Below are positions 1 to 64,000 of a DNA stretch of 64,000 bases, in pieces. Both the position numbers and the translations under genes were made by a program. The stretch is from contig JACGWO010000003.1 in the NCBI GenBank assembly GCA_034509735.1, positions 43,446,873 to 43,510,872 on the forward strand, written 5' to 3'. The notes beneath the pieces are model-generated. The model saw only the letters and a program-made list of their open reading frames with translations, ran no database searches and was not told the DNA's origin. This DNA is from Sesamum alatum. Taxonomy: Eukaryota > Streptophyta > Magnoliopsida > Lamiales > Pedaliaceae. How positions within the stretch are numbered: the first letter of the stretch is position 1; the number at the start of each line of letters is the position of its first letter.

Positions 1-1198
1 TTTGTTTTGTGACTATCATCTTTTAGTTTTTAATTATTTTATTAAATTTAATTTTCTCTCTCTCTTCTCAACTTCCACATTTTTTTCCCTCACTCTTTTT
101 CCAATAATTTGTAACAACTTTCTTTTACTTTTTAATAGTTTTTATTTATTCAATTAACAAGACAAACACACACACATATATATATATATTAAATAATAAT
201 TAATTTTTTAAATTTAAATATGCACACAGATCTATATGTGCCACACATACCAATTTTCTATTAATAATGGCATATGTTGAAATTGAAGCTTGTTTGTTTA
301 TGTTCTCATTTTCAGTTTTAAATAGAAAATACGTATTAGCAAGTTCGTATAAATTTTCGTGTTAAATGAGAATATATTTTAATTAGTTAATAAGATTGTA
401 TTTATATTAAACTGAAAGTCAAATTAATATAATTTTAATGAGAATACATATAAATAAATATATTCTCATTTTAATTACTATATCAAAAATTAAAAACAAG
501 AAATAAAAACACAAACAGAGAGACCCTAAATCAATCAACAACACAGACCACCTGGAAACCTACAATCAAAATCCAATTGTAATTTGAGGAAAAGCTTTGG
601 TAATTGGACCACTTGAATGGGTTCCAGAAACCGTACAAAAAAGTTTTTATATGCTCTAATCTATGTAGGAATCTTCTATTTTCTATTGATTTGAGAGGAA
701 TATGCAACTTTTTTTCTCCACATGCAATTTGGTGAAAATACTATAATTATATATATGATTTAGAACAAAATCTTAGATTAGATTCTTGTCTTCAACTTCC
801 AATTAGATATGCTCTAGATTTTGCTCAAAATTCCCCTTAATTCAATGTATGAATAAAGTTCTTATATTCTTTCTAAATATGTGGACTTTAGTTTTTATGG
901 GATAATTGCCCTTTAAATTTTCTCGTCTACAAGAATTGGAAAACGCTTCAACAATGATGTTGTTTGAAACTTGATTGGTATTCTATTGCCTGAGGTATTG
1001 TTTGTTTTGATTTCGTATGAGTTCTACGATTTTATCCTGAAAATGAGTTTATGTAGGAAGAAGGGTGATTGGGGCTTATGTATAAGTTACTCGAAATATG
1101 GGACACTTTGTCCTACATCACATGTAAGCCTCACTAAATAAGATATTTTTATGAGATAAGTGTATAAATGATAATCTTGTTATCCACAAAAATTGTGG
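1..1198. other. AT-rich intergenic DNA, no gene seen
   Basis: Long A/T tracts, a short (TA)n run near 175-190 and no open frame of meaningful length. Nothing here resembles a domain, RNA gene or transposon end that I can defend. Confidence 0.6.
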
Positions 1199-3476
1199 TT
1201 TAGTTTGTTTCATTTTATGTGAGTTTATTATAATTTACTTTATTTGTTTTTCGTTATATTGATGTACTGATTCGACTAATTTATTGATGACATTATTGAG
1301 ATATTGATAAATCATATAATTTAAAAAACTATACGTACATTACATTTACATCTCTACAAATTTAAAGCACTAGTCAATAAAGTAGGAAAAATTACATTTT
1401 TGGTCCCACAGGATATACTTTGTTGCACTTGTGGTTCCATCATTTACGGACTCAACACTTTTGGTCTCACAGGAATCAAAAGAGTTGCACTTTTGGTCCC
1501 ATCGCCGTTAATGTTGTTAACTTATGGATGGAAAACCACATTTGAAAGTCAAAGGTGATTTTCTATGGTAACCACTAAAATATATAAAGGTGGTATTTTT
1601 TTCAAATTTTGACCCCAATTTGAAGATTCTCACTATATAAAATGTATTTTAATAACTTAATTTAGTTTGTTTCATTTTACGTGAGTTTATTGTAATTTGC
1701 TTTATTTGTTTTTCGTTATATTGATGTACTGATTCAACCGATTTATTGATGACATTATTTAGATATTGATAAATCATATAATTTAATACGTACATTACAT
1801 TTACATCTCTACAAATTTTAAAGCACTAGTCAATAAAGTAGGGAAAATTACATTTTTGGTCTCACAGGATATACTTTGTTGCACTTTTGGTTCCATCGTT
1901 TACGGACTCAATACTTTTGGTCCCACAGGAACCAAAAGAGTTGCACTTTTGGTCTCATCGCCGTTAATGTTGTTAACTTATGGATGGAAAACTACATTTG
2001 AAAGTCAAAGGTGATTTTCTATGGTAACCACTAAAATTTTTAAAGGTAGTATTTTTCAAATTTTGACCCCAATTTGAAGATTCTCACTATATAAAATGTA
2101 TTTTAATAACTTAATTTAGTTTGTTTCATTTTACGTGAGTTTATTGTAATTTGCTTTATTTGTTTTTCGTTATATTGATGTACTGATTCAACCGATTTAT
2201 TGATGACATTATTGAGATATTGATAAATCATATAATTTAATACGTACATTACATTTACATCTCTACAAATTTAAAGCACTAGTCAATAAAGTAGGAAAAA
2301 TTACATTTTTGGTTCCACAGGATATACTTTGTTGCACTTTTGGTTCCATCGTTTACGGACTCAATACTTTTGGTCCCACAGGAACCAAAAGAGTTGCACT
2401 TTTGGTCTCATCGCCGTTAATGTTGTTAACTTATGGATGGAAAACCACATTTGAAAGTCAAAGGTGATTTTCTATGGTAACCACTAAAATTTATAAAGGT
2501 GGTATTTTTTCAAATTTTAACCCCAATTTGAAGATTCTCACTATATAAAATGTATTTTAATAACTTAATTTAGTTTGTTTCATTTTACGTGAGTTTATTG
2601 TAATTTGTTTTATTTGTTTTTCGTTATATTGATGTATTGATTCAACCGATTTATTGATGACATTATTGAGATATTGATAAATCATATAATTTAATACGTA
2701 CATTACATTTACATCTCTACAAATTTAAAGCACTAGTCAATAAAGTAGGAAAAATTACATTTTTGGTTCCACAGGATATACTTTGTTGCACTTTTGGTTC
2801 CATCGTTTACGGACTCAATACTTTTGGTCCCACAGGAACCAAAAGAGTTGCACTTTTGGTCCCATCGCCGTTAATGTTGTTAACTTATGGATGGAAAACC
2901 ACATTTGAAAGTCAAAGGTGATTTTCTATGGTAACCACTAAAATTTATAAAGGTGGTATTTTTTCAAATTTTGACCCCAATTTGAAGATTCTCACTATAT
3001 AAAATGTATTTTAATAACTTAATTTAGTTTGTTTCATTTTACGTGAGTTTATTGTAATTTGCTTTATTTGTTTTTCGTTATATTGATGTACTGATTCAAC
3101 CGATTTATTGATGACATTATTGAGATATTGATAAATCATATAATTTAATACGTACATTACATTTACATCTCTACAAATTTAAAGCACTAGTCAATAAAGT
3201 AGGAAAAATTACATTTTTGATCCCACAGGATATACTTTGTTGCACTTTTAGTTCCATTGTTTACGGACTCAACACTTTTAGTCCCACAGGAACCAAAAGA
3301 GTTGCACTTTTGGTCGCATCGCCGTTAATGTTGTTAACTTATGGATGAAAAACTACATTTAAAAGTCAAAGGTGATTTTCTATGGTAACCACTAAAATAT
3401 ATAAAGGTGGTATTTTTTCAAATTTTGACCCCAATTTGAAAATTCTCACTATATAAAATGTATTTTAATAACTTAA
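1199..3476. repeat. Five-copy tandem array, ~454-bp unit, spanning a host/MULE junction
   Basis: The junction word tttagtttgtttcatttta recurs at about 1199, 1661, 2115, 2569 and 3023. The array ends at 3477, where the same tttag is followed by the inner TIR sequence instead. Spacing is 462 then 454, 454, 454 and 454 bp. Each unit holds about 185 bp of non-transposon flank ending in aataaagta, followed by the first ~275 bp of a MULE TIR. The copies differ by only scattered substitutions. The five-base match tttag at the breakpoint is the likely microhomology for the first duplication (inference). Confidence 0.9.
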
Positions 3477-4504
3477 TTTAGCTAAAATTATGTAAATTTG
3501 ATTCATTATAATCCTTAATTTTATAATGATATTATTATAAATAAAATGTTAAATTATGTGATTGCAAAATTAGGAATGCAAAGTCAGGATATTAATGTTA
3601 TGGAACAACATGTAATTTTTTTAGTTTAAAATGTTGAATTTAGTTGTTAATGTTAATGTTGGATTTAAACAGGATGTTTTCTTTGTGTGCAGGAATCTCA
3701 ACCCCTTATGCACATTTTTTCACAATGTTCGAACGTCAAGGAAGCTTCGGGGAGTGAGAGTCAAGTGCCTTTTTTGACAGAAGGAGGAAAAATGTTTGTC
3801 ACCATGACAAACCTTTCGGCTGCAATACATGCATCAAAGAAGAAGAAACCAAACACTTGAACTGTAATCAAGTTTTTTGGTATTGTTAACTTTTTGGGGA
3901 TGTAATCAAGTTTTTCGGATGTAATTTTTTGGGCAAATTTGCAATCTTTTGGCAATTACAAACTTTGGCAATTCTTTTGTGAAGTGCAATTGCATATATG
4001 TGCATAGTTGGCAAGGGGAAACATGGCTCGATATGTATATTGCAACAATTAAGTTGGTCCTTTTCCGGTTCAATGCAATCTTGCTTTTAATTTTGCAATA
4101 TTTTTATTTTACTTTTTTAAAGTTATTCTAATTTTGCAATCACATAATTTAACATTTCATTTATAATAATATCATTATAAAATTAAGGATTATAATGAAT
4201 CAAATTTACATAATTTTAGCTAAATTAAGTTATTAAAATACATTTTATATAGTGAGAATTTTCAAATTGGGGTCAAAATTTGGAAAAATACCACATTTAT
4301 AAATTTTAGTGGTTTTAAACCATAGAAAACCACCTTTGACTTTCAAATGTGGTTTTCCATCCATAAGTTAACAACATTAACGGCGATGGGACCAAAAGTG
4401 CAACACTTTTGGTTCCTGTGGGATCAAAAATGTTGAGCCCGTAAACAATGGGACCAAAAGTACAACAAGATATATCCTGTGGGATCAAAAGTACAATTTT
4501 CCCC
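1385..4504 (+). mobile_element. Non-autonomous MULE derivative with amplified left end
   Basis: Long TIRs are visible: the left one ends at about 3572 (core copy 3202-3572) and the right one is 4129-4504, in inverted orientation. Both contain the same dispersed 'ttttggtcccac' phrases. The 9-bp direct repeat aataaagta lies just outside the right end (4505-4513) and just outside the left end (3193-3201, and 1376-1384 in the first tandem copy). A 9-bp target duplication plus long TIRs is the Mutator signature. The interior keeps only a terminal transposase exon, so the element cannot move on its own. If the tandem copies are collapsed, the core element is 3202-4504, about 1.3 kb. Confidence 0.85.
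3693..3860 (+). pseudogene. Last exon of a MULE transposase (remnant)
   Basis: A splice acceptor (tttgtgtgcag) is followed by 55 open codons and a TGA. The residues MFVTMTNLSAAIHASKKKK near the end match the C-terminal tail KFVTMSHLEAAVSAQNASKK of the transposase in the element at 26177-31055. This shows the exon comes from a MuDR-type transposase gene. The catalytic DDE region, SWIM finger and promoter are missing, so this is a relic left by internal deletion. The intron 5' of it is bounded by TIR sequence, with no upstream exon present. Confidence 0.75.
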
Positions 4505-4545
4505 AATAAAGTATAAGGACGAGAAACAAAATTGAAAGTTCACTT

Positions 4546-4583
4546 TGGCTGCGATTGGAATGAAGGATCTGGATTTGGTTAAG
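4546..4583. mobile_element. Left part of a MITE split by the gypsy insertion
   Basis: The sequence from ggctgcgattggaatgaagg to the LTR boundary is the inverted counterpart of 13950-14000 (it reads ggtacatttggaatgaatgc on the other strand). The remainder of this small element continues at 13756 after the LTR retrotransposon. Its own target duplication was not identified. Confidence 0.5.
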
Positions 4584-6754
4584 TGTAGCACCCTCTAACG
4601 GCACTACGACTATATCTTCCCTAAATATCACACTTAATGTAAACCCTAATTATATGTATAATTAGGCACATAATGTAGCCCCTGTTGAGTATATATACAC
4701 ATAGTCTCATCATCACAACAAGAATATTTAATATCTCATCCGCAAGATCATATATACATATATATCAAGTACGTCAAAAATGGGACTATTATAACTAGTT
4801 CACATGCTATTCTCGCCTTTAATTCAAAATGAGACTTCTATTTCTATTTACAAGGAGGAGAAAACTGCATACTGGCCCGACCTGACTGGGATGCAAAATG
4901 TGGACCTAGCTGTCGTGAGTAGGCACAGCAAAATCTACACCTGAAATTATTAGCAGAGGGATGAGCCTGCAACTCCATAAGTAAATAACCGGTACCACTA
5001 TACACGCACCTCAATTATATCAAACAAGACAAAGACAAGCAACGTATATAATATAATCAACTTAATCAAGCACATTTCATTTTATTTCTCCACGTAGTCA
5101 TTTAATAACACGATAACCAATCAAACTTATATTTTCCTAGTTGGCTTACCAAAAAGGTGATATAGTGTTTTTCTCCACCAACTCAACCTCACTATTCATT
5201 CATATATATACATGAATCCCCTTGACATGCTACACAGGCTCATCAATCTCATTTCGCATCATAGCTCTTTCATTTCACATCATAGCTCTTTCATTTCGCA
5301 TCATAGCTCTTTTCATTTCGCATCATAGCTCTTTTCACATCGCATCATAGCTCTTTTCATTTCATTTTTCCATATAGGCTATTCAACAACATCAAGGGGT
5401 ATTCATATCATAATTACATTCAATTTCCATCACTCCCTCGATTCCACATATCACCGTTCTTGTAAGCCAACTAGCCACATAAAACCACATAGCAGCATTT
5501 TTCACGTACAAGCACATAACACTGGTATCAAACAGCCAATGACATATCTTCCTCATTTCATTTTCACGACATAATCATTTCAAAGTAATCATTAACCACT
5601 CGTACAGTTCAAAATAGATTAGTCAAGCACGAATTAATCATAGGCTCACATAAAAGTAATATTATCAAGAAATGAAACATATACAAATAATACTAATTAT
5701 TTACGTACACAACACTAACAGGAAAAAGGAACATATAAGCAGCACTAATTATTTACTTACCTCGATCTTATACAGATTTAGCTAGCTGATATGAAGTCGT
5801 ACGATCATCTACTTTATCCTCGTGTCCTATCATAAGGTATAATACGTATAATTAATATCTAGAATGTCAATTCCTAAATAAAATATTAAATAGTATTTAT
5901 ATATATATATATATATATTTCACCAATCTCTCAATATTTCATTAAACCCTCCATCCTATTATAACTACCATTCATAATAATAATTCTTGAATTATATTTA
6001 TCTCAAAATATACTTATCTTTACTAAATATAACATTTTCAAATATATTCTATAATATTTCTCAAATAAATTTTTCAACCCGATTAAACTAAGCCAATCAA
6101 TTGTAGAAATTAGTAAATCTAGTAAATTAAGCACTTTAAGCTATTAATTTATAACACCCCTAATTTAATTGAGACATTTAACCAGGCACTAATTATAAAT
6201 ACTCAAATTCATAAAATTTTCCGGTTAAACACTAAATCGAATAGTATAATTAAAATTTAATAAATGGACTAATTATTTAATATTAATATACAATTAATTA
6301 GAAATTTTAAAATATGCCTTAATTACCTCTTTCGCGGGAGCCGACGAAATGCTCAATTCCACTGCTAATTGGAATTAGGATAAACTCTTTGTCCATTATT
6401 ATATATATATATATGTAAATTAAAAGTGGGGTGCTTTGTTATAATTTAGATACACGTGGCCCCCCCCCTAAAAGTGTATCTCCACTTTAGTGATTATTAT
6501 AATTTATATATAATTCTTTTTTTTTTTTAATATATATATCATTTCTTTTATTGCCTTCAATAAAATTACAATTTTATACCTCAATTTATAATTTGACCTC
6601 AAGATTTTTTTTTTTCGTAAAGCTCCAATTACACCGTTTCAAGTCTCAATATAATCATAATTTAATCTATAATATATCTACTAATTAACTAAATTTTTTT
6701 TAATGATTATCAATTAACCCCATAATTATGTATAAAAAATTTATGGGCGTCACA
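4584..6754 (-). repeat. LTR (3' LTR on the coding strand)
   Basis: 2171 bp, nearly identical to 11592-13755. It contains a (TA)n run near 5900 and a 22-bp tandem repeat at 5249-5358. It ends next to the polypurine tract. Confidence 0.95.
5249..5358. repeat. 22-bp tandem repeat inside the LTR
   Basis: About five copies of catttcgcatcatagctctt with small variations. The same block is present at 12258-12367 in the other LTR, so it predates the insertion. Confidence 0.85.
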
Positions 6755-6767
6755 ATTCTCCCCTCCT
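6755..6767 (-). promoter_or_regulatory. Polypurine tract
   Basis: On the minus strand aggaggggagaat lies directly before the TGTGACGCCC start of the 3' LTR. It is preceded by the aatttcgaggacgaaa phrase common in plant gypsy elements, and it would prime plus-strand DNA synthesis. Confidence 0.8.
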
Positions 6768-6794
6768 AATAAAAATTTCGTCCTCGAAATTTAA

Positions 6795-8344
6795 TTAACG
6801 TACCAGTTCAGGGAATAAATATGGATACTTCTCTCTCATACTCTCCTCAACCTCCCAAGTGGCTTCTCTGGGAGAGTGATGACTCCATTTTACCTTCACC
6901 ATAGGTATTTCTTTATTCCTCAACTTCTTATATATTCCGATCCAAAATTTCTATGGGTTCTTCTATGTACGTTAATCCCTCAGATATTTCTATCTCTGGT
7001 TCACGCAAAATGTGACTAGGATCAGATCGATATCGACTAACATGGACACATGAACACATCATGTATTTGGGACAACTCTGCTGGTAATGCTAATCGATAA
7101 GCTAGTGGTCCGACTCGCTCAATGATTTCATACGGCCCAATATATCTCGGACTTAACTTTCCTTGCTTACCGAATCTTAAGATTCCTCTCCATGGTGATA
7201 CTTTCAGAAAAACTTTTTCTCCCACCTCATATTCCATCTCCCGGCGATGTTTGTCGACATAACTCTTCTGCCGATCTTGAGCGGCCTTCAAACACTTTTT
7301 GACTATTTGTACCTTATCCACCGTTTCTCGGACTAATTCGGGCCCCTCAAGTTGTCTTAATCCCTCAACGTCCCAACATATTGGACTTCGGCATTTTCTT
7401 CCATACAAAGCTTCATACGGAGCCATGCCAATACTAGAATGAAAAACTATTATTATATGCAAATTCCATCAGTGGTAAATGATCATCCCAGTTTCCTCTG
7501 AACTCAATCACGCAGGCTCTCATCATGTCCTCCAACGTCTGAATGGTCCTTTCTGATTGTCCATCTGTTTGAGGATGGAATGCTGTACTAAAGTGCAGCC
7601 TGGTACCTAATGCCCTTTGCAAGCTTCCCCAAAAATGAGATGTAAACCGAGGATCTCTGTCGGAGACTATAGAAGTAGGAACCCCATGTAATCTCACAAT
7701 TTCTGAAACGTACAATTCAACCAACTTATCTAAAGAATCATTTTGTCTTACTGGCAAAAAGTGAGCCGATTTAGTCAATCTATCCACGATTACCCAAATA
7801 GCATCATGTTTCCTGAATGTACGTGGTAACCCAATGACAAAATCCATAGTAATCTTTTCCCATTTCCATTCAGGTATAGATAAAGGATGAAGCTTACCGG
7901 CTGGTGCTTGGTGTTCTGCCTTAACTTGCTGACAAGTTAAACATTTAGCCACAAACTCTGCAACATCTTTCTTCATGGTTGGCCACCAATAGTAGGGTCT
8001 CAAATCTCGATACATCTTGGTACTGCCAGGATGCATAGCATACGGTGCATAGTGCGCCTCGTGCATAATCTCTATTCTCAATTCCTCTACATTCGGCACA
8101 CACATACGCTTCCCATTTAATAACATACCATCTTCTTGTATTACATATTGATCGTTCTTTCCTTCTTGTGCCTTGGCTTTCATTTTCTGCAAATACGGAT
8201 CACTATTCTGTGCATTCTTAACTTTGTCCCTAAGGGAGGGCTTCACTTGAAGAGTGGCAAGTAAAAGATCTTCACCAACGCTAAAACTCACATTCATGGC
8301 TCTGAGGGCAGCTAAATACTCCACATTATAGCAAATCATACCTG
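6795..8344 (-). pseudogene. Integrase and chromodomain-like tail of the gypsy pol (broken)
   Basis: The zinc-binding region shows a conserved CxxC (KCLTCQQVK) after the [18 protein letters not shown] segment. The catalytic core shows D at MDFVIGLP, D at VSDRDPRF and E in the [15 protein letters not shown] region. The frame breaks near 7440, resumes at [16 protein letters not shown], and breaks again near 7075 and 6945. The tail then reads VKVKWSHHSPREATWEVEES and ends in a TAA at 6795-6797. This tail matches the chromodomain-like end (EATWE motif) of the Tekay/Del group, thought to guide insertion into heterochromatin. With these breaks no intact protein can be made from this copy. Confidence 0.88.
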
Positions 8345-10404
8345 CTAATTGGCCTCCACCGTCTTTCTACTCAACGCATCTGCAACTACATTTGCTTTTC
8401 CGGGGTGATAATCAATAGTACAATCGTAGTCCTTCAACAGCTCGATCCACCTTCTTTGCCTCAAATTTAACTCTTTCTGTGTTGGAATATACTTTAAACT
8501 TTTATGATTTGTAAATATCTGAAACGTCTCTCCATACAGATAATGCCTCCAGATTTTCAATGCATGTACAATCGCTGCCAATTCCAGATCATGGGTCGGA
8601 TAGTTCAATTCGTGCGGCCTCAACTGCCTCGAAGCATAAGCTATCACCCTTCCATGTTGCATCAAAACACATCCGAGTCCTTGCCGTGAAGCATCAGTAT
8701 ATACCACATATCCTCCATTCCCAGATGGCAATGCAAGAATAGGTGCTGAGGTAAGTCTTTTCTTCAATTCTTCAAAACTCTTATCACACATGTCATTCCA
8801 ATTGAATGGTGCATTCTTCTTTAACAGATTCGTCAAGGGTCTCGCAATCACAGAGAAATCTTTCACAAACCTTCTATAATACCCAGCCAATCCTAGAAAA
8901 CTGCGAACTTCTGATGCATTTTTAGGTGGCTCCCTCTCCAAAATAGCATTAACTTTTGCCGGATCAGGTTGTACTCCTTGCTTCGAAACAACATGCCCTA
9001 AGAAAGCAATCTCCTCCATCCAAAATTCACATTTGCTAAATTTAGCATACAATTGTTTTTCTCTCAAAATTTGTAAAACTGTCCTTAAATGTTGTTCATG
9101 TTCCTCGTGACTACTAGAGTATATCAGGATGTCATCAATAAACACAATCACAAATTGATCAAGGAATGACTGTAAGGTTTTGTTCATCAACGACATGAAA
9201 AGCAGCAGGGGCATTCGTTAACCCAAATGGCATAACAACAAATTCATAATGACCATACCTGGTTCGAAAAGCTGTCTTTGGAATAGACCCTTCTTCGATC
9301 CGCAATTGCCAATAACCTGATCTCAAATCAATTTTAGAAAACACTGTTGCACCCTTTAGTTGATCAAGTAATCATCTATCCGTGGCAGAGGATACTTGTT
9401 CTTAATTGTAATCCGATTCAACTGTCTATAATCAACACATAATCTCATACTCCCATCCTTCTTCTTTACGAATAATACTGGTGCTCCCCAAGGCGAAATA
9501 CTTGGTCGTATAAATCCCTTATCGAGTAATTCTTCTAATTGCTTCTTTAATTCTTTCAGTTCAAGTGGAGCCATTCTATATGGTGCAATCGAAATAGGTG
9601 CTGCCCCAGGAATAGTTTCTATTTCAAAATCCACTTCTCGATGAGGTGGTAACCCAGGTAATTCTTCTGGAAAAACATCAGGAAATTCCCTAACTACTGG
9701 AATATCTGACACACCCGGACTGATCTTCGTAGTATCACGTATACTAGCTAGATATGCTTCACACCCTTCTTTAATTAAATTAAAAGCAGTCACAGCAGAA
9801 ATTAAGCAGTTAGGTATAACTTTTCTTTCTCCCACTATAACCGTCTTCATTTGCTCATTGATTTCTACAGCCACCTCTTTTGTTTGACAGTCCACCAAAG
9901 CATGATTACTAGATAACCAATCCATCCCTAGAATAACATCAAACTCCCTAAGGTTTATCACAACCAAATCTGCATATAGTGTGACACTATCCACTACTAT
10001 TGGACAAGATCTCACAACGGTATTAACAAATATAACCCCACCAACAGGCATAGATACACATAAGTCATGCCCCAACTGTTCAATACTAGCATGCACACGT
10101 GATGCAAAATCATGTGATATAAATGAACAAGTAGATCCTGGATCAATTAACACATGCGCATCAGAATTGCAAATAGAAAAGGAACCAGTAATAACCTCAG
10201 GTGCAGTAGGAGCTTGTTCCCTGGTGATGGCGTACACCCTTGCTTGTGGCTGAGATTGACTACTTTGTCCAGTCGATGTTGTAGAAATAGTCCCGCTACC
10301 TCGACCACCTCTGCCTCGACCCCTATTTGTACTAGCCCGTTGCACATTTTCCCCTACATTACTTGGTCCTGAAATCTGGGATCCACTGGCGTCAACTCTC
10401 CACG
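8345..10404 (-). pseudogene. Protease, reverse transcriptase and RNase H of the gypsy pol (broken)
   Basis: The protease site is [12 protein letters not shown] near 10120-10160, with DPGS where DSGA/DTGS is usual. RT starts near 9680 ([14 protein letters not shown]) and contains [20 protein letters not shown], the [12 protein letters not shown] motif and the catalytic FIDDILIYS. RNase H contains [13 protein letters not shown] and ends with [10 protein letters not shown] near 8365. Frame breaks are seen at about 9355 (before [12 protein letters not shown]), about 9195 (in the T run of NAPAAF) and about 8350 (between RNase H and integrase). Each looks like a one-base indel, so either this copy is dead or homopolymer assembly errors are present. 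Confidence 0.9.
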
Positions 10405-11480
10405 TAGGACAATCCCTGACGATATGCCCCGGTTGGTGGCAACGATAACATATGATTGGCTGGACTCCCCAACATTCACCGACGTGTTTCCTACCGCAAT
10501 TCGTGCACGAGGGAATAGACCTTCCACTAAACGATCTGGTTGGACCCTGTCTTCCCCCAAATCCGACTGAGGTAGACCCGCCTCTACTTAACGACACTGA
10601 TGGAGACCTATTAGTTTGACTCATTCCTCGGCCTCTGTACCCACCTCTCTGAAAAACCAGAACTCTTAAAAGAAACTGCAGCACTTGGCCCGCCTGTAAA
10701 GTTAGGATTACCTGTCCACTTCTTCCGTTTAGATTCAGCGGAATTCCTTTCTATGGATGTCTCTTCAGCTCTCAATGCTGCTTCTAAAAGTGCACTGTAA
10801 CTTGGAGGTTTAATTGCTATCTTCTCTCGTATCTCAAGCCTCAGGCCTCTTTCAAATCTGTCTCTCCTCAATTCATCTGTACTTACCTCTTCTGGAGCAT
10901 ACTTGGATAGCCTCACAAATTGCAGCTCATACTCAGCGACAGACAAATCATTTTGCTTTAACTCAAGAAATTCAACTTTCTTACGGTTTCTGTAGACCGG
11001 TGGAGTGTATTTCTCAGTAAATTCTCTCAAAAAATCGTTCCATGTTAAAGTGATTGGTCGACTCCTACTCCCTGGAACAGTTTCCCACCAATCCAACGCA
11101 TCTTTCTCTAATAAAGACACTGCATACCTCAACTTTTGTTCAGAAGTGCATTCAATTCTGTCGAGAACTCTTTCCGTATTCCTCAACCATTCTTCTGCTT
11201 CTGCAGGATCAGTTGTACCAGCAAATACCTTCGCACCCTGTCTTCTAACTATCTCATAGTTTTTATCAATGACTACATCTTGTGGTTGGGGTTGGGGTTG
11301 TGGTTGTGGAGCCATCCTCTGCATAAACTCTAGGAATTATTGCATAAAAGGATTTACTTCTGGTTGGGGAACATTTCTATTCGGGGCTTCTAACCCCTGA
11401 TGTTCAGATGCATGATCATGACCCTGTACAAACTCTAATGACTCAGTTGGGCCAGCAGCATTTTCACCTGACGCTTCCAT
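10405..11480 (-). pseudogene. Gag of the gypsy element (broken)
   Basis: The best start is the ATG at 11480 (MEASGENAAGP), about 110 bp inside the 5' LTR boundary. A premature TAA lies at 11337-11339 and an internal ATG follows it. The capsid region carries the Retrotrans_gag pattern (AEEWLRNTERVLDRIE, then ALDWWETV). A PQPQPQPQ run sits near the N-terminus. A frameshift in a T run near 10655 separates the capsid from the RGGYRGRG linker and the CCHC knuckle [14 protein letters not shown] (about 10410-10450), preceded by a CxxC segment. Gag would form the virus-like particle and bind RNA. This copy cannot do so as written. Confidence 0.88.
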
Positions 11481-11574
11481 CCTATATGAAATGCATATGT
11501 ATAATTAGACTCATAATATATATGTTAATTATAATACCACATACTATCAATTAACCCCAGAGAATCTAATCCCT

Positions 11575-11586
11575 GCTCTGATACCA
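11575..11586 (-). promoter_or_regulatory. Primer binding site, initiator tRNA-Met
   Basis: On the minus strand TGGTATCAGAGC lies 5 bases after the end of the 5' LTR. It is complementary to the 3' end of plant initiator tRNA-Met, the usual primer for this group. Confidence 0.88.
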
Positions 11587-11591
11587 CCAAA

Positions 11592-13755
11592 TGTAGCACC
11601 CTCTAACGGCACTACGACTATATCTTCCCTAAATATCACACTTAATGCAAACCCTAATTATATGTATAATTAGGCACATAATGTAGCCCCTGTTGAGTAT
11701 ATATACACATAGTCTCATTATCACAACAAGAATATTTAATATCTCATCCGCAAGATCATATATACATATATATCAAGTACGTCAAAAATGAGACTATTAT
11801 AACTAGTTCACATGCTATTCTCGCCTTTAATTCAAAATGAGACTTCTATTTCTATTTACAAGGAGGAGAAAACTGCATACTGGCCCGACCTGACTGGGAT
11901 GCAAAATGTGGACCTAGCTGTCGTGAGTAGGCACAGCAAAATCTACACCTGAAATTATTAGCAGAGGGATGAGCCTGCAACTCCATAAGTAAATAACCGG
12001 TACCACTATACACGCACCTCAATTATATCAACAAGACAAAGACAAGCAACGTATATAATATAATCAACTTAATCAAAGCACATTTCATTTTATTTCTCCA
12101 CGTAGTCATTTAATAACACGATAACCAATCAAACTTATATTTTCCTAGTTGGCTTACCAAAAAGGTGATATAGTGTTTTTCTCCACCAACTCAACCTCAC
12201 TATTCATTCATATATATACATGAATCCCCTTGACATGCTACACAGGCTCATCAATCTCATTTCGCATCATAGCTCTTTCATTTCACATCATAGCTCTTTC
12301 ATTTCGCATCATAGCTCTTTTCATTTCGCATCATAGCTCTTTTCACATCGCATCATAGCTCTTTTCATTTCATTTTTCCATATAGGCTATTCAACAACAT
12401 CAAGGGGTATTCATATCATAATTACATTCAATTTCCATCACTCCCTCGATTCCACATATCACCGTTCTTGTAAGCCAACTAGCCACATAAAACCACATAG
12501 CAGCATTTTTCACGTACAAGCACATAACACTGGTATCAAACAGCCAATGACATATCTTCCTCATTTCATTTTCACGACATAATCATTTCAAAGTAATCAT
12601 TAACCACTCGTACAGTTCAAAATAGATTAGTCAAGCACGAATTAATCATAGGCTCACATAAAAGTAATATTATCAAGAAATGAAACATATACAAATAATA
12701 CTAATTATTTACGTACACAACGCTAACAGGAAAAAGGAACATATATAAGCAGCACTAATTATTTACTTACCTCGATCTTATACAGATTTAGCTAGCTGAT
12801 ATGAAGTCGTACGATCATCTACTTTATCCCCGTGTCCAATCATAAGGTATAATACGTATAATTAATATCTAGAATGTCAATTCCTAAATAAAATATTAAA
12901 TAGTATTTATATATATATATATTTCATCAATCTCTCAATATTTCATTAAACCCTCCATCCTATTATAACTACCATTCATAATAATAATTCTTGAATTATA
13001 TTTATCTCAAAATATACTTATCTTTACTAAATATAACATTTTCAAATATATTCTATAATATTTCTCAAATAAATTTTTCAACCCGATTAAACTAAGCCAA
13101 TCAATTGTAGAAATTAGTAAATCTAGTAAATTAAGCAGTTTAAGCTATTAATTATAACACCCCTAATTTAATTGAGACATTTAACCAGGCACTAATTATA
13201 AATACTCAAATTCATAAAATTTTCCGGTTAAACACTAAATCGAATAGTATAATTAACATTTAATAAATGCACTAATTATTTAATATTAATATACAATTAA
13301 CTAGAAATTTTAAAATATGCCTTAATTACCTCTTTCGCGGGAGCCGACGAAATGCTCAATTCCACTGCTAATTGGAATTAGGATAAACTTTTTGTCCATT
13401 ATTATATATATATATATATGTAAATTAAAAGTGGGGTGCTTTGTTATAATTTAGATACACGTGGCCCCCCCTAAAAGTGTATCTCCACTTTAGTGATTAT
13501 TATAATTTATATATAATTCTTTTTTTTTTTAATATATATATCATTTCTTTTATTGCTTTCAATAAAATTACAATTTTATACCTCAATTTATAATTTGACC
13601 TCAAGATTTTTTTTTTCGTAAAGCTCCAATTACACCGTTCAAGTCTCAATATAATCATAATTTAATCTATAATATATCTACTAATTAACTAAATTTTTTT
13701 TTTAATGATTATCAATTAACCCCATAATTATGTATAAAAATTTATGGGCGTCACA
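11592..13755 (-). repeat. LTR (5' LTR on the coding strand)
   Basis: 2164 bp, the partner of 4584-6754. It should hold the element's promoter. No TATA box was assigned with confidence because of the many AT tracts. Confidence 0.95.
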
Positions 13756-14000
13756 TTAAGGATTTAGAATGGATAGATTTCGAATTGCATTGTGTTTGAA
13801 TGGATGGATTTAAATATAAGGATTTTTCCAATCCCTCGTAACAAATTCTTTTATATTATAAAAAGTTTCAAATCCTACAATTATGAATTATGTTTTGACA
13901 AATATTGGTCACCTGCAACTTTTTTTTAATATAAAGTTATTTGAAATTATTTTCTTAAATCATTCACTTAAATCCAAAGCATTCATTCCAAATGTACCCT
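13756..14000. mobile_element. Right part of the MITE split by the gypsy insertion
   Basis: It continues the small element that begins at 4546. Its terminal part, aaatccaaagcattcattcc, is inverted relative to 4550-4575. It shares its sequence style with the MITE at 58085-58314. Confidence 0.5.
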
Positions 14001-14240
14001 AGATTCAAAATCCTTGAAATCTCTTATTTGAACATGTAAGAATTTGTGCAATGATTTCAAATTCATTTGGCTATCAATTCTACAATATTTCAAAATGACT
14101 TAAAATGACTCGATCAGTGAGTTGAACTTCAAATCAATCATACACAGGCTTAAAATATGACAGATCCAAAGAAGGATTGAAAACTCAATTATTTATTTTA
14201 CGAGCCAAACAAGTTAGACGAATTCCAACTCTGAACTCAA

Positions 14241-14885
14241 ATTCATCCATTCAAATGCACCCTCAAATTGTGTTTACACCAACACTTGTCATATAAAACC
14301 CTGGCGACATAAATATGATAGAAGACAAAATACTTCCACAAAGCGCTAAACACGATATTATAAAGTTCAAATCCATCAATTCAAATGCACTCTTAATTTT
14401 ACATAAGCACTTCTCATATAAAATCCTGATGACGGAAATATGATGGAAGACAAAATACTTTTAAAAAAGGGCTAAACGCAATATTATAAAGCTCAAATCC
14501 ATCAATCCAAATGTACCATTAAATTTTATTTACATATGCACTTCCCATATAAAACCTTGACAACATAAATATGATAAAAAGACAATACTTCCACAAAGGA
14601 CTAAACACAATATTATAAAGTTTAAATCCGTCAATCCAAATGCACCTTAAATTCTATTTATATCAACACTTCTCATATAAAACCCTAATGATAGAAATAT
14701 GATAGAAGACAAAATACTTCTAGAAAAGGACTAAACACAATATTATAAGCTCAAAACCATCAATTCAAATGCACTATTAAATTCTGTTTATAGCAGCAGT
14801 TCTCGTAACAAAACCTGAGGACATAAATATGATAGATGACAAAATACTTCCACAAAGGGTCTAAATACAATTTTATAAGTTCCAA
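14241..14885. repeat. Five-copy tandem repeat, ~127-bp unit
   Basis: Units begin near 14241, 14367, 14493, 14622 and 14752, each with a variant of tccatcaattcaaatgcac. Each continues with catataaaaccc, gacataaatatgatag, gacaaaatacttc and ctaaacacaatattataa. Copies differ by roughly 10-20 percent, so the array is not recent. The repeated start resembles the terminal sequence of the neighbouring MITE, suggesting the array grew from a MITE end (inference). Confidence 0.85.
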
Positions 14886-15057
14886 AAAACAAAATATAAT
14901 TATACTATTATAGGGGTATCTACATATAATTAACCCTAAAGTCTCTTTATATATATGGTCCTCACTGCATGTTGCCTGTCAAGACAGCCACAAATTTGGT
15001 CATGGAATGAGTGTCATCTGAGCAGCACACATATGTATGCAATTATTATAAATATAT

Positions 15058-15825
15058 AGGGAAAATACAAGGCACTCATAATATCAGGAATATTCAAAAA
15101 AATCCCTGTAAAAATTAAAGTAGCAATTACACTCTCTGTGTTATGAAATAAAGTTAAAAAAAAATACCTGACGCCAGGTTTTGTTATACACGCGCGTTGC
15201 CTGCGCTTGGACGTCTGAAAAATATGTTTTGTTGACAATTTTGCCCCTCTCTCTCCTTATATTACATATAATATATACAATATATAATTTAATAAATTTT
15301 AAAATAATAGATAAATATTTATTAAAAACAAAATATTATTTTATATAAATATATAATTATATTAATATTTAAAAAATACATATAATTATATAAACATATA
15401 GTTTAAAAAAAGAAAAGAAAAAAGAAAACGCGTCGCCGCTGCAGAGGAGGTCGCGACGAGGCGTCGTCGTCGCCCCCCTCTGCGGGTGGTGGGGGAAGGG
15501 GGGGAGGCGGTCGTGGGGTTGGGGGGGGGGGGGGGGCTGAGGGGATTGGGAGGGGCTTTTTTAAAACAAATAATATTGTATATAATAAAAATTTAATTCT
15601 ATATATTATAGATATTTATAGGAATATTTTAATTAAAATTCATTATAATATATTATATAAATATAGAATTTTAAATGTGAGGGGCATTTTAGTCATTATT
15701 CTTAAAACATATATCTAGGTTGATTAGGGGGCTGTGTGAGTCATTGTTCGCAATATAGGAGTGGTTTTTTATCTTAAAATTTTCATAAGGGAGTTTTTGA
15801 TATTTTTTCATACCATATAGCTAGG
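15058..15825. mobile_element. Possible non-autonomous DNA element with GC-rich core
   Basis: The left edge (gggaaaatacaaggcactca) and the right edge are loosely inverted, and both carry 'aaaaa..tccct' and 'gcccctc' words. Similar ends occur at 17715-17945 and 48305-48500. The middle (15426-15556) is strikingly GC-rich with a long G run. Ends and target duplication are uncertain. Confidence 0.35.
15426..15556. other. GC-rich block with long poly-G run
   Basis: A ~130-bp block rich in G and C stands in DNA that is otherwise strongly AT. It contains cgtcgtcgtcg, several runs of four to seven G and one run of more than 12 G near 15520. The plus strand could form G-quadruplexes. No reading frame is recognised. 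Confidence 0.7.
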
Positions 15826-16270
15826 GTCAAAATGAATTTAACCCTAAAATATATATGTATATATACACATATGACCTCATCATTTGGTTTCAACCTGTAA
15901 TAGAAAATCATATCCTCTTTTTGATTCTTATGTTATACCCAAGAGCCTGTCAGATTTGGATAATATATACATATATATATATATCTTCCCCATGTAGATG
16001 AATGACTTCAAATGCATTATGGCTCCTGATGTGTCCCAAGAACCACTATTCAAACCTACCTATGATTTTAATTTTAATTTAATTTTTGTCTCCATATTCG
16101 CAAACTGCCAAAGTTTTCATTTTAAGTAACTATATCACAGGAGAAATGGTCAAGTTGCACAAGAATGGCCTAGACTCTATTATGACTAGGTTTAGGAGTT
16201 TCAAGTGCTGTTTAAATAATTGATTACGAAAAAAAAAAAAGTGATTTTTATAGTAATAAATTTCAAAATA

Positions 16271-17082
16271 GGGTTAATTACACTTTAACCCCCTCTAAAA
16301 ATATAAAATTATATTTTTTCCTAAAAAAGTTTTAAAATTAGAACTTGCAGCCCATCCAAAAATCTACATTTAGATTTGACCTTCTTCCATTAAAGTTTGA
16401 ACAAAAATATTGACGTTACCATATATTACATGAATTTTAATTTTACCCCACATTTGATATTCGTTGTGATACTTTTATACTTAGATGGGGGGTAAACATA
16501 ATATATATAAAGTCAAAAGGATATGATTATAATAAAATATCATTCCCAGATTATAGTCAATGAACAAACGTAATCGCCTATGCATGGAAAAACTAATAAT
16601 TGTTTTGTAATTCCAGTATATATGGGTGAAGAGAACACCGTTATTCTATATATTTTTTGAAGCACTAGATGAAATACTTGAACAAGATATTTTAAGAAAT
16701 AGATGCAAAATAATGTTAACCTTACTTTATATATAGAAAGTAAAAAAAAAAAAAAAAAAAGAACCAAAAAAGATGACAATTTTTTCATTCATATATGAAT
16801 ACTTTTTATCTAATGGCTATAATTTTAATATATTATTTTATCAAAGTTACATTCTTTTGATTTGATATATGTTACATTTACCCCCTTACAAATATACAAA
16901 TATTACATGGGAATATTGAATGAGGATAAAATTAAAAAAATTTATATTTTTTTTATACTGATATCAATATTTTCCGTCCAAACTCTGATCGAAGGGGCTC
17001 GTGTAAACGGTAAATTTTGAAAAGTGTAATTCTCAAACTTTTTTTAGTTACTTTTTGGAAGGAGTATGTGTGTAATTAACCT
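16271..17082. mobile_element. MULE-type MITE, ~812 bp
   Basis: It starts gggttaattacac and ends gtgtaattaacct, with matching subterminal stretches in inverted order on both sides. The flanks carry the same 10 bp, tttcaaaata, at 16261-16270 and 17083-17092. TIRs plus a 9-10-bp target duplication fit the Mutator superfamily. There is no coding capacity. Confidence 0.75.
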
Positions 17083-17714
17083 TTTCAAAATAACTAATTT
17101 TAAAAAAATCGGAATTTCCTAAAAGCTTCAAATTTTGAATTTTGTAAAAATGTAAATCATTGAATTTTAACAGAAGTGGTTTAAATCATAATTTAACTTC
17201 GGAAGTGGTTAAAAGAGCTTCAAACGTTGGGCCAAACGCGCCCTAAATTTGACAACAACTCTCTTCCCCACCTTTTCGCCTGCAGAACTCAAGTTGACAG
17301 CTGGCCCTGAATTCATTGGGGAATTTTTTACTTTTTTTCTTTTTCTGATAATTACGTTATTACGTCAATATTTAAATAAATCAAACAAATGAACAATACA
17401 TCAATATAATTAAGTAATGAAAACTCAACCTGAACTGTTAGACCAAGAAATCATTGATTTAAGAAAATTTAGTATACACACTTACTTTGTCTTTAAATAT
17501 GTCGTGTTCAAGAAAAATATATGGCCAAGCTAAAATGTGATACGACGAACTCAATCAATCACTTGATAAACGTAATATGATTGACTACTCTTCTTAAAGA
17601 GTAAAAAGAATAATATACTATAAAACAAGTAAACCTGCGATTTGTGTTTGATTTCGGCAATTCAATCTGCGCCTCTGTGGAAATGAGATAGACGCGGTAC
17701 AAATATATCATACA

Positions 17715-17945
17715 TGGAAAAATGCAAGCAACTCCTATAATATTGTAAATAAATAATAATTTATCCCTCTGTATTATTTAAAATAAAGGATTTACCCCCT
17801 ATGTTTTTCAAAATGAAGCAATTTATCTCCCTGCCCAGAGGGGTAAATTACTTCATTTTAAAAAACATAAGGAGTAGATTACTATTTTCTTTTTTTATAG
17901 AAGGATAATTTGCTCCTTTGCAATATCACATGTCTAAATTGCATT
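17715..17945. repeat. Foldback MITE with a long hairpin
   Basis: The stretch ctatgtttttcaaaatgaag (near 17800) pairs with cttcattttaaaaaacataa (near 17853), extending to aatttatctccct/aggggtaaatt with a very short loop near 17842. The arms continue more loosely outwards. Transcription would give a hairpin RNA. Confidence 0.65.
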
Positions 17946-19496
17946 AAACTCTATTATTACATACATATTAATTGAACCAAGGGAGTAGCTTCCCATTTTC
18001 TTCTGTTCTTAGTTTGTATGTATGATATGGTTTCATCATGATTGTTTTTCTAGTGGGGTTGCTGATGTGGGGGGCTACATAATGATGTTGAGAATTCATA
18101 CAGATGTCCCGAAACCTCGAAATAAGGTCAAACGTGGCCAGATTCGCACCTTGTCTCTTTGGGTCGCAGGTCTAGTCTCAGTCCGACTTGAATTCAAATA
18201 TGTACAAATTCATGATGTCTATGTGAAACTGCACAGCTCATGAATACCATAAATACCCGAATATTCCAACCTTCATACTTTCTCTCCTGCGATGTGATGT
18301 GACCTTGCTAACTTAAGTATCAAAGTAATAATCGATTTTCACATGTTTCTTTCTTGCAGGACGGTCTCCAACTTACCTAAGCACTTTTGAGTATTTCTAG
18401 AATAGATTAAACCTATATTAAGCATTCCAAATCCAGGCATAGAACTGTGGCAATTTGAGTTTTGGGTGTTCATATAATTACAACACATCCCACTAGAGAG
18501 AATAGAGACATTTGAACCAACACTCTTTGTTGGAAGTAAAGTAGTAGATCAAGGTTATTTATTTTTTTCTGGATTTAAAGAATAGAAACTAATGATTAAT
18601 AAGCCACGTAAAGTGTTAAAATATGTTGTTGTTTGTAGTTGTAAACCACTGTATATTGATTAGACGGGAATCAGATGGACCCCTACCTGTTTATTCAAAT
18701 CAGCGATACAAGACAAGGGAGTGGAGCCACGATCCTCGTCATCTAAGTGAAAACTGCATAAGAAAAATCGACTGTGACCCTAACGGAGCTGGAAAAAGGG
18801 AAGGTCAATTTCTTGTGTTGTAGTGAATCTAAAAATAGTGTGCTTGTATGTGTGGTGTAAATGACTGCAAACCTGATAATGATGCTGCGCGCGGGTGGCC
18901 TCATGTCCAGCTAACTGTTTGTTGAATATGTGGGCTTCAAATGTAATTGAGACACCAACCATTCATCCCCAGCTCATGGAGCTGTCTGACTTTGGTTTTG
19001 AAACATCATGCATGGCCACAAAAACTATGACTTGTTAGGCTTTGTTCTCCACTTTGAGCTGCCACACCTATATAATGAATCTGCTGTAACAACTGTTTTG
19101 AGACCATCATATGTCAGTTCCTAGAAATGGGTGGGATTGTCTGATATCTTTCAAGCACTACAGGACGTTCCTGGAACCACCAGGAGGAGCAAAACTGAGG
19201 ACGTTGATGTATGAAAGATACGAAATCAAACCTGTAATTGACCGTGGAGTTGTCAAAAGTAGTTGGGTGCTACACCAATATTTATAGCTGCTTAGGAGAA
19301 GTAATTGACTCGCCAGGTGCTGACAGCTCCTACAAACTTCTCCATTGTGCAGCGAAGAAGCCTGCAGCCAACATTTGTTGATTATGAAGCGCAAACACCT
19401 GAAAATGTAGCCTGATTAGGACATGCCAATCTTGCATAAATAGTATGCATGTTTTTCTGTAAGCTATCCAGCCAACGCAAACCCAGGTGTTTGAAT
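17946..19496. other. Low-repeat DNA downstream of the host gene, no gene assigned
   Basis: This stretch is less AT-rich than its neighbours and has no clear transposon ends. On the minus strand an acceptor-like ttttcag near 19400 is followed by an open stretch VFALHNQQMLAAGFFAAQW ending in a stop near 19330. It might be an exon, but no partner exon was found. Short frames at 18022-18243 and 18623-18823 have no recognisable domain. Confidence 0.4.
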
Positions 19497-19504
19497 GTAA
19501 CAAG

Positions 19505-20489
19505 TAGACATGTCAATAGGTGGGTATTACCCGGACCCGGACTCGGACCCATTACTTCTATAATAGATTCGGACCCGGACCCAGACCCAGACCCATACTC
19601 ATTGTAATAAGTATTTTGAGTATGGGTAGAGTCTAGACTCAAAAATACCCGCGAGTATGGATCTTGAATGGGTAAAATCTAATATTATAAAAATTCATAA
19701 ATATTCCTTAACTTATAATCATTGAACTTGTAAATTTTTAATAGATTAATTGAGTCGATTTTACTTGTCATCTAAAATTCTTAATTTTTGTACATTTTTT
19801 TTTTTTTACTTTTACGTATTGGTATTTTGAAAAAGAAAAATTACCAGAGTTTTTCATCTTTATTTTTATAGTGACAATTGCGAATTAAATTTTTGATAAC
19901 ATTAATTGGAATCTAAAGTGATAAGTCAAGCTAAACTAATATATAGTACTAATAAAATGTGTTCAAATTTGAATTCTAAAACACTCATGAAATGAAAGTT
20001 GAATGGATTTTCAAATCAATAAAAAAATCATTTTAAAGTTAAAATATAATTTTCATACATTTTTCCTGTTGGTTATTTAATTTATGTTCCTATATCGAAT
20101 TTATGCTGATGTGTAATTGGTTAATATGATTCATTATTTGAACAAAGTCAATATCGTTATATATATTTCAACGATATTCAATTTGCATATGTTAAAAAAT
20201 CAATTATCTTTTAATTTGATTTATTGACAGTAAATTCATGAAATATATTTAATAAACTAATTTAGTAATATGTTTATGTGATATCATTTACAAAGAAACA
20301 TATATAATTAGTATATTCATTTTAATATGAAAGACACAATGGGTAAGACCCATAATTGACCCAATTAGTACGGATATATGAATGGGTAAGACCCAATGAG
20401 TATTCTATGGGTAGGATCCGAAAGTTACAACTATTGATATTTATCGGATCCGGATCCGGATAGGATAATACCCGCCCATCGACAGCCTA
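19505..20489. mobile_element. Non-autonomous hAT element, ~985 bp
   Basis: A perfect 8-bp target duplication, gtaacaag, flanks it (19497-19504 and 20490-20497). The ends are imperfect inverted repeats: left tagacatgtcaataggtggg, right on the reverse strand taggctgtcgatgggcgggt. Subterminal clusters of (c)ggaccc/ggatcc words lie at both ends. An 8-bp duplication and short imperfect TIRs are hAT features. No transposase frame is present. Confidence 0.85.
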
Positions 20490-20497
20490 GTAACAAG

Positions 20498-20923
20498 GTA
20501 GGCAATCAAGACTCACCTTTCACCACAAGAAATATGTGTCCTGTGAAATCAAGAAATCAGAGTCCTCTGAAATCAATACGAGCTACTGGCAAATTGATGA
20601 CTGGGTATAACATCTTAGGGTCATGAGTAAACCTCGCTAAATGGCTATACCATCAATTTTTGTCATTGTATCAAAATTAATCGGGCAGTCAGGAATAGAC
20701 ATGCAAAAAAGGATGCAAAAAGAGCATCAACGATGCCTGCCTGAACCAAAAAATGGAAGAAGGTCCAAGAAATTAAGAAACAAAAAAACTTTTTTTTCTT
20801 TTCCATTGCACATGGAGATCACATGGCACAAGAGCTACACCCACATATCTACATAACATATCTATGACAAGAACTGAAATCTACAAACAAAAAAAAGCTA
20901 CTGTCTTTTTTTATAAACCAAAA
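20498..20923. other. 3' flank / probable 3' UTR of the host gene
   Basis: About 430 bp lie between the stop codon of the minus-strand host gene and the hAT element. A-rich tracts are present. No separate gene was recognised. Confidence 0.4.
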
Positions 20924-23900
20924 TCAATCCAATCTAGCGTCACAACTAGATGGCCCAGACCCAGATGACTTCTCCCTGTTAGCAACCGAATTTTCTGTGC
21001 TGCTAGAATATCTTTTGCCCATACCGACACCCAATGATTTCTCTGACGAGAAAACCAACCCCACAGTGGCCAAGCAGCTGGAGGTAGCATCTATATCTCT
21101 TGTTCCACTATACAGACCCCTGCTTCCAGTAACAAGCATGCTTTGCTTGTCATCGCTGCTACTCAAGACAGAAGGAAACACCTCAAGCAGCTGTGGGCTG
21201 GGTTGGCTGGAGCTACTAATGAGCATGCGAAGCGTCTCTCTGGCACTTTTTTCTAGCGTGGATTCGAAATTTGGAAGTAGAGGGTCGACAAGATTTGAGT
21301 TTTCTTGGGAAATCCTAGTCGGGCCTGCACTGACCAGAAAGCCAGGGCCGGATGAACAGACATCAATCACTGGTATATGTACAATTGGGTCGCATGTCAA
21401 AGGGGTAAAAGTCGGGATCTGCTGTGAAGTTGGTAATCTGCCTAAAGGCTCAAGCAGAAGACTCGGAAAATCTAGAGGTGGAGCTTCTCCCAAGTTTAGG
21501 GATGGTTTTGAGGTCAAAAGAGCGGATGGCCCGGCAGCTGACAGCAGAGAAGAAAGCGGAGGCAGTGATAGTGATTCAGTTGATGAAGGCAGCTGGGGAT
21601 TTCTCAGTGTGTACTGCAGTGTTGATGCAACAGGAGGACACCAGCAGTAGTGAGGAGAAATATGAGACAGGCCTGAGGTAACCTGTTGCATCTTTTGGCC
21701 AGCAAGTGGATGCTCCCCAGATTTACTGAATGCATCTAAAAGGTTCAACGTAGCAAATGGGTGAATTCCATTTGTTTCAGGAAGTTCGTCTTTGTCAAAG
21801 CAATTAGACCTAGATAGATCAGCATGGTTAGCTGAAGTAAGAGACAAGCTGTCAACATGAGGAACATAATCGTCTGCAGTCTGCCTTGATTTTTCTCGGG
21901 CAGCAGTCCTAAAAGAAGACAAACTTTCCAGCAGGCCCTCTTTAAATGAACTGGACCTGGGACAGAGTTTGCCTTGATAGATCAGGTTTGTCTTTGATCC
22001 TCGACTGCAGCATGGTCGGAAACATGAACTCTCCTGACCATTAAATGAAGATTGGGGAAAATGAGATTCAGAATAATCAATTGAGCCATCTGAAGGAGTA
22101 GATGACAGAACAACACTAGTTACTGTTGATCCAGCAAGATAAGCTCGAAGATGAGTTGCGAAACAGTTCAGGCGTCCCTCACTAATTCCAGATAATTCAG
22201 CCAGCGAAGGTTTTCTCATAAGCAGATCCTTCATCTATGTGAAACAAGAAAGGGAAAGTATCAGGAAATATTTCAACTAAACAAGTGAACATGATATGAA
22301 TTATCTTACTGATCTTACCTTTCTGAGCAATTCAATTCCATGAAGTCTAGATTTCTCACAGCACCAAAAATATGAATCTACACCATTGGTTTTTATTAAG
22401 AAGGACCTTCCAGAGTTGTCTGCAGAAATCTTTTCAATTTCTATAGCAGCACACTGGACCTGAGAGCTTAATGTTGCTAACCTCTCCACCGAACCATCAT
22501 CTCCATTAAATGATATGCGCAAATCAGAAGTTGGTAGAAGTGTGAGACACAAATTCCCTCTGTTCAGATGATAGACCAACAGAAGGTTTAGAAAAGAACA
22601 ACCAGAAAGTGTGCAGAAGGAGATTAAAGTAAAAGCAGTGGTCATACATATCGACTACATTCACCCACCCCACCCCCTCCCTCCCCAGAGCATGATGAAC
22701 CACTTTAGGCTCCCGTAGTTGTAATAGTTAATTATTTCCTCTGATGCATCCACAGCAGGATATGTAAATTCCAGACAACCCACCACAAACTAGAAGATTT
22801 AGTTTAATATATATATGAACATATTCACCCATCTTCATTTTTCCTCTTCTCCTTCCCCATACATCCCAAGATTCAAAAAGGCTCAAAAGCCCCAACATAA
22901 GTATCTGACATTAAGTTACTGACTTATAAAGCAGTAACAAGAAGTCTGAATTCACGGATATGAGAAGTAAAAAATTAAGCATAAAATCTAACAGAAGTAA
23001 TGGAACAGAAAGCAAAACTAATGAAGGACAAATTAATAAACTAAAAAGAAAAACAAGAATGACAGGTATTAATCACACTAGAAAAATACTTTATTCAACA
23101 TGAAATAAGTCAACAAACTCTGGCAAAGGACGAATAATGTATTAACATAGGAGCATGAAGCTACCTTTACTTCTTCTTATTCAGAGATCATAATAGTACA
23201 CGCCCATTGCCCTACAAGTCAAAAGATATTTTCACTTGGAAAGATGAACAATGTTACCATTAACATACTAAAATACAGCATTCCTTGATAACTAGGGATC
23301 ACAAAATATACAGAGAACAGATAGAATTATGTCAACTGTAATCTAAATAGAGAAGAATCAATTGCATTTTAATGACTGCAGAGCATGAGAGCAGAATTAG
23401 AAACTTATTATTAAGTCAATGGACGAAGCACATTATAATAACCTGACATTACACCACAATACTGAAGCAGATAAATTTACTAAATTGCAGATCTCATGGT
23501 GATCAATATCACATAAGATCATCAGATAAGAGAAGCCACTACAATCTCCACTTATTACCAATATGAAACATATTTACCACACCAACCTTCTATGGTGTCT
23601 CCACATGTCATACTCACCTCCTAGTTATGAACAGTCATATCAAGAGGCAAGAATCTAGAGAGGATCCAGCATGCAGTGCCGATCAAGAGATCATTAAGGG
23701 ATGTCTGCAATTCATGTACAAGACACTCAAAATAGGAACCCTAAACAAGTTTAGGGATCAGGCAAGACAGTATAACAATCTATTCCTATGAGTCATTAGC
23801 AGGGAAAGAGACAATTATGTGCGCAAAAATAATAACCAGTTAGAAAATATTAGCATTTGCTAGACAAGAACAACATCAATAGGCATCCATGAGCAAATAC

Positions 23901-25788
23901 AGATGATAAAGAGATAAAACTAACATGTAAGCTAGTCTCCTACAACAATTACAATAATATGTAGTTTAATTAGCAGTAAAACAGCATTCACAAATACATA
24001 AACAAGCATAAAAAGCGGTATTAAAATTCAATACAGCTAAGGACACAAAGTCAAGCATAATCCAAAGAAAATATATGCACAGCTATGGAAGCCACAGTCA
24101 AATAGGTTGGTTTCTTTTATGTTGATAGTAGCATTCCACAATTTTGCATGTTATTTGATGAGCATTCAATCCACATCCCTCCTAGCATTTCCAATCCAAA
24201 TACTCCTTTCCGTGCAGAGTCAGTACTGCTGAAGTTCATTCATTATTTTTTTTTTAGGAGTCACTATCTTGAGATTTTCCTTGAGTGTCTGCTATTAAAG
24301 AGAACTAACAAAAAAGTTATAAACTAATTACAAGAAATAAGCCTCCTACTTAATTAAAAATTAAATGGAGTATAGATGAAATCATCATTAAGAGCAATTC
24401 TTCCAAAGCATCTCCACCCTTTCAGTTGTTGTGCAGAAAATAACACATAAGTTCCATCAATTCTCAACTGCCTTATGATCAATAAATTACATATGTTTTT
24501 CAGAGAACAGACAATGAAGGGCAAATATGAAATAGAAATAGCATCTACCACTAGGGATCTTATCTACAACTCAGCTATTAATTTGAACCTGAATTATTTC
24601 GTTATCCAAATTTATGCTTCAAATTTAATGTTTTTTAACTGTCGGCATAACTAACCGGAAAAAAGAAAAAAATGGAACAAAAAGACAAAAGACGACCTCT
24701 ATATACGGCGTTTGTATATTTGACCACTTCCTCTAACCAACCTTTCCTAGGAGATCCAGACAACTAAACCAATTCTTACTAATGAAAGTAACCGCCTCAG
24801 AACCACATAAAATGAGATGATTGAATTATTTTGCAGATATGAAACAAAACCATGTAAATGCCATAGAGAATAGAAATATTTGCAACTACCTTACTGATGT
24901 TGGAGACAGGAGTGTTCCTTTCCTGTTGATCTTTCCAACGCGAATAGACACAAGAGGTGCACACAAGCACCTAGCTAGCAGACCAACTTCTGATGGCTCA
25001 AAGTGCTGCTTCATGAACAATAGGTAAGATAACAGTAGAATACAAACCATAAAGCTCAAGAAACGTGAGTGAAGGTTCAAAATCATCCAACAAAGGGTAA
25101 TCATCTACTTAAACAGAAAACAAATTGAGAAAGATGCAATTTAAATTAATTTTCACCCAAACAAACCACTTCCCTTAAACAATACAACTGCACCATCCCA
25201 ATACATCTACTTTCAGATTCTTCACTAGCATAATCCTAAAGTGGTTGACAATCAAAATTTAGAAAAAAAATAAATAAAAAAGTCATGAGATGCAAAAGCA
25301 AACACAATGCAGGGTCTGTTAATGACATTATAAGAACTCCTCTTCAAAAACGGTTCGGACCCCGGCAAAATGACTGTCTCAAGAATAACAAACAAAGAAA
25401 CCACAAAGGATGGGATTTTGAATTGAATGAGTATACATACCTGACTAAGGTGAGCTAGCAGACGACCCTCAGCCACACCAGTTGAGACATTAAGCTTCAG
25501 CAAAGGCTTCAACATCTCATCAGCACGACAGGCCCCCATAACCTGCATATCCAGCGCGCGTATCCATTGTAGAACCCCGTCCTCCCTATCACTGCTTTGT
25601 AGCAGCAGATCTTCATCACCATCCTCCACAAAAACCTCCGTTAACCTCCGCGTAATCGACGAATTCCCGCTGGCCAAAGTTCCTGAACCGCTCGAAGAAA
25701 CATCAATCGATTCCTCACCATCGGAATTTTGATCAACGTCATTCATCCTACGATCGTTAGTGAATTGACGTTCCCCCGGATTAACCAT
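20924..25788 (-). CDS. Conserved-looking plant protein of unknown function, 4 exons, 671 aa
   Basis: Exons: 25441-25788, 24890-25005, 22319-22559 and 20924-22234, all joined by GT-AG introns of 435, 2330 and 84 bp. Phases close exactly (348+116+241+1311 nt), ending in TGA. The ATG at 25788 (MVNPGERQFTND) is the first in frame after an upstream stop. Residues ~15-65 are acidic and Ser-rich. Residues ~66-175 hold conserved-looking segments (LQWIRALDMQVMGACRADE, FEPSEVGLLARCLCAPLVSI). Residues ~176-240 (SGRSFLIKTNGVDSYFWCCE, then HGIELLRKMKDLL) resemble a PH-like fold in pattern only. The C-terminal ~400 residues are Ser/Pro-rich with short conserved-looking motifs and look disordered. I do not recognise a named family. 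Clean splicing and open frames argue for a live gene. Transposons begin ~0.4 kb 5' of the ATG. Confidence 0.85.
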
Positions 25789-26167
25789 TTTTCGTCTCAA
25801 ATTTCTCAATTAATTAACGGTAAATTCGTCCGGAAATCCGAAACCGATTCCGAAACCCTACTAGATTTTTCCTTCACCAGTCAAAATTCGCTTCCACAAT
25901 CAAATCTCCAGAACATTTATACCGACGCAAACACAAATTCAATCGAGACAAAATCGCCAACGGAGAAATGAAGTTTAGACTTTAGAATATCCCTCTCACT
26001 GAAAACCTAACCCTCAGCGAAACGCGAATTCAAACGAGCACCAGGTTACATTTATAGGGGAAAAACATACAGATACCCAACGGACTGGGAAAGTTTCTTT
26101 CAAATCCGTTAAATGTAGGACTGACGTCCGGAACTTAATCACAATCATGCATGTTAAAGTAGACACA
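25789..26167 (-). promoter_or_regulatory. 5' UTR and proximal promoter of the host gene
   Basis: About 380 bp remain between the host ATG and the first Mutator-type element. It includes a 5' leader with aaaccgattccgaaacccta-type plant leader sequence. The original upstream DNA now resumes only after 37323, so any distal promoter has been displaced by about 11 kb. Confidence 0.5.
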
Positions 26168-26176
26168 AGCAATGCG

Positions 26177-26316
26177 GAGTTAATTGCAAAAGTAGTCCCA
26201 TAATACAGGCTCTATTGCAATTTTGGTCCCATACTTTACAGAATAGCCAAAACTAGTCCCGTAATTTAACTTTTTGTTGCAAAACTGATCCCACCGTTAA
26301 CTTTTTAACGGAAAGG
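26177..26316 (+). repeat. Left TIR of element A
   Basis: Inverted copy of 30915-31055. It contains four spaced 'gtccca/gatccca' words. Confidence 0.9.
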
Positions 26317-26390
26317 CTAAAAAAACGTTACTTTTACCTGTAGGGGGGGTTAGTTGATTGGTAGGTAAAGGTTAGTGGGGAGAAATTGGG

Positions 26391-26397
26391 TATAAAA
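26391..26397 (+). promoter_or_regulatory. TATA box of the element A GRF gene
   Basis: The sequence tataaaa sits 75 bp inside the left TIR and 111 bp before the ATG at 26502. This leaves a normal ~80-bp leader. No other TATA-like site lies between the TIR and the ATG. Confidence 0.6.
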
Positions 26398-26501
26398 GGT
26401 GTATTGGAGGAAATAAATTCATTTCCTTGTCTTTCTTCATCTCTCTTGCTATTTTTATCTCAAACTTCATTTTATTTTATTTTTTTTTATTTTGCTGGAA
26501 A

Positions 26502-26867
26502 ATGTCTTCATCTTCAACAACACAAAATCGTCAACGGGTCATGTGCTATTGTGGAGAATTTGCTCGATTGAGGACTTCTTGGACATCCGAAAATCCGGGA
26601 CGAAGATTTTTCTGTTGCTCTAAAGGTATGACTGCCGAAGATTGTGGTTTTTTTTCTTGGGAAGATATACCGATGTGTGCAAGAGCAAAGGAGATAATTC
26701 CTGGTTTATTACGCCGAATAAATCGACAGGAAGGTGAAATTAAAACTCTCAATGATAAGGTGAAGGCTTTGGAGGCGAAGAATGCAAACTTGCAACGACA
26801 AAGGAAGTTATTTCTTATGTTGTTGTTTATTTCTTGGATTCCATTTGTGTTTAAGTTATTTATTTGA
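26502..26867 (+). CDS. GRF zinc-finger / coiled-coil / transmembrane protein encoded by element A
   Basis: This is an intact 121-aa, single-exon frame. Residues ~14-58 form a GRF-type finger: CYCGEFARLRTSW, then NPGRRFFCCSKG and CGFFSWEDIP, giving C, C, C and C ligands plus the GRRF motif. GRF fingers bind single-stranded nucleic acid in APE2, NEIL3 and topoisomerase III. Residues ~72-100 (RRINRQEGEIKTLNDKVKAL) look like a coiled coil. The last ~18 residues (FLMLLFISWIPFVFKLFI) form one hydrophobic span, so the protein is probably tail-anchored. The layout resembles plant proteins of the At4g04775 type. The start is chosen because the 36 upstream codons of the longer frame are low-complexity and follow the TATA box. 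It occupies the mudrB position. Whether it aids transposition is inference. Confidence 0.82.
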   Translation: MSSSSTTQNRQRVMCYCGEFARLRTSWTSENPGRRFFCCSKGMTAEDCGFFSWEDIPMCARAKEIIPGLLRRINRQEGEIKTLNDKVKALEAKNANLQRQRKLFLMLLFISWIPFVFKLFI

Positions 26868-27135
26868 AGGATTGTAATGAACTATTATGTTAGATGTATT
26901 GAACTATGTTGTTTAAATGACCAACCTGTTAATAACATGTTAAATAATGGACATCAATCCTTCATCCAAAAACTTGCCAAAAAATGGCCAACTTGCCATA
27001 GCACCAAAGTTAGCAATGTATATCCAAAAACATACAACCAAAAGCACTGTAAATTCAAAACTAATTGCAATAGTTTAATAAGCAATTCATCCAAAAATTA
27101 AACCCAACAGTTTACAACCACCCTCACAACAAATT

Positions 27136-30100
27136 TCATGCCTTTTTTTTCCCTTGAGACTTGTCTCTTGAAGCCTTCTTTGAAGCATTTTGTGCTGAAA
27201 CTGCAGCCTCCAAATGTGACATTGTAACAAACTTTTTGCTCCTTTGGATGAAAACTGGAAAAGAAGGGCCTTCAGTGGGTGTATGGGTGGACTTGATTAT
27301 CCCATGTGGTTCATCAGTTGCATCCTTTGATCTTGGAGGAATGAATGTAGGGTTTGGTGGGTTGCTTACCTGCTTAAACACAGTGATTAGTACAGATTTA
27401 TTTGAAAATAAGTAACTTTAAGTGAGTCAAGAAAATGTACAGTTTTGAAGGTTTGTGGCCTGTTTTCTCCAGAATTTGAAGGCCCACTGCTGGTCATATC
27501 CACCAACTGCAATAAATTAAATACAAGTTAAATGTTGCTGAATTCAAAATATCAATAAAATGTACATAATATAATAATATCACTTGCCCTCTTAATGGCA
27601 TTGGTAACAGGAACAAGGTGGGGCATCCCTGACCTTATTCTTTTCCTTGCCTGCAAAAATATTAAAAGTGGTCAATAAAGAATCAATAAGTGCACAACAA
27701 ACAATACAAGACATGTGAGCATACAGGTGCTGGTGCAGGAATCAATTTTGTTTGATTTAAGTCTTGTGATTCCTCTTGTGTTGCTGATGGCACATCTTCA
27801 GCAACAAGAATCTCTTCAGCAACAGGGGCTGGTGCAGGAATCTCTTCAGCAACAGGGGCTGGTTCAGGTATCTCTTCAGCAACAGGGAACTCTTCAGCAG
27901 GGAACTCTTCAGCAAATTTCCTCCATGTACATCCCTTCCTGTTATGCCCTTCCCCCCCACAGAACTTGCAATGAACTTTCCATGTTTGTCTTTTCATTTT
28001 AACTTCACTGTTTGCACCTCTTTTGTCCTTCCTATTCCTTCTTAGTTGTTCATCTGGCTCAAGCCTTCTTGCTCTAGCTGGTCTTCCCTTTTTTCTTCCA
28101 AAGTTTGGTGGAATAGGTGGGATGTAACCTGTTTTCTCCCACAAGCTAGACCCATCCATTGGCATAATTGCAGGCTGATAAACCTTCCTATATTGCTCAA
28201 CCGTGTAGTACTCACTCACAAAATCTTCAGGGTTTAACCTTTGACAACATATTGCACTTATGCCATGTTTACAGGGAATTCCACTTAATTGCCATCTTCT
28301 ACATGAACAGGTTTGTGCCCTCAGATCAACAGAATATCTGCTCCCATCATAGCAAGAAATCTCATATGCAAAGTCTGTTGATTTGATTGGTATGCAATCC
28401 CCCATCTTCCCCATGTTTTTTTCAATGATTTTCTGTATCTTAGGACATAGCTTTTTTCCTGCCCATTTGTCTTCACATTTATCTCTGTTTTGTTGTAACC
28501 TTGTCATGAGAAACTCTCTAATCCACTCCAGCATGGTCAGTATAGGCTTTTCCCTAGCCTCTAGAATGGTGCTATTGAAAGATTCACACACATTATTCAG
28601 CAAAATATCACATTTTGGCCATGTATTAAAATGTGATCTACTCCATTGTGAAGCAGGTTTATCTTTCAACCATTCTAAGCATAAAGGGTCCAACATCCCA
28701 ATTTCTTTCATACAACAATCAAACTCTGAAATTGTACTTGCTCTAGCTGCATTCCATAACCCCCTTTTAAATGCTAAGCCTTTGAAACCAGCAGATTTCA
28801 TGTTCCCGTGTAGGTGCCTGACACAAAACCTGTTGTCGGCACCTGGGAATACTTTCTCAAATGCAGGAACAAGACCCTTTTGTTTATCACTAATGAAAGA
28901 CATCATTCCTCTCTATCATAAGGTCTTCTTTTAGTAGCATCAAGAACCACTCCCATGCAATCTTTGTTTCACTAGTTACTATTGCATATGCAATTGGAAA
29001 CAATGCATTATTTGGGTCTATTGAAACTGCACACAGTAGAACCCCTTTATGTGGACCCTTTAAGTGACACCCGTCTACACCAATTATTGGTCTACACCCA
29101 GCCAAAAAACCCTGTTTTAAGGCTTTAAAACAAACATAAAATCTTTCAAATTTTCTGCTCCCCCCTTCAGCAACATCATCACTCAAATTCAGGATGACAG
29201 TTGTTCCTGGATTTTTTCTTCTTAAAGCACTAGCATAATCCCATAGTCTGGAGTATTGTTCATCAGAATTACCTTCAATTGCTTTTATGGCTTTTCTCTT
29301 TGCTCTGTAAGCTTGGTACTTAGACACATTGCACTTTATATCCTTAATGACATCATTTCTGAAGCCCTTAACACCCCTCTTAGGATTAGACCTAAAAAAC
29401 CTCTTCATACTTCTTAGAAAGCCATTCTGCTTTAACATTATTCACATGAAAGCTTCTCCCACATGTGTGATTAGGGTTATATTCTCTGATTTGAAATGAA
29501 GCTTCATTCTTTACTTTCAATGCATTAATGTGCCATTCACAAGCTTCTTCTTTACATCTGGCATATATCCTTCTGTTGTCATTTTTTGTAATTTTTAGAT
29601 TCCTGCAAGTCTTGATTGCATGAGACTGTACAGCTTCTTTAAACTCCTTTTTATTACTGAAAATCATCCCCATCACAAAATCAGGTGCAAACTTATCACT
29701 GGGATTGAATATAGAATAGCTTTTATCCCTCACCCCATCATCTGATTCTTTACCACTATCAAATTCATCACTACTCCCTAATGTATCAGACTCCTCTCCC
29801 TCAGATGATTCTTCATGTTCAGTCCCATCCCCTTCATTTGGCCCTGTCCACTCTACATCTTTATCAACATGTTTTTCATAGAGTGCATCATCAGTTCCCT
29901 CACTATCTCCATCATCTAAGTTGTAGTCACTGTCAAACAATTCACTTTCTGTCTCATCTCCCCCATCTACCCTGTTCTCTGTATGTTCATGTTGTGATGA
30001 TACTGTTTTAGCAAGAAGATACAGGGTAATTTCAGGCCCTTTTCCATCCACTAACTGCCACAGTTTAGTTTCAAATCTTATCTCTCTGAATTTATGTAGA

Positions 30101-30661
30101 GAGCATCAATTCTGTAGTATTTTACATTCTCATTATACCCTATTTCTGCTGCAAATTGTTTCAAATCTTTCATTGAAAGTGTTGACAGATCAACACAATC
30201 AAAAATAGACACCATCCCCCCATCATATGTTGCTGTAGGTTGATCAATTAAATTACCCCCATGGTGAATTTTAAAAGTTACAAGGCCTGTGCCATCCCCT
30301 GGTTTAAAAAAAAATTAAAAAAATCCAACATTACCAACAGCAAGAAAGGACCACAATATACTACAGAAAATGGGACCACAACACAGACAAAAAACGGAAT
30401 CATTCATCCAATATCATTCATTTCACAAAACAGACAAAAATGCAAGTACATCAAAATGATTGAAGCATGCTAAAAATACAACAAGAAATACAATAAAATA
30501 CAACGAAACACAACAAATACAACAAGAAATTACAATAAAGTTCAACAAAATACAAGAAAAATACAGGCTTCATCTCTTCTCAACAAAATAAAAAAAATGA
30601 AAAACCTTCACATACCGTAATTTGGTGTTGGACATTCCAGTAATTCGCGAGGCCGTAACAT
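27136..30661 (-). pseudogene. MuDR-type transposase of element A (five exons, frame-broken)
   Basis: Predicted exons: 30616-30661, 27725-30298, 27588-27650 (GC donor), 27441-27506 and 27136-27369, all phase-compatible, ~990 aa. Exon 2 begins with a PB1-like N-terminal region (VTFKIHHGG), then an acidic stretch. The MuDR DNA-binding region (NDNRRIYARCKEEACEWHI) follows. The DDE core has IIGVDGCHLKG, FISDKQKGL and NNVCESFNS, the usual catalytic positions. A SWIM finger (CSCRRWQLSGIPCKH) and a CCHC knuckle (CKFCGGEGHNRKGC) come next, then a Pro/Glu repeat tail. Three lesions are seen: near 30100, in a T run near 29395, and near 28905. Each looks like a small indel, so the copy is nonfunctional unless these are assembly errors. 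Confidence 0.88.
27795..27905 (-). repeat. 30-bp coding repeat in the transposase tail
   Basis: Two full and several partial copies of a unit encoding AEEIPAPAPV. Length is a multiple of three, so the frame is kept. Confidence 0.8.
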
Positions 30662-30846
30662 CTTTTCTCGAAAATGAGAACTTGTGCAGCTGCTCCTCTC
30701 TTCTTCGCGTCAAAATCTATGAATTCTTCACAAGGGGATTAGGGATTAGGGTTTTCTATTTTGAGGGAAATCTTCATCTGATTTCTCTCTCCCCGTTTTT
30801 TTTACTTTCATTCCGTAATTTTTTTTTTTTTTACTAATTACCGTTC

Positions 30847-30864
30847 AACCGGCTGCAGCCGGTT
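30847..30864. repeat. 18-bp perfect palindrome next to the right TIR of element A
   Basis: aaccggctgcagccggtt equals its own reverse complement. It lies about 50 bp inside the right TIR, upstream of the transposase start. No equivalent is seen near the left TIR. Confidence 0.85.
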
Positions 30865-30893
30865 ACAAGAGGTAAATAGCCAGTGACGCTAAC

Positions 30894-30916
30894 GGCCACG
30901 TGCGAAGCACGTGGCC
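30894..30916. repeat. Hairpin with 10-bp stem at the inner edge of the right TIR
   Basis: ggccacgtgc and gcacgtggcc are separated by gaa. The stem contains two CACGTG G-box cores, a plant bZIP/bHLH binding site, in the transposase promoter region. Confidence 0.8.
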
Positions 30917-31055
30917 TTTCCGTTAAAAAGTTAACGGTGGGATCAGTTTTTGCAACAAAAAGTTAAATTACAGGACTAGTTTTGGCTATTCTGTAAAGTA
31001 TGGGACCAAAATTGCAATGGGGCCTGTATTATGGGACTACTTTTGCAATTAACTC
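30915..31055 (-). repeat. Right TIR of element A
   Basis: Inverted copy of 26177-26316 ending in gcaattaactc, directly followed by agcaatgcg. Confidence 0.9.
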
Positions 31056-31064
31056 AGCAATGCG
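31056..31064. repeat. Shared target-site copy between elements A and B
   Basis: agcaatgcg serves as the right target duplication of A and the left one of B. Further copies are at 26168-26176, 35798-35806 and 37315-37323. Confidence 0.92.
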
Positions 31065-31303
31065 GGTAAAATTATTTAAAAAATGTAAAAAAAAAGAATT
31101 AAAATTGGTGTGTTTCCATACCAATTTCGTTTTTAAGCGGAAACGGGATTTGTAACCCCGTCTGTTGAAGAGATAGGGTTACAAAGTCCGTTTTATGAGA
31201 AGCATGTCAGCATTTATGCTGACTTCTATGTCAGCATCTATGCTACAGCATAAATGCTGTATTTATCCTTCACTTTTCAAGTGAAGGTCCAACCTTCACT
31301 TGG

Positions 31304-31310
31304 CTATATA
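31304..31310 (+). promoter_or_regulatory. TATA box of the element B PMD gene
   Basis: ctatataag about 100 bp upstream of the ATG at 31406, followed by a gaggggaggg leader and CT-rich sequence typical of plant 5' UTRs. Confidence 0.6.
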
Positions 31311-31405
31311 AGGGGAGGGGGAGGGGAGAGTGAATTGTTAACATCAATTCACTCCTTCTCCTTTTGTTCTTCACTCCTTCTCCTTTTCTTCTTCAGTTTT
31401 TTATT

Positions 31406-33470
31406 ATGGCGAATTTTGGTCCACATGATAATAGTGTATTATATGATCAAAGAAATCATCGTTCTGAAGATGTGTCCGGAAATGAGGACACACACTTAAT
31501 AATACGGCGTGGCGATACTAGTTTTTTTTGAAATATTCAAATAATCTCGCGCCATCCTCGAGTTCTACAAGCACTATATCACATGGGTTTTTTGGGTGTT
31601 TTTAGGTGTGGTCGTATTGAAATTGATCAACACCTCATTACCGCATTAATAGAGAGATGGCGGCCCGAAACTCATACTTTTCATTTTCCGATAGGGGAGG
31701 CCACTATCACACAACAGGACATCACCATTATCTGGCACCTTTCCAGTGGGCGGTTAATCCTATCACAGGAGTAGATTTCACGACGCTCAATTCCATAATG
31801 GCAGGAATATTGCTCTAACTTATTGGGGTTTATTCCGCCGGAGGATACATTTAAGCACTCCCAGATAAGACTACCCGTCTTACATGAATGGCTAGTGGTC
31901 AACACTTGTGATAATGACAGTCCCTAGGAGGAAGTATTGCAAGAGGCACATGTATGTGCTTTGTGCATTCTTGGTGGATTGTTGTGTCCTGATGCCACCG
32001 GAAACTGTGTGTCCTATTGTATTGCAACACATGGAGGATATTGAAGATGACCCCCCTAATTGGGGTAGCGGTGTTGGGATATATGTACAGGGAGCTTTGT
32101 ACGGCGAGTCAGCGCGGTAAAATAAACATAGGTGGGGCTATGCAACTGCTACAAATATGGGCATGGTCCCGTATTACTATAATAGCACCTATTCGGTCTG
32201 ATGATGTGTTAGAGATATGTCCAACCATCATTGATGACGAAAATGTTCTACCTCTCCCGCCATATGCCGCAAGGTATACATAATTCATTTATACATTTAA
32301 TCATAAAATATTTCAATTTTTATTATTTTAATTCTATGTGGTATTTGTTATTTTTGTAGGTGGTCTCGGCATATATCCCAGACGCACACTGCACATAATG
32401 CATTGCGTGTTATCAGGGCTATGTTTGACAGGATGCAAGAAAATGAGGTAAGTGGCTCATCACATTTTCACGTTTAACATAGATTATCATATTTAATGAA
32501 ATAATTTAATTGTGCAGTTTATTTGGAACCCGTATGATGGAAATGATCCGGGTGTCAGTTCATTGCCCGTATATGCCGGCCACGTGCCATGGAACATTAG
32601 ATGCCCCTTGATTCATTATGCAATTGTTGAGGTGCATCATGTAGAACGAGTTCTCCGTCAGTTTGAAATGCTTCAAGACATCCCCCCGAATCCACTAGTA
32701 AGTGAAAGACGATTACATTCCATCACAAGACGGGGTCGATAAGATGCAGATTGGGCTTCGTTCCATCAACACTATATTGCACAATGGAAAGACGTTCAAT
32801 CAATATTGGTAGTGAGACCCGAAATCACGTATGGCCGTGGGACAGTGCCAGATTATATGAACTGGTATCACCACATAACAAGGGTCCAAATTTCTCATAC
32901 GGAAGTTCCACCCGGATATCGTCCTGCTAATCCAAGTGATTGGGAATATATAGTAAATCGTAACTTGTCTATTTTGTTGCTATTTAAAGACGTTCAATAT
33001 ATAATTTATTTTTTTATGTACGTTGCAAGCTCACAGATTGGAACAACTGATGATCGAATACGACAATGTCCGAGGACTACGTGATGGCCTACATGAACTG
33101 GTCAATTATTCACGTGCACGGTACCCTGTTGTCGGGGAGGGCCGACTACCAATTATGTTCCAAATGATGAGGCAGCCCATCTACTTCGTATCATCAAACA
33201 GGCCCATCTACTTCATATCATCAAACAGGCCCTATGATGACACATACGCCATCAAATGTCTGGCAAGCTAATCCATCATACAGTCAAGCACAATTTCAAA
33301 ATATTAATGAGGAGCTACGGAGACATTACGGGATATCACCTGTTTCGTTTGACTTAAACAGTACTAGCGAGCCCTCTCAACCGGTTCAGGACGATAGGCC
33401 CCGACGGGCCTTGTCAATCGTTTGGCGAGCCCTCTCAACTGTTTGGGCCTTGTCAATCCTTTGCAGCTAA
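31406..33470 (+). pseudogene. Plant mobile domain (PMD) gene of element B, broken and 3'-truncated
   Basis: The ATG at 31406 opens MANFGPHDNSVLYDQRNHRS. The frame stops at about 31530 (DTSFF then TGA) and resumes with HPRVLQALYHMGFLGVFRCG and the family hallmark LITALIERWRPETHTFHFPI...TITQQDITIIW. A further break follows near 31740. Later blocks are KINIGGAMQLLQIWAWSRI (32110-32170), an exon at 32361-32448 (HTAHNALRVIRAMFDRMQ) and one from 32518 (FIWNPYDGNDPGV...VPWNIRCPLIHYAIVE), with an in-frame TAA near 32741. Introns are GT-AG. PMD is the PF10536 domain of MAIN/MAIL1, also known from transposons. The usual C-terminal part seen at 50965-51612 is missing here. Confidence 0.82.
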
Positions 33471-33479
33471 TTATATGCT

Positions 33480-35342
33480 TCCTCATTCAAGCCCCTAATT
33501 TCCTTCATTATTCTGTCAAACTACGGCTCATCTGCTCTGCACCGGCTCTCTCCAACAAAGATCTTTCAATTGAACATTGTTGAACTTCTTGTTAAGTTAG
33601 AACACACGTGCCGTAAACAAAACCTATGTACCCCACGAGGAAACTTGAATGCTGGAACATGGTTGACGGCATTGATCAACCCACTATGTCGGTCAGAAAT
33701 GAGGCAAATTCGGTCCTCTTCACCTATCAGTAGATGTTTGGCAAGCATTTTCAAGAACCATCGCCAACTATCCAGTGATTCTTCATCTACAAGTGCGAAG
33801 GTCAACGACAGTACTTGTTGATTTGCATCCATACCAACTGCCACTAATAACTTATGTCGGTACTTTGTGTACAAATGCGTTCCGTCTACACTTATAACAT
33901 TTCGGCAATAGCGGAATCCCTCAATGCACTGTCTGAAAGCCCAAAATACATAGTTCAATATTTTAATCCCCTGCCTTTTAGTGTCCAAATGCGACCACTC
34001 CACAACAGTCCCCGGGTTATATTTTTGCAATGCAGCCATAAATCGAGGCAACTTCTGTACCGAGCTTTTCCACGTTCCATAAACCTGTTCTCTAGCTGCC
34101 TGCAAGGATTGCCAAGCCTTCTAATAAGTGATTTCAAATCCAAAGCGATCTTTTACACTTTGTTGGACATATTCTATGTCGTAACCAGGGTCTTGACGAA
34201 CCATACCCAATAAATGTGTCGCAATCATACCCTTACCCAAGTTACGATGAGAAACAGAAATCTCATTCATTAAGCATGTATGCGGCCCAACATATTGGGT
34301 AATCCTAAATAAAACCCATTTTAGACTTCAGTATACCACGTAACATCCAGCTGCACCCAGTCTCCGCTTCATATTTGCACGCAACTTTCCACAATTTGGG
34401 TTTGCTCTCAACTACGCGGTATTCTAGTCTTGCTCAGCGCACGGAGAAATCCTGTACACTTGCAATCAAGTGGTCCTTGCTTTTGAAAATCATACCTGCA
34501 CCGAGCTCTCCACAATTAGAGTCATAAAAATCCCCCCATTTGCCAGTAGGGATATCTATGGAGTCAACAGGCACCTCGGGATGTGTCATTGTGAAGAATG
34601 GAACAACAGGATATAGAGAAGGAGGTTCAGATGCAATAGGTATGTTCAAATCAATTGCTTGTTGTTGTTCATCTGTCGACTCAAAACTACTGCCTCCAAG
34701 CACATCCAACATAACTGGAATGCTGACTTCATCGTCATTTTCAAGATCCTCGTCAGCTTGAATATCTTCTTCAACCTCATCCGGTTCTGAGTTCATCCGA
34801 TCATCATATAAGCAACTATCTGTTTCGGGGTCGCATTTAAATCGTCACTGTCGTCATAGTGGTATGTGGATAGACCTGCATGATCTTCATTTAGCCCAAA
34901 CCTATCCATAGCCTCAGTAACTGCTGGCAAGTTGGGCGCATCTTGTGTTAACATAGTCATATATGCGCCCCAATCACCAACAAATGGGTCATCTTATACG
35001 ATATTCTCACAAAGCATCTCTGTTTCAACAAAAATATCAACATACGAATTTCCACTGGTGGGACTGAAAAAATTGAACATCTTCATCTGTCTTAATCAGC
35101 AACACCGTCTCCCGCCACCGGCCACCACAACAGCTTGTGTACTTAAAATATATTTGTAACTTATAATCAACCCTACGGAGTCTAAGTAGTTCGAACAAAA
35201 TCGACTCTAATTCAACAAATGTAGTACTACGACATATTTTCATAAATCGGAAAGCCGGACGATCATAACCCACACAATCATATGACTCAATTCGTTGACC
35301 TCCATCGTATATAACAATATCAATATTGTTTTGATCTGTCAT
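33480..35342 (-). pseudogene. MULE transposase of element B, broken and 3'-truncated
   Basis: The start is the ATG at 35342 (MTDQNNIDIVIYDGG) after a TATA-like tatatata near 35535 in the right TIR-proximal leader. The N-terminal region includes TTFVELESILFELLRLRR and RETVLLIKTDEDVQFF. An acidic segment around 34450-34796 ends in GAGMIFKSKDHLIASVQDFS, the start of the MuDR DNA-binding domain. The core at 33566-34105 keeps VISVDGTHLYTKYRHKLLVA (first catalytic D), DSWRWFLKML and CLISDRHSGLINAV (second D). The third acidic residue, the SWIM finger and the C-terminus are deleted. Several stops lie between 34110 and 34430, so it cannot encode an active enzyme. Confidence 0.82.
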
Positions 35343-35797
35343 ATCTTCACAACAAAATATAAAAAAAATCATCACAACAAAAACAAGCAAAATAAAATTT
35401 ATATAACGTAAAATTTTAAGAAAACAACTTACTGTAATCGCAACTCGCGCTCCAAACACTGAAAATTTTCCTCTCCACACACACTGAAAATATTTTCTTA
35501 TCCGAATGTAAGAGATAAGCTCGGACTGGTTTGCATATATATACACAAACGCATGCATTAAAGGGGAGATGTCTCGCATGCATGGAAGGCTGGTTTTTGA
35601 CCAGCCTTCACGGACTTTTGGAGAGACGGGGTTTGAAGTGCTCAGGCAGATGCCTGACAGACATTTCATAAAACGGGCTTTGTAACCCCGTCTCTTGAAG
35701 AGACGGGGTCACAAACCCCATTTTCGCTTAAAAGCAAAATTGGTGTGGAAACACACCAATTTCGAATTTTTTTTTATATTTTTTAAATAATTTTACC

Positions 35798-35806
35798 AGC
35801 AATGCG
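35798..35806. repeat. Shared target-site copy between elements B and C
   Basis: agcaatgcg, the right flank of B and the left flank of C. Confidence 0.92.
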
Positions 35807-35834
35807 GGCTTATTTATATTTTTAATTCAAAAAT

Positions 35835-35985
35835 TTTAAAAAAATAATATTTAATTAAAATATATAATAATAATAAAGAAAAAAAATAATAAATTAACAT
35901 TTAATTAAAATATATAATAATAATAAAGAAAAAAATAATAAATTAATATTTAATTAAAATATATAATAATAATAATAAGAAAAGT
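35835..35985. repeat. Three-copy ~50-bp AT-rich tandem repeat in the left arm of C
   Basis: Three copies of taatatttaattaaaatata followed by an (aat)n/aagaaaa segment. The right arm lacks the expansion, so it arose after the element formed. Confidence 0.7.
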
Positions 35986-36267
35986 CGAACTCTACGAGTT
36001 TGACTTCACAATTTGTTTAATTTTTTTTATTTTATATTGAAGTCGAATTCACGAAATTCAACTTGAAGTCGAATTCGTCTAACTTTTTTAATTTCTACTT
36101 CAGTTTCAATTCTATTACATAATTTTTCTATTTTATTTTATTATTTTAATAATATAAAATATAATAATTTTTTAATTTATTATAATTATAAATTTAAATA
36201 ATAATTAAATTTTTTAATAAATTTAATATTGACACCAAAAAAATTAAAATAATTACAATAATTAAAA

Positions 36268-36400
36268 ATGACTGCCCGTCCCATGAGTACGTCAGTGCCG
36301 TTGGCATTCTGTATTGGCTCATTTTGATCATTATCATCATTATCAGTATTAATGTGTAACCGATTTGATGATGTTGTAGCACTTGACTCCACATAATAAG
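36268..36400 (-). pseudogene. PMD gene 3' end, left arm of element C
   Basis: The minus strand reads like 51470-51605: a serine/threonine-rich segment, NTDNDDNDQNEPIQNANGTD, then the former C-terminus. The mirrored copy lies at 36830-36960 on plus. Confidence 0.7.
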
Positions 36401-36414
36401 CTTGTGGTTGACCT

Positions 36415-36830
36415 TGGCCTTGTCATGAGTCAACCAGGCCAACCACAACCTTATTATAATAGGTTATCTTGACTTTGGTCTTGTCATGAGTCAACCAAAC
36501 CAACCAAAAAGGCTTATTATAACAGGTTATCTTGACATTGGCCTTGTCATGAGTCAACCAAGCCAACCACGGGCTTATTTATAACAAGGTATCTTGACGA
36601 CCTTTGGCCTTGTTATGAGTCAACCAAGCCAACCACAAGCTTATTGCAACATGTTATCTTGACCTTGGCATTGTCATGAGTCAACCAAGCTAACCACAAG
36701 CTTATTATAACAGGTTATCTTGACATTGGCCTTGTCATGAGTCAACCAAGCCAACCACAAGCTTATTATGGACATGTTAATCTTGACCTCGGCCTTGTCG
36801 TGAGTCAACCAAGCCAACCAAAAGCTTATT
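36415..36830. repeat. 60-bp minisatellite derived from PMD coding sequence
   Basis: About seven units of cttgtcatgagtcaaccaag, ccaaccacaagcttatta and caggttatcttgacattgg. They match the segment at 51338-51398 that encodes QPYYGQVDLDLGLSTSQT. The period is 60 bp, or 20 codons. Units differ by several substitutions and short indels. Confidence 0.85.
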
Positions 36831-36960
36831 ATGTGGAGTCAAGTGCTACAACATCATCAAATCAGTTGCATATTAATACCGATAATGATGATAATAATTA
36901 AAATGAGCCAATACAGAATGCCAACGGCATCGACGCACTCGTGGACGGGCAGTCATTTTT
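36830..36960 (+). pseudogene. PMD gene 3' end, right arm of element C
   Basis: The plus-strand counterpart of 36268-36400, again ending near the ggacgggcagtcattttt block that follows the C-terminus in the copy at 51590-51610. Confidence 0.7.
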
Positions 36961-37314
36961 AATAATTCTAATTATTCTAATTTTTTTTATCAATATTAAA
37001 TTTATTAAAAAAATTACTATTTAAATTTATAATAATAATGAATTAAAAAATTATTACATATTATATTATTAAAATTTAAAAAATAAAATAAAAAAAGTAT
37101 GTAATAGAATTGAAACAAAAGTAAGAATTTAAAAAAATTAGACTTCTGCTGAAGTCGAATTTGTTGAATTCTTCAAATCAAATGATGTGAATTCGATTTC
37201 AATATAAAATTTAAAAAAATTGAGTTCAACTTTTCTTATTATTATTATATATTTTAATTAAATACTAATTTTGTTATTTTTTTTTAAATTTTAAATTAAA
37301 AATAAAAATAAGCC

Positions 37315-37777
37315 AGCAATGCGTAGCTGTGGGGCCCACTGGATGTCAGTGGGGCCCACAAAGAGCAAATGCAACAAACTTCTCGTCCAGTCCATGAACT
37401 TAAAAAGTTTGACAATTTAAGAAGAGGTCGAGGTTCGTTTTTATAAATTTTATAAAATGAAACATTTATTTAAATTAATGATGGAGGCATGAATACTATA
37501 AAAAGGTGTAGTATTTATATTTTATTAACAATTTACGCACACGTGATGTTTGATCAAATTAAAAAATATATAATAAGAATGATAATATACAATAATTAAT
37601 GTATTTAAATTACATATTTTGATTAATTTTAATATATGACCGAATTTAGATCAACGTTTAGTAGATCATTAACTATATATTTATTAATTATGTGATCTAA
37701 AATAATATTATAGAAAAAAAATTAAGTAAATATATTAAAATTAATTTACAAAAACACTTCATGGATAGCGTAATTAT
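37315..37777. other. Host flank right of the stacked elements, then AT-rich DNA
   Basis: 37315-37323 is the last agcaatgcg. From 37324 the sequence (tagctgtggggcccactgga) is probably the original continuation of the DNA that ends at 26176. No gene was seen. Confidence 0.5.
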
Positions 37778-38129
37778 CTATACTACTATGAAAGAAAATA
37801 TTTGTTTTTCTCTAATAAATAATGGTTATCTCATATTTTTAGCACTTCTTTTAGTTGAATTTTAAGTTGAAAAAGATTATTAGTATCATCAAGGATAAAA
37901 ATGGAGTAGTGTGATAAAAATGAAGGAGTTTTGATTTTTTTAAACATATTTAATTAAAACAGGAAAAATACAACTACAACTACATATGTTTTTTTTAGTT
38001 ACAAATGTATCAATAATTTTTTGGTATATAGTGAAGGGCAAAGTTTGGAAAAAAGTGCTAAAAATATGAGATAACCACCGTTTATTAGAGAAAAACAAAC
38101 TTCTCTTTTATAATAATATAAAAATATAG
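37778..38129. mobile_element. Foldback element with Helitron-like outer ends, 352 bp
   Basis: The left arm ctatactactatgaaagaaaa to tttttagcactt (37778-37855) is inverted at 38050-38129. The flanks carry attat on both sides (37773-37777, 38130-38134). The end resembles the 5' end of the Helitron-like elements at 45523 and 50499, but here it is present twice, inverted, with no CTAG end. Confidence 0.6.
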
Positions 38130-38582
38130 ATTATCGATTGTTGATAAATTCACAGAAAAGGTTGTTGCATGAACAAATTGACCAACTCTTTCAGCTCCAA
38201 AATTATGCACATAGCCAGCATAATAAACTCCTTTAGCCAAAAACAACTTCCTTTATCGGTCGCAAGAGGAGTAGATCTTCTTACTTCTAATCTATTTTTC
38301 CTAAAATAATCAAAGCAACATGCTCAAATATAAAAAATATATGACTAAAGCAATACCCAAATCAACAAAGAATTTGAGAGAAGGAAAAAAGAAAACATAT
38401 CAAAGAAATTTGATCCAATCCAATCGTTAAGAATCACATCTCTAAAGCAATATCCTAATTAATTCTTCAATTTTGTCAAAAACCCATATTGATTCAAGAA
38501 AATAAATAAAAATAGCAAAATTATACATACATGTAAGCAAAAAATCTTTAAAGATATAAAGAAAAACCTCTAGAAAGGAGGA

Positions 38583-39119
38583 TGATAGGGGTAGTACCCC
38601 ATATATGCTGAAAAAATATAAATACCCTCAAAAAGAGGTTAAAATTGTATATGGGCCTGATGACCTGCGTACAACACAATCGGGTCGCTACCCGCGACCC
38701 GATCCGGATACGCGACCCGAAACCCGGACAAGAGGACCCGAGATCTAGACCCTTGGTCTCCTGACAGCTGAAGCCTTGAGATGACGCCACGTGGACTAGG
38801 CAAGTACACACACTTGGCTTTATAAATACTCTTGTTCCACCGCATTAATGGTAAGACATTTTGGATAGCATTCGACCTATCATTATACTTAGATCGCATT
38901 TTTGCCATCTCGAGTCTGAGCTGACTTAAGCATCGGAGGATCTTCGTCGGGGACAATCCCGGCTAGGCTCACATTTGCTCTCTTCTCAGGTACCTTTACT
39001 TTCCAGGTGACAGGTGGAGATGCTAACTTAGACGTCACCAAAGATCGCTACCCGCTACCCACTACCTGGATCAGTCAAGCACAGACGTCATCAAGAATCG
39101 CTACCCGCCACCCGGATCA
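38583..39119 (+). repeat. 5' LTR of the gag-only element
   Basis: 537 bp. Contains several 'cgctacccgc(c)accc' words near its end and a probable TATA (ctttataaat near 38818). Confidence 0.9.
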
Positions 39120-39168
39120 GTTGACGTCGTCTATGGGAATACTATGAGAAGAGCATTTCAGATTCGAG

Positions 39169-40192
39169 ATGGAAGGACCATCAGGAGGCGAACAAACACC
39201 AGACGACTTTAATGACCCTATTTCGCGACCTGGAGAGCAAATTCTTCAGATCACCAGAAGCGAATTGCAAAGGATGATCGATGAAGCTACTCGGAACGCG
39301 ACCAGAAGTGCCATAGTCGAGTATGAGAGGCGAACCGCGACCCCATATGTGTATGATTCAATGAAACGAAAGTTCTTCAAAGGAAAAGAGGTGGAAGGTG
39401 ACCCGAAAGAAGTGACTAGCAAAGGGATGCCTGAGAAAGGCACATAAATCGAACTTTCAGATGAAGCTTCAAGTGAAAAAGGAAGAGCCAGAAGAAGAGA
39501 GTTTGGGATATCGAGGGGCTGAGGTGGAGAATGTGGGTCGCCGAATTGAGAGATTGGGGTTGCAGATTGATGAACTTAAGAGAAAAGGGGAGATCATGGT
39601 GCAAAACAGAAACTCACCATTTTCAAACAAAATGTTGATCGAGGTCGTGGATCCCAGCTTTCGGATGCCCGATCTACCTAAATACGATGGAACCAAAGAC
39701 CCACTGGAGCACATCGCAGCGTTTGAATTGGTAATGAACTTGTATGGTCAATCTGATTCTATTAACGCAAAACTTTTTGTGACCACCTTGACAGGAAAAG
39801 CCCAAGAATGGTTCACCAACTTTTCGAGTGGGGCGATTGATTCATACAAACAGTTGATTCAGAAATTCACATTCCACTTCGCAAGTAAGAAAAAACAGAA
39901 GAGGTCGGCTACCTACTTATTCACCATAAGACAAGAAGAAGACGAGTCGTTGAAAAGTTTTGTAGGAAGATTCAATAATGAGACCTTAGAGGTCCAAGAC
40001 CTCCGAATTGACATGATGATAAGCATTCTTATACATGGGTTGAAGAAAGGACCGTTCACATCATCACTTGCAAGGGACCCACCTGAGGACGTAGAACAGT
40101 TGATGAAAATTGCACAAAAGTACATAGACGAGGAAGAGATGAACGCGATGAAAGATGGTGGATGGGCGAGCAGAGGTCGCGTTATTATTTGA
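39169..40192 (+). pseudogene. Gag of the TR-GAG element, one break
   Basis: The first frame is 39169-39447 (MEGPSGGEQTPDDFNDPISR...). It ends at a TAA that seems to replace CAA, after which the frame shifts. The second frame runs 39461-40192. It holds a coiled-coil-like segment (RIERLGLQIDELKRK) and the capsid pattern MPDLPKYDGTKDPLEHIAAF, GKAQEWFTNF and FNNETLEVQDL. This is the Retrotrans_gag pattern of Tat/Retand-type gypsy elements. No zinc knuckle is present before the stop. The C-terminal residues run into the tandem repeat. The break lies in a short region, so a near-complete gag was present recently. Confidence 0.82.
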
Positions 40193-40375
40193 AAAAAGAT
40201 TTATGTTCAAGGTCGCGTACCTCCCGCGAGGTCGCGTTATTATCTGAAAAAGATTTATCTTCAAGGTCGCGTACCTCCCGCGAGGTCGCGTTATCATTTG
40301 AAAAGAGATTTATCTTCAAAAAGGTCGCGTACCACCAATGAGGTCGTGTTATTATCTCAAAAAGATTTCTTCAGG
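40165..40375 (+). repeat. ~57-bp tandem repeat after gag
   Basis: Three to four copies containing gaggtcgcgttattatctga, aaaagatttatcttcaa and ggtcgcgtacctcccgc. It occupies the position where pol would start. Confidence 0.85.
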
Positions 40376-40549
40376 TAAACTCCGCCATGAGAGGTCAAGG
40401 TAGAAGGTTTTAGCAAAATGGGCAAATGACTTCTCAAGTTATCAGAAATGGAAAGATCGTCATAATAGCAAGAAGATGCAACTGATCACATGATGCCTGT
40501 TCAACTTCTTCCAGTTCAATAACTTGCACTAGAAGAAGTGGGGAACTAA

Positions 40550-41093
40550 TGATAGGGGTAGTACCCCATATATGCTGAAAAGACATAAATACCCTCAAAA
40601 AGAGTTTAAAATTGCATATGGGCCTGATGACCTGCGTACAACACAGTCGGGTCGCTACCCGCGACCGAACCCGGATACGCGACCCGAAACCCGAAATCCG
40701 AACAAGAGGACCCGAGATCTAGACCCTTGGTCTCCTGACAGCTGAAGCCTTGAGATGACGCCACGTGGACTAAGCAAGTACATGCACTTGGCTCTATAAA
40801 TACTCTTGTTCCACCGCATTAATGGTAAGACATTTTGGATAGCATTCAACCTATCATTATACTTAGATCGCATTTTTGCCATCTCGAGTCTGAGCCGATT
40901 TAAGCATCGGAGGGTCTTCGTCGGGGACGATCCCAGCTAGGCTCACATTTGCTCTCTTCTCAGGTACCCTTACTTTTCAAGTGACAGGTGGAGATGCTAA
41001 CTTAGACGTCACCAAAGATAGCTACCCGCTACCCACTACCCGGATCAGTCAAGCGCAGACGTCATCAAGAATCGCTACCTGCCATCCGGATCA
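40550..41093 (+). repeat. 3' LTR of the gag-only element
   Basis: 544 bp, direct copy of 38583-39119 with scattered substitutions and one 7-bp insertion near 40700. Confidence 0.9.
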
Positions 41094-41098
41094 GAGGA

Positions 41099-41958
41099 AT
41101 ATAATGGATTTCGTATTTATCCTTGTACACCAGCTAAAGGATCAAAGCCATAAAAAACTAAAGGTAAATCAGTACTACCAATTAAAATTTTAATCATGTG
41201 TGTGTATATTAAGGAAAAATTCAAGTGTTGACAGGTTGATAACACATGCAAGACATGAAAGGAAATCATTAATATGTAATTAACCTTTTATTATATATTA
41301 ATGAAATAGGAGTACAATCGTAATTGAAATTCTGTAGATCTTTAAGCTTGTAGCTTTTCCTCAAACGATATTGTACCTCTTCTGTACTCTTCACTATGTA
41401 ATGTCTTCTATTTTGTTTCATTTACTTTTCGTGTCCGTACATACAAGTTCTAGAAAAAAAAATAAAAGAACTTTATGTTAAATAGGATTCTTATAAAGAT
41501 CCATTTTACTTAAAATCCCCCAAAATCACATACATCGTATATAATGGATTACATATGTGTATGCTATTTCTTTTTCATTTTCGAATTTCAACATGTTTTA
41601 CTGAAAAATAGACCTAATTAATTGACCTTTTTAGACACTTGTTGTATATAATATTAATTGATAATATAAAAGTCAGCAAACTTTAATCTATTTGAAACGA
41701 ATATAAACATGATTCATAAAAAATAATAAATATTTTTTATGATCAATGACCAGGGGGGTTTGAGAATGTAAGCTAGTATTGGTTTTGAAGATAGAGAGAG
41801 AAGGGAGAGTTAGAAGACAGTTGGATCATGGGGAGTGGGAGGGAAGGGGGGTGGTGAAGGCATATAATGTGGTAAAAAAGATATTTTTGACAATTTGAAA
41901 ATTGGTATGAAAACTACCCCAATATGTAAAATTTTCATTTTTGCCTTTCATAAATTAG
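41099..41958. other. AT-rich intergenic DNA
   Basis: No gene or complete transposon recognised. A G/A-rich stretch lies near 41755-41860. Confidence 0.5.
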
Positions 41959-42010
41959 TAAATTCATTGGCCCGTTTATATTTTTTATTATATCAAAAAA
42001 TAATTATACA

Positions 42011-42030
42011 TGTACCACCGAAGCGGTACA
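42011..42030. repeat. Subterminal hairpin, left end of D
   Basis: tgtaccaccgaagcggtaca, an imperfect version of the hairpin at 44675-44696. Confidence 0.7.
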
Positions 42031-42399
42031 TATTGTAAGAATGTGATCGGTCGCAAGCCGGGCTAGCGACGGACCCTTTTTTTTTTTTTTTTTTTAGCCG
42101 GTCGCTACCCAAGCTCGTGATCGCCAGCTACCGCTAGTCGCTACCTCAGGCAGCGACTGTTGGTCATTGCCTGGGGTAGCGATCTCTGTATTTTTTTTTA
42201 AATTTTTTTTTTTGTCAATTCGTATATTATGATAATTAAAAAAAATTATTATATACTTTAATATAAAATAAAAATAATTTATTTTATGATAATTTAAAAA
42301 AATTATAATTATAAAAATTTAAAATTAGAATTAATACACTAAAAAATTACATAAAAATGTGTATTCAAGTATTTGTATATTATTTTGCCATCTACGACC

Positions 42400-43280
42400 C
42401 TGCCTTGGGACATTACTTTGACTCAAAGGAGCTTGATTTTGTCGTGATTGACTGCGAATTTGTTGCCTTGCACGAGCTTGTGCCCAATCCATTTCATTAG
42501 GAATGCAAGTACTTTGGTGTCGACCCTGACGAGTTGAGTTACGACGGGTATCGTAGTGGACCAATTGAAAATTTGAAATATCCTAATAGTCTTCCGCCAT
42601 TATCAGTTGGAAAGAATTAGAATATGTCATTCGGTAAGGCACTAAGCATAATATTGCTTAACCATTGATGCAACGTTAAGCCTATATGCAGCGCATACCT
42701 TTTGAGTATGAGAGCATGAAATTCCAAATTGATTCCATTTATCACATGAACGCTCATGCGTTGCAATTTTTACAATGTGAGTGTTACACCGCTGTCCATA
42801 ATAGCGTCTTGTAACCACAGAGGTAGTCTATTCAATTTGATCGAATATCATCACCACATGCTCGATAGATCTGGCCGGACCACCATTGGAACAATTTTTA
42901 TGCATAGTCCATCCACGGTTGATTGTTGCTTATCATTGTAGTACTCTTCGCCAACCTCTCACGAAAATAATGGATTGAACGGTTAAAAGTTATTTCCACA
43001 ATAACAGTCACAGAAGGCGGCGTGCTCCTTTTAAAACCCGATTGATGCAATCTGACATGTTGGTGGTCAGAATACCGCATCGCCATCCACCGTCATGAGA
43101 AGCTGTCCACTTTTCCTTATTTATTTGCTCAAGTCAGTGGTGTTCTTCTAGTTTTATACTCTTAATCTCGTCCATAGTGCGATTAAATGTTCTTTATTTT
43201 TGAAAACCATATCCACATCGAGTTTGCCTTGATTTGTATCATAATATTTTGCGTACTTCAAAGTTGGGACATCGATTGAG
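42400..43280 (-). pseudogene. MULE transposase remnants of element D
   Basis: From the N-terminal side, an IMIQIKANSMWIWFSKIKNI segment near 43205-43260 precedes a join to a later part. That later part reads SDHQHVRLHQSGFKRSTPP and VEITFNRSIHYFRERLAK across a frame change, the block following the DDE core. A SWIM-like finger is legible near 42690-42765 (CDKWNQFGISCSH). A Gln/Arg-rich tail ends near 42400. The catalytic core is absent, so the deletion removed the DDE domain. Confidence 0.72.
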
Positions 43281-43582
43281 TCCGCATGTATCTCCAGAAA
43301 TGTTTGCTCAAGGAAAGGTATACACGATAAAACATATGAGCATTGTCTGTTGTTGGTATAGAAGAAGGTTGAATTGGTGTTTGTGTGTTGATGGCATACC
43401 TTGTGTATTGGGGGCTAATGTCTGGGCTATCACATTTACGTTAATATTATCCTTGGGATCCAGGGGGGATATTGGAAATTCTACTTTATCGGGCTCGGAA
43501 CCTCCATGAGTAGTGTGCAAAACTGTCACCTTCCGGATCATTTGCAACTTCATCATTGTCAAAAATCCCATCCGACTCGTGA

Positions 43583-44375
43583 TAGTTTTGTGAGGTCATG
43601 GCCCCTGTGCAGTGAATCCCAACATGCAGCATCGTGGCAAGTGGTGGTACGTTATCTCATAAACATACTTCTTTTTAATCATATTTTTTTTCTTTCCACA
43701 CGTTTAAAATTACACACTTATAATATATTCGGCTCACTTTAGCTTGACCAGATGGAAACGCTTCGAATAAGTTGTGAAACTACACCCGATCAACTCGAGG
43801 GCATATCGTCAAGCAATGGCGACGCATTTTGGAAATATATCAAAATGTTGTTCAAATTGCAACAAATCAACGAGTGGAACAAGATATGGCCCCTTAAAAT
43901 CCATTGCCACAAGATGATGTTCTGTCCACATCCCACAGACAAACACGAAGTCGTAGTAGGAGATCAAGAGATATACCTGAGGTTGACATAGCTGGGCCAT
44001 CTACTATGCATACATCTCAATTTTTTTACTGAAGACTGCCACGTGCTTGAACCGCCTTAACAGGATGATTGGTTTCAATCAACTCTTTACATGCCAGTAC
44101 ATACAGAAGGTTATTACACAAATATTGAACTTGACCTTGGTCTTGGCATCAATCAAACATATTCACTGGTACATAATGTTTCACCTATCCAATTTCCATC
44201 ATGGAGTGCAGATCATATCCAATAGAGTCGACCTCTACAGCATCATCAAGTCGGTTTCAAATTCAGGTCGATTATGATGATCAAGAACAAAATGAACCAG
44301 CAAGTCCGAAAATACGACGACCTAGGTGACAACGACAAAGACGTAATTATGGGCAGACGGACATTATTAAATTTT
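43583..44375 (+). pseudogene. PMD gene 3' part, element D
   Basis: It matches the arrangement of 50965-51612 with many breaks. An exon after an acceptor near 43750 encodes the pre-C-terminal region. The ELDLGLGINQTYS-like block near 44130-44165 aligns with VDLDLGLSTSQTYA. The segment near 44235-44340 (tcatcaagtcggtttcaaat...) aligns with the C-terminal coding region. Stops and frameshifts throughout make it a relic. Confidence 0.7.
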
Positions 44376-44674
44376 ATAATTATATTTTTTATGTAAATTT
44401 TCAAGCTTATTAGTTATTGCAAAAGAAACTTAAAATTGTAATTACATTATTGTATTGTAATAAATTAATTATAATTAGCTTGAAATAATAAAATAAGATT
44501 TAATTAGTAAATTAAAATATAAATTAACAATAATACACTAAATTAAATTTTAAAAAAAATAAATTTAAAAAAAAAGGGGGTCGCTACCTCAGCTCGGGGC
44601 CGGCAGCCACCGACGAATAAAAAAATTAAAAAAAAATGGTCGGTCGGCTTGCGACCGGTTACATTTTTTACAAT

Positions 44675-44696
44675 GTGTACCGCTTCGGCGGTACAC
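44675..44696. repeat. Subterminal hairpin, right end of D
   Basis: gtgtaccgc and gcggtacac enclose ttcg, a 9-bp perfect stem with a TTCG loop. Confidence 0.85.
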
Positions 44697-44744
44697 GTAT
44701 AATTTTTTTTATATAATAAAAATATAAATTGGCCTAAATTCATT

Positions 44745-45232
44745 TTGAAAAAAAAAAAAAGACTGGGTGAATTATAAAAAGGAAAGGGCAAATTATGTGA
44801 AAATCACATAATAACTTTCACATTAGACACAAAAAAAGAAGGTTTATTTTTATAATCTATTAGTAACAGGGTCACACAATCCCTGCATGCATAAATTTTA
44901 TTTAAATATAATGTACTTAAACTGCTCATAATACACTTTTATTTGAATGTAATGTACTTATATTGTTTGTATAAATTCATTATAATATAATTTACATCAC
45001 TTTTCCATGTAAACATAAATTGACTGGGATTTTACTCGGTAAATAATATAAAAAGGGAAGGCTTTTCTCACTCACAAATGACGATTTATGACATCACAAC
45101 ACCATTTTTTTGGTTATGCTAACAATCATTAAGTTAGTTTTCTTTTCTTTTCTTTCTTTCTTTCATTCTTTTTTTTTTTTTTTGAAATGTAATGTGTTGG
45201 TTTATTTATATATGTTCATTATAAATTTAAAG
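44745..45232. other. AT-rich intergenic DNA
   Basis: Contains a ttctttctttcttt tract near 45135-45180. No gene seen. Confidence 0.5.
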
Positions 45233-45522
45233 CATGTTGTAACATCCACGATCTTTTGTACATAATTTAGGGACTAATTAGTAATCATTAAGAAAATATA
45301 AATTTTGTGATAAATAAATTATAAGTTGAAATTTGAATATATTAAATCTTATAGGGATTAAACTGAAACTTTATAATATATTTGGGGTTAAATTATGTAA
45401 TTGTAGAAAGTTATAGGTCAAACTGTAATTTATGATAGTTATAAAAAAATTAAACAAAAAAAGAGAGAGAGGAATTTGGGGGTAGCACGTGTTGCCACAC
45501 CCACGTCTCACTTCTATATATA

Positions 45523-45798
45523 TCTATACTATTATAAAAGAAAATCTTTTGGCGTACCAACTTTTGAATGCCCAAATTTACCCTTCATATCATTTCTTTC
45601 TTTAAAAAAATTATTGGTCTGAACAGTAATTTTATTATTTTTCTCTTAACCCATTACTCCACATTTCTCTCACCTCACTCCATGTTTTTTTTTTATCTTA
45701 CTAACTTTTTTTTTCATTTCTTCACAATTTTTTTTTCTTTTCATCTCACACCACATTTCTTTTATATGCTCGCGAAGACCGCGTGTAACGACGACTAG
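45523..45798 (+). mobile_element. Small Helitron-like element, 276 bp
   Basis: It starts TCTATACTATTATAAAAG and ends GACGACTAG, preceded by a cgcg-aagac-cgcg hairpin. It lies between A and T with no target duplication. These are the 5'-TC, 3'-hairpin-CTRR and A^T rules of Helitrons. It carries no Rep/helicase. Confidence 0.78.
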
Positions 45799-46112
45799 TA
45801 TATATATATATATATATTATATTGTTAGATCTCCATTGGAAATCAAACACACACACACCTTTACACACACACGTTGGGCGATTATGAGGTAAAGCTTTAA
45901 TTTCTAAAATTTTTATTAATTTATATAGTTATATTATTTTATTAGTTCATTTATTAAATATGCTTTGTACTATCCGATTTATTATTTAACTAGAAATTAA
46001 TAAAATTGAGAATTTATATAAATTAGTGTTCGGGTATATGTTTAATTGAAAGGGGGATATTATTACCAACAATTAAAATTATTCAATAACCTATTAGACT
46101 TAGTCGTTGTTA

Positions 46113-46481
46113 GAGAAAATTGCAATTTTGATCTCAAAGTACATGATGGTTTGCAAAATTAGTCCCATATTTCTTAAAATAGTCAATATTAGTCCCATAC
46201 TTTAGGAAACATTGCAAAGTTAATCCCACTGTAAAAAAGTTATAACTTTGGGACTAATCTTGCAACATTTGGGACAAACTTTGGAACTAATTTTGCAACG
46301 TTTTGCTAAAATATGGGATTAATTTTGCAATATTTTTCTAAAGTGTGGGACTAATATTGCTATGCTGGGACTAACTTTGCAATGTTTTCCTAAAGTATGG
46401 GACTAATGTTGGCTATTTCAAAAAGTATGGGACTAATATTCAAATCACCCTATATTTTGGGACTGAAATTGCAATTTCCTC
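46113..46481. mobile_element. MULE-type MITE, 369 bp
   Basis: The ends are gagaaaattgcaattt and aaattgcaatttcctc, with long inverted similarity (repeated 'tattagtcccata' words). The perfect 10-bp direct repeat gtcgttgtta is at 46103-46112 and 46482-46491. It resembles the TIR of element A in style. Confidence 0.82.
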
Positions 46482-48304
46482 GTCGTTGTTATAATGAATT
46501 ACTCAAATTGATCGGGATTATTAACCAAATACATAATTCCATGTACTAGTGTTCAAATAATAATTATTATTATTATAGGGAAGAATTGGCAGAAATTAAT
46601 AGGAATGGTAGAAAATTATGTTTGAGAAATATTAGGGAATTGTATTTGAGAAATATTATATTATTAAAAAGGAATATGAGATTTTTGTAATAATTTCATT
46701 TATGGATGTTATAGAGAACGATAGTTATAAAAATATGAGGGGTTTGATAAAATAAATTCTTATGAGTTTATTGATATATTAGATATATACCATGGAAGTT
46801 TATAGTGTCTAGTTATTTAGACGGAAAAGGAACATAAGTTTGAATTTCAATATAAATGAAATATTAAAAGATTGGTGTAAAATATACATATTATTTAGTA
46901 ATTTCATTTGAAAATTTATGATATATTGATTATGCCTATTATAACCTATTATAGGACACGGGATAAAGTAAAAGATTAATCAGCTCCTTCTACTAGCATA
47001 ATCGTTTTGAAATCGAGGTAGGTATAGTTAATTGGATCTATATAAGTATATATAATTATACTTGTTAGTCGTAAACCTGGCTGGTATTTGTAAATGTGTA
47101 TTTGGATTACGTGGTTATTCTGTGTAGTTGTCGTTATGTGTTTATTTGCAATTATTTATGTATTATAAAGTTTGACAAATGATTTTCTTATATTATATTC
47201 TATTGTTGTATGGTGTTGAACGAGGAAGTCATTTATGAGTATATCTTTGAATTGAGATAAATGTATGACTTATCTAGTTGGGGAACATAGTCAATGGTTT
47301 ATGATGATGTGGTTGATGACGATGTGATTGACGATGTGTGATGAGAAAAATGAATATAAGCTAGGTACCATGACGCCTAGGGTACTGAGGTATTCCGGGT
47401 AGCGGGGAATATCCTGTGCTGATAGCTACACACTGGGGTGGTGTGGGGATGCCATGTTCGTTGTGATATTCTGTGCTGATTGCTATACACTCAGATAGTG
47501 TTGGGATATCACATTCGACGGGTTTCCTGTGTTGTATATGATATGACATAGATTGAGATGATGATAGCCGGCAGAACCATTGACTGATATACTCCAATTA
47601 GAGTAAGCAGGACCCGAAGAATATAAACTATGATTCTAGATATTATGTAGTGGATTAATACATGATTATGGTATTAATTTCTTTGTAGCTTTGTTGTGAT
47701 TATATTGAAATTCATGGATTTGTGGCATGACGTGTGTCTATGCGTTTATATAGGCTGATTAGCTATACTTATTAAGTAGGCAGCTCATTCCTTGCCAAAT
47801 ATTTTTCAGGAGATACGCCACCGTGACTAGGCGAATTAAATCATAAGCCGATCGTCAGTACTATTAGGTGTATCAACAGTGATATCTTGAGTTAGGAGTA
47901 CTAGCTACATAATTGCATATATATATATATTAGAAACTTAATGGATTTTTATTTTGAGTTGTAATAACTATAAACAATAAATTTCTCATTTCCTTATTTA
48001 TAAATGCTAAGGTTAAGTATTGAATACAATACTTGGATGATGTATGTCCTTTTGTGATGTCTACATAATATATTGATAAAACATGGGTTATCTTATTAGG
48101 TTAAATGCGAAATCTTTATAAGATGGGATGTGATTACGGAGGGGGTGTCACACATGCAATATTATTTTATATGCACGCAGGGACAACGTGTCACAATTGG
48201 TAGTTAGTATAGATTTTAAATGTTATTGGGCATGACAACAAAATAAAACAGGGAACTAAATCCAGGGCTTTTCTTTTCTTTTTTTTTTTCTTTTTTAAGA
48301 AAAG

Positions 48305-48500
48305 ACATAGTATGAGGGAAAAATACAATTTATCCCCTGTGATAAGAGAAATGTGCAAAAAAGAAATCTTGTGGAAAAAATAACAGTAATTTATCCCTCT
48401 GTATTTTTTAAAATAGAACAAAATACCCCTCCCCCTCGGCTAGCGGTGCACTACACACGCCTCTCTTGCATTTGGGCGTGATTATTAATCCTTAACAATA
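48305..48500. mobile_element. Single end of the family seen at 15058 and 17715
   Basis: It shares ggaaaaatacaatttatccc, taatttatccctctgtatt and a cacacgcctctcttgcatttg block with 15060-15240 and 17740-17800. No opposite end was found, so it is truncated. Confidence 0.45.
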
Positions 48501-48542
48501 TTATGTTATATATATAATATTATATACTAATATATATATATA

Positions 48543-48834
48543 CTAGCCGTCGTGCCAAACCGTTATGGGGTGCATATAATAAATAATTTTTTACGCTTTA
48601 AAATATATTATAAATACGAGTAAAATATATAAACTAACACATCACATTGAAAAAAAAAAAGAAGGAAAGAAAGAAAAAACTATTTATCAATTAATATAAA
48701 ATTTGGAAAGTTGAATAAAGTGGTTATCATATCAGTTGAGGGTTACTTTTGACATTACAAAAAAGTGGTGCGACGGCGTTATTAACCGTCATTTGTTAGC
48801 AAAAAAAGGATTTCTTTTTATATAATAGTATATA
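48543..48834 (-). mobile_element. Small Helitron-like element, minus orientation, ~292 bp
   Basis: On the minus strand it ends in ...cacgacggCTAG at 48543 and starts near 48834 with tatactattatataaaaaga. These match the termini of the elements at 45523 and 50499. The 5' TC has decayed. Confidence 0.65.
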
Positions 48835-49099
48835 TATGTTATTATAAAAAATGATATATTATTTATTTGTTCATCTTTTTCTCCCACCCTCGCCGGACCG
48901 CCACCACCATCTTTGAGAGACTTACGAGTTAGGGTTTGAGATTTACTAGCATAAATTCAAACAACAATGGGCATCGAAGGTGTGGATACCGTTAGAGGAG
49001 CAACACTTGGGCCTATGCGAATTTGAGACAACCATGATTATGGATAGACAACACTTGAAAGCGATTTTTTACTGCCTACACCAATTGGAGTGCGACGGA

Positions 49100-50070
49100 T
49101 AAATCTGACTAACCTTTTCACACTTATTTTGTGTCTCACACATAACTCTGTTAAACGTCTGGACAAAGATTTTCTATATAAGTCGTTATACATGTTTTAA
49201 TTATGAATGTATTTTTAAATTTCTGTTGCGCCTTCTCGCCCAATTTGGGAATCCACAGACCACGCGAGACTAGGATTTGATACCAACACGAAATATCCCG
49301 AGCACTTCCTCCACCAAATGGAATAGAGATTATCTCTTCACGATCTTCCGACAAGAACATTTGAAGAGAATTTTGTGGTCCTATTTATTTCTTTCTAGGT
49401 CGATCAAGGTTGCAACACAAACATTTTCTAGCCAAATTCGAAAGGTGAGTAAGAACTTTGAAGGTACTCAATTTGGGAATCCGCAGATCACGTGAGACTA
49501 GGATTTGGTTACCTAGGCCAACCCTCCACATGCATCCTGCTTGGGTTACATCTTTGACTCCAAATATTGATCTCCACATGAGTGAAGGTCTCGAGTCAAG
49601 TTTTGCACAAAGAAGTGATGAATCGAGGAACTATCTAGCCTAGAGCACCTTTGCAAGTAAATAGTGAGGTTTTGTGAGAATGCACCAAAAGTGTTTTGCA
49701 AGCATAGTGGTAGTAAAAGCTAAGAGAGATTGAAAACCTGAGCGACCATCGGTCTTCCTGTCGCAAAGTCGAGCCCACGTGATCTAATGATTTTTTCGAT
49801 GTTCCTTGTTGTGCCAAAAAAAGTTACACATCATGGATGGCATCTCTCCCAGAATGTCATATGGAATGTTGAAAAGACTAATCGTATAAGTTGGAATAGC
49901 TTGAACAACTGCATCCAGTAAGATTTCTTATTTTAATTGCGATAGATTTCTTTCATTCCATGCTTACACGTGCGAAACATTATCTCCAAGTGAACTGAAT
50001 ACCTCCCACTATGATTTGCCAACTAATGAAGGTAACCCCGAGTATTTTGCATGTTGATCTTCCAATGGTT
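49100..50070 (-). pseudogene. L1-type LINE ORF2 remnant (RT C-terminal part)
   Basis: Minus-strand segments match the plant L1 reverse transcriptase tail in order. First is KYSGLPSLVGKS near 50020, then EILLDAVVQAIPTYTISLF near 49880-49930, then FFWHNKEHRKNH and LDSRPSLMWRSIFGVKDV near 49555-49590. The latter continues into CMWRVGLGNQILVSR, and FLSEDREEIISIPFGG near 49310-49360 follows. Many stops and frame changes interrupt it. A short stretch (ctaggatttg...ggcgagacc-like) is duplicated around 49240-49290 and 49470-49520. No 3' poly-A tail or target duplication was found. This is an old, dead fragment. Confidence 0.78.
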
Positions 50071-50265
50071 TACATAAGGAGTGCATGTAAGAAAATTACA
50101 TATAATATTACTTCTAGCAATGCTCGTCCAAGTTTGATTGTTGCTCGACAACTCTTGAGTTAGAGAATCCTTCACAATACTTTGGCCTATGCGAATCTAA
50201 GTATCTTCTAACCTAAGAGATCCTTATGCTTGTATGCTATATAATGGATATCTCTTTCACAAGCT

Positions 50266-50270
<5 letters not shown>

Positions 50271-50316
<46 letters not shown>
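50271..50316. repeat. (AC)n(AT)n microsatellite
   Basis: About 13 AC units followed by about 10 AT units. Likely length-variable. Confidence 0.95.
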
Positions 50317-50498
50317 CTAGGTTAGGGACCTCCCATTGCAAGTGGTTTTGTTGGTCTCGACCATGGGAAGGAGAAGATTGTAAGGTACGCAGTAGGAGAA
50401 ACGACGAGCAACTATGAATGACATTGATGTGAAGGCTATGGAATTGCTCAGGCCTAAGACAAAGCAATTGAGACAAACAAGGGGAATATTTATTTACA

Positions 50499-50798
50499 TC
50501 TATACTATTAAAAAAGAAAATCCTTTTGTCGTACCAATTAATATCCCAATTTATCCTTTTGATTTATTCTATTTTTTTTTAAACGGTCACAATAGTAATT
50601 CCACTATCTTTTAATAACTCCATAATAACCCACTAACCACGTTTTTATCAATAGACTCTACATTTTTTTCTCACCAACTTTTTTCTTTTTTATTTTTCAC
50701 TCTACGATTGTTTTTCTTCACAAATTTCTTTTCTTTCTTCATTTCACATCATATTTATTTTCTATATGTTCATGAGGACAACATGCAAGGACGACTAG
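50499..50798 (+). mobile_element. Small Helitron-like element, 300 bp
   Basis: It starts TCTATACTATTAAAAAAG and ends GACGACTAG, with a gttcatgaggacaacatg palindrome just before the end. It lies between A (50498) and T (50799). It is closely related to 45523-45798. Confidence 0.78.
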
Positions 50799-50964
50799 TA
50801 AATATAAAAATGAGCTCCCAACCTGCTAGTCTAAAAACAAAACGAAAATAGGCGAAAACAAAAGGCCCGTCTCAATGGAACGTGAGTTGCCAAATGCATT
50901 TTAAAATTGGTATTACACCCATTTTTCTCTTAGATTTAAATTCATTATTTTAAAATTGGTGCAG

Positions 50965-51612
50965 GAGCAATATGCAGAGGCCCTTCATCTAAGTGTTCAA
51001 CCTCCACCAACCAATTTCGAAAAGGTTTTGCAAATGCATCAGCGGTATATTATCGGAATGATTGAACTTCGTGAAATGCTTTCTCGTTTTCCGAGGGATA
51101 ATCAGCCCGAAGAACAAGCAGCGCCACATGATAATGCTCCATCTACGTCCCACAGACAAAGGAGAAGCAGTAGCAGAATGTCTACAAGTTCACTTAGAGG
51201 TGATGATACTATTGGGGCAGATATAGTTGGTCCATCCACAGTGCATACACCTCTAAATGTATATCAAGATTGCTACGTGCCTCAACTGCCCCAACAAAGT
51301 GATTGGTTTGATTCAGCTCTATACATACCAAGCCAACAACCTTATTATGGACAGGTTGATCTTGACCTTGGCCTTAGCACGAGTCAAACATATGCACCAG
51401 AATATAACATCTCACCAATTCTATTTCCAGCATTTGGTGCATATCGTGATTATGGAGAGTCTAGTTCTACAACATCAACAAGTCGGTTACATATGAATGC
51501 AGATAATGATGATAATGTTGAAGATGAACTAATACAAAATATGGGTGAAGAAATAAGAAGACCTCGGCGCCAACGGCACCGACGCACTTGTGGGACGGGC
51601 GGTCATTTTTAA
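50965..51612 (+). pseudogene. Last exon of a MULE-borne PMD gene
   Basis: A splice acceptor (attggtgcag) is followed by 215 open codons and a stop. It begins EQYAEALHLSVQPPPTNFEK and contains a coiled region (HQRYIIGMIELREMLSRF), a Ser-rich linker and QPYYGQVDLDLGLSTSQT. It ends with basic RRPRRQRHRRTCGTGGHF, the typical C-terminus of transposon PMD proteins. The frame is intact, but the upstream exons with the PMD domain are missing, cut off near the Helitron at 50798. It served as the reference for recognising the degenerate copies in elements C and D. Confidence 0.75.
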
Positions 51613-51714
51613 GAATTGTAATTATTATAATTAATTTTTATAAATTTTATTTTTTAATTTAAATATAATATTTTTGATGTAATTTTTTTTTACATTTATA
51701 TAAATATATGCAGA

Positions 51715-51718
<4 letters not shown>

Positions 51719-51765
<47 letters not shown>
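51719..51765. repeat. (AAT)n microsatellite
   Basis: About 15 aat/taa units inside the terminal region of the PMD MULE. Confidence 0.9.
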
Positions 51766-51766
<1 letters not shown>

Positions 51767-51894
51767 TTAAAAAAAAAGAAAAAGTTGAAGTCGAACTCCA
51801 TGGAGTTCGACTTTAACCATTCGTGTTATATATATTATATTATATTTATTTTTATTATTTTTAATTTTTTTAATATTAAATAAATAAATAAGCC

Positions 51895-52456
51895 AGATTT
51901 ATTTGGACACAATCAAACGGGCCCTTAGTTTTAAACGTTTTGGTTCCAAACATGAACAAGACTTAGACATTCAAAATAATTTAATTTTATGTGCCAATAA
52001 AATGCAAATCATCTAAAAATACCTGATCCATATTATAAAATGCAAATCATCTAAAAATACCTAATCCATATTCGCCTGTATCTGTTGGCTCAATTGATAA
52101 AAATAAATCACTTTTAATTTATATAATTTTTTGAATTGATGCGAGGACCGTCTTAATAAATAATTTATAAATATTCTTATAAATGATCTATGATTCTATA
52201 TACATGTCCTAACCAATAAAAAAAAAATGAATATCATATTTTATTAGTTAATTAAATTATTATAATTTCCTATTCACTGGTCCTACGCGTCCACTTTTTG
52301 CACCTAATCAATATTCCAACATTTTAAATTATTTTTAGTTTTGAAGGAAAGACAGAAAAAGTCTCCTTTGCTTCTCCATACCAAGGCTACATATCCTGCG
52401 CACACCCCTGTTCGTCGCGGCGCACGTTCGCAGTCACCACCAAACCCCACTCACTC
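51895..52456 (+). promoter_or_regulatory. Upstream region of the C2 gene
   Basis: The last ~110 bp before the ATG lose the AT bias (cgcgcacaccc, gtcgcggcgcacgttcgcag, then caccaccaaacccc), as expected for a leader. No unambiguous TATA box. A 22-bp direct repeat (gcaaatcatctaaaaatacc) occurs twice near 52003-52060. Confidence 0.45.
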
Positions 52457-53380
52457 ATGGCCACCAGCACCGCCTCTCGGCCGCCGACGAAGCTCTACGA
52501 TCTGGATGTAACAGTCGTCTCTGCCAAACACCTGAAGAACGTCAACTGGAGGAACGGCGACCTCAAACCCTACGTGATCCTGTGGGTAGACCCCGACCGA
52601 CGCCAGGCCACGAAGCCGGACGATTCGGGTTCGACCCGGCCCGTATGGAACGACAGGTTCGTTTTGCCGCTCACCCTTCCCCCCAGAGACTCCATCCTCA
52701 CACTGGAAATCTTCCACTCCAAACCCTCGGAGACTCCCAAACCCTTGGTCGGTACCCTCCGATTCGAACTCGGAGATCTCTTGATTGGCTCCGAGGAGTC
52801 GGCGATACGACTCAGGACGTTTGAGCTGCAGCGGCCCTCCGGCCGTCCCCAGGGCAAGATCCGCCTCAAGCTCGGCTTGATCGAACGCCCTGTGGAGAAT
52901 TACCATACTACCCCTCCTTCGGGCTATTATTACTCATCTGCCCCTCCAGTGGCTATGCCGTACAGAGGATACACTCCTTCGCCGTATACTTCTCTGCCGC
53001 CGCCGTCATCTTTGTCTCCACCCCCACCTCCGCCTCCGCAACCCTATTACTCGTACTCCGATCCGCACTCAGGGTATTATTCATCTTATTACTCGCCACC
53101 ACCTCCGCACCGGCCCTTTTACGAAAGGCAGTCGAGCTATGGTGGGCCAGGACCAAGTGCTCCCGTAGATTACACTCCTTATGATTACCAAAAGCGAAGT
53201 ATCGGGAAGCCTGGAATGGGAACCGGCTTGGCAGTGGGAGCCGTGGCAGGAGCAATGGGAGGGCTGGCATTGGAAGAAGGCATTAAGTATGAGGAAGAGA
53301 AGATCGCTGACAGAGTGGAGAATGATTTGGCTTCGACTGCAAGGGATGACCGGTACAGCGAATATCGAAGTGATTACTGA
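52457..53380 (+). CDS. C2-domain protein, SRC2-like, 307 aa
   Basis: Single-exon, intact frame with a good start context (ctcactcATGGCC) and a stop at 53378-53380. The C2 domain covers residues ~12-145: LDVTVVSAKHLKNVNWRNGD, KPYVILWVDPDRR, TRPVWNDRFVLPL and GKIRLKLGLI. Residues ~155-230 are a Pro/Tyr-rich stretch (PPSSLSPPPPPPPQPYY). Residues ~253-275 are a Gly/Ala-rich small-residue helix (GMGTGLAVGAVAGAMGGLAL), then an acidic tail (EEEKIADRVENDL). This order matches plant SRC2-type proteins, which bind membranes and act in stress signalling. Loop 3 (FHSKPSETPKPLVG) lacks the usual aspartates, so calcium binding may be weak or absent (inference). Codon use is GC-rich against AT-rich surroundings. 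Confidence 0.92.
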   Translation: MATSTASRPPTKLYDLDVTVVSAKHLKNVNWRNGDLKPYVILWVDPDRRQATKPDDSGSTRPVWNDRFVLPLTLPPRDSILTLEIFHSKPSETPKPLVGTLRFELGDLLIGSEESAIRLRTFELQRPSGRPQGKIRLKLGLIERPVENYHTTPPSGYYYSSAPPVAMPYRGYTPSPYTSLPPPSSLSPPPPPPPQPYYSYSDPHSGYYSSYYSPPPPHRPFYERQSSYGGPGPSAPVDYTPYDYQKRSIGKPGMGTGLAVGAVAGAMGGLALEEGIKYEEEKIADRVENDLASTARDDRYSEYRSDY

Positions 53381-56300
53381 TGTAAGCTTTGATTAAGTCT
53401 AACTTGTTTGCTCTAGATTGTGGTTGGGTTGAAGTATGTATATAAAGTTTCTTGTCTTTCAGCTGAATTCCGTTTAATATATGTATTGATTCATGTATAT
53501 GAATTTCTCTTTGCAAGGACTAAACTTTATTCAACTTCACTGGGTTTCATTTCTGAAAGCCTGTTTATTCCTTATAATTGGTTTGAAGCTCTGTATGAAC
53601 CTTATTGTTTAGATTGTAATTCCCTGAACTCTGCAGCGGTTCTTGTTATCTGGTTGTGCATTTCTGGTAACTTGCAGTTATGTGGCTTTGAAGTTCAAAG
53701 TATTTGGCATGAGTTCAGTTTTAACTTGGTCCTAGACTTCATTGTAGTATAATAGGATATATTAGCCAAAACCAGAAGGCTTGATCTGTTATATTGGACA
53801 TGTGAGCCCCTTATTGCATGGTTGCCATATTAACCTTTAAAATGGTTTCCCCTGGCAATGGCATAATTTGTCCTTTATATCGGCCTAATTAGAGTTCATA
53901 GGTATATTTGATTCTCATCCCGGATTACAGTCTTAAACATCTTACATGGCTGTTTGTGTCTGGCGATTATGGAAACTTACACTGAAGGCATGCCAAGTCT
54001 TAATGAGCTTGTAGCTTTGATGTATATTAGGTTATCTCAAATGGTTGGAGCCAGTATAGGCTGTTGGGTAATGATTTTTGTCATCTTTTACTTTTCTATG
54101 TTGTTAATATACTGTTTTGTTTGAATAATAAGTTCCTATTATGTTGTGTCTTCATTCCTGTATGAGTGTGCTGCATTAGTATCTGATTGTTTGGTCAAAA
54201 CCTTCTTTAGCTGGGCTTTGCTGAACTCACGGAAGCTTCTGTATCTCTCAGAAAACTTCTCTCTTCTGCCGTAGGCCACCGTAGGAAGTACGACGTTCAA
54301 ATGGCACAATATAAGACTGGTAGAATGAAAATAGAATCGAATTCGAGCATATTCATCAAACATAATGTTCTGTTGACTATTTATGCACATTTAGATGTTA
54401 CACTCTTTCTACTGTCTGCAACCCATGCTTGCTACTTGGCAACATCAGACCTACTCATCTTGGCCAATGTGACTTCTAACTGTGACTGTGTCTGACATTC
54501 TGAACTCTATCCATCCCTTGAAATAAGCCTTTACAATGCACAAATCGTGTTGCCCAATCATTTTGCAGATAAATGATAAAGTGATTGACGCAGACAAACC
54601 TGAGTTGAAATTGAAGAAAAAATTTAAACAATTAGTTGATTCAAATCTTTCATATAAGGATCTCCTTTGGCTTGAGGTGGGTTTTGTCGAGATTAGGGAA
54701 AGATTCTGATGACAAATATTGGCGCCCAGAGTTCAGAAGGCATACTGCTTGTATTAGTGTCTGGATCTTCTTGAAAAATGTTTTCCTATGCGTGTTCTCT
54801 AGGTTTATTTTGGAGCCACATGCAAAATAGAGCATTCGGATTTGGGGGTAGGATTTTATAGGTGTTGGATTACAGATTCTGGCTATGCATTAATGAGATC
54901 AAATGGAGAGATCTTTTGGCATACTGGCATAGTGTAGTGGTCACCGCCTCACAAAATTATGAAGTGTTGCTTTAGATACAAGAAAAAAATTGTAAATCTC
55001 TAAGTATCTTTGTCATCTGTGGAGTCACCTGACTTGGTGTGAATCTTAATCACTGTGTAGAACTTGCAAATTTTACTTTACACTCAGTTTCTGTGATCAA
55101 TATATTATTGATGTCTATTTGGTGAAATCCATGTTCCTCCATGAGTTTTGGGATGAATCCTAGATGCCTCCCGATGTCTTTGGACAATTCTGTAGATGTT
55201 CTTGGTCTTCTTTGACCGTTTCTTGGGGAACACAGGACTTATGGATTATGTTATATTATTAGTCTTTATTGTTAAGTTTTGAGAATTTATTATGAACTTT
55301 AGTAATTCTTCTGCAGTTCTGCTTTGATTTACCCTTGTCTAAAACAATGAAATACTCTTAAGAAATTGAATGAATTAGAATTTGCATCTTGAAAGTTTGT
55401 TTTCTGGCAAGAAAAACATAGTTAGTATTTCATAAAAGATTGTATAAACAGTCTGTCATGTTTATGACGAGCTTACAGTATTCTGATTTAAATTGACAAA
55501 AAAAAGGATCAGTCATCACAACCACTGATGAAGGATTCCTTGAAAAGTTTAGGATTAGTGAAGTTTTTAAGAAATCAAAATGGATTCAGTCAATAAGCAT
55601 CTCAATTCCCCTCCCACATAAACAAAATGATGTTTGTAAGATGAAAATGCAAATCTAACTTGTAGTTCTACTTTGATTTAATATTACCTTTAAGCTAATT
55701 CAGTAAATCTTCATGGGGCTTTTGGCTTTCAAAGGATAAAGTTTAATCACTCTTTCTCAAGGAGCTTATCTTCATATTTCAAGCTACAGTGAAATTTGAT
55801 TTGAATACAGTTACTTCCTTCGGTATTGGTAATATTAATACTATAATTATGTTAGCGTTATTGTAATGTTTCGTTTGATTGACTCTTATGTTCAACTAAT
55901 GTTAGTTAAACTTATTAGAGCAGGGAAGCTTATTATAGATAACTAAGACGACAGAGAAGGAATCTGCGAAGTAGTTGAGGCTTTTCCAATACTTGGCAGG
56001 ATCTTGGAATTTCCCTGAACTATGGAAGCTAAGTGGGATTTCCCCCGCATTACTTGATGCATGCCGTCAGTCCTGTGGTTGCAGCAATGATAGCAATGGG
56101 CTGGGTATGTATGATGGGAGCTAAAATGGAGTGGAAAATCTCCCCCTTAGGTGAAAAGGGGTCCATAGGTGTGTGGGTATACTTGCAAACTAAATCTTGA
56201 CAAGCAATTCTGCTACGATTCTCTCCCCCACCATCCTCATTTTAGCCTTTGATTGACTGCCATCAGTGTTTATCTTCTGCCAAATAAATAGTTCTAATAG

Positions 56301-57232
56301 GCAACTGTGTAGCTGAACTAGAGTTGCTGGAAGAGAAGTTTGTTATCAGATTATGGAACCGGAAAGGCATCTCTTATGGCCTATCTCATAATCATTTGAT
56401 TCTAGAAACTATCCCTCGTTTCTCCTCTTCAGTCGATCCAATTTGTCCTTTACAGTTTCATGCTTTTCTATGTCTGCATTTAGTGCCTCTCTTAGTGTTT
56501 GTTAGCATATTTTGATCTCTTCTGTTTGGTTCCCTTAAACGAATGCTCTGACCTGCGGCCTTTCTATCTGTCGGCTTATTATGTTAATTTGCTGTAGTGG
56601 ATTGGAGTTGTCCTTAATCGTGTAGAAGGTTACTTGTTTTGTAGAAGTATTGGATCACAATTTGGTTTAGAATGTGGGGACCTTGATATTCATATTTTAG
56701 CAGAAATGCAAAGCAGGAATTCAGACAAATTCTGGGGTTGATGGGGCGTTTAAGTTTTAAGCAATGAAAGCAGCTGTGCTGTAGCCTCCAATGTAGATTT
56801 GCATCTTCCTTTAGTATGTTATGGCTTTAAGGTTATTATAGTCTCTAGCTGCAATTTGCTTTGAGAGTTGTGTGCCTTAGTCTCTCTGGTCTCGTTGTAA
56901 CATTTTTTAGGATGTCTTGCAGATTAGAGACGGTGATAAAACAAAATAAACAAAGTTTGAGATCTTAAATATATTTAAAACTCTCAAAAATAAATATAAA
57001 TATGTTTAAATAAAAGTATAACTTCTAAGAGTTAAAAAGTATTTTGGTGTCTTATTAATATTTGATCTTTTACAAATTTTTAAATTACAATTACTTAGTT
57101 TTGAGAGTCTAGGAAAAGCAGAAAAAAATGCTTGGTCAATCAGAATCCAAGCACACTCATTCTTAAAACATATTAATCATCAAGATTAGCTTTTATGGTA
57201 CCAAAAGTGATTCAAACTGCATTAGGCGTTTG
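53381..57232. other. ~3.8 kb unassigned, T/G-rich unique-looking DNA after the C2 gene
   Basis: The composition is intron- or UTR-like: long T/G-rich stretches, few A/T microsatellites and no transposon ends recognised. The only exon-like piece is 54569-54676. It may be the 3' UTR plus introns of a gene whose coding exons are too short to identify, or a decayed gene. Confidence 0.35.
54569..54676 (+). other. Candidate internal exon, 36 codons
   Basis: attttgcag precedes and gtgggt follows an open 108-nt stretch. It encodes lysine-rich DADKPELKLKKKFKQLVDSN then LSYKDLLWLE. The length is a multiple of three, and no family is recognised. It stands alone, so it may be chance or a remnant. Confidence 0.25.
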
Positions 57233-57790
57233 TTGATGTTGTTCGTTACCAAGCAAGTCTGAAGAAATTTTGTGTTATTGTATGTTCTCTTTTACTAGTC
57301 AACTACTTGGAACTCGAAGTCGAAGAAACTTTGTCGATGTTGTTCGTTACTGACCAAGATGAAAAAGTTTGTGTTATTGTATGCTCTATTTTACTAGTCA
57401 ACTACTTAGAACTCGAATTGTGTACATCAAACCGAGCTGTACTTAGGTTAAGCTCCTTCAAAATTCAACTTGATCATATAGCCTTAAACTTGATCTCAAC
57501 AAGATTAGGAGTTGTACTTAGAACTCGAATTGTGCACATCAAACCGAGCTATATGCAGAGTAAGCTCCTTCAAATTTCAACCCGATCATATTGCCTTAAA
57601 GTTTGACTCTACAAGGTTAGGAGTTGATGCATGGATGGCTCTCCTTCAAAATTCAACCTGATCATATTGCCTTAAAGCTTGATCTTTACAAGGTTAGGAG
57701 TTGATACATGGATGGCTCTCCTTCAACTCGATCATATTGCCTTAAAGCTTGATCTCCACAGATTAGGAGTTGATCATGGATGGTGCTCTT
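57233..57790. repeat. Complex block of three overlapping tandem repeats
   Basis: (1) A ~105-bp unit (gttgatgttgttcgttac ... ctagtcaactacttgg) twice at 57233-57412. (2) A ~120-bp unit (cttagaactcgaattgtg ... aggagttg) twice at 57405-57630. (3) A ~85-bp unit (ctccttcaaaattcaac, ctgatcatattgccttaaag, gttaggagttgat) about three times at 57560-57785. Unit 3 is part of unit 2, so duplications were layered. Confidence 0.8.
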
Positions 57791-58084
57791 GTTGAAACAT
57801 TTCCATGGGCTACTCCATCTCTTTATGAACAATATTTTCAAGCTCAACGAATTCATGTCCAAACCCTTCAACTTACTATATCATGTCATTCGATAATGTA
57901 GGATTAAGTAAATAGAGATTTCGTAATTCAAGTTTTTCCATGTAGGATTTGGAATGTTTTTCTATTATGTGTTATTATAATGAAAAGGTTAGTATGTGAA
58001 GAACAAATTAATATTAATTTGATGGGACGGAAGAATAGTTAAAACTGTTTGGATGAATACTTGAATAGTTGTGAATTACTTGAG

Positions 58085-58314
58085 GTTATGTTTGGATAAA
58101 ATGATTTGAATTTGATAAATGGATTTGAAGGAGTGATTTCAAATAACTTTATATTAGAAGAACTTGAAATCCATCACCATATTACAAAATATAGTTCAAA
58201 ACAAGAACTCAAGAATTTCAAATCTTTTCGGTATTGAATTATCCCAATAAGTTGGGTGAATTTGTTATTATGAATTTGAAATCTTTAGTTGTAAATCTAT
58301 GGATCCAAATGCAG
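58085..58314. mobile_element. MITE, 230 bp
   Basis: The ends gttatgtttggat and atccaaatgcag are inverted, with further inverted similarity inside. cttgag is present on both sides (58079-58084, 58315-58320). It resembles the MITE split at 4546/13756. Confidence 0.6.
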
Positions 58315-59213
58315 CTTGAGTTATTTTTTAATATGTTGTTTACAAATGAAGATCATTTCCCTATTTATAGAGAAGTCACCTTATCAAATTGATGGTGAAG
58401 ATTAATTTCATCCAATGAGTAGGGGAGATTTTCTAAAATTTTTCATATAGATATTCTCTTAAGTAAAAGTATAAGAAGTTTTCATTTTTCACGAAAATAT
58501 TTTTTAGTGGATGTTTCATTAGGACACTTTCCTAAAAGTTTCTACAATTATATTTTTTTATCCTAAAAAAATTAACTGCAATGCTTCATACGACCCCATT
58601 TAAGTAATACTATGATTTGGAATCTTGATTGACTAAAAGTGAAATGTCAAAAGAGGCACTTAACATTTAAGAAATGCATTCTAGAAAACAAAGTTCCTAG
58701 CTATCACACGAATAATTAATAAAATAAATTACTTAACAAAATAATTATTACTAAGAAAAAATAACATAATATAGGTATTTTAATCAATAAAAATATTATT
58801 TCCGTATGATTGAGAGTACAGATGGCAATTGAACCCCGAATCAGGATAACCCTGACACCGAATCCTCTTGAATGGGTGGATTCGGGGTCCAAAAAATAGG
58901 GACTGGGAAATGTAATATTACAAGTATAAGTATTTGGTGTTTAACAAGGATTGTTGATGTAGATTCCAATTATATTTATATCTATAATTTCAAAAAGTAT
59001 ATTTATAATTTTATAAAAATTAAAAAGTATTTATATAATTAAACTTAACCTCATATGGCATCGATATAATTTTGCCCTCTTTTCTAAGATATAGAGTAAG
59101 TTGGTAAAAGATAGATGTATTTTACTCCATATATTGGAAATAAAGTAATTAATTTAAAGCAGAGACGGTAAATGGTACCCTATTCTAGTTTATCGGACTT
59201 GATTTTACTGTTG

Positions 59214-59386
59214 TTATTGATTTAGGGTTTGTTTGGTTCAAATGAGAGGAAAGGGGACGTAAATGGTACCCTATTCTAGTTTATCGGACCTCCCCCTCCA
59301 CCATATTCTAGTTTATCGGACCTCCCCGTCCCCCTTTCATTTTCCCTTTCCTCTCATTTGAATCAAGCGAACCCTAAATCAATAAA
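59214..59386. mobile_element. Foldback MITE, ~173 bp
   Basis: ttattgatttagggtttgtt ... caaatgagaggaaagggg at the left is inverted at the right (59337-59386). The interior repeats ctattctagtttatcgga, which also occurs just outside the left end. Confidence 0.7.
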
Positions 59387-60129
59387 ATATATATGTTTGT
59401 CTTTTTGTCCTTATACTTCAACTTTTGCACCCAATTTTGGATGGAAACAAAATTGAACTCCGGTGGGGTTTCATATACAACCAGTTTTACTTTCCCTTCA
59501 TCTCTTCACCCAAACCAAACACTAAACTTTTTCTTATACATCCCTTTTTACTTTCACTTCTCCTATACTTTCACTTTCCCCCCAACCAAACATACTCTAG
59601 TGTTAAATGACTACCTTCTTAAAAGTTTAGATTGTTAGAGAACAAAATCATTTAATATATATTTAATATTATAATATGGCCACCTGCTCGTGAATTTTTT
59701 TATAAATGGGTGGTAATGAAATTTGAATCCATGACATTTTGTTTGGTTTCACTTTGACACCATATTAAATGATCATTTTATTTAAAAATTTAGATTATTA
59801 GAGGAAAAAATATTTAATATATAATATCTTTTAACATCTAGCTTGACCAAAAAAAAATAAAAATTGCTGCATATTAATCTATTAAAAAGTTTTAATGATG
59901 TTACTGCAGTGTATTTGATGATGATAGCAAGTGTATGGCTTTGGCAATATTGTGATCATTATGGCCGGGGAATAATTATTACCATAACTTATAGATCTCT
60001 TTAAGGTCTTAACTTTGGATTAACACAAAAAGCATTTTTTACACTAACATTAAGCAATGCATTAATGATTTAATTGAGTTCCGAATAAAGTTTTTAAATT
60101 TATAATAAATAATAACAAATATTAAGTAA

Positions 60130-61145
60130 AATTTTTTAAATCATCACTAAAAAAGTACATTAAGTGACCATAATTATTAGTGACAAGAATTTTGCGTACA
60201 ATTATCAATATAGAGAATCAGTGAGGTATTTATCAGTGACAAACATATGTTGTCACCAGATTGTCACTATATATGCGTTTACATAAAATTTTGTGTCTGT
60301 AAAGAATAATTACGAAATCAAAAAATATGGACAAGCTGAAATTTATAAATTTAAATAAAAAGTGTTACAATTTTTAAAGTGAAGATTATTCCGTAATTCT
60401 TCACTTCGAATTTCGATCTAAGGGCTAGAAGCGTACTTTTGGACGTGAATGTGTAATCTTCTCTGGCTTTGTGGAGAAAACTACACGTCTTCTTGAAAAT
60501 ATAGTATCAAGGCTTGAAGATTTGATGCCTAGGAAGATGTGGAACCTTCATGGTTGTTGAGCTTCGTCGTGGCATAGAGTTTTGAACTTGAGTCATTTTA
60601 ATTTATCGTGTGGTATGACTTGTGTCTTGTGTTGTATGTATGTAATGATTTATTGTGTGGTGAATACTCATTTTCTTATAGGCGTGAGCATGACTTTAGA
60701 TAGCTTGGGTTCACTTCTCTTGTGTTTGAAAACCATGGACTTTAATGTCGACCAATCTCCTTACAAACCGTATTTCAACATGTTTTTGGCACATTTAGTC
60801 AAATCCAATATAAAAAAAATAATCTTATACTTTTGTCATGGATCAATCCATCAAAGCGTGTAAAGCCCAAATTTAGTATGCACATTTGTGCAAATTTGTC
60901 TTGAACTATTTAAAGCCCAACTTGTTATATACTTTAATTTGAAATCGAATTATTAGCCAATTTTATTTTGAATTTTGAATTTTGAATTTTGAATTTGTAT
61001 TTTATTTCAAAATTTTGATGGCCATAATATGTATCATTAATAATTCTTTTTTAATACAAGTTTTTTCAACTTTCTTTGTCACTGATTTTTGCTAGTGACA
61101 ACCTTTACAAAATAGTTGTCACCATTCTAAATTATGAAACTTGCT
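60130..61145. mobile_element. Possible CACTA-type subterminal repeats
   Basis: Clusters of agtgacaa/ttgtcact words in both orientations occur at 60180-60290 and 61075-61130. Such short alternating repeats are found inside CACTA element ends. No terminal CACTA motif or transposase was located. Confidence 0.3.
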
Positions 61146-61230
61146 GTTATGAATTTTTTTAGAAAATATTTAATATATATAATTAATAATAATACTAAAA
61201 TTTCATTTAATTTGTCGCTAATCCTTTTTT

Positions 61231-63355
61231 CGTAATGTATATTATTTAAACTATAATCAATTTCATTTTTTTTTTGTGGTATTTATGAGTTATTCTTTCC
61301 ATTATTACGATGGATTGAAGCCCAATGATGAATATTATAGTCTTAAAAAATTGACCTAAAAGCAACTATGTACTTGATTGTTTTAATTCTTATATCCATG
61401 GAAAAGATAAAATTACTATATTTCTTTAAAAATTGCATTATATATATATATATATTATATTGCAGAAAACTTTTGGATCTATCTATTGTTATGATTACAT
61501 ATTTATAGTGCTTGTAATGTACATAGATAGACACATATGTAAAATGTATTTGATTTATAGGGTAAACTACATTAATAATCCTAAGTTTAAGTCTAATTAT
61601 ATGAATATTTTCTATTATTTGTATAATTATAAGTGCACTTTCTGAATTTGTAATTATAATTCACATTGACACCTTTTCAGAGGCAAAAAAATCTACACAA
61701 ACTCTCATTGTAATAAATTACAAGGTCACCCCTTAAAAACTTAGAGAGTATTTATATAATTAAATTTAATTTAAAAGAAGTGTTTACGTAATTTACCATA
61801 ATTTTAATATATACGATGGTAGCATCTTATCATCCTCTAACCATGTTTGCTTACTAGGATGCGATAGAAGGGTGATAGATTAATGTGAGATTAAAATAGT
61901 GATTTGTCTTGATAGAATAATTCTATCATTTGTTTATTTAAAATGATAAAACCATGATTAGAAATTGATAGAATAATCTCACATTTACCCAAGGGCTTCT
62001 TTACTTTTCAGGAGGTTATTAGGATTTGATAGATTAGATGCGATTGTGATTGGTATAAGTTATTTAATGGTAGGTTAGTATAATGTTTACATTAAATTAA
62101 GTATTATTATATGTATTAACTTGTGATTGGGTTATATTATGTTTGCTAGTTTATATTAACATGCATAATTATAAGCTTTTTTATATTTATATTATATTTT
62201 TTTTTCAAGTCTATCCCAAAAAGGAATAGACTTATAAAAATAATAATACGGGTCGTTACCTCGAGTCCAAGTGTAATTTTTATTATAAATTAAAGATGAA
62301 AATTAAATTAAAAGGAAAAGGATAGGTGGGCTGGGGTCGTTAGCTCATCCCAACCAAAAAATAAAAATAAAAATAATAAAATATGTGAATCGTTAGATGA
62401 ATTATTTTTGCAAGTCCCTTTTTGGGGGAGACTTGCAAATTTTTATTTTTTCTGTATAATATAATTATAAATAAGCTCATGATTATATATGAAAATGTTC
62501 GAAATACCCTAGAATAAGATAAATTTGCCATCAACATCGTTTGTGTGGTTCATTAATTTCGGACTGGATATGGGATTGATTGGACACTGAATATTCACCC
62601 AATTCATCTTAGTAAATATGACCTAAGTAATTAAGCTAACACAAGATGGGTTACATAATTTTTTTAATATATATTTTATTTTTATTTATAATATATTTTA
62701 AAATATAAAAAATTATTTATAATATAAACACAAAAATAATGTTGTTACAAGTATTACATGCACCCAAATCTATATTTGGATCAAATGATGACAATACTAT
62801 AGGACAAACAAATGCCCACCATGGAAATTGCTTTGACCACTAATTGCTCTGATTTTACATGTCACCTTTTATTAGTATTTTTTAATCTTTTATCATATTT
62901 TAATATTATTCGACGATATCACATTAATGCATTATCACACTTTAATATTATATGATGATATCGTGTGAATGCATATAAGGTCTGTATTTTTATTTTTAAA
63001 TTATAATTTAATTTAATTATATATTTTAACTATTAAAAAACATATCTCAATCACTATTTATATGATATTAAAATATAATATTAAAGTGTGATAGAATATT
63101 TGAGCTTCATAAATTTTTTGATAGAGCCGTCAAATCATGTAGGGGATTCCGTACTTGACAAAAATTCTTCCTATATCTTTCTGCTAGACAAGTTGCCATC
63201 AACCATCAATTGTCTCCACACTCATATATATATATATATATATATATATTCCTTTTTTAAATTAAATTTATTTTTTTAATTCATAACAAAAACAGATAAA
63301 AAAATTTAAATAAATTAGATGATAGTTTTAATATTGTTACTAATTATATACATGT
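61231..63355. other. AT-rich intergenic DNA
   Basis: No gene seen. (TA)n runs near 61440 and 63222-63250. Confidence 0.5.
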
Positions 63356-63359
63356 ATAT

Positions 63360-63680
63360 TAAGTGATAAGAAATTTATTTTGTCACAATAATAAATTTCA
63401 TACATATAACCATTATTTTTGTAAAAAAATTTATGAGCCAAAATGAGTGACAAAAAGTTATTCATAAAGTTATCACTAAAGACAATTAATGACACATATA
63501 TAGCGATCGCTTAGTGACATCAAATAACTATTGTTACTATACTGCGTTGTCACTAAGTTCTGACAATAGATGTGCCATTAATATTCTGTAATGACAACTT
63601 TATACACAATAATTGTTAGTAATAATTTTAAAGTGACAAGATCAAAATTGTTATCATTTATATATCAATAGATTAAGTAA
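63360..63680. mobile_element. Possible CACTA-type subterminal repeats (second cluster)
   Basis: Repeated gtgacaa, ttgtcact, tagtgacatc and atgacaact words in both orientations, the same word set as at 60180-60290. Confidence 0.35.
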
Positions 63681-64000
63681 ATAAAATTTATAAAAATATT
63701 TTTATAAAATGGTACATTTATAAATGAGTGCAATCTATACTAATTTAACAATAAAAAACCAACAAACCTCTTGGAGGAAGCAAATTAAATTAAAATGCAA
63801 ACTAACAAAAATTTAAAATTGAAAACCTCCCAAATACATTATATATAATTGATTAAATAAATATAATTTATAATGGTATTTTAGCAACCATTGCCTTCAT
63901 ATAATTTAAAAAAAAAAAGTAATCCAAAAATGATTGGAGAAGCATAGAGAAAAGGAGAAATGAATAGATTATGAAGGAAGTAAAAAATCTATTGACTATC

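What the first reader, a model, noticed from the sequence alone, without database searches (positions are those of the whole stretch)
26168..37323. Three different Mutator-type elements stacked on the same 9-bp target
Elements A (26177-31055), B (31065-35797) and C (35807-37314) have three distinct TIR sequences. Yet all four junctions carry exactly agcaatgcg (26168, 31056, 35798, 37315), with no extra base between neighbours. Each element therefore has a perfect 9-bp target duplication shared with the next. Chance reuse of the same 9 bp twice is very unlikely. Two explanations fit: strong preference for the edge of an existing MULE, where the duplicated 9 bp is used again, or capture as a composite unit. 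If the site is a hotspot, it lies ~0.4 kb from a host start codon, and Mutator elements are known to prefer the 5' regions of genes.
Basis: seen in the sequence. Interest (0 to 1): 0.88.

Follow-up and report, generated by a model that had tools for sequence, protein, structure and literature searches.

The report
Three jumping genes share one landing site
Three unrelated plant jumping genes sit end to end on one 9-letter stretch in a gene's promoter, most likely because that spot was hit repeatedly and each landing copies the spot; in the other copies examined in the same genome, no second clear pile-up was found.

Summary
C is a coding-free long-TIR element of a third mobile family.

The A-B and B-C junction patterns each occur once, and A-A and B-B patterns not at all, so the array does not move as a composite. 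In 22 A-family flanks (4.0-4.8 kb) and 10 B-family flanks (1.5 kb) no convincing stack was found. Of 82 other family ends, one B end may touch a degraded B TIR. A strong general preference for MULE edges is not supported.

Best explanation: three successive ordinary insertions into one promoter hotspot, each copying the 9 bp and so leaving the target intact. The site lies 380 bp from a start codon and about 110 bp from a TATA-like box, beside two GTGGGGCCCAC motifs.

A loose end: 4 of 5 other C copies with both termini found show 10-bp duplications, but C here has 9, exactly B's unit, so a resident-guided mechanism stays open. Insertion order and an empty allele could not be tested.

The parts
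26168..26176 (+). 9-bp target copy 1 (host / A)
   Evidence: AGCAATGCG
26177..31055 (+). Element A, 4879 bp, TIRs starting GAGTTAATTGC
   Evidence: TIR pair 97.9% over 141 aligned bases; relatives elsewhere in the genome
26427..26867 (+). A: GRF zinc-finger ORF, convergent to the transposase ORFs
   Evidence: PF06839 E=2.2e-13
27683..30105 (-). A: Mutator transposase remnant in three frames (DBD, MULE domain, SWIM)
   Evidence: PF03108 E=6.5e-14, PF10551 E=1.3e-6, PF04434 E=5.1e-8; relatives in Sesamum
31056..31064 (+). 9-bp target copy 2 (A / B)
   Evidence: A-B junction pattern found once in the genome
31065..35797 (+). Element B, 4733 bp, TIRs starting GGTAAAATTATTT
   Evidence: TIR pair 87.7%; relatives elsewhere
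31532..32739 (+). B: plant mobile domain (PMD) gene pieces, convergent to the transposase
   Evidence: PF10536 E=2.2e-18 and 1.2e-8
33566..34105 (-). B: MULE transposase catalytic-domain ORF; no SWIM domain found in the ORFs scanned
   Evidence: PF10551 E=8.2e-21; relatives in Sesamum
35798..35806 (+). 9-bp target copy 3 (B / C)
   Evidence: B-C junction pattern found once in the genome
35807..37314 (+). Element C, 1508 bp, long foldback-like TIRs starting GGCTTATTT, no ORF of 100 aa or more
   Evidence: the exact 20-bp left terminus occurs 13 times in the genome
36408..36832 (+). C: about 7 tandem copies of a ~61-bp unit
   Evidence: related to the ORF at 50905-51612
37315..37323 (+). 9-bp target copy 4 (C / host)
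37329..37359 (+). two GTGGGGCCCAC motifs in the host flank, 6-36 bp beyond the last target copy
   Evidence: that these resemble TCP sites is recalled
25255..25788 (-). ORF with ATG at 25788, taken as the 5' exon of the neighbouring host gene (inferred; no Pfam hit)
   Evidence: one full match and one 74% match elsewhere in the genome

Best explanation
The array arose from three separate cut-and-paste insertions, by three different Mutator-like families, into the same 9-bp target upstream of a host gene. Shown: four identical target copies, three unrelated TIR types, transposase remnants in A and B, a third mobile family for C, and no second A-B or B-C junction in the genome. Inferred: the site is a local hotspot set by promoter context (open chromatin, TATA-like box about 110 bp away) rather than by the 9-mer. 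Because each insertion duplicates the target without destroying it, every target copy remains available to the next element. The order of insertion is not shown; any of the six orders fits.
For: Exact four-fold 9-mer at the junctions only. Each element has its own family elsewhere, mostly with its own target duplications (A; B; C). A-B and B-C junction patterns are each unique in 527.7 Mb. Uniform insertion does not give this: the table expects 8e-6 triple stacks genome-wide for 10,000 insertions in 350 Mb and 8e-4 if only a tenth of that is usable (it reaches 2.2 only in its extreme cell, 30,000 insertions into 3.5 Mb). In one search, six insertions shared one site three-fold in 0 of 100,000 runs with 64,000 or 6,400 usable positions, and in 0.03% of runs with 640. 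The site is promoter-proximal. Precedent: hotspots with identical RescueMu insertion sites in independent maize grids (PMC545602, passages read).
Against: No second accession or species was available, so an empty or singly occupied allele was not seen; the hotspot itself is inferred from this one locus. The host 13-mer fits the published maize Mu consensus only 4 of 8, the commonest value in the window (consensus from PMC2774946). C's duplication is 9 bp here, although 4 of the 5 other C copies with both termini found show 10 bp and the fifth none. One B end elsewhere may adjoin a degraded B TIR, which would favour edge targeting.
Confidence: 0.58

Rival explanations
1. Edge targeting: a resident MULE attracts the next one to its own target duplication, for example because its TIR ends or bound transposase present that 9 bp as a preferred target.
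For: Both internal junctions reuse a resident's duplication exactly. C, whose other copies with a visible duplication show 10 bp (4 of 5 two-ended copies), has here exactly B's 9-bp unit, as if the unit were imposed by the neighbour. Of 82 other family ends, one (B end at C79:44989298) has, 10 bp beyond it, a 16/20 match to B's TIR start and a 34-bp, 85% match overall (E=1.9e-5); the terminal GG is not kept and no partner TIR was found within 2.5 kb. I raised this rival from 0.18 to 0.20 for it, and lowered the best explanation from 0.60 to 0.58.
Against: No convincing stack at 22 flanks of 11 other A-family copies (two borderline hits where about 1.5 are expected from 41 of 600 random starts; only 9 of the 22 flanks are long enough for a neighbour of B's size) or at 10 flanks of 5 other B copies (1.5 kb each). 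No A-A or B-B junction patterns. The C-C pattern hit 20 sites, whose near-constant spacer marks a dispersed repeat. The other 81 ends reach 13/20 or less; 13/20 or more is seen at 264 of 6000 random starts. In print, coding MULEs seldom lie in DNA transposons: 9 events in maize (2%) and 19 in rice (4%) (PMC3903597, passages read).
Confidence: 0.2
2. Recombinational assembly: the same hotspot was hit on different haplotypes, and the occupied alleles were later joined through the shared 9 bp during repair of a transposon-induced break.
For: Would give the same final sequence. MULE excision depends on the flanking duplications: adding them raised Muta1 excision about 7-fold (8 bp) and 3-fold (9 bp) in yeast (PMC5225508, passages read).
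Against: Needs the same three hits at one site plus joining events with 9 bp of homology; nothing in the sequence requires it.
Confidence: 0.12
3. Composite unit that moves as one.
For: Three elements without spacing.
Against: The outer TIRs belong to different families; the junction patterns are unique in the genome; the families occur apart elsewhere.
Confidence: 0.02
4. Chance without any hotspot, or an assembly artefact.
For: Doubles are expected by chance at large copy number (table). The assembly was not checked against reads.
Against: Triples are not expected except under extreme insertion numbers. An assembler would have to join three elements through 9-bp overlaps.
Confidence: 0.08

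Closest known systems
SaTar arrays (microsatellite-targeted non-autonomous MULEs, guayule and rice; PMC5907723)
   Same: Un-nested, end-to-end arrays of unrelated MULE families.
   Different: Joined through microsatellites, often without clean duplications; the authors state that their copies with duplications in low-copy DNA are not assembled into such arrays (passages read). Here the linker is one complex 9-bp target and two of the members carry transposase remnants.
Maize Mu/RescueMu insertion hotspots (PMC545602, PMC2774946)
   Same: 9-bp duplications, preference for genes and 5' regions, identical sites hit independently.
   Different: Those are Mu elements with highly similar TIRs, hit in separate plants; here three unrelated TIR families occupy one chromosome in series (passages read).
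MULEs with multiple TIRs (PMC3310237)
   Same: Extra TIRs in tandem; the A family itself seems to have such members.
   Different: Those have no recognisable duplication at the inner TIR, and the inner and outer TIRs are similar to each other (passages read).

Membership tests
Mutator-like elements (A) | long TIRs | tested here: met
   141 bp, 97.9%
Mutator-like elements (A) | 8-11 bp target duplication | tested here: met
   9 bp exact; relatives 9 or 10 bp, several imperfect or not seen
Mutator-like elements (A) | MURA-type transposase | tested here: met
   DBD_Tnp_Mut, MULE and SWIM domains, coding region split over three frames
Mutator-like elements (B) | long TIRs | tested here: met
   about 149 bp, 87.7%
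Mutator-like elements (B) | 8-11 bp target duplication | tested here: met
   9 bp here and in 9 of 10 other two-ended copies, two of these with one mismatch and one readable as 10
Mutator-like elements (B) | MURA-type transposase | tested here: met
   MULE catalytic domain E=8.2e-21; no SWIM domain in the ORFs scanned
Mutator-like elements (C) | long TIRs and 8-11 bp target duplication | tested here: met
   arms 88.7%; 9 bp here, 10 bp in 4 of 5 other copies with both termini found
Mutator-like elements (C) | transposase coded by the element or by a relative with the same ends | tested here: inconclusive
   no ORF of 100 aa or more in C; kinship to an ORF-bearing element ending at 51894, no Pfam hit in that ORF
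SaTar-type array | elements linked through microsatellites | tested here: not met
   all four links are AGCAATGCG

The most novel reading that the evidence does not exclude
A resident MULE's target duplication can impose the target of an incoming, unrelated MULE: the newcomer cuts exactly at the two borders of the resident's 9-bp unit, even when (as for C) its family usually duplicates 10 bp. Stacks would then grow by edge-guided insertion at rare, permissive promoter sites.
Probability: 0.12. Interest if true: 0.75.

Novelty: new variant of a known kind. Interest (0 to 1): 0.45.

Why it matters
How Mutator-type transposases choose targets is not settled: maize hotspots exist without a strong motif (PMC545602, passages read). 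A single base-precise site used by three families on one chromosome separates context from transposase identity, and a promoter that keeps regenerating its own target shows how such elements can pile up without interrupting one another.

Tried and rejected
Target motif: the host 13-mer matches the maize SW::SWNNNNNWS::WS pattern 4 of 8, the commonest value in the window. The 9-mer has 3 of 4 dyad-symmetric pairs, as have 7% of window 9-mers. Nine B-family targets elsewhere are all different and all poorer in G+C than AGCAATGCG, so the 9-mer is not an obvious B preference.

Dating by TIRs: at an assumed 7e-9 per site per year the TIR differences would be 1.5 (A), 9.6 (B) and 8.8 (C) My, but four unchanged 9-mers over the last two spans have probability about 0.1. 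TIR divergence is probably older than insertion, so I give no order.

Paper searches for a precedent (30 of 59 papers listed; with no paper; with five, 15 of 92 listed) showed no report of a multi-family MULE stack on one non-microsatellite target; they cover open-licence PMC text only. Searches (P elements; Sesamum) gave listings I did not use. Passages of PMC2775673, PMC9319602, PMC9168764 and PMC3169594 were not relevant to stacking; PMC139471 is not held. IMG/VR was scanned for an exact 24-base piece of A's TIR: no match.

C-C pattern: 20 sites, a near-constant 8-bp spacer in 19 and 11 bp in one; taken as a dispersed repeat, not stacks.

Rows dropped or weak: A-family elements at C81:9172492 and C77:29170661 lack one terminus and were left out of the stack scan. 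A-family copies at C83:31238378 and C83:31264580 share 100 of 100 flanking bases, so they are one insertion duplicated; only the first is among the 11. The C copy at C78:42928834-42933959 is an uncertain pairing. Three C copies had one terminus only. The searches scored 40 of 123 (A), 40 of 113 (B) and 40 of 400 (C) candidates, so family sizes are lower bounds; junction patterns were exact matches, so degraded junctions would be missed.

Full report
What is there. The window is C79:43446873-43510872 of a 527.7-Mb assembly. The proteins point to a relative of sesame: the best hit of a C2 protein at 52463-53380 is 92% identical, in Sesamum angolense, and the listed hits of both transposase pieces are mostly from Sesamum. 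In the tables, C77 to C89 are thirteen contigs of 22-75 Mb; that this fits a Sesamum-like n = 13 is recalled.

AGCAATGCG occurs four times in the window, at 26168, 31056, 35798 and 37315, and nowhere else in it. Between these copies lie A (4879 bp), B (4733 bp) and C (1508 bp), with no spare base.

Element A carries a Mutator-type transposase on the minus strand, with DNA-binding, catalytic and SWIM zinc-finger domains spread over three reading frames, and a GRF zinc-finger ORF on the plus strand running towards it. Element B carries a MULE catalytic-domain ORF on the minus strand and pieces of a plant-mobile-domain gene on the plus strand, again convergent. Element C has no ORF of 100 aa or more; it is made of long foldback-like arms around about seven copies of a 61-bp unit. 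That unit is related to an ORF at 50905-51612 inside another element of the window whose right end, AAATAAGCC at 51894, matches C's terminus; its left end was not found. The three TIRs are not clearly related to one another.

Is it more than chance? A scan of the window for exact 8-11-bp repeats bracketing inverted ends gave A, B and C, an inner or shifted reading of A and of B, and one palindromic case. A looser scan gave nine rows, among them three MULE-like elements with unrelated 10-bp duplications (TTTCAAAATA, TAAATTCATT, GTCGTTGTTA) and two rows starting in a tandem repeat that I set aside; 40 shuffles gave 0 to 2 rows. With six insertions placed evenly in 64 kb, three never shared a site in 100,000 runs; they do so in 1% of runs if about 100 positions are usable. 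Genome-wide, uniform insertion of 10,000 elements into 350 Mb gives an expected 8e-6 triple stacks, and 8e-4 if a tenth of that is usable. Some cause beyond chance is needed.

Genome tests. The A-TIR search listed 64 matches (40 of 123 candidates scored), the B-TIR search 60 rows (40 of 113) and the C-arm search 44 rows (40 of 400). The A-B junction pattern, with any 8-11 bases between, occurs once in the genome, in this window; so does B-C. A-A and B-B patterns do not occur. A C-C pattern hit 20 places, but 19 have a nearly constant 8-bp spacer and one a related 11-bp spacer, which marks a dispersed repeat. These patterns allow no mismatch in the termini. The array is therefore not a mobile composite, as far as exact copies go.

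Single copies elsewhere behave normally. Of ten other two-ended B copies, nine have 9-bp duplications (two of these with one mismatch, one readable as 10), all different and all poorer in G+C than AGCAATGCG; one has none. A-family copies have 9- or 10-bp duplications, several imperfect or not seen. Of five other C copies with both ends found, four have perfect 10-bp duplications; the fifth, an uncertain pairing, has none.

I then asked whether these copies have another TIR element sitting on their own duplication. For 11 A-family copies, 22 flanks of 4.0-4.8 kb were scanned; only 9 are long enough for a neighbour of B's size. Two gave borderline hits with poor duplications, no more than the detector's background (41 of 600 random starts), and the positive controls in the window were found. 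Ten flanks of 1.5 kb from five B copies gave nothing. Finally, 82 other ends (32 A, 38 B, 12 C) were scored for an A, B or C TIR start 7-12 bases beyond. The window's two junctions score 20 of 20. One B end, C79:44989298, scores 16, with a 34-bp, 85% match to B's TIR (E=1.9e-5); the terminal GG is not kept, and neither a partner TIR nor more of A, B or C was found in 2.5 kb. Only 8 of 6000 random starts reach 16, so across 82 ends chance is possible but a degraded B remnant is too. All others reach 13 or less, as do most random starts. This one case goes mildly against my reading.

How it most likely works. Each insertion of a Mutator-type element duplicates its target. Three hits by three families at one spot give exactly what is seen. 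Why this spot? It lies 380 bp upstream of the ATG of an ORF taken as a host gene and about 110 bp upstream of a TATA-like box, next to two GTGGGGCCCAC motifs now separated from that promoter by 11 kb (that such motifs are TCP sites is recalled). Maize Mu elements prefer gene 5' regions and open chromatin, and identical sites were recovered in independent grids with no strong motif (PMC2774946 and PMC545602, passages read). The 9-mer is not a good consensus match. I therefore favour local context over sequence. The hotspot itself is inferred; no second allele was seen, and the only other match to the host flank is a 74% stretch covering bases 116-536 of the 913-base query.

What does not fit. 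C's relatives duplicate 10 bp where a duplication is visible, but here the duplication is 9 bp and coincides with B's unit. A single-base loss or normal variation in length could explain this; the A family varies between 9 and 10, and Muta1 makes 8 or 9 (PMC5225508, passages read). It is also what one would expect if the resident's duplication guided the newcomer. I keep that as the novel reading, at low probability.

Compared with what is known. The nearest published structure that I found is the SaTar array of guayule and rice: un-nested, end-to-end MULEs of different families, but joined by microsatellites, with the statement that copies with duplications in low-copy DNA are not assembled into such arrays (PMC5907723, passages read). 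MULEs with multiple TIRs lack a recognisable duplication at the inner TIR (PMC3310237, passages read). The present case is a new variant: three families in series on one complex 9-bp target. My searches for a precedent cover open-licence papers only.

Noticed in passing
G000 C82:2564096-2565496, C80:33681964-33683403, C77:9723344-9724694 and six similar places: Nine short A-family elements (about 0.7-1.4 kb) show two TIR matches in tandem at each end, like the multiple-TIR MULEs of PMC3310237; two of the nine (both on C83) have identical flanks over 100 bases.
   Followed up: partly
G000 C79:44989298 (L080, L139): B-family end with a 34-bp, 85% match to B's TIR starting about 10 bp beyond it; possibly a degraded B-B stack.
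   Followed up: partly
26177-31055 and 31065-35797: Both coding elements pair a transposase with a second, convergent gene of a different kind: a GRF zinc finger in A, a plant mobile domain in B.
   Followed up: partly
46113-46481: A 369-bp MITE with A-like ends and a perfect 10-bp duplication GTCGTTGTTA.
   Followed up: yes
41969-44734: A 2.8-kb MULE-like element with a 10-bp duplication TAAATTCATT and about 140-bp TIRs; apparently decayed.
   Followed up: partly
3486-4215: Inverted-repeat element with a palindromic TTTAGCTAAA at its edges.
   Followed up: no
1199-3481: Five tandem copies of a 454-bp unit, 96% matching.
   Followed up: no
5249-5363 and 12257-12371; 6028-6071 and 13032-13075: Tandem repeats with identical consensus, about 7 kb apart, on both sides of retroelement-like ORFs at 7037-11336; they may lie in its long terminal repeats.
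   Followed up: no
G000 C36: AGCAATGCG recurs about every 535 bp along much of contig C36, so part of its 1108 genome hits come from a tandem array.
   Followed up: no
G000, 20 places listed: A dispersed repeat AAATAAGCC-CAAATTCA-GGCTTATTT whose arms equal C's 9-bp terminus.
   Followed up: no
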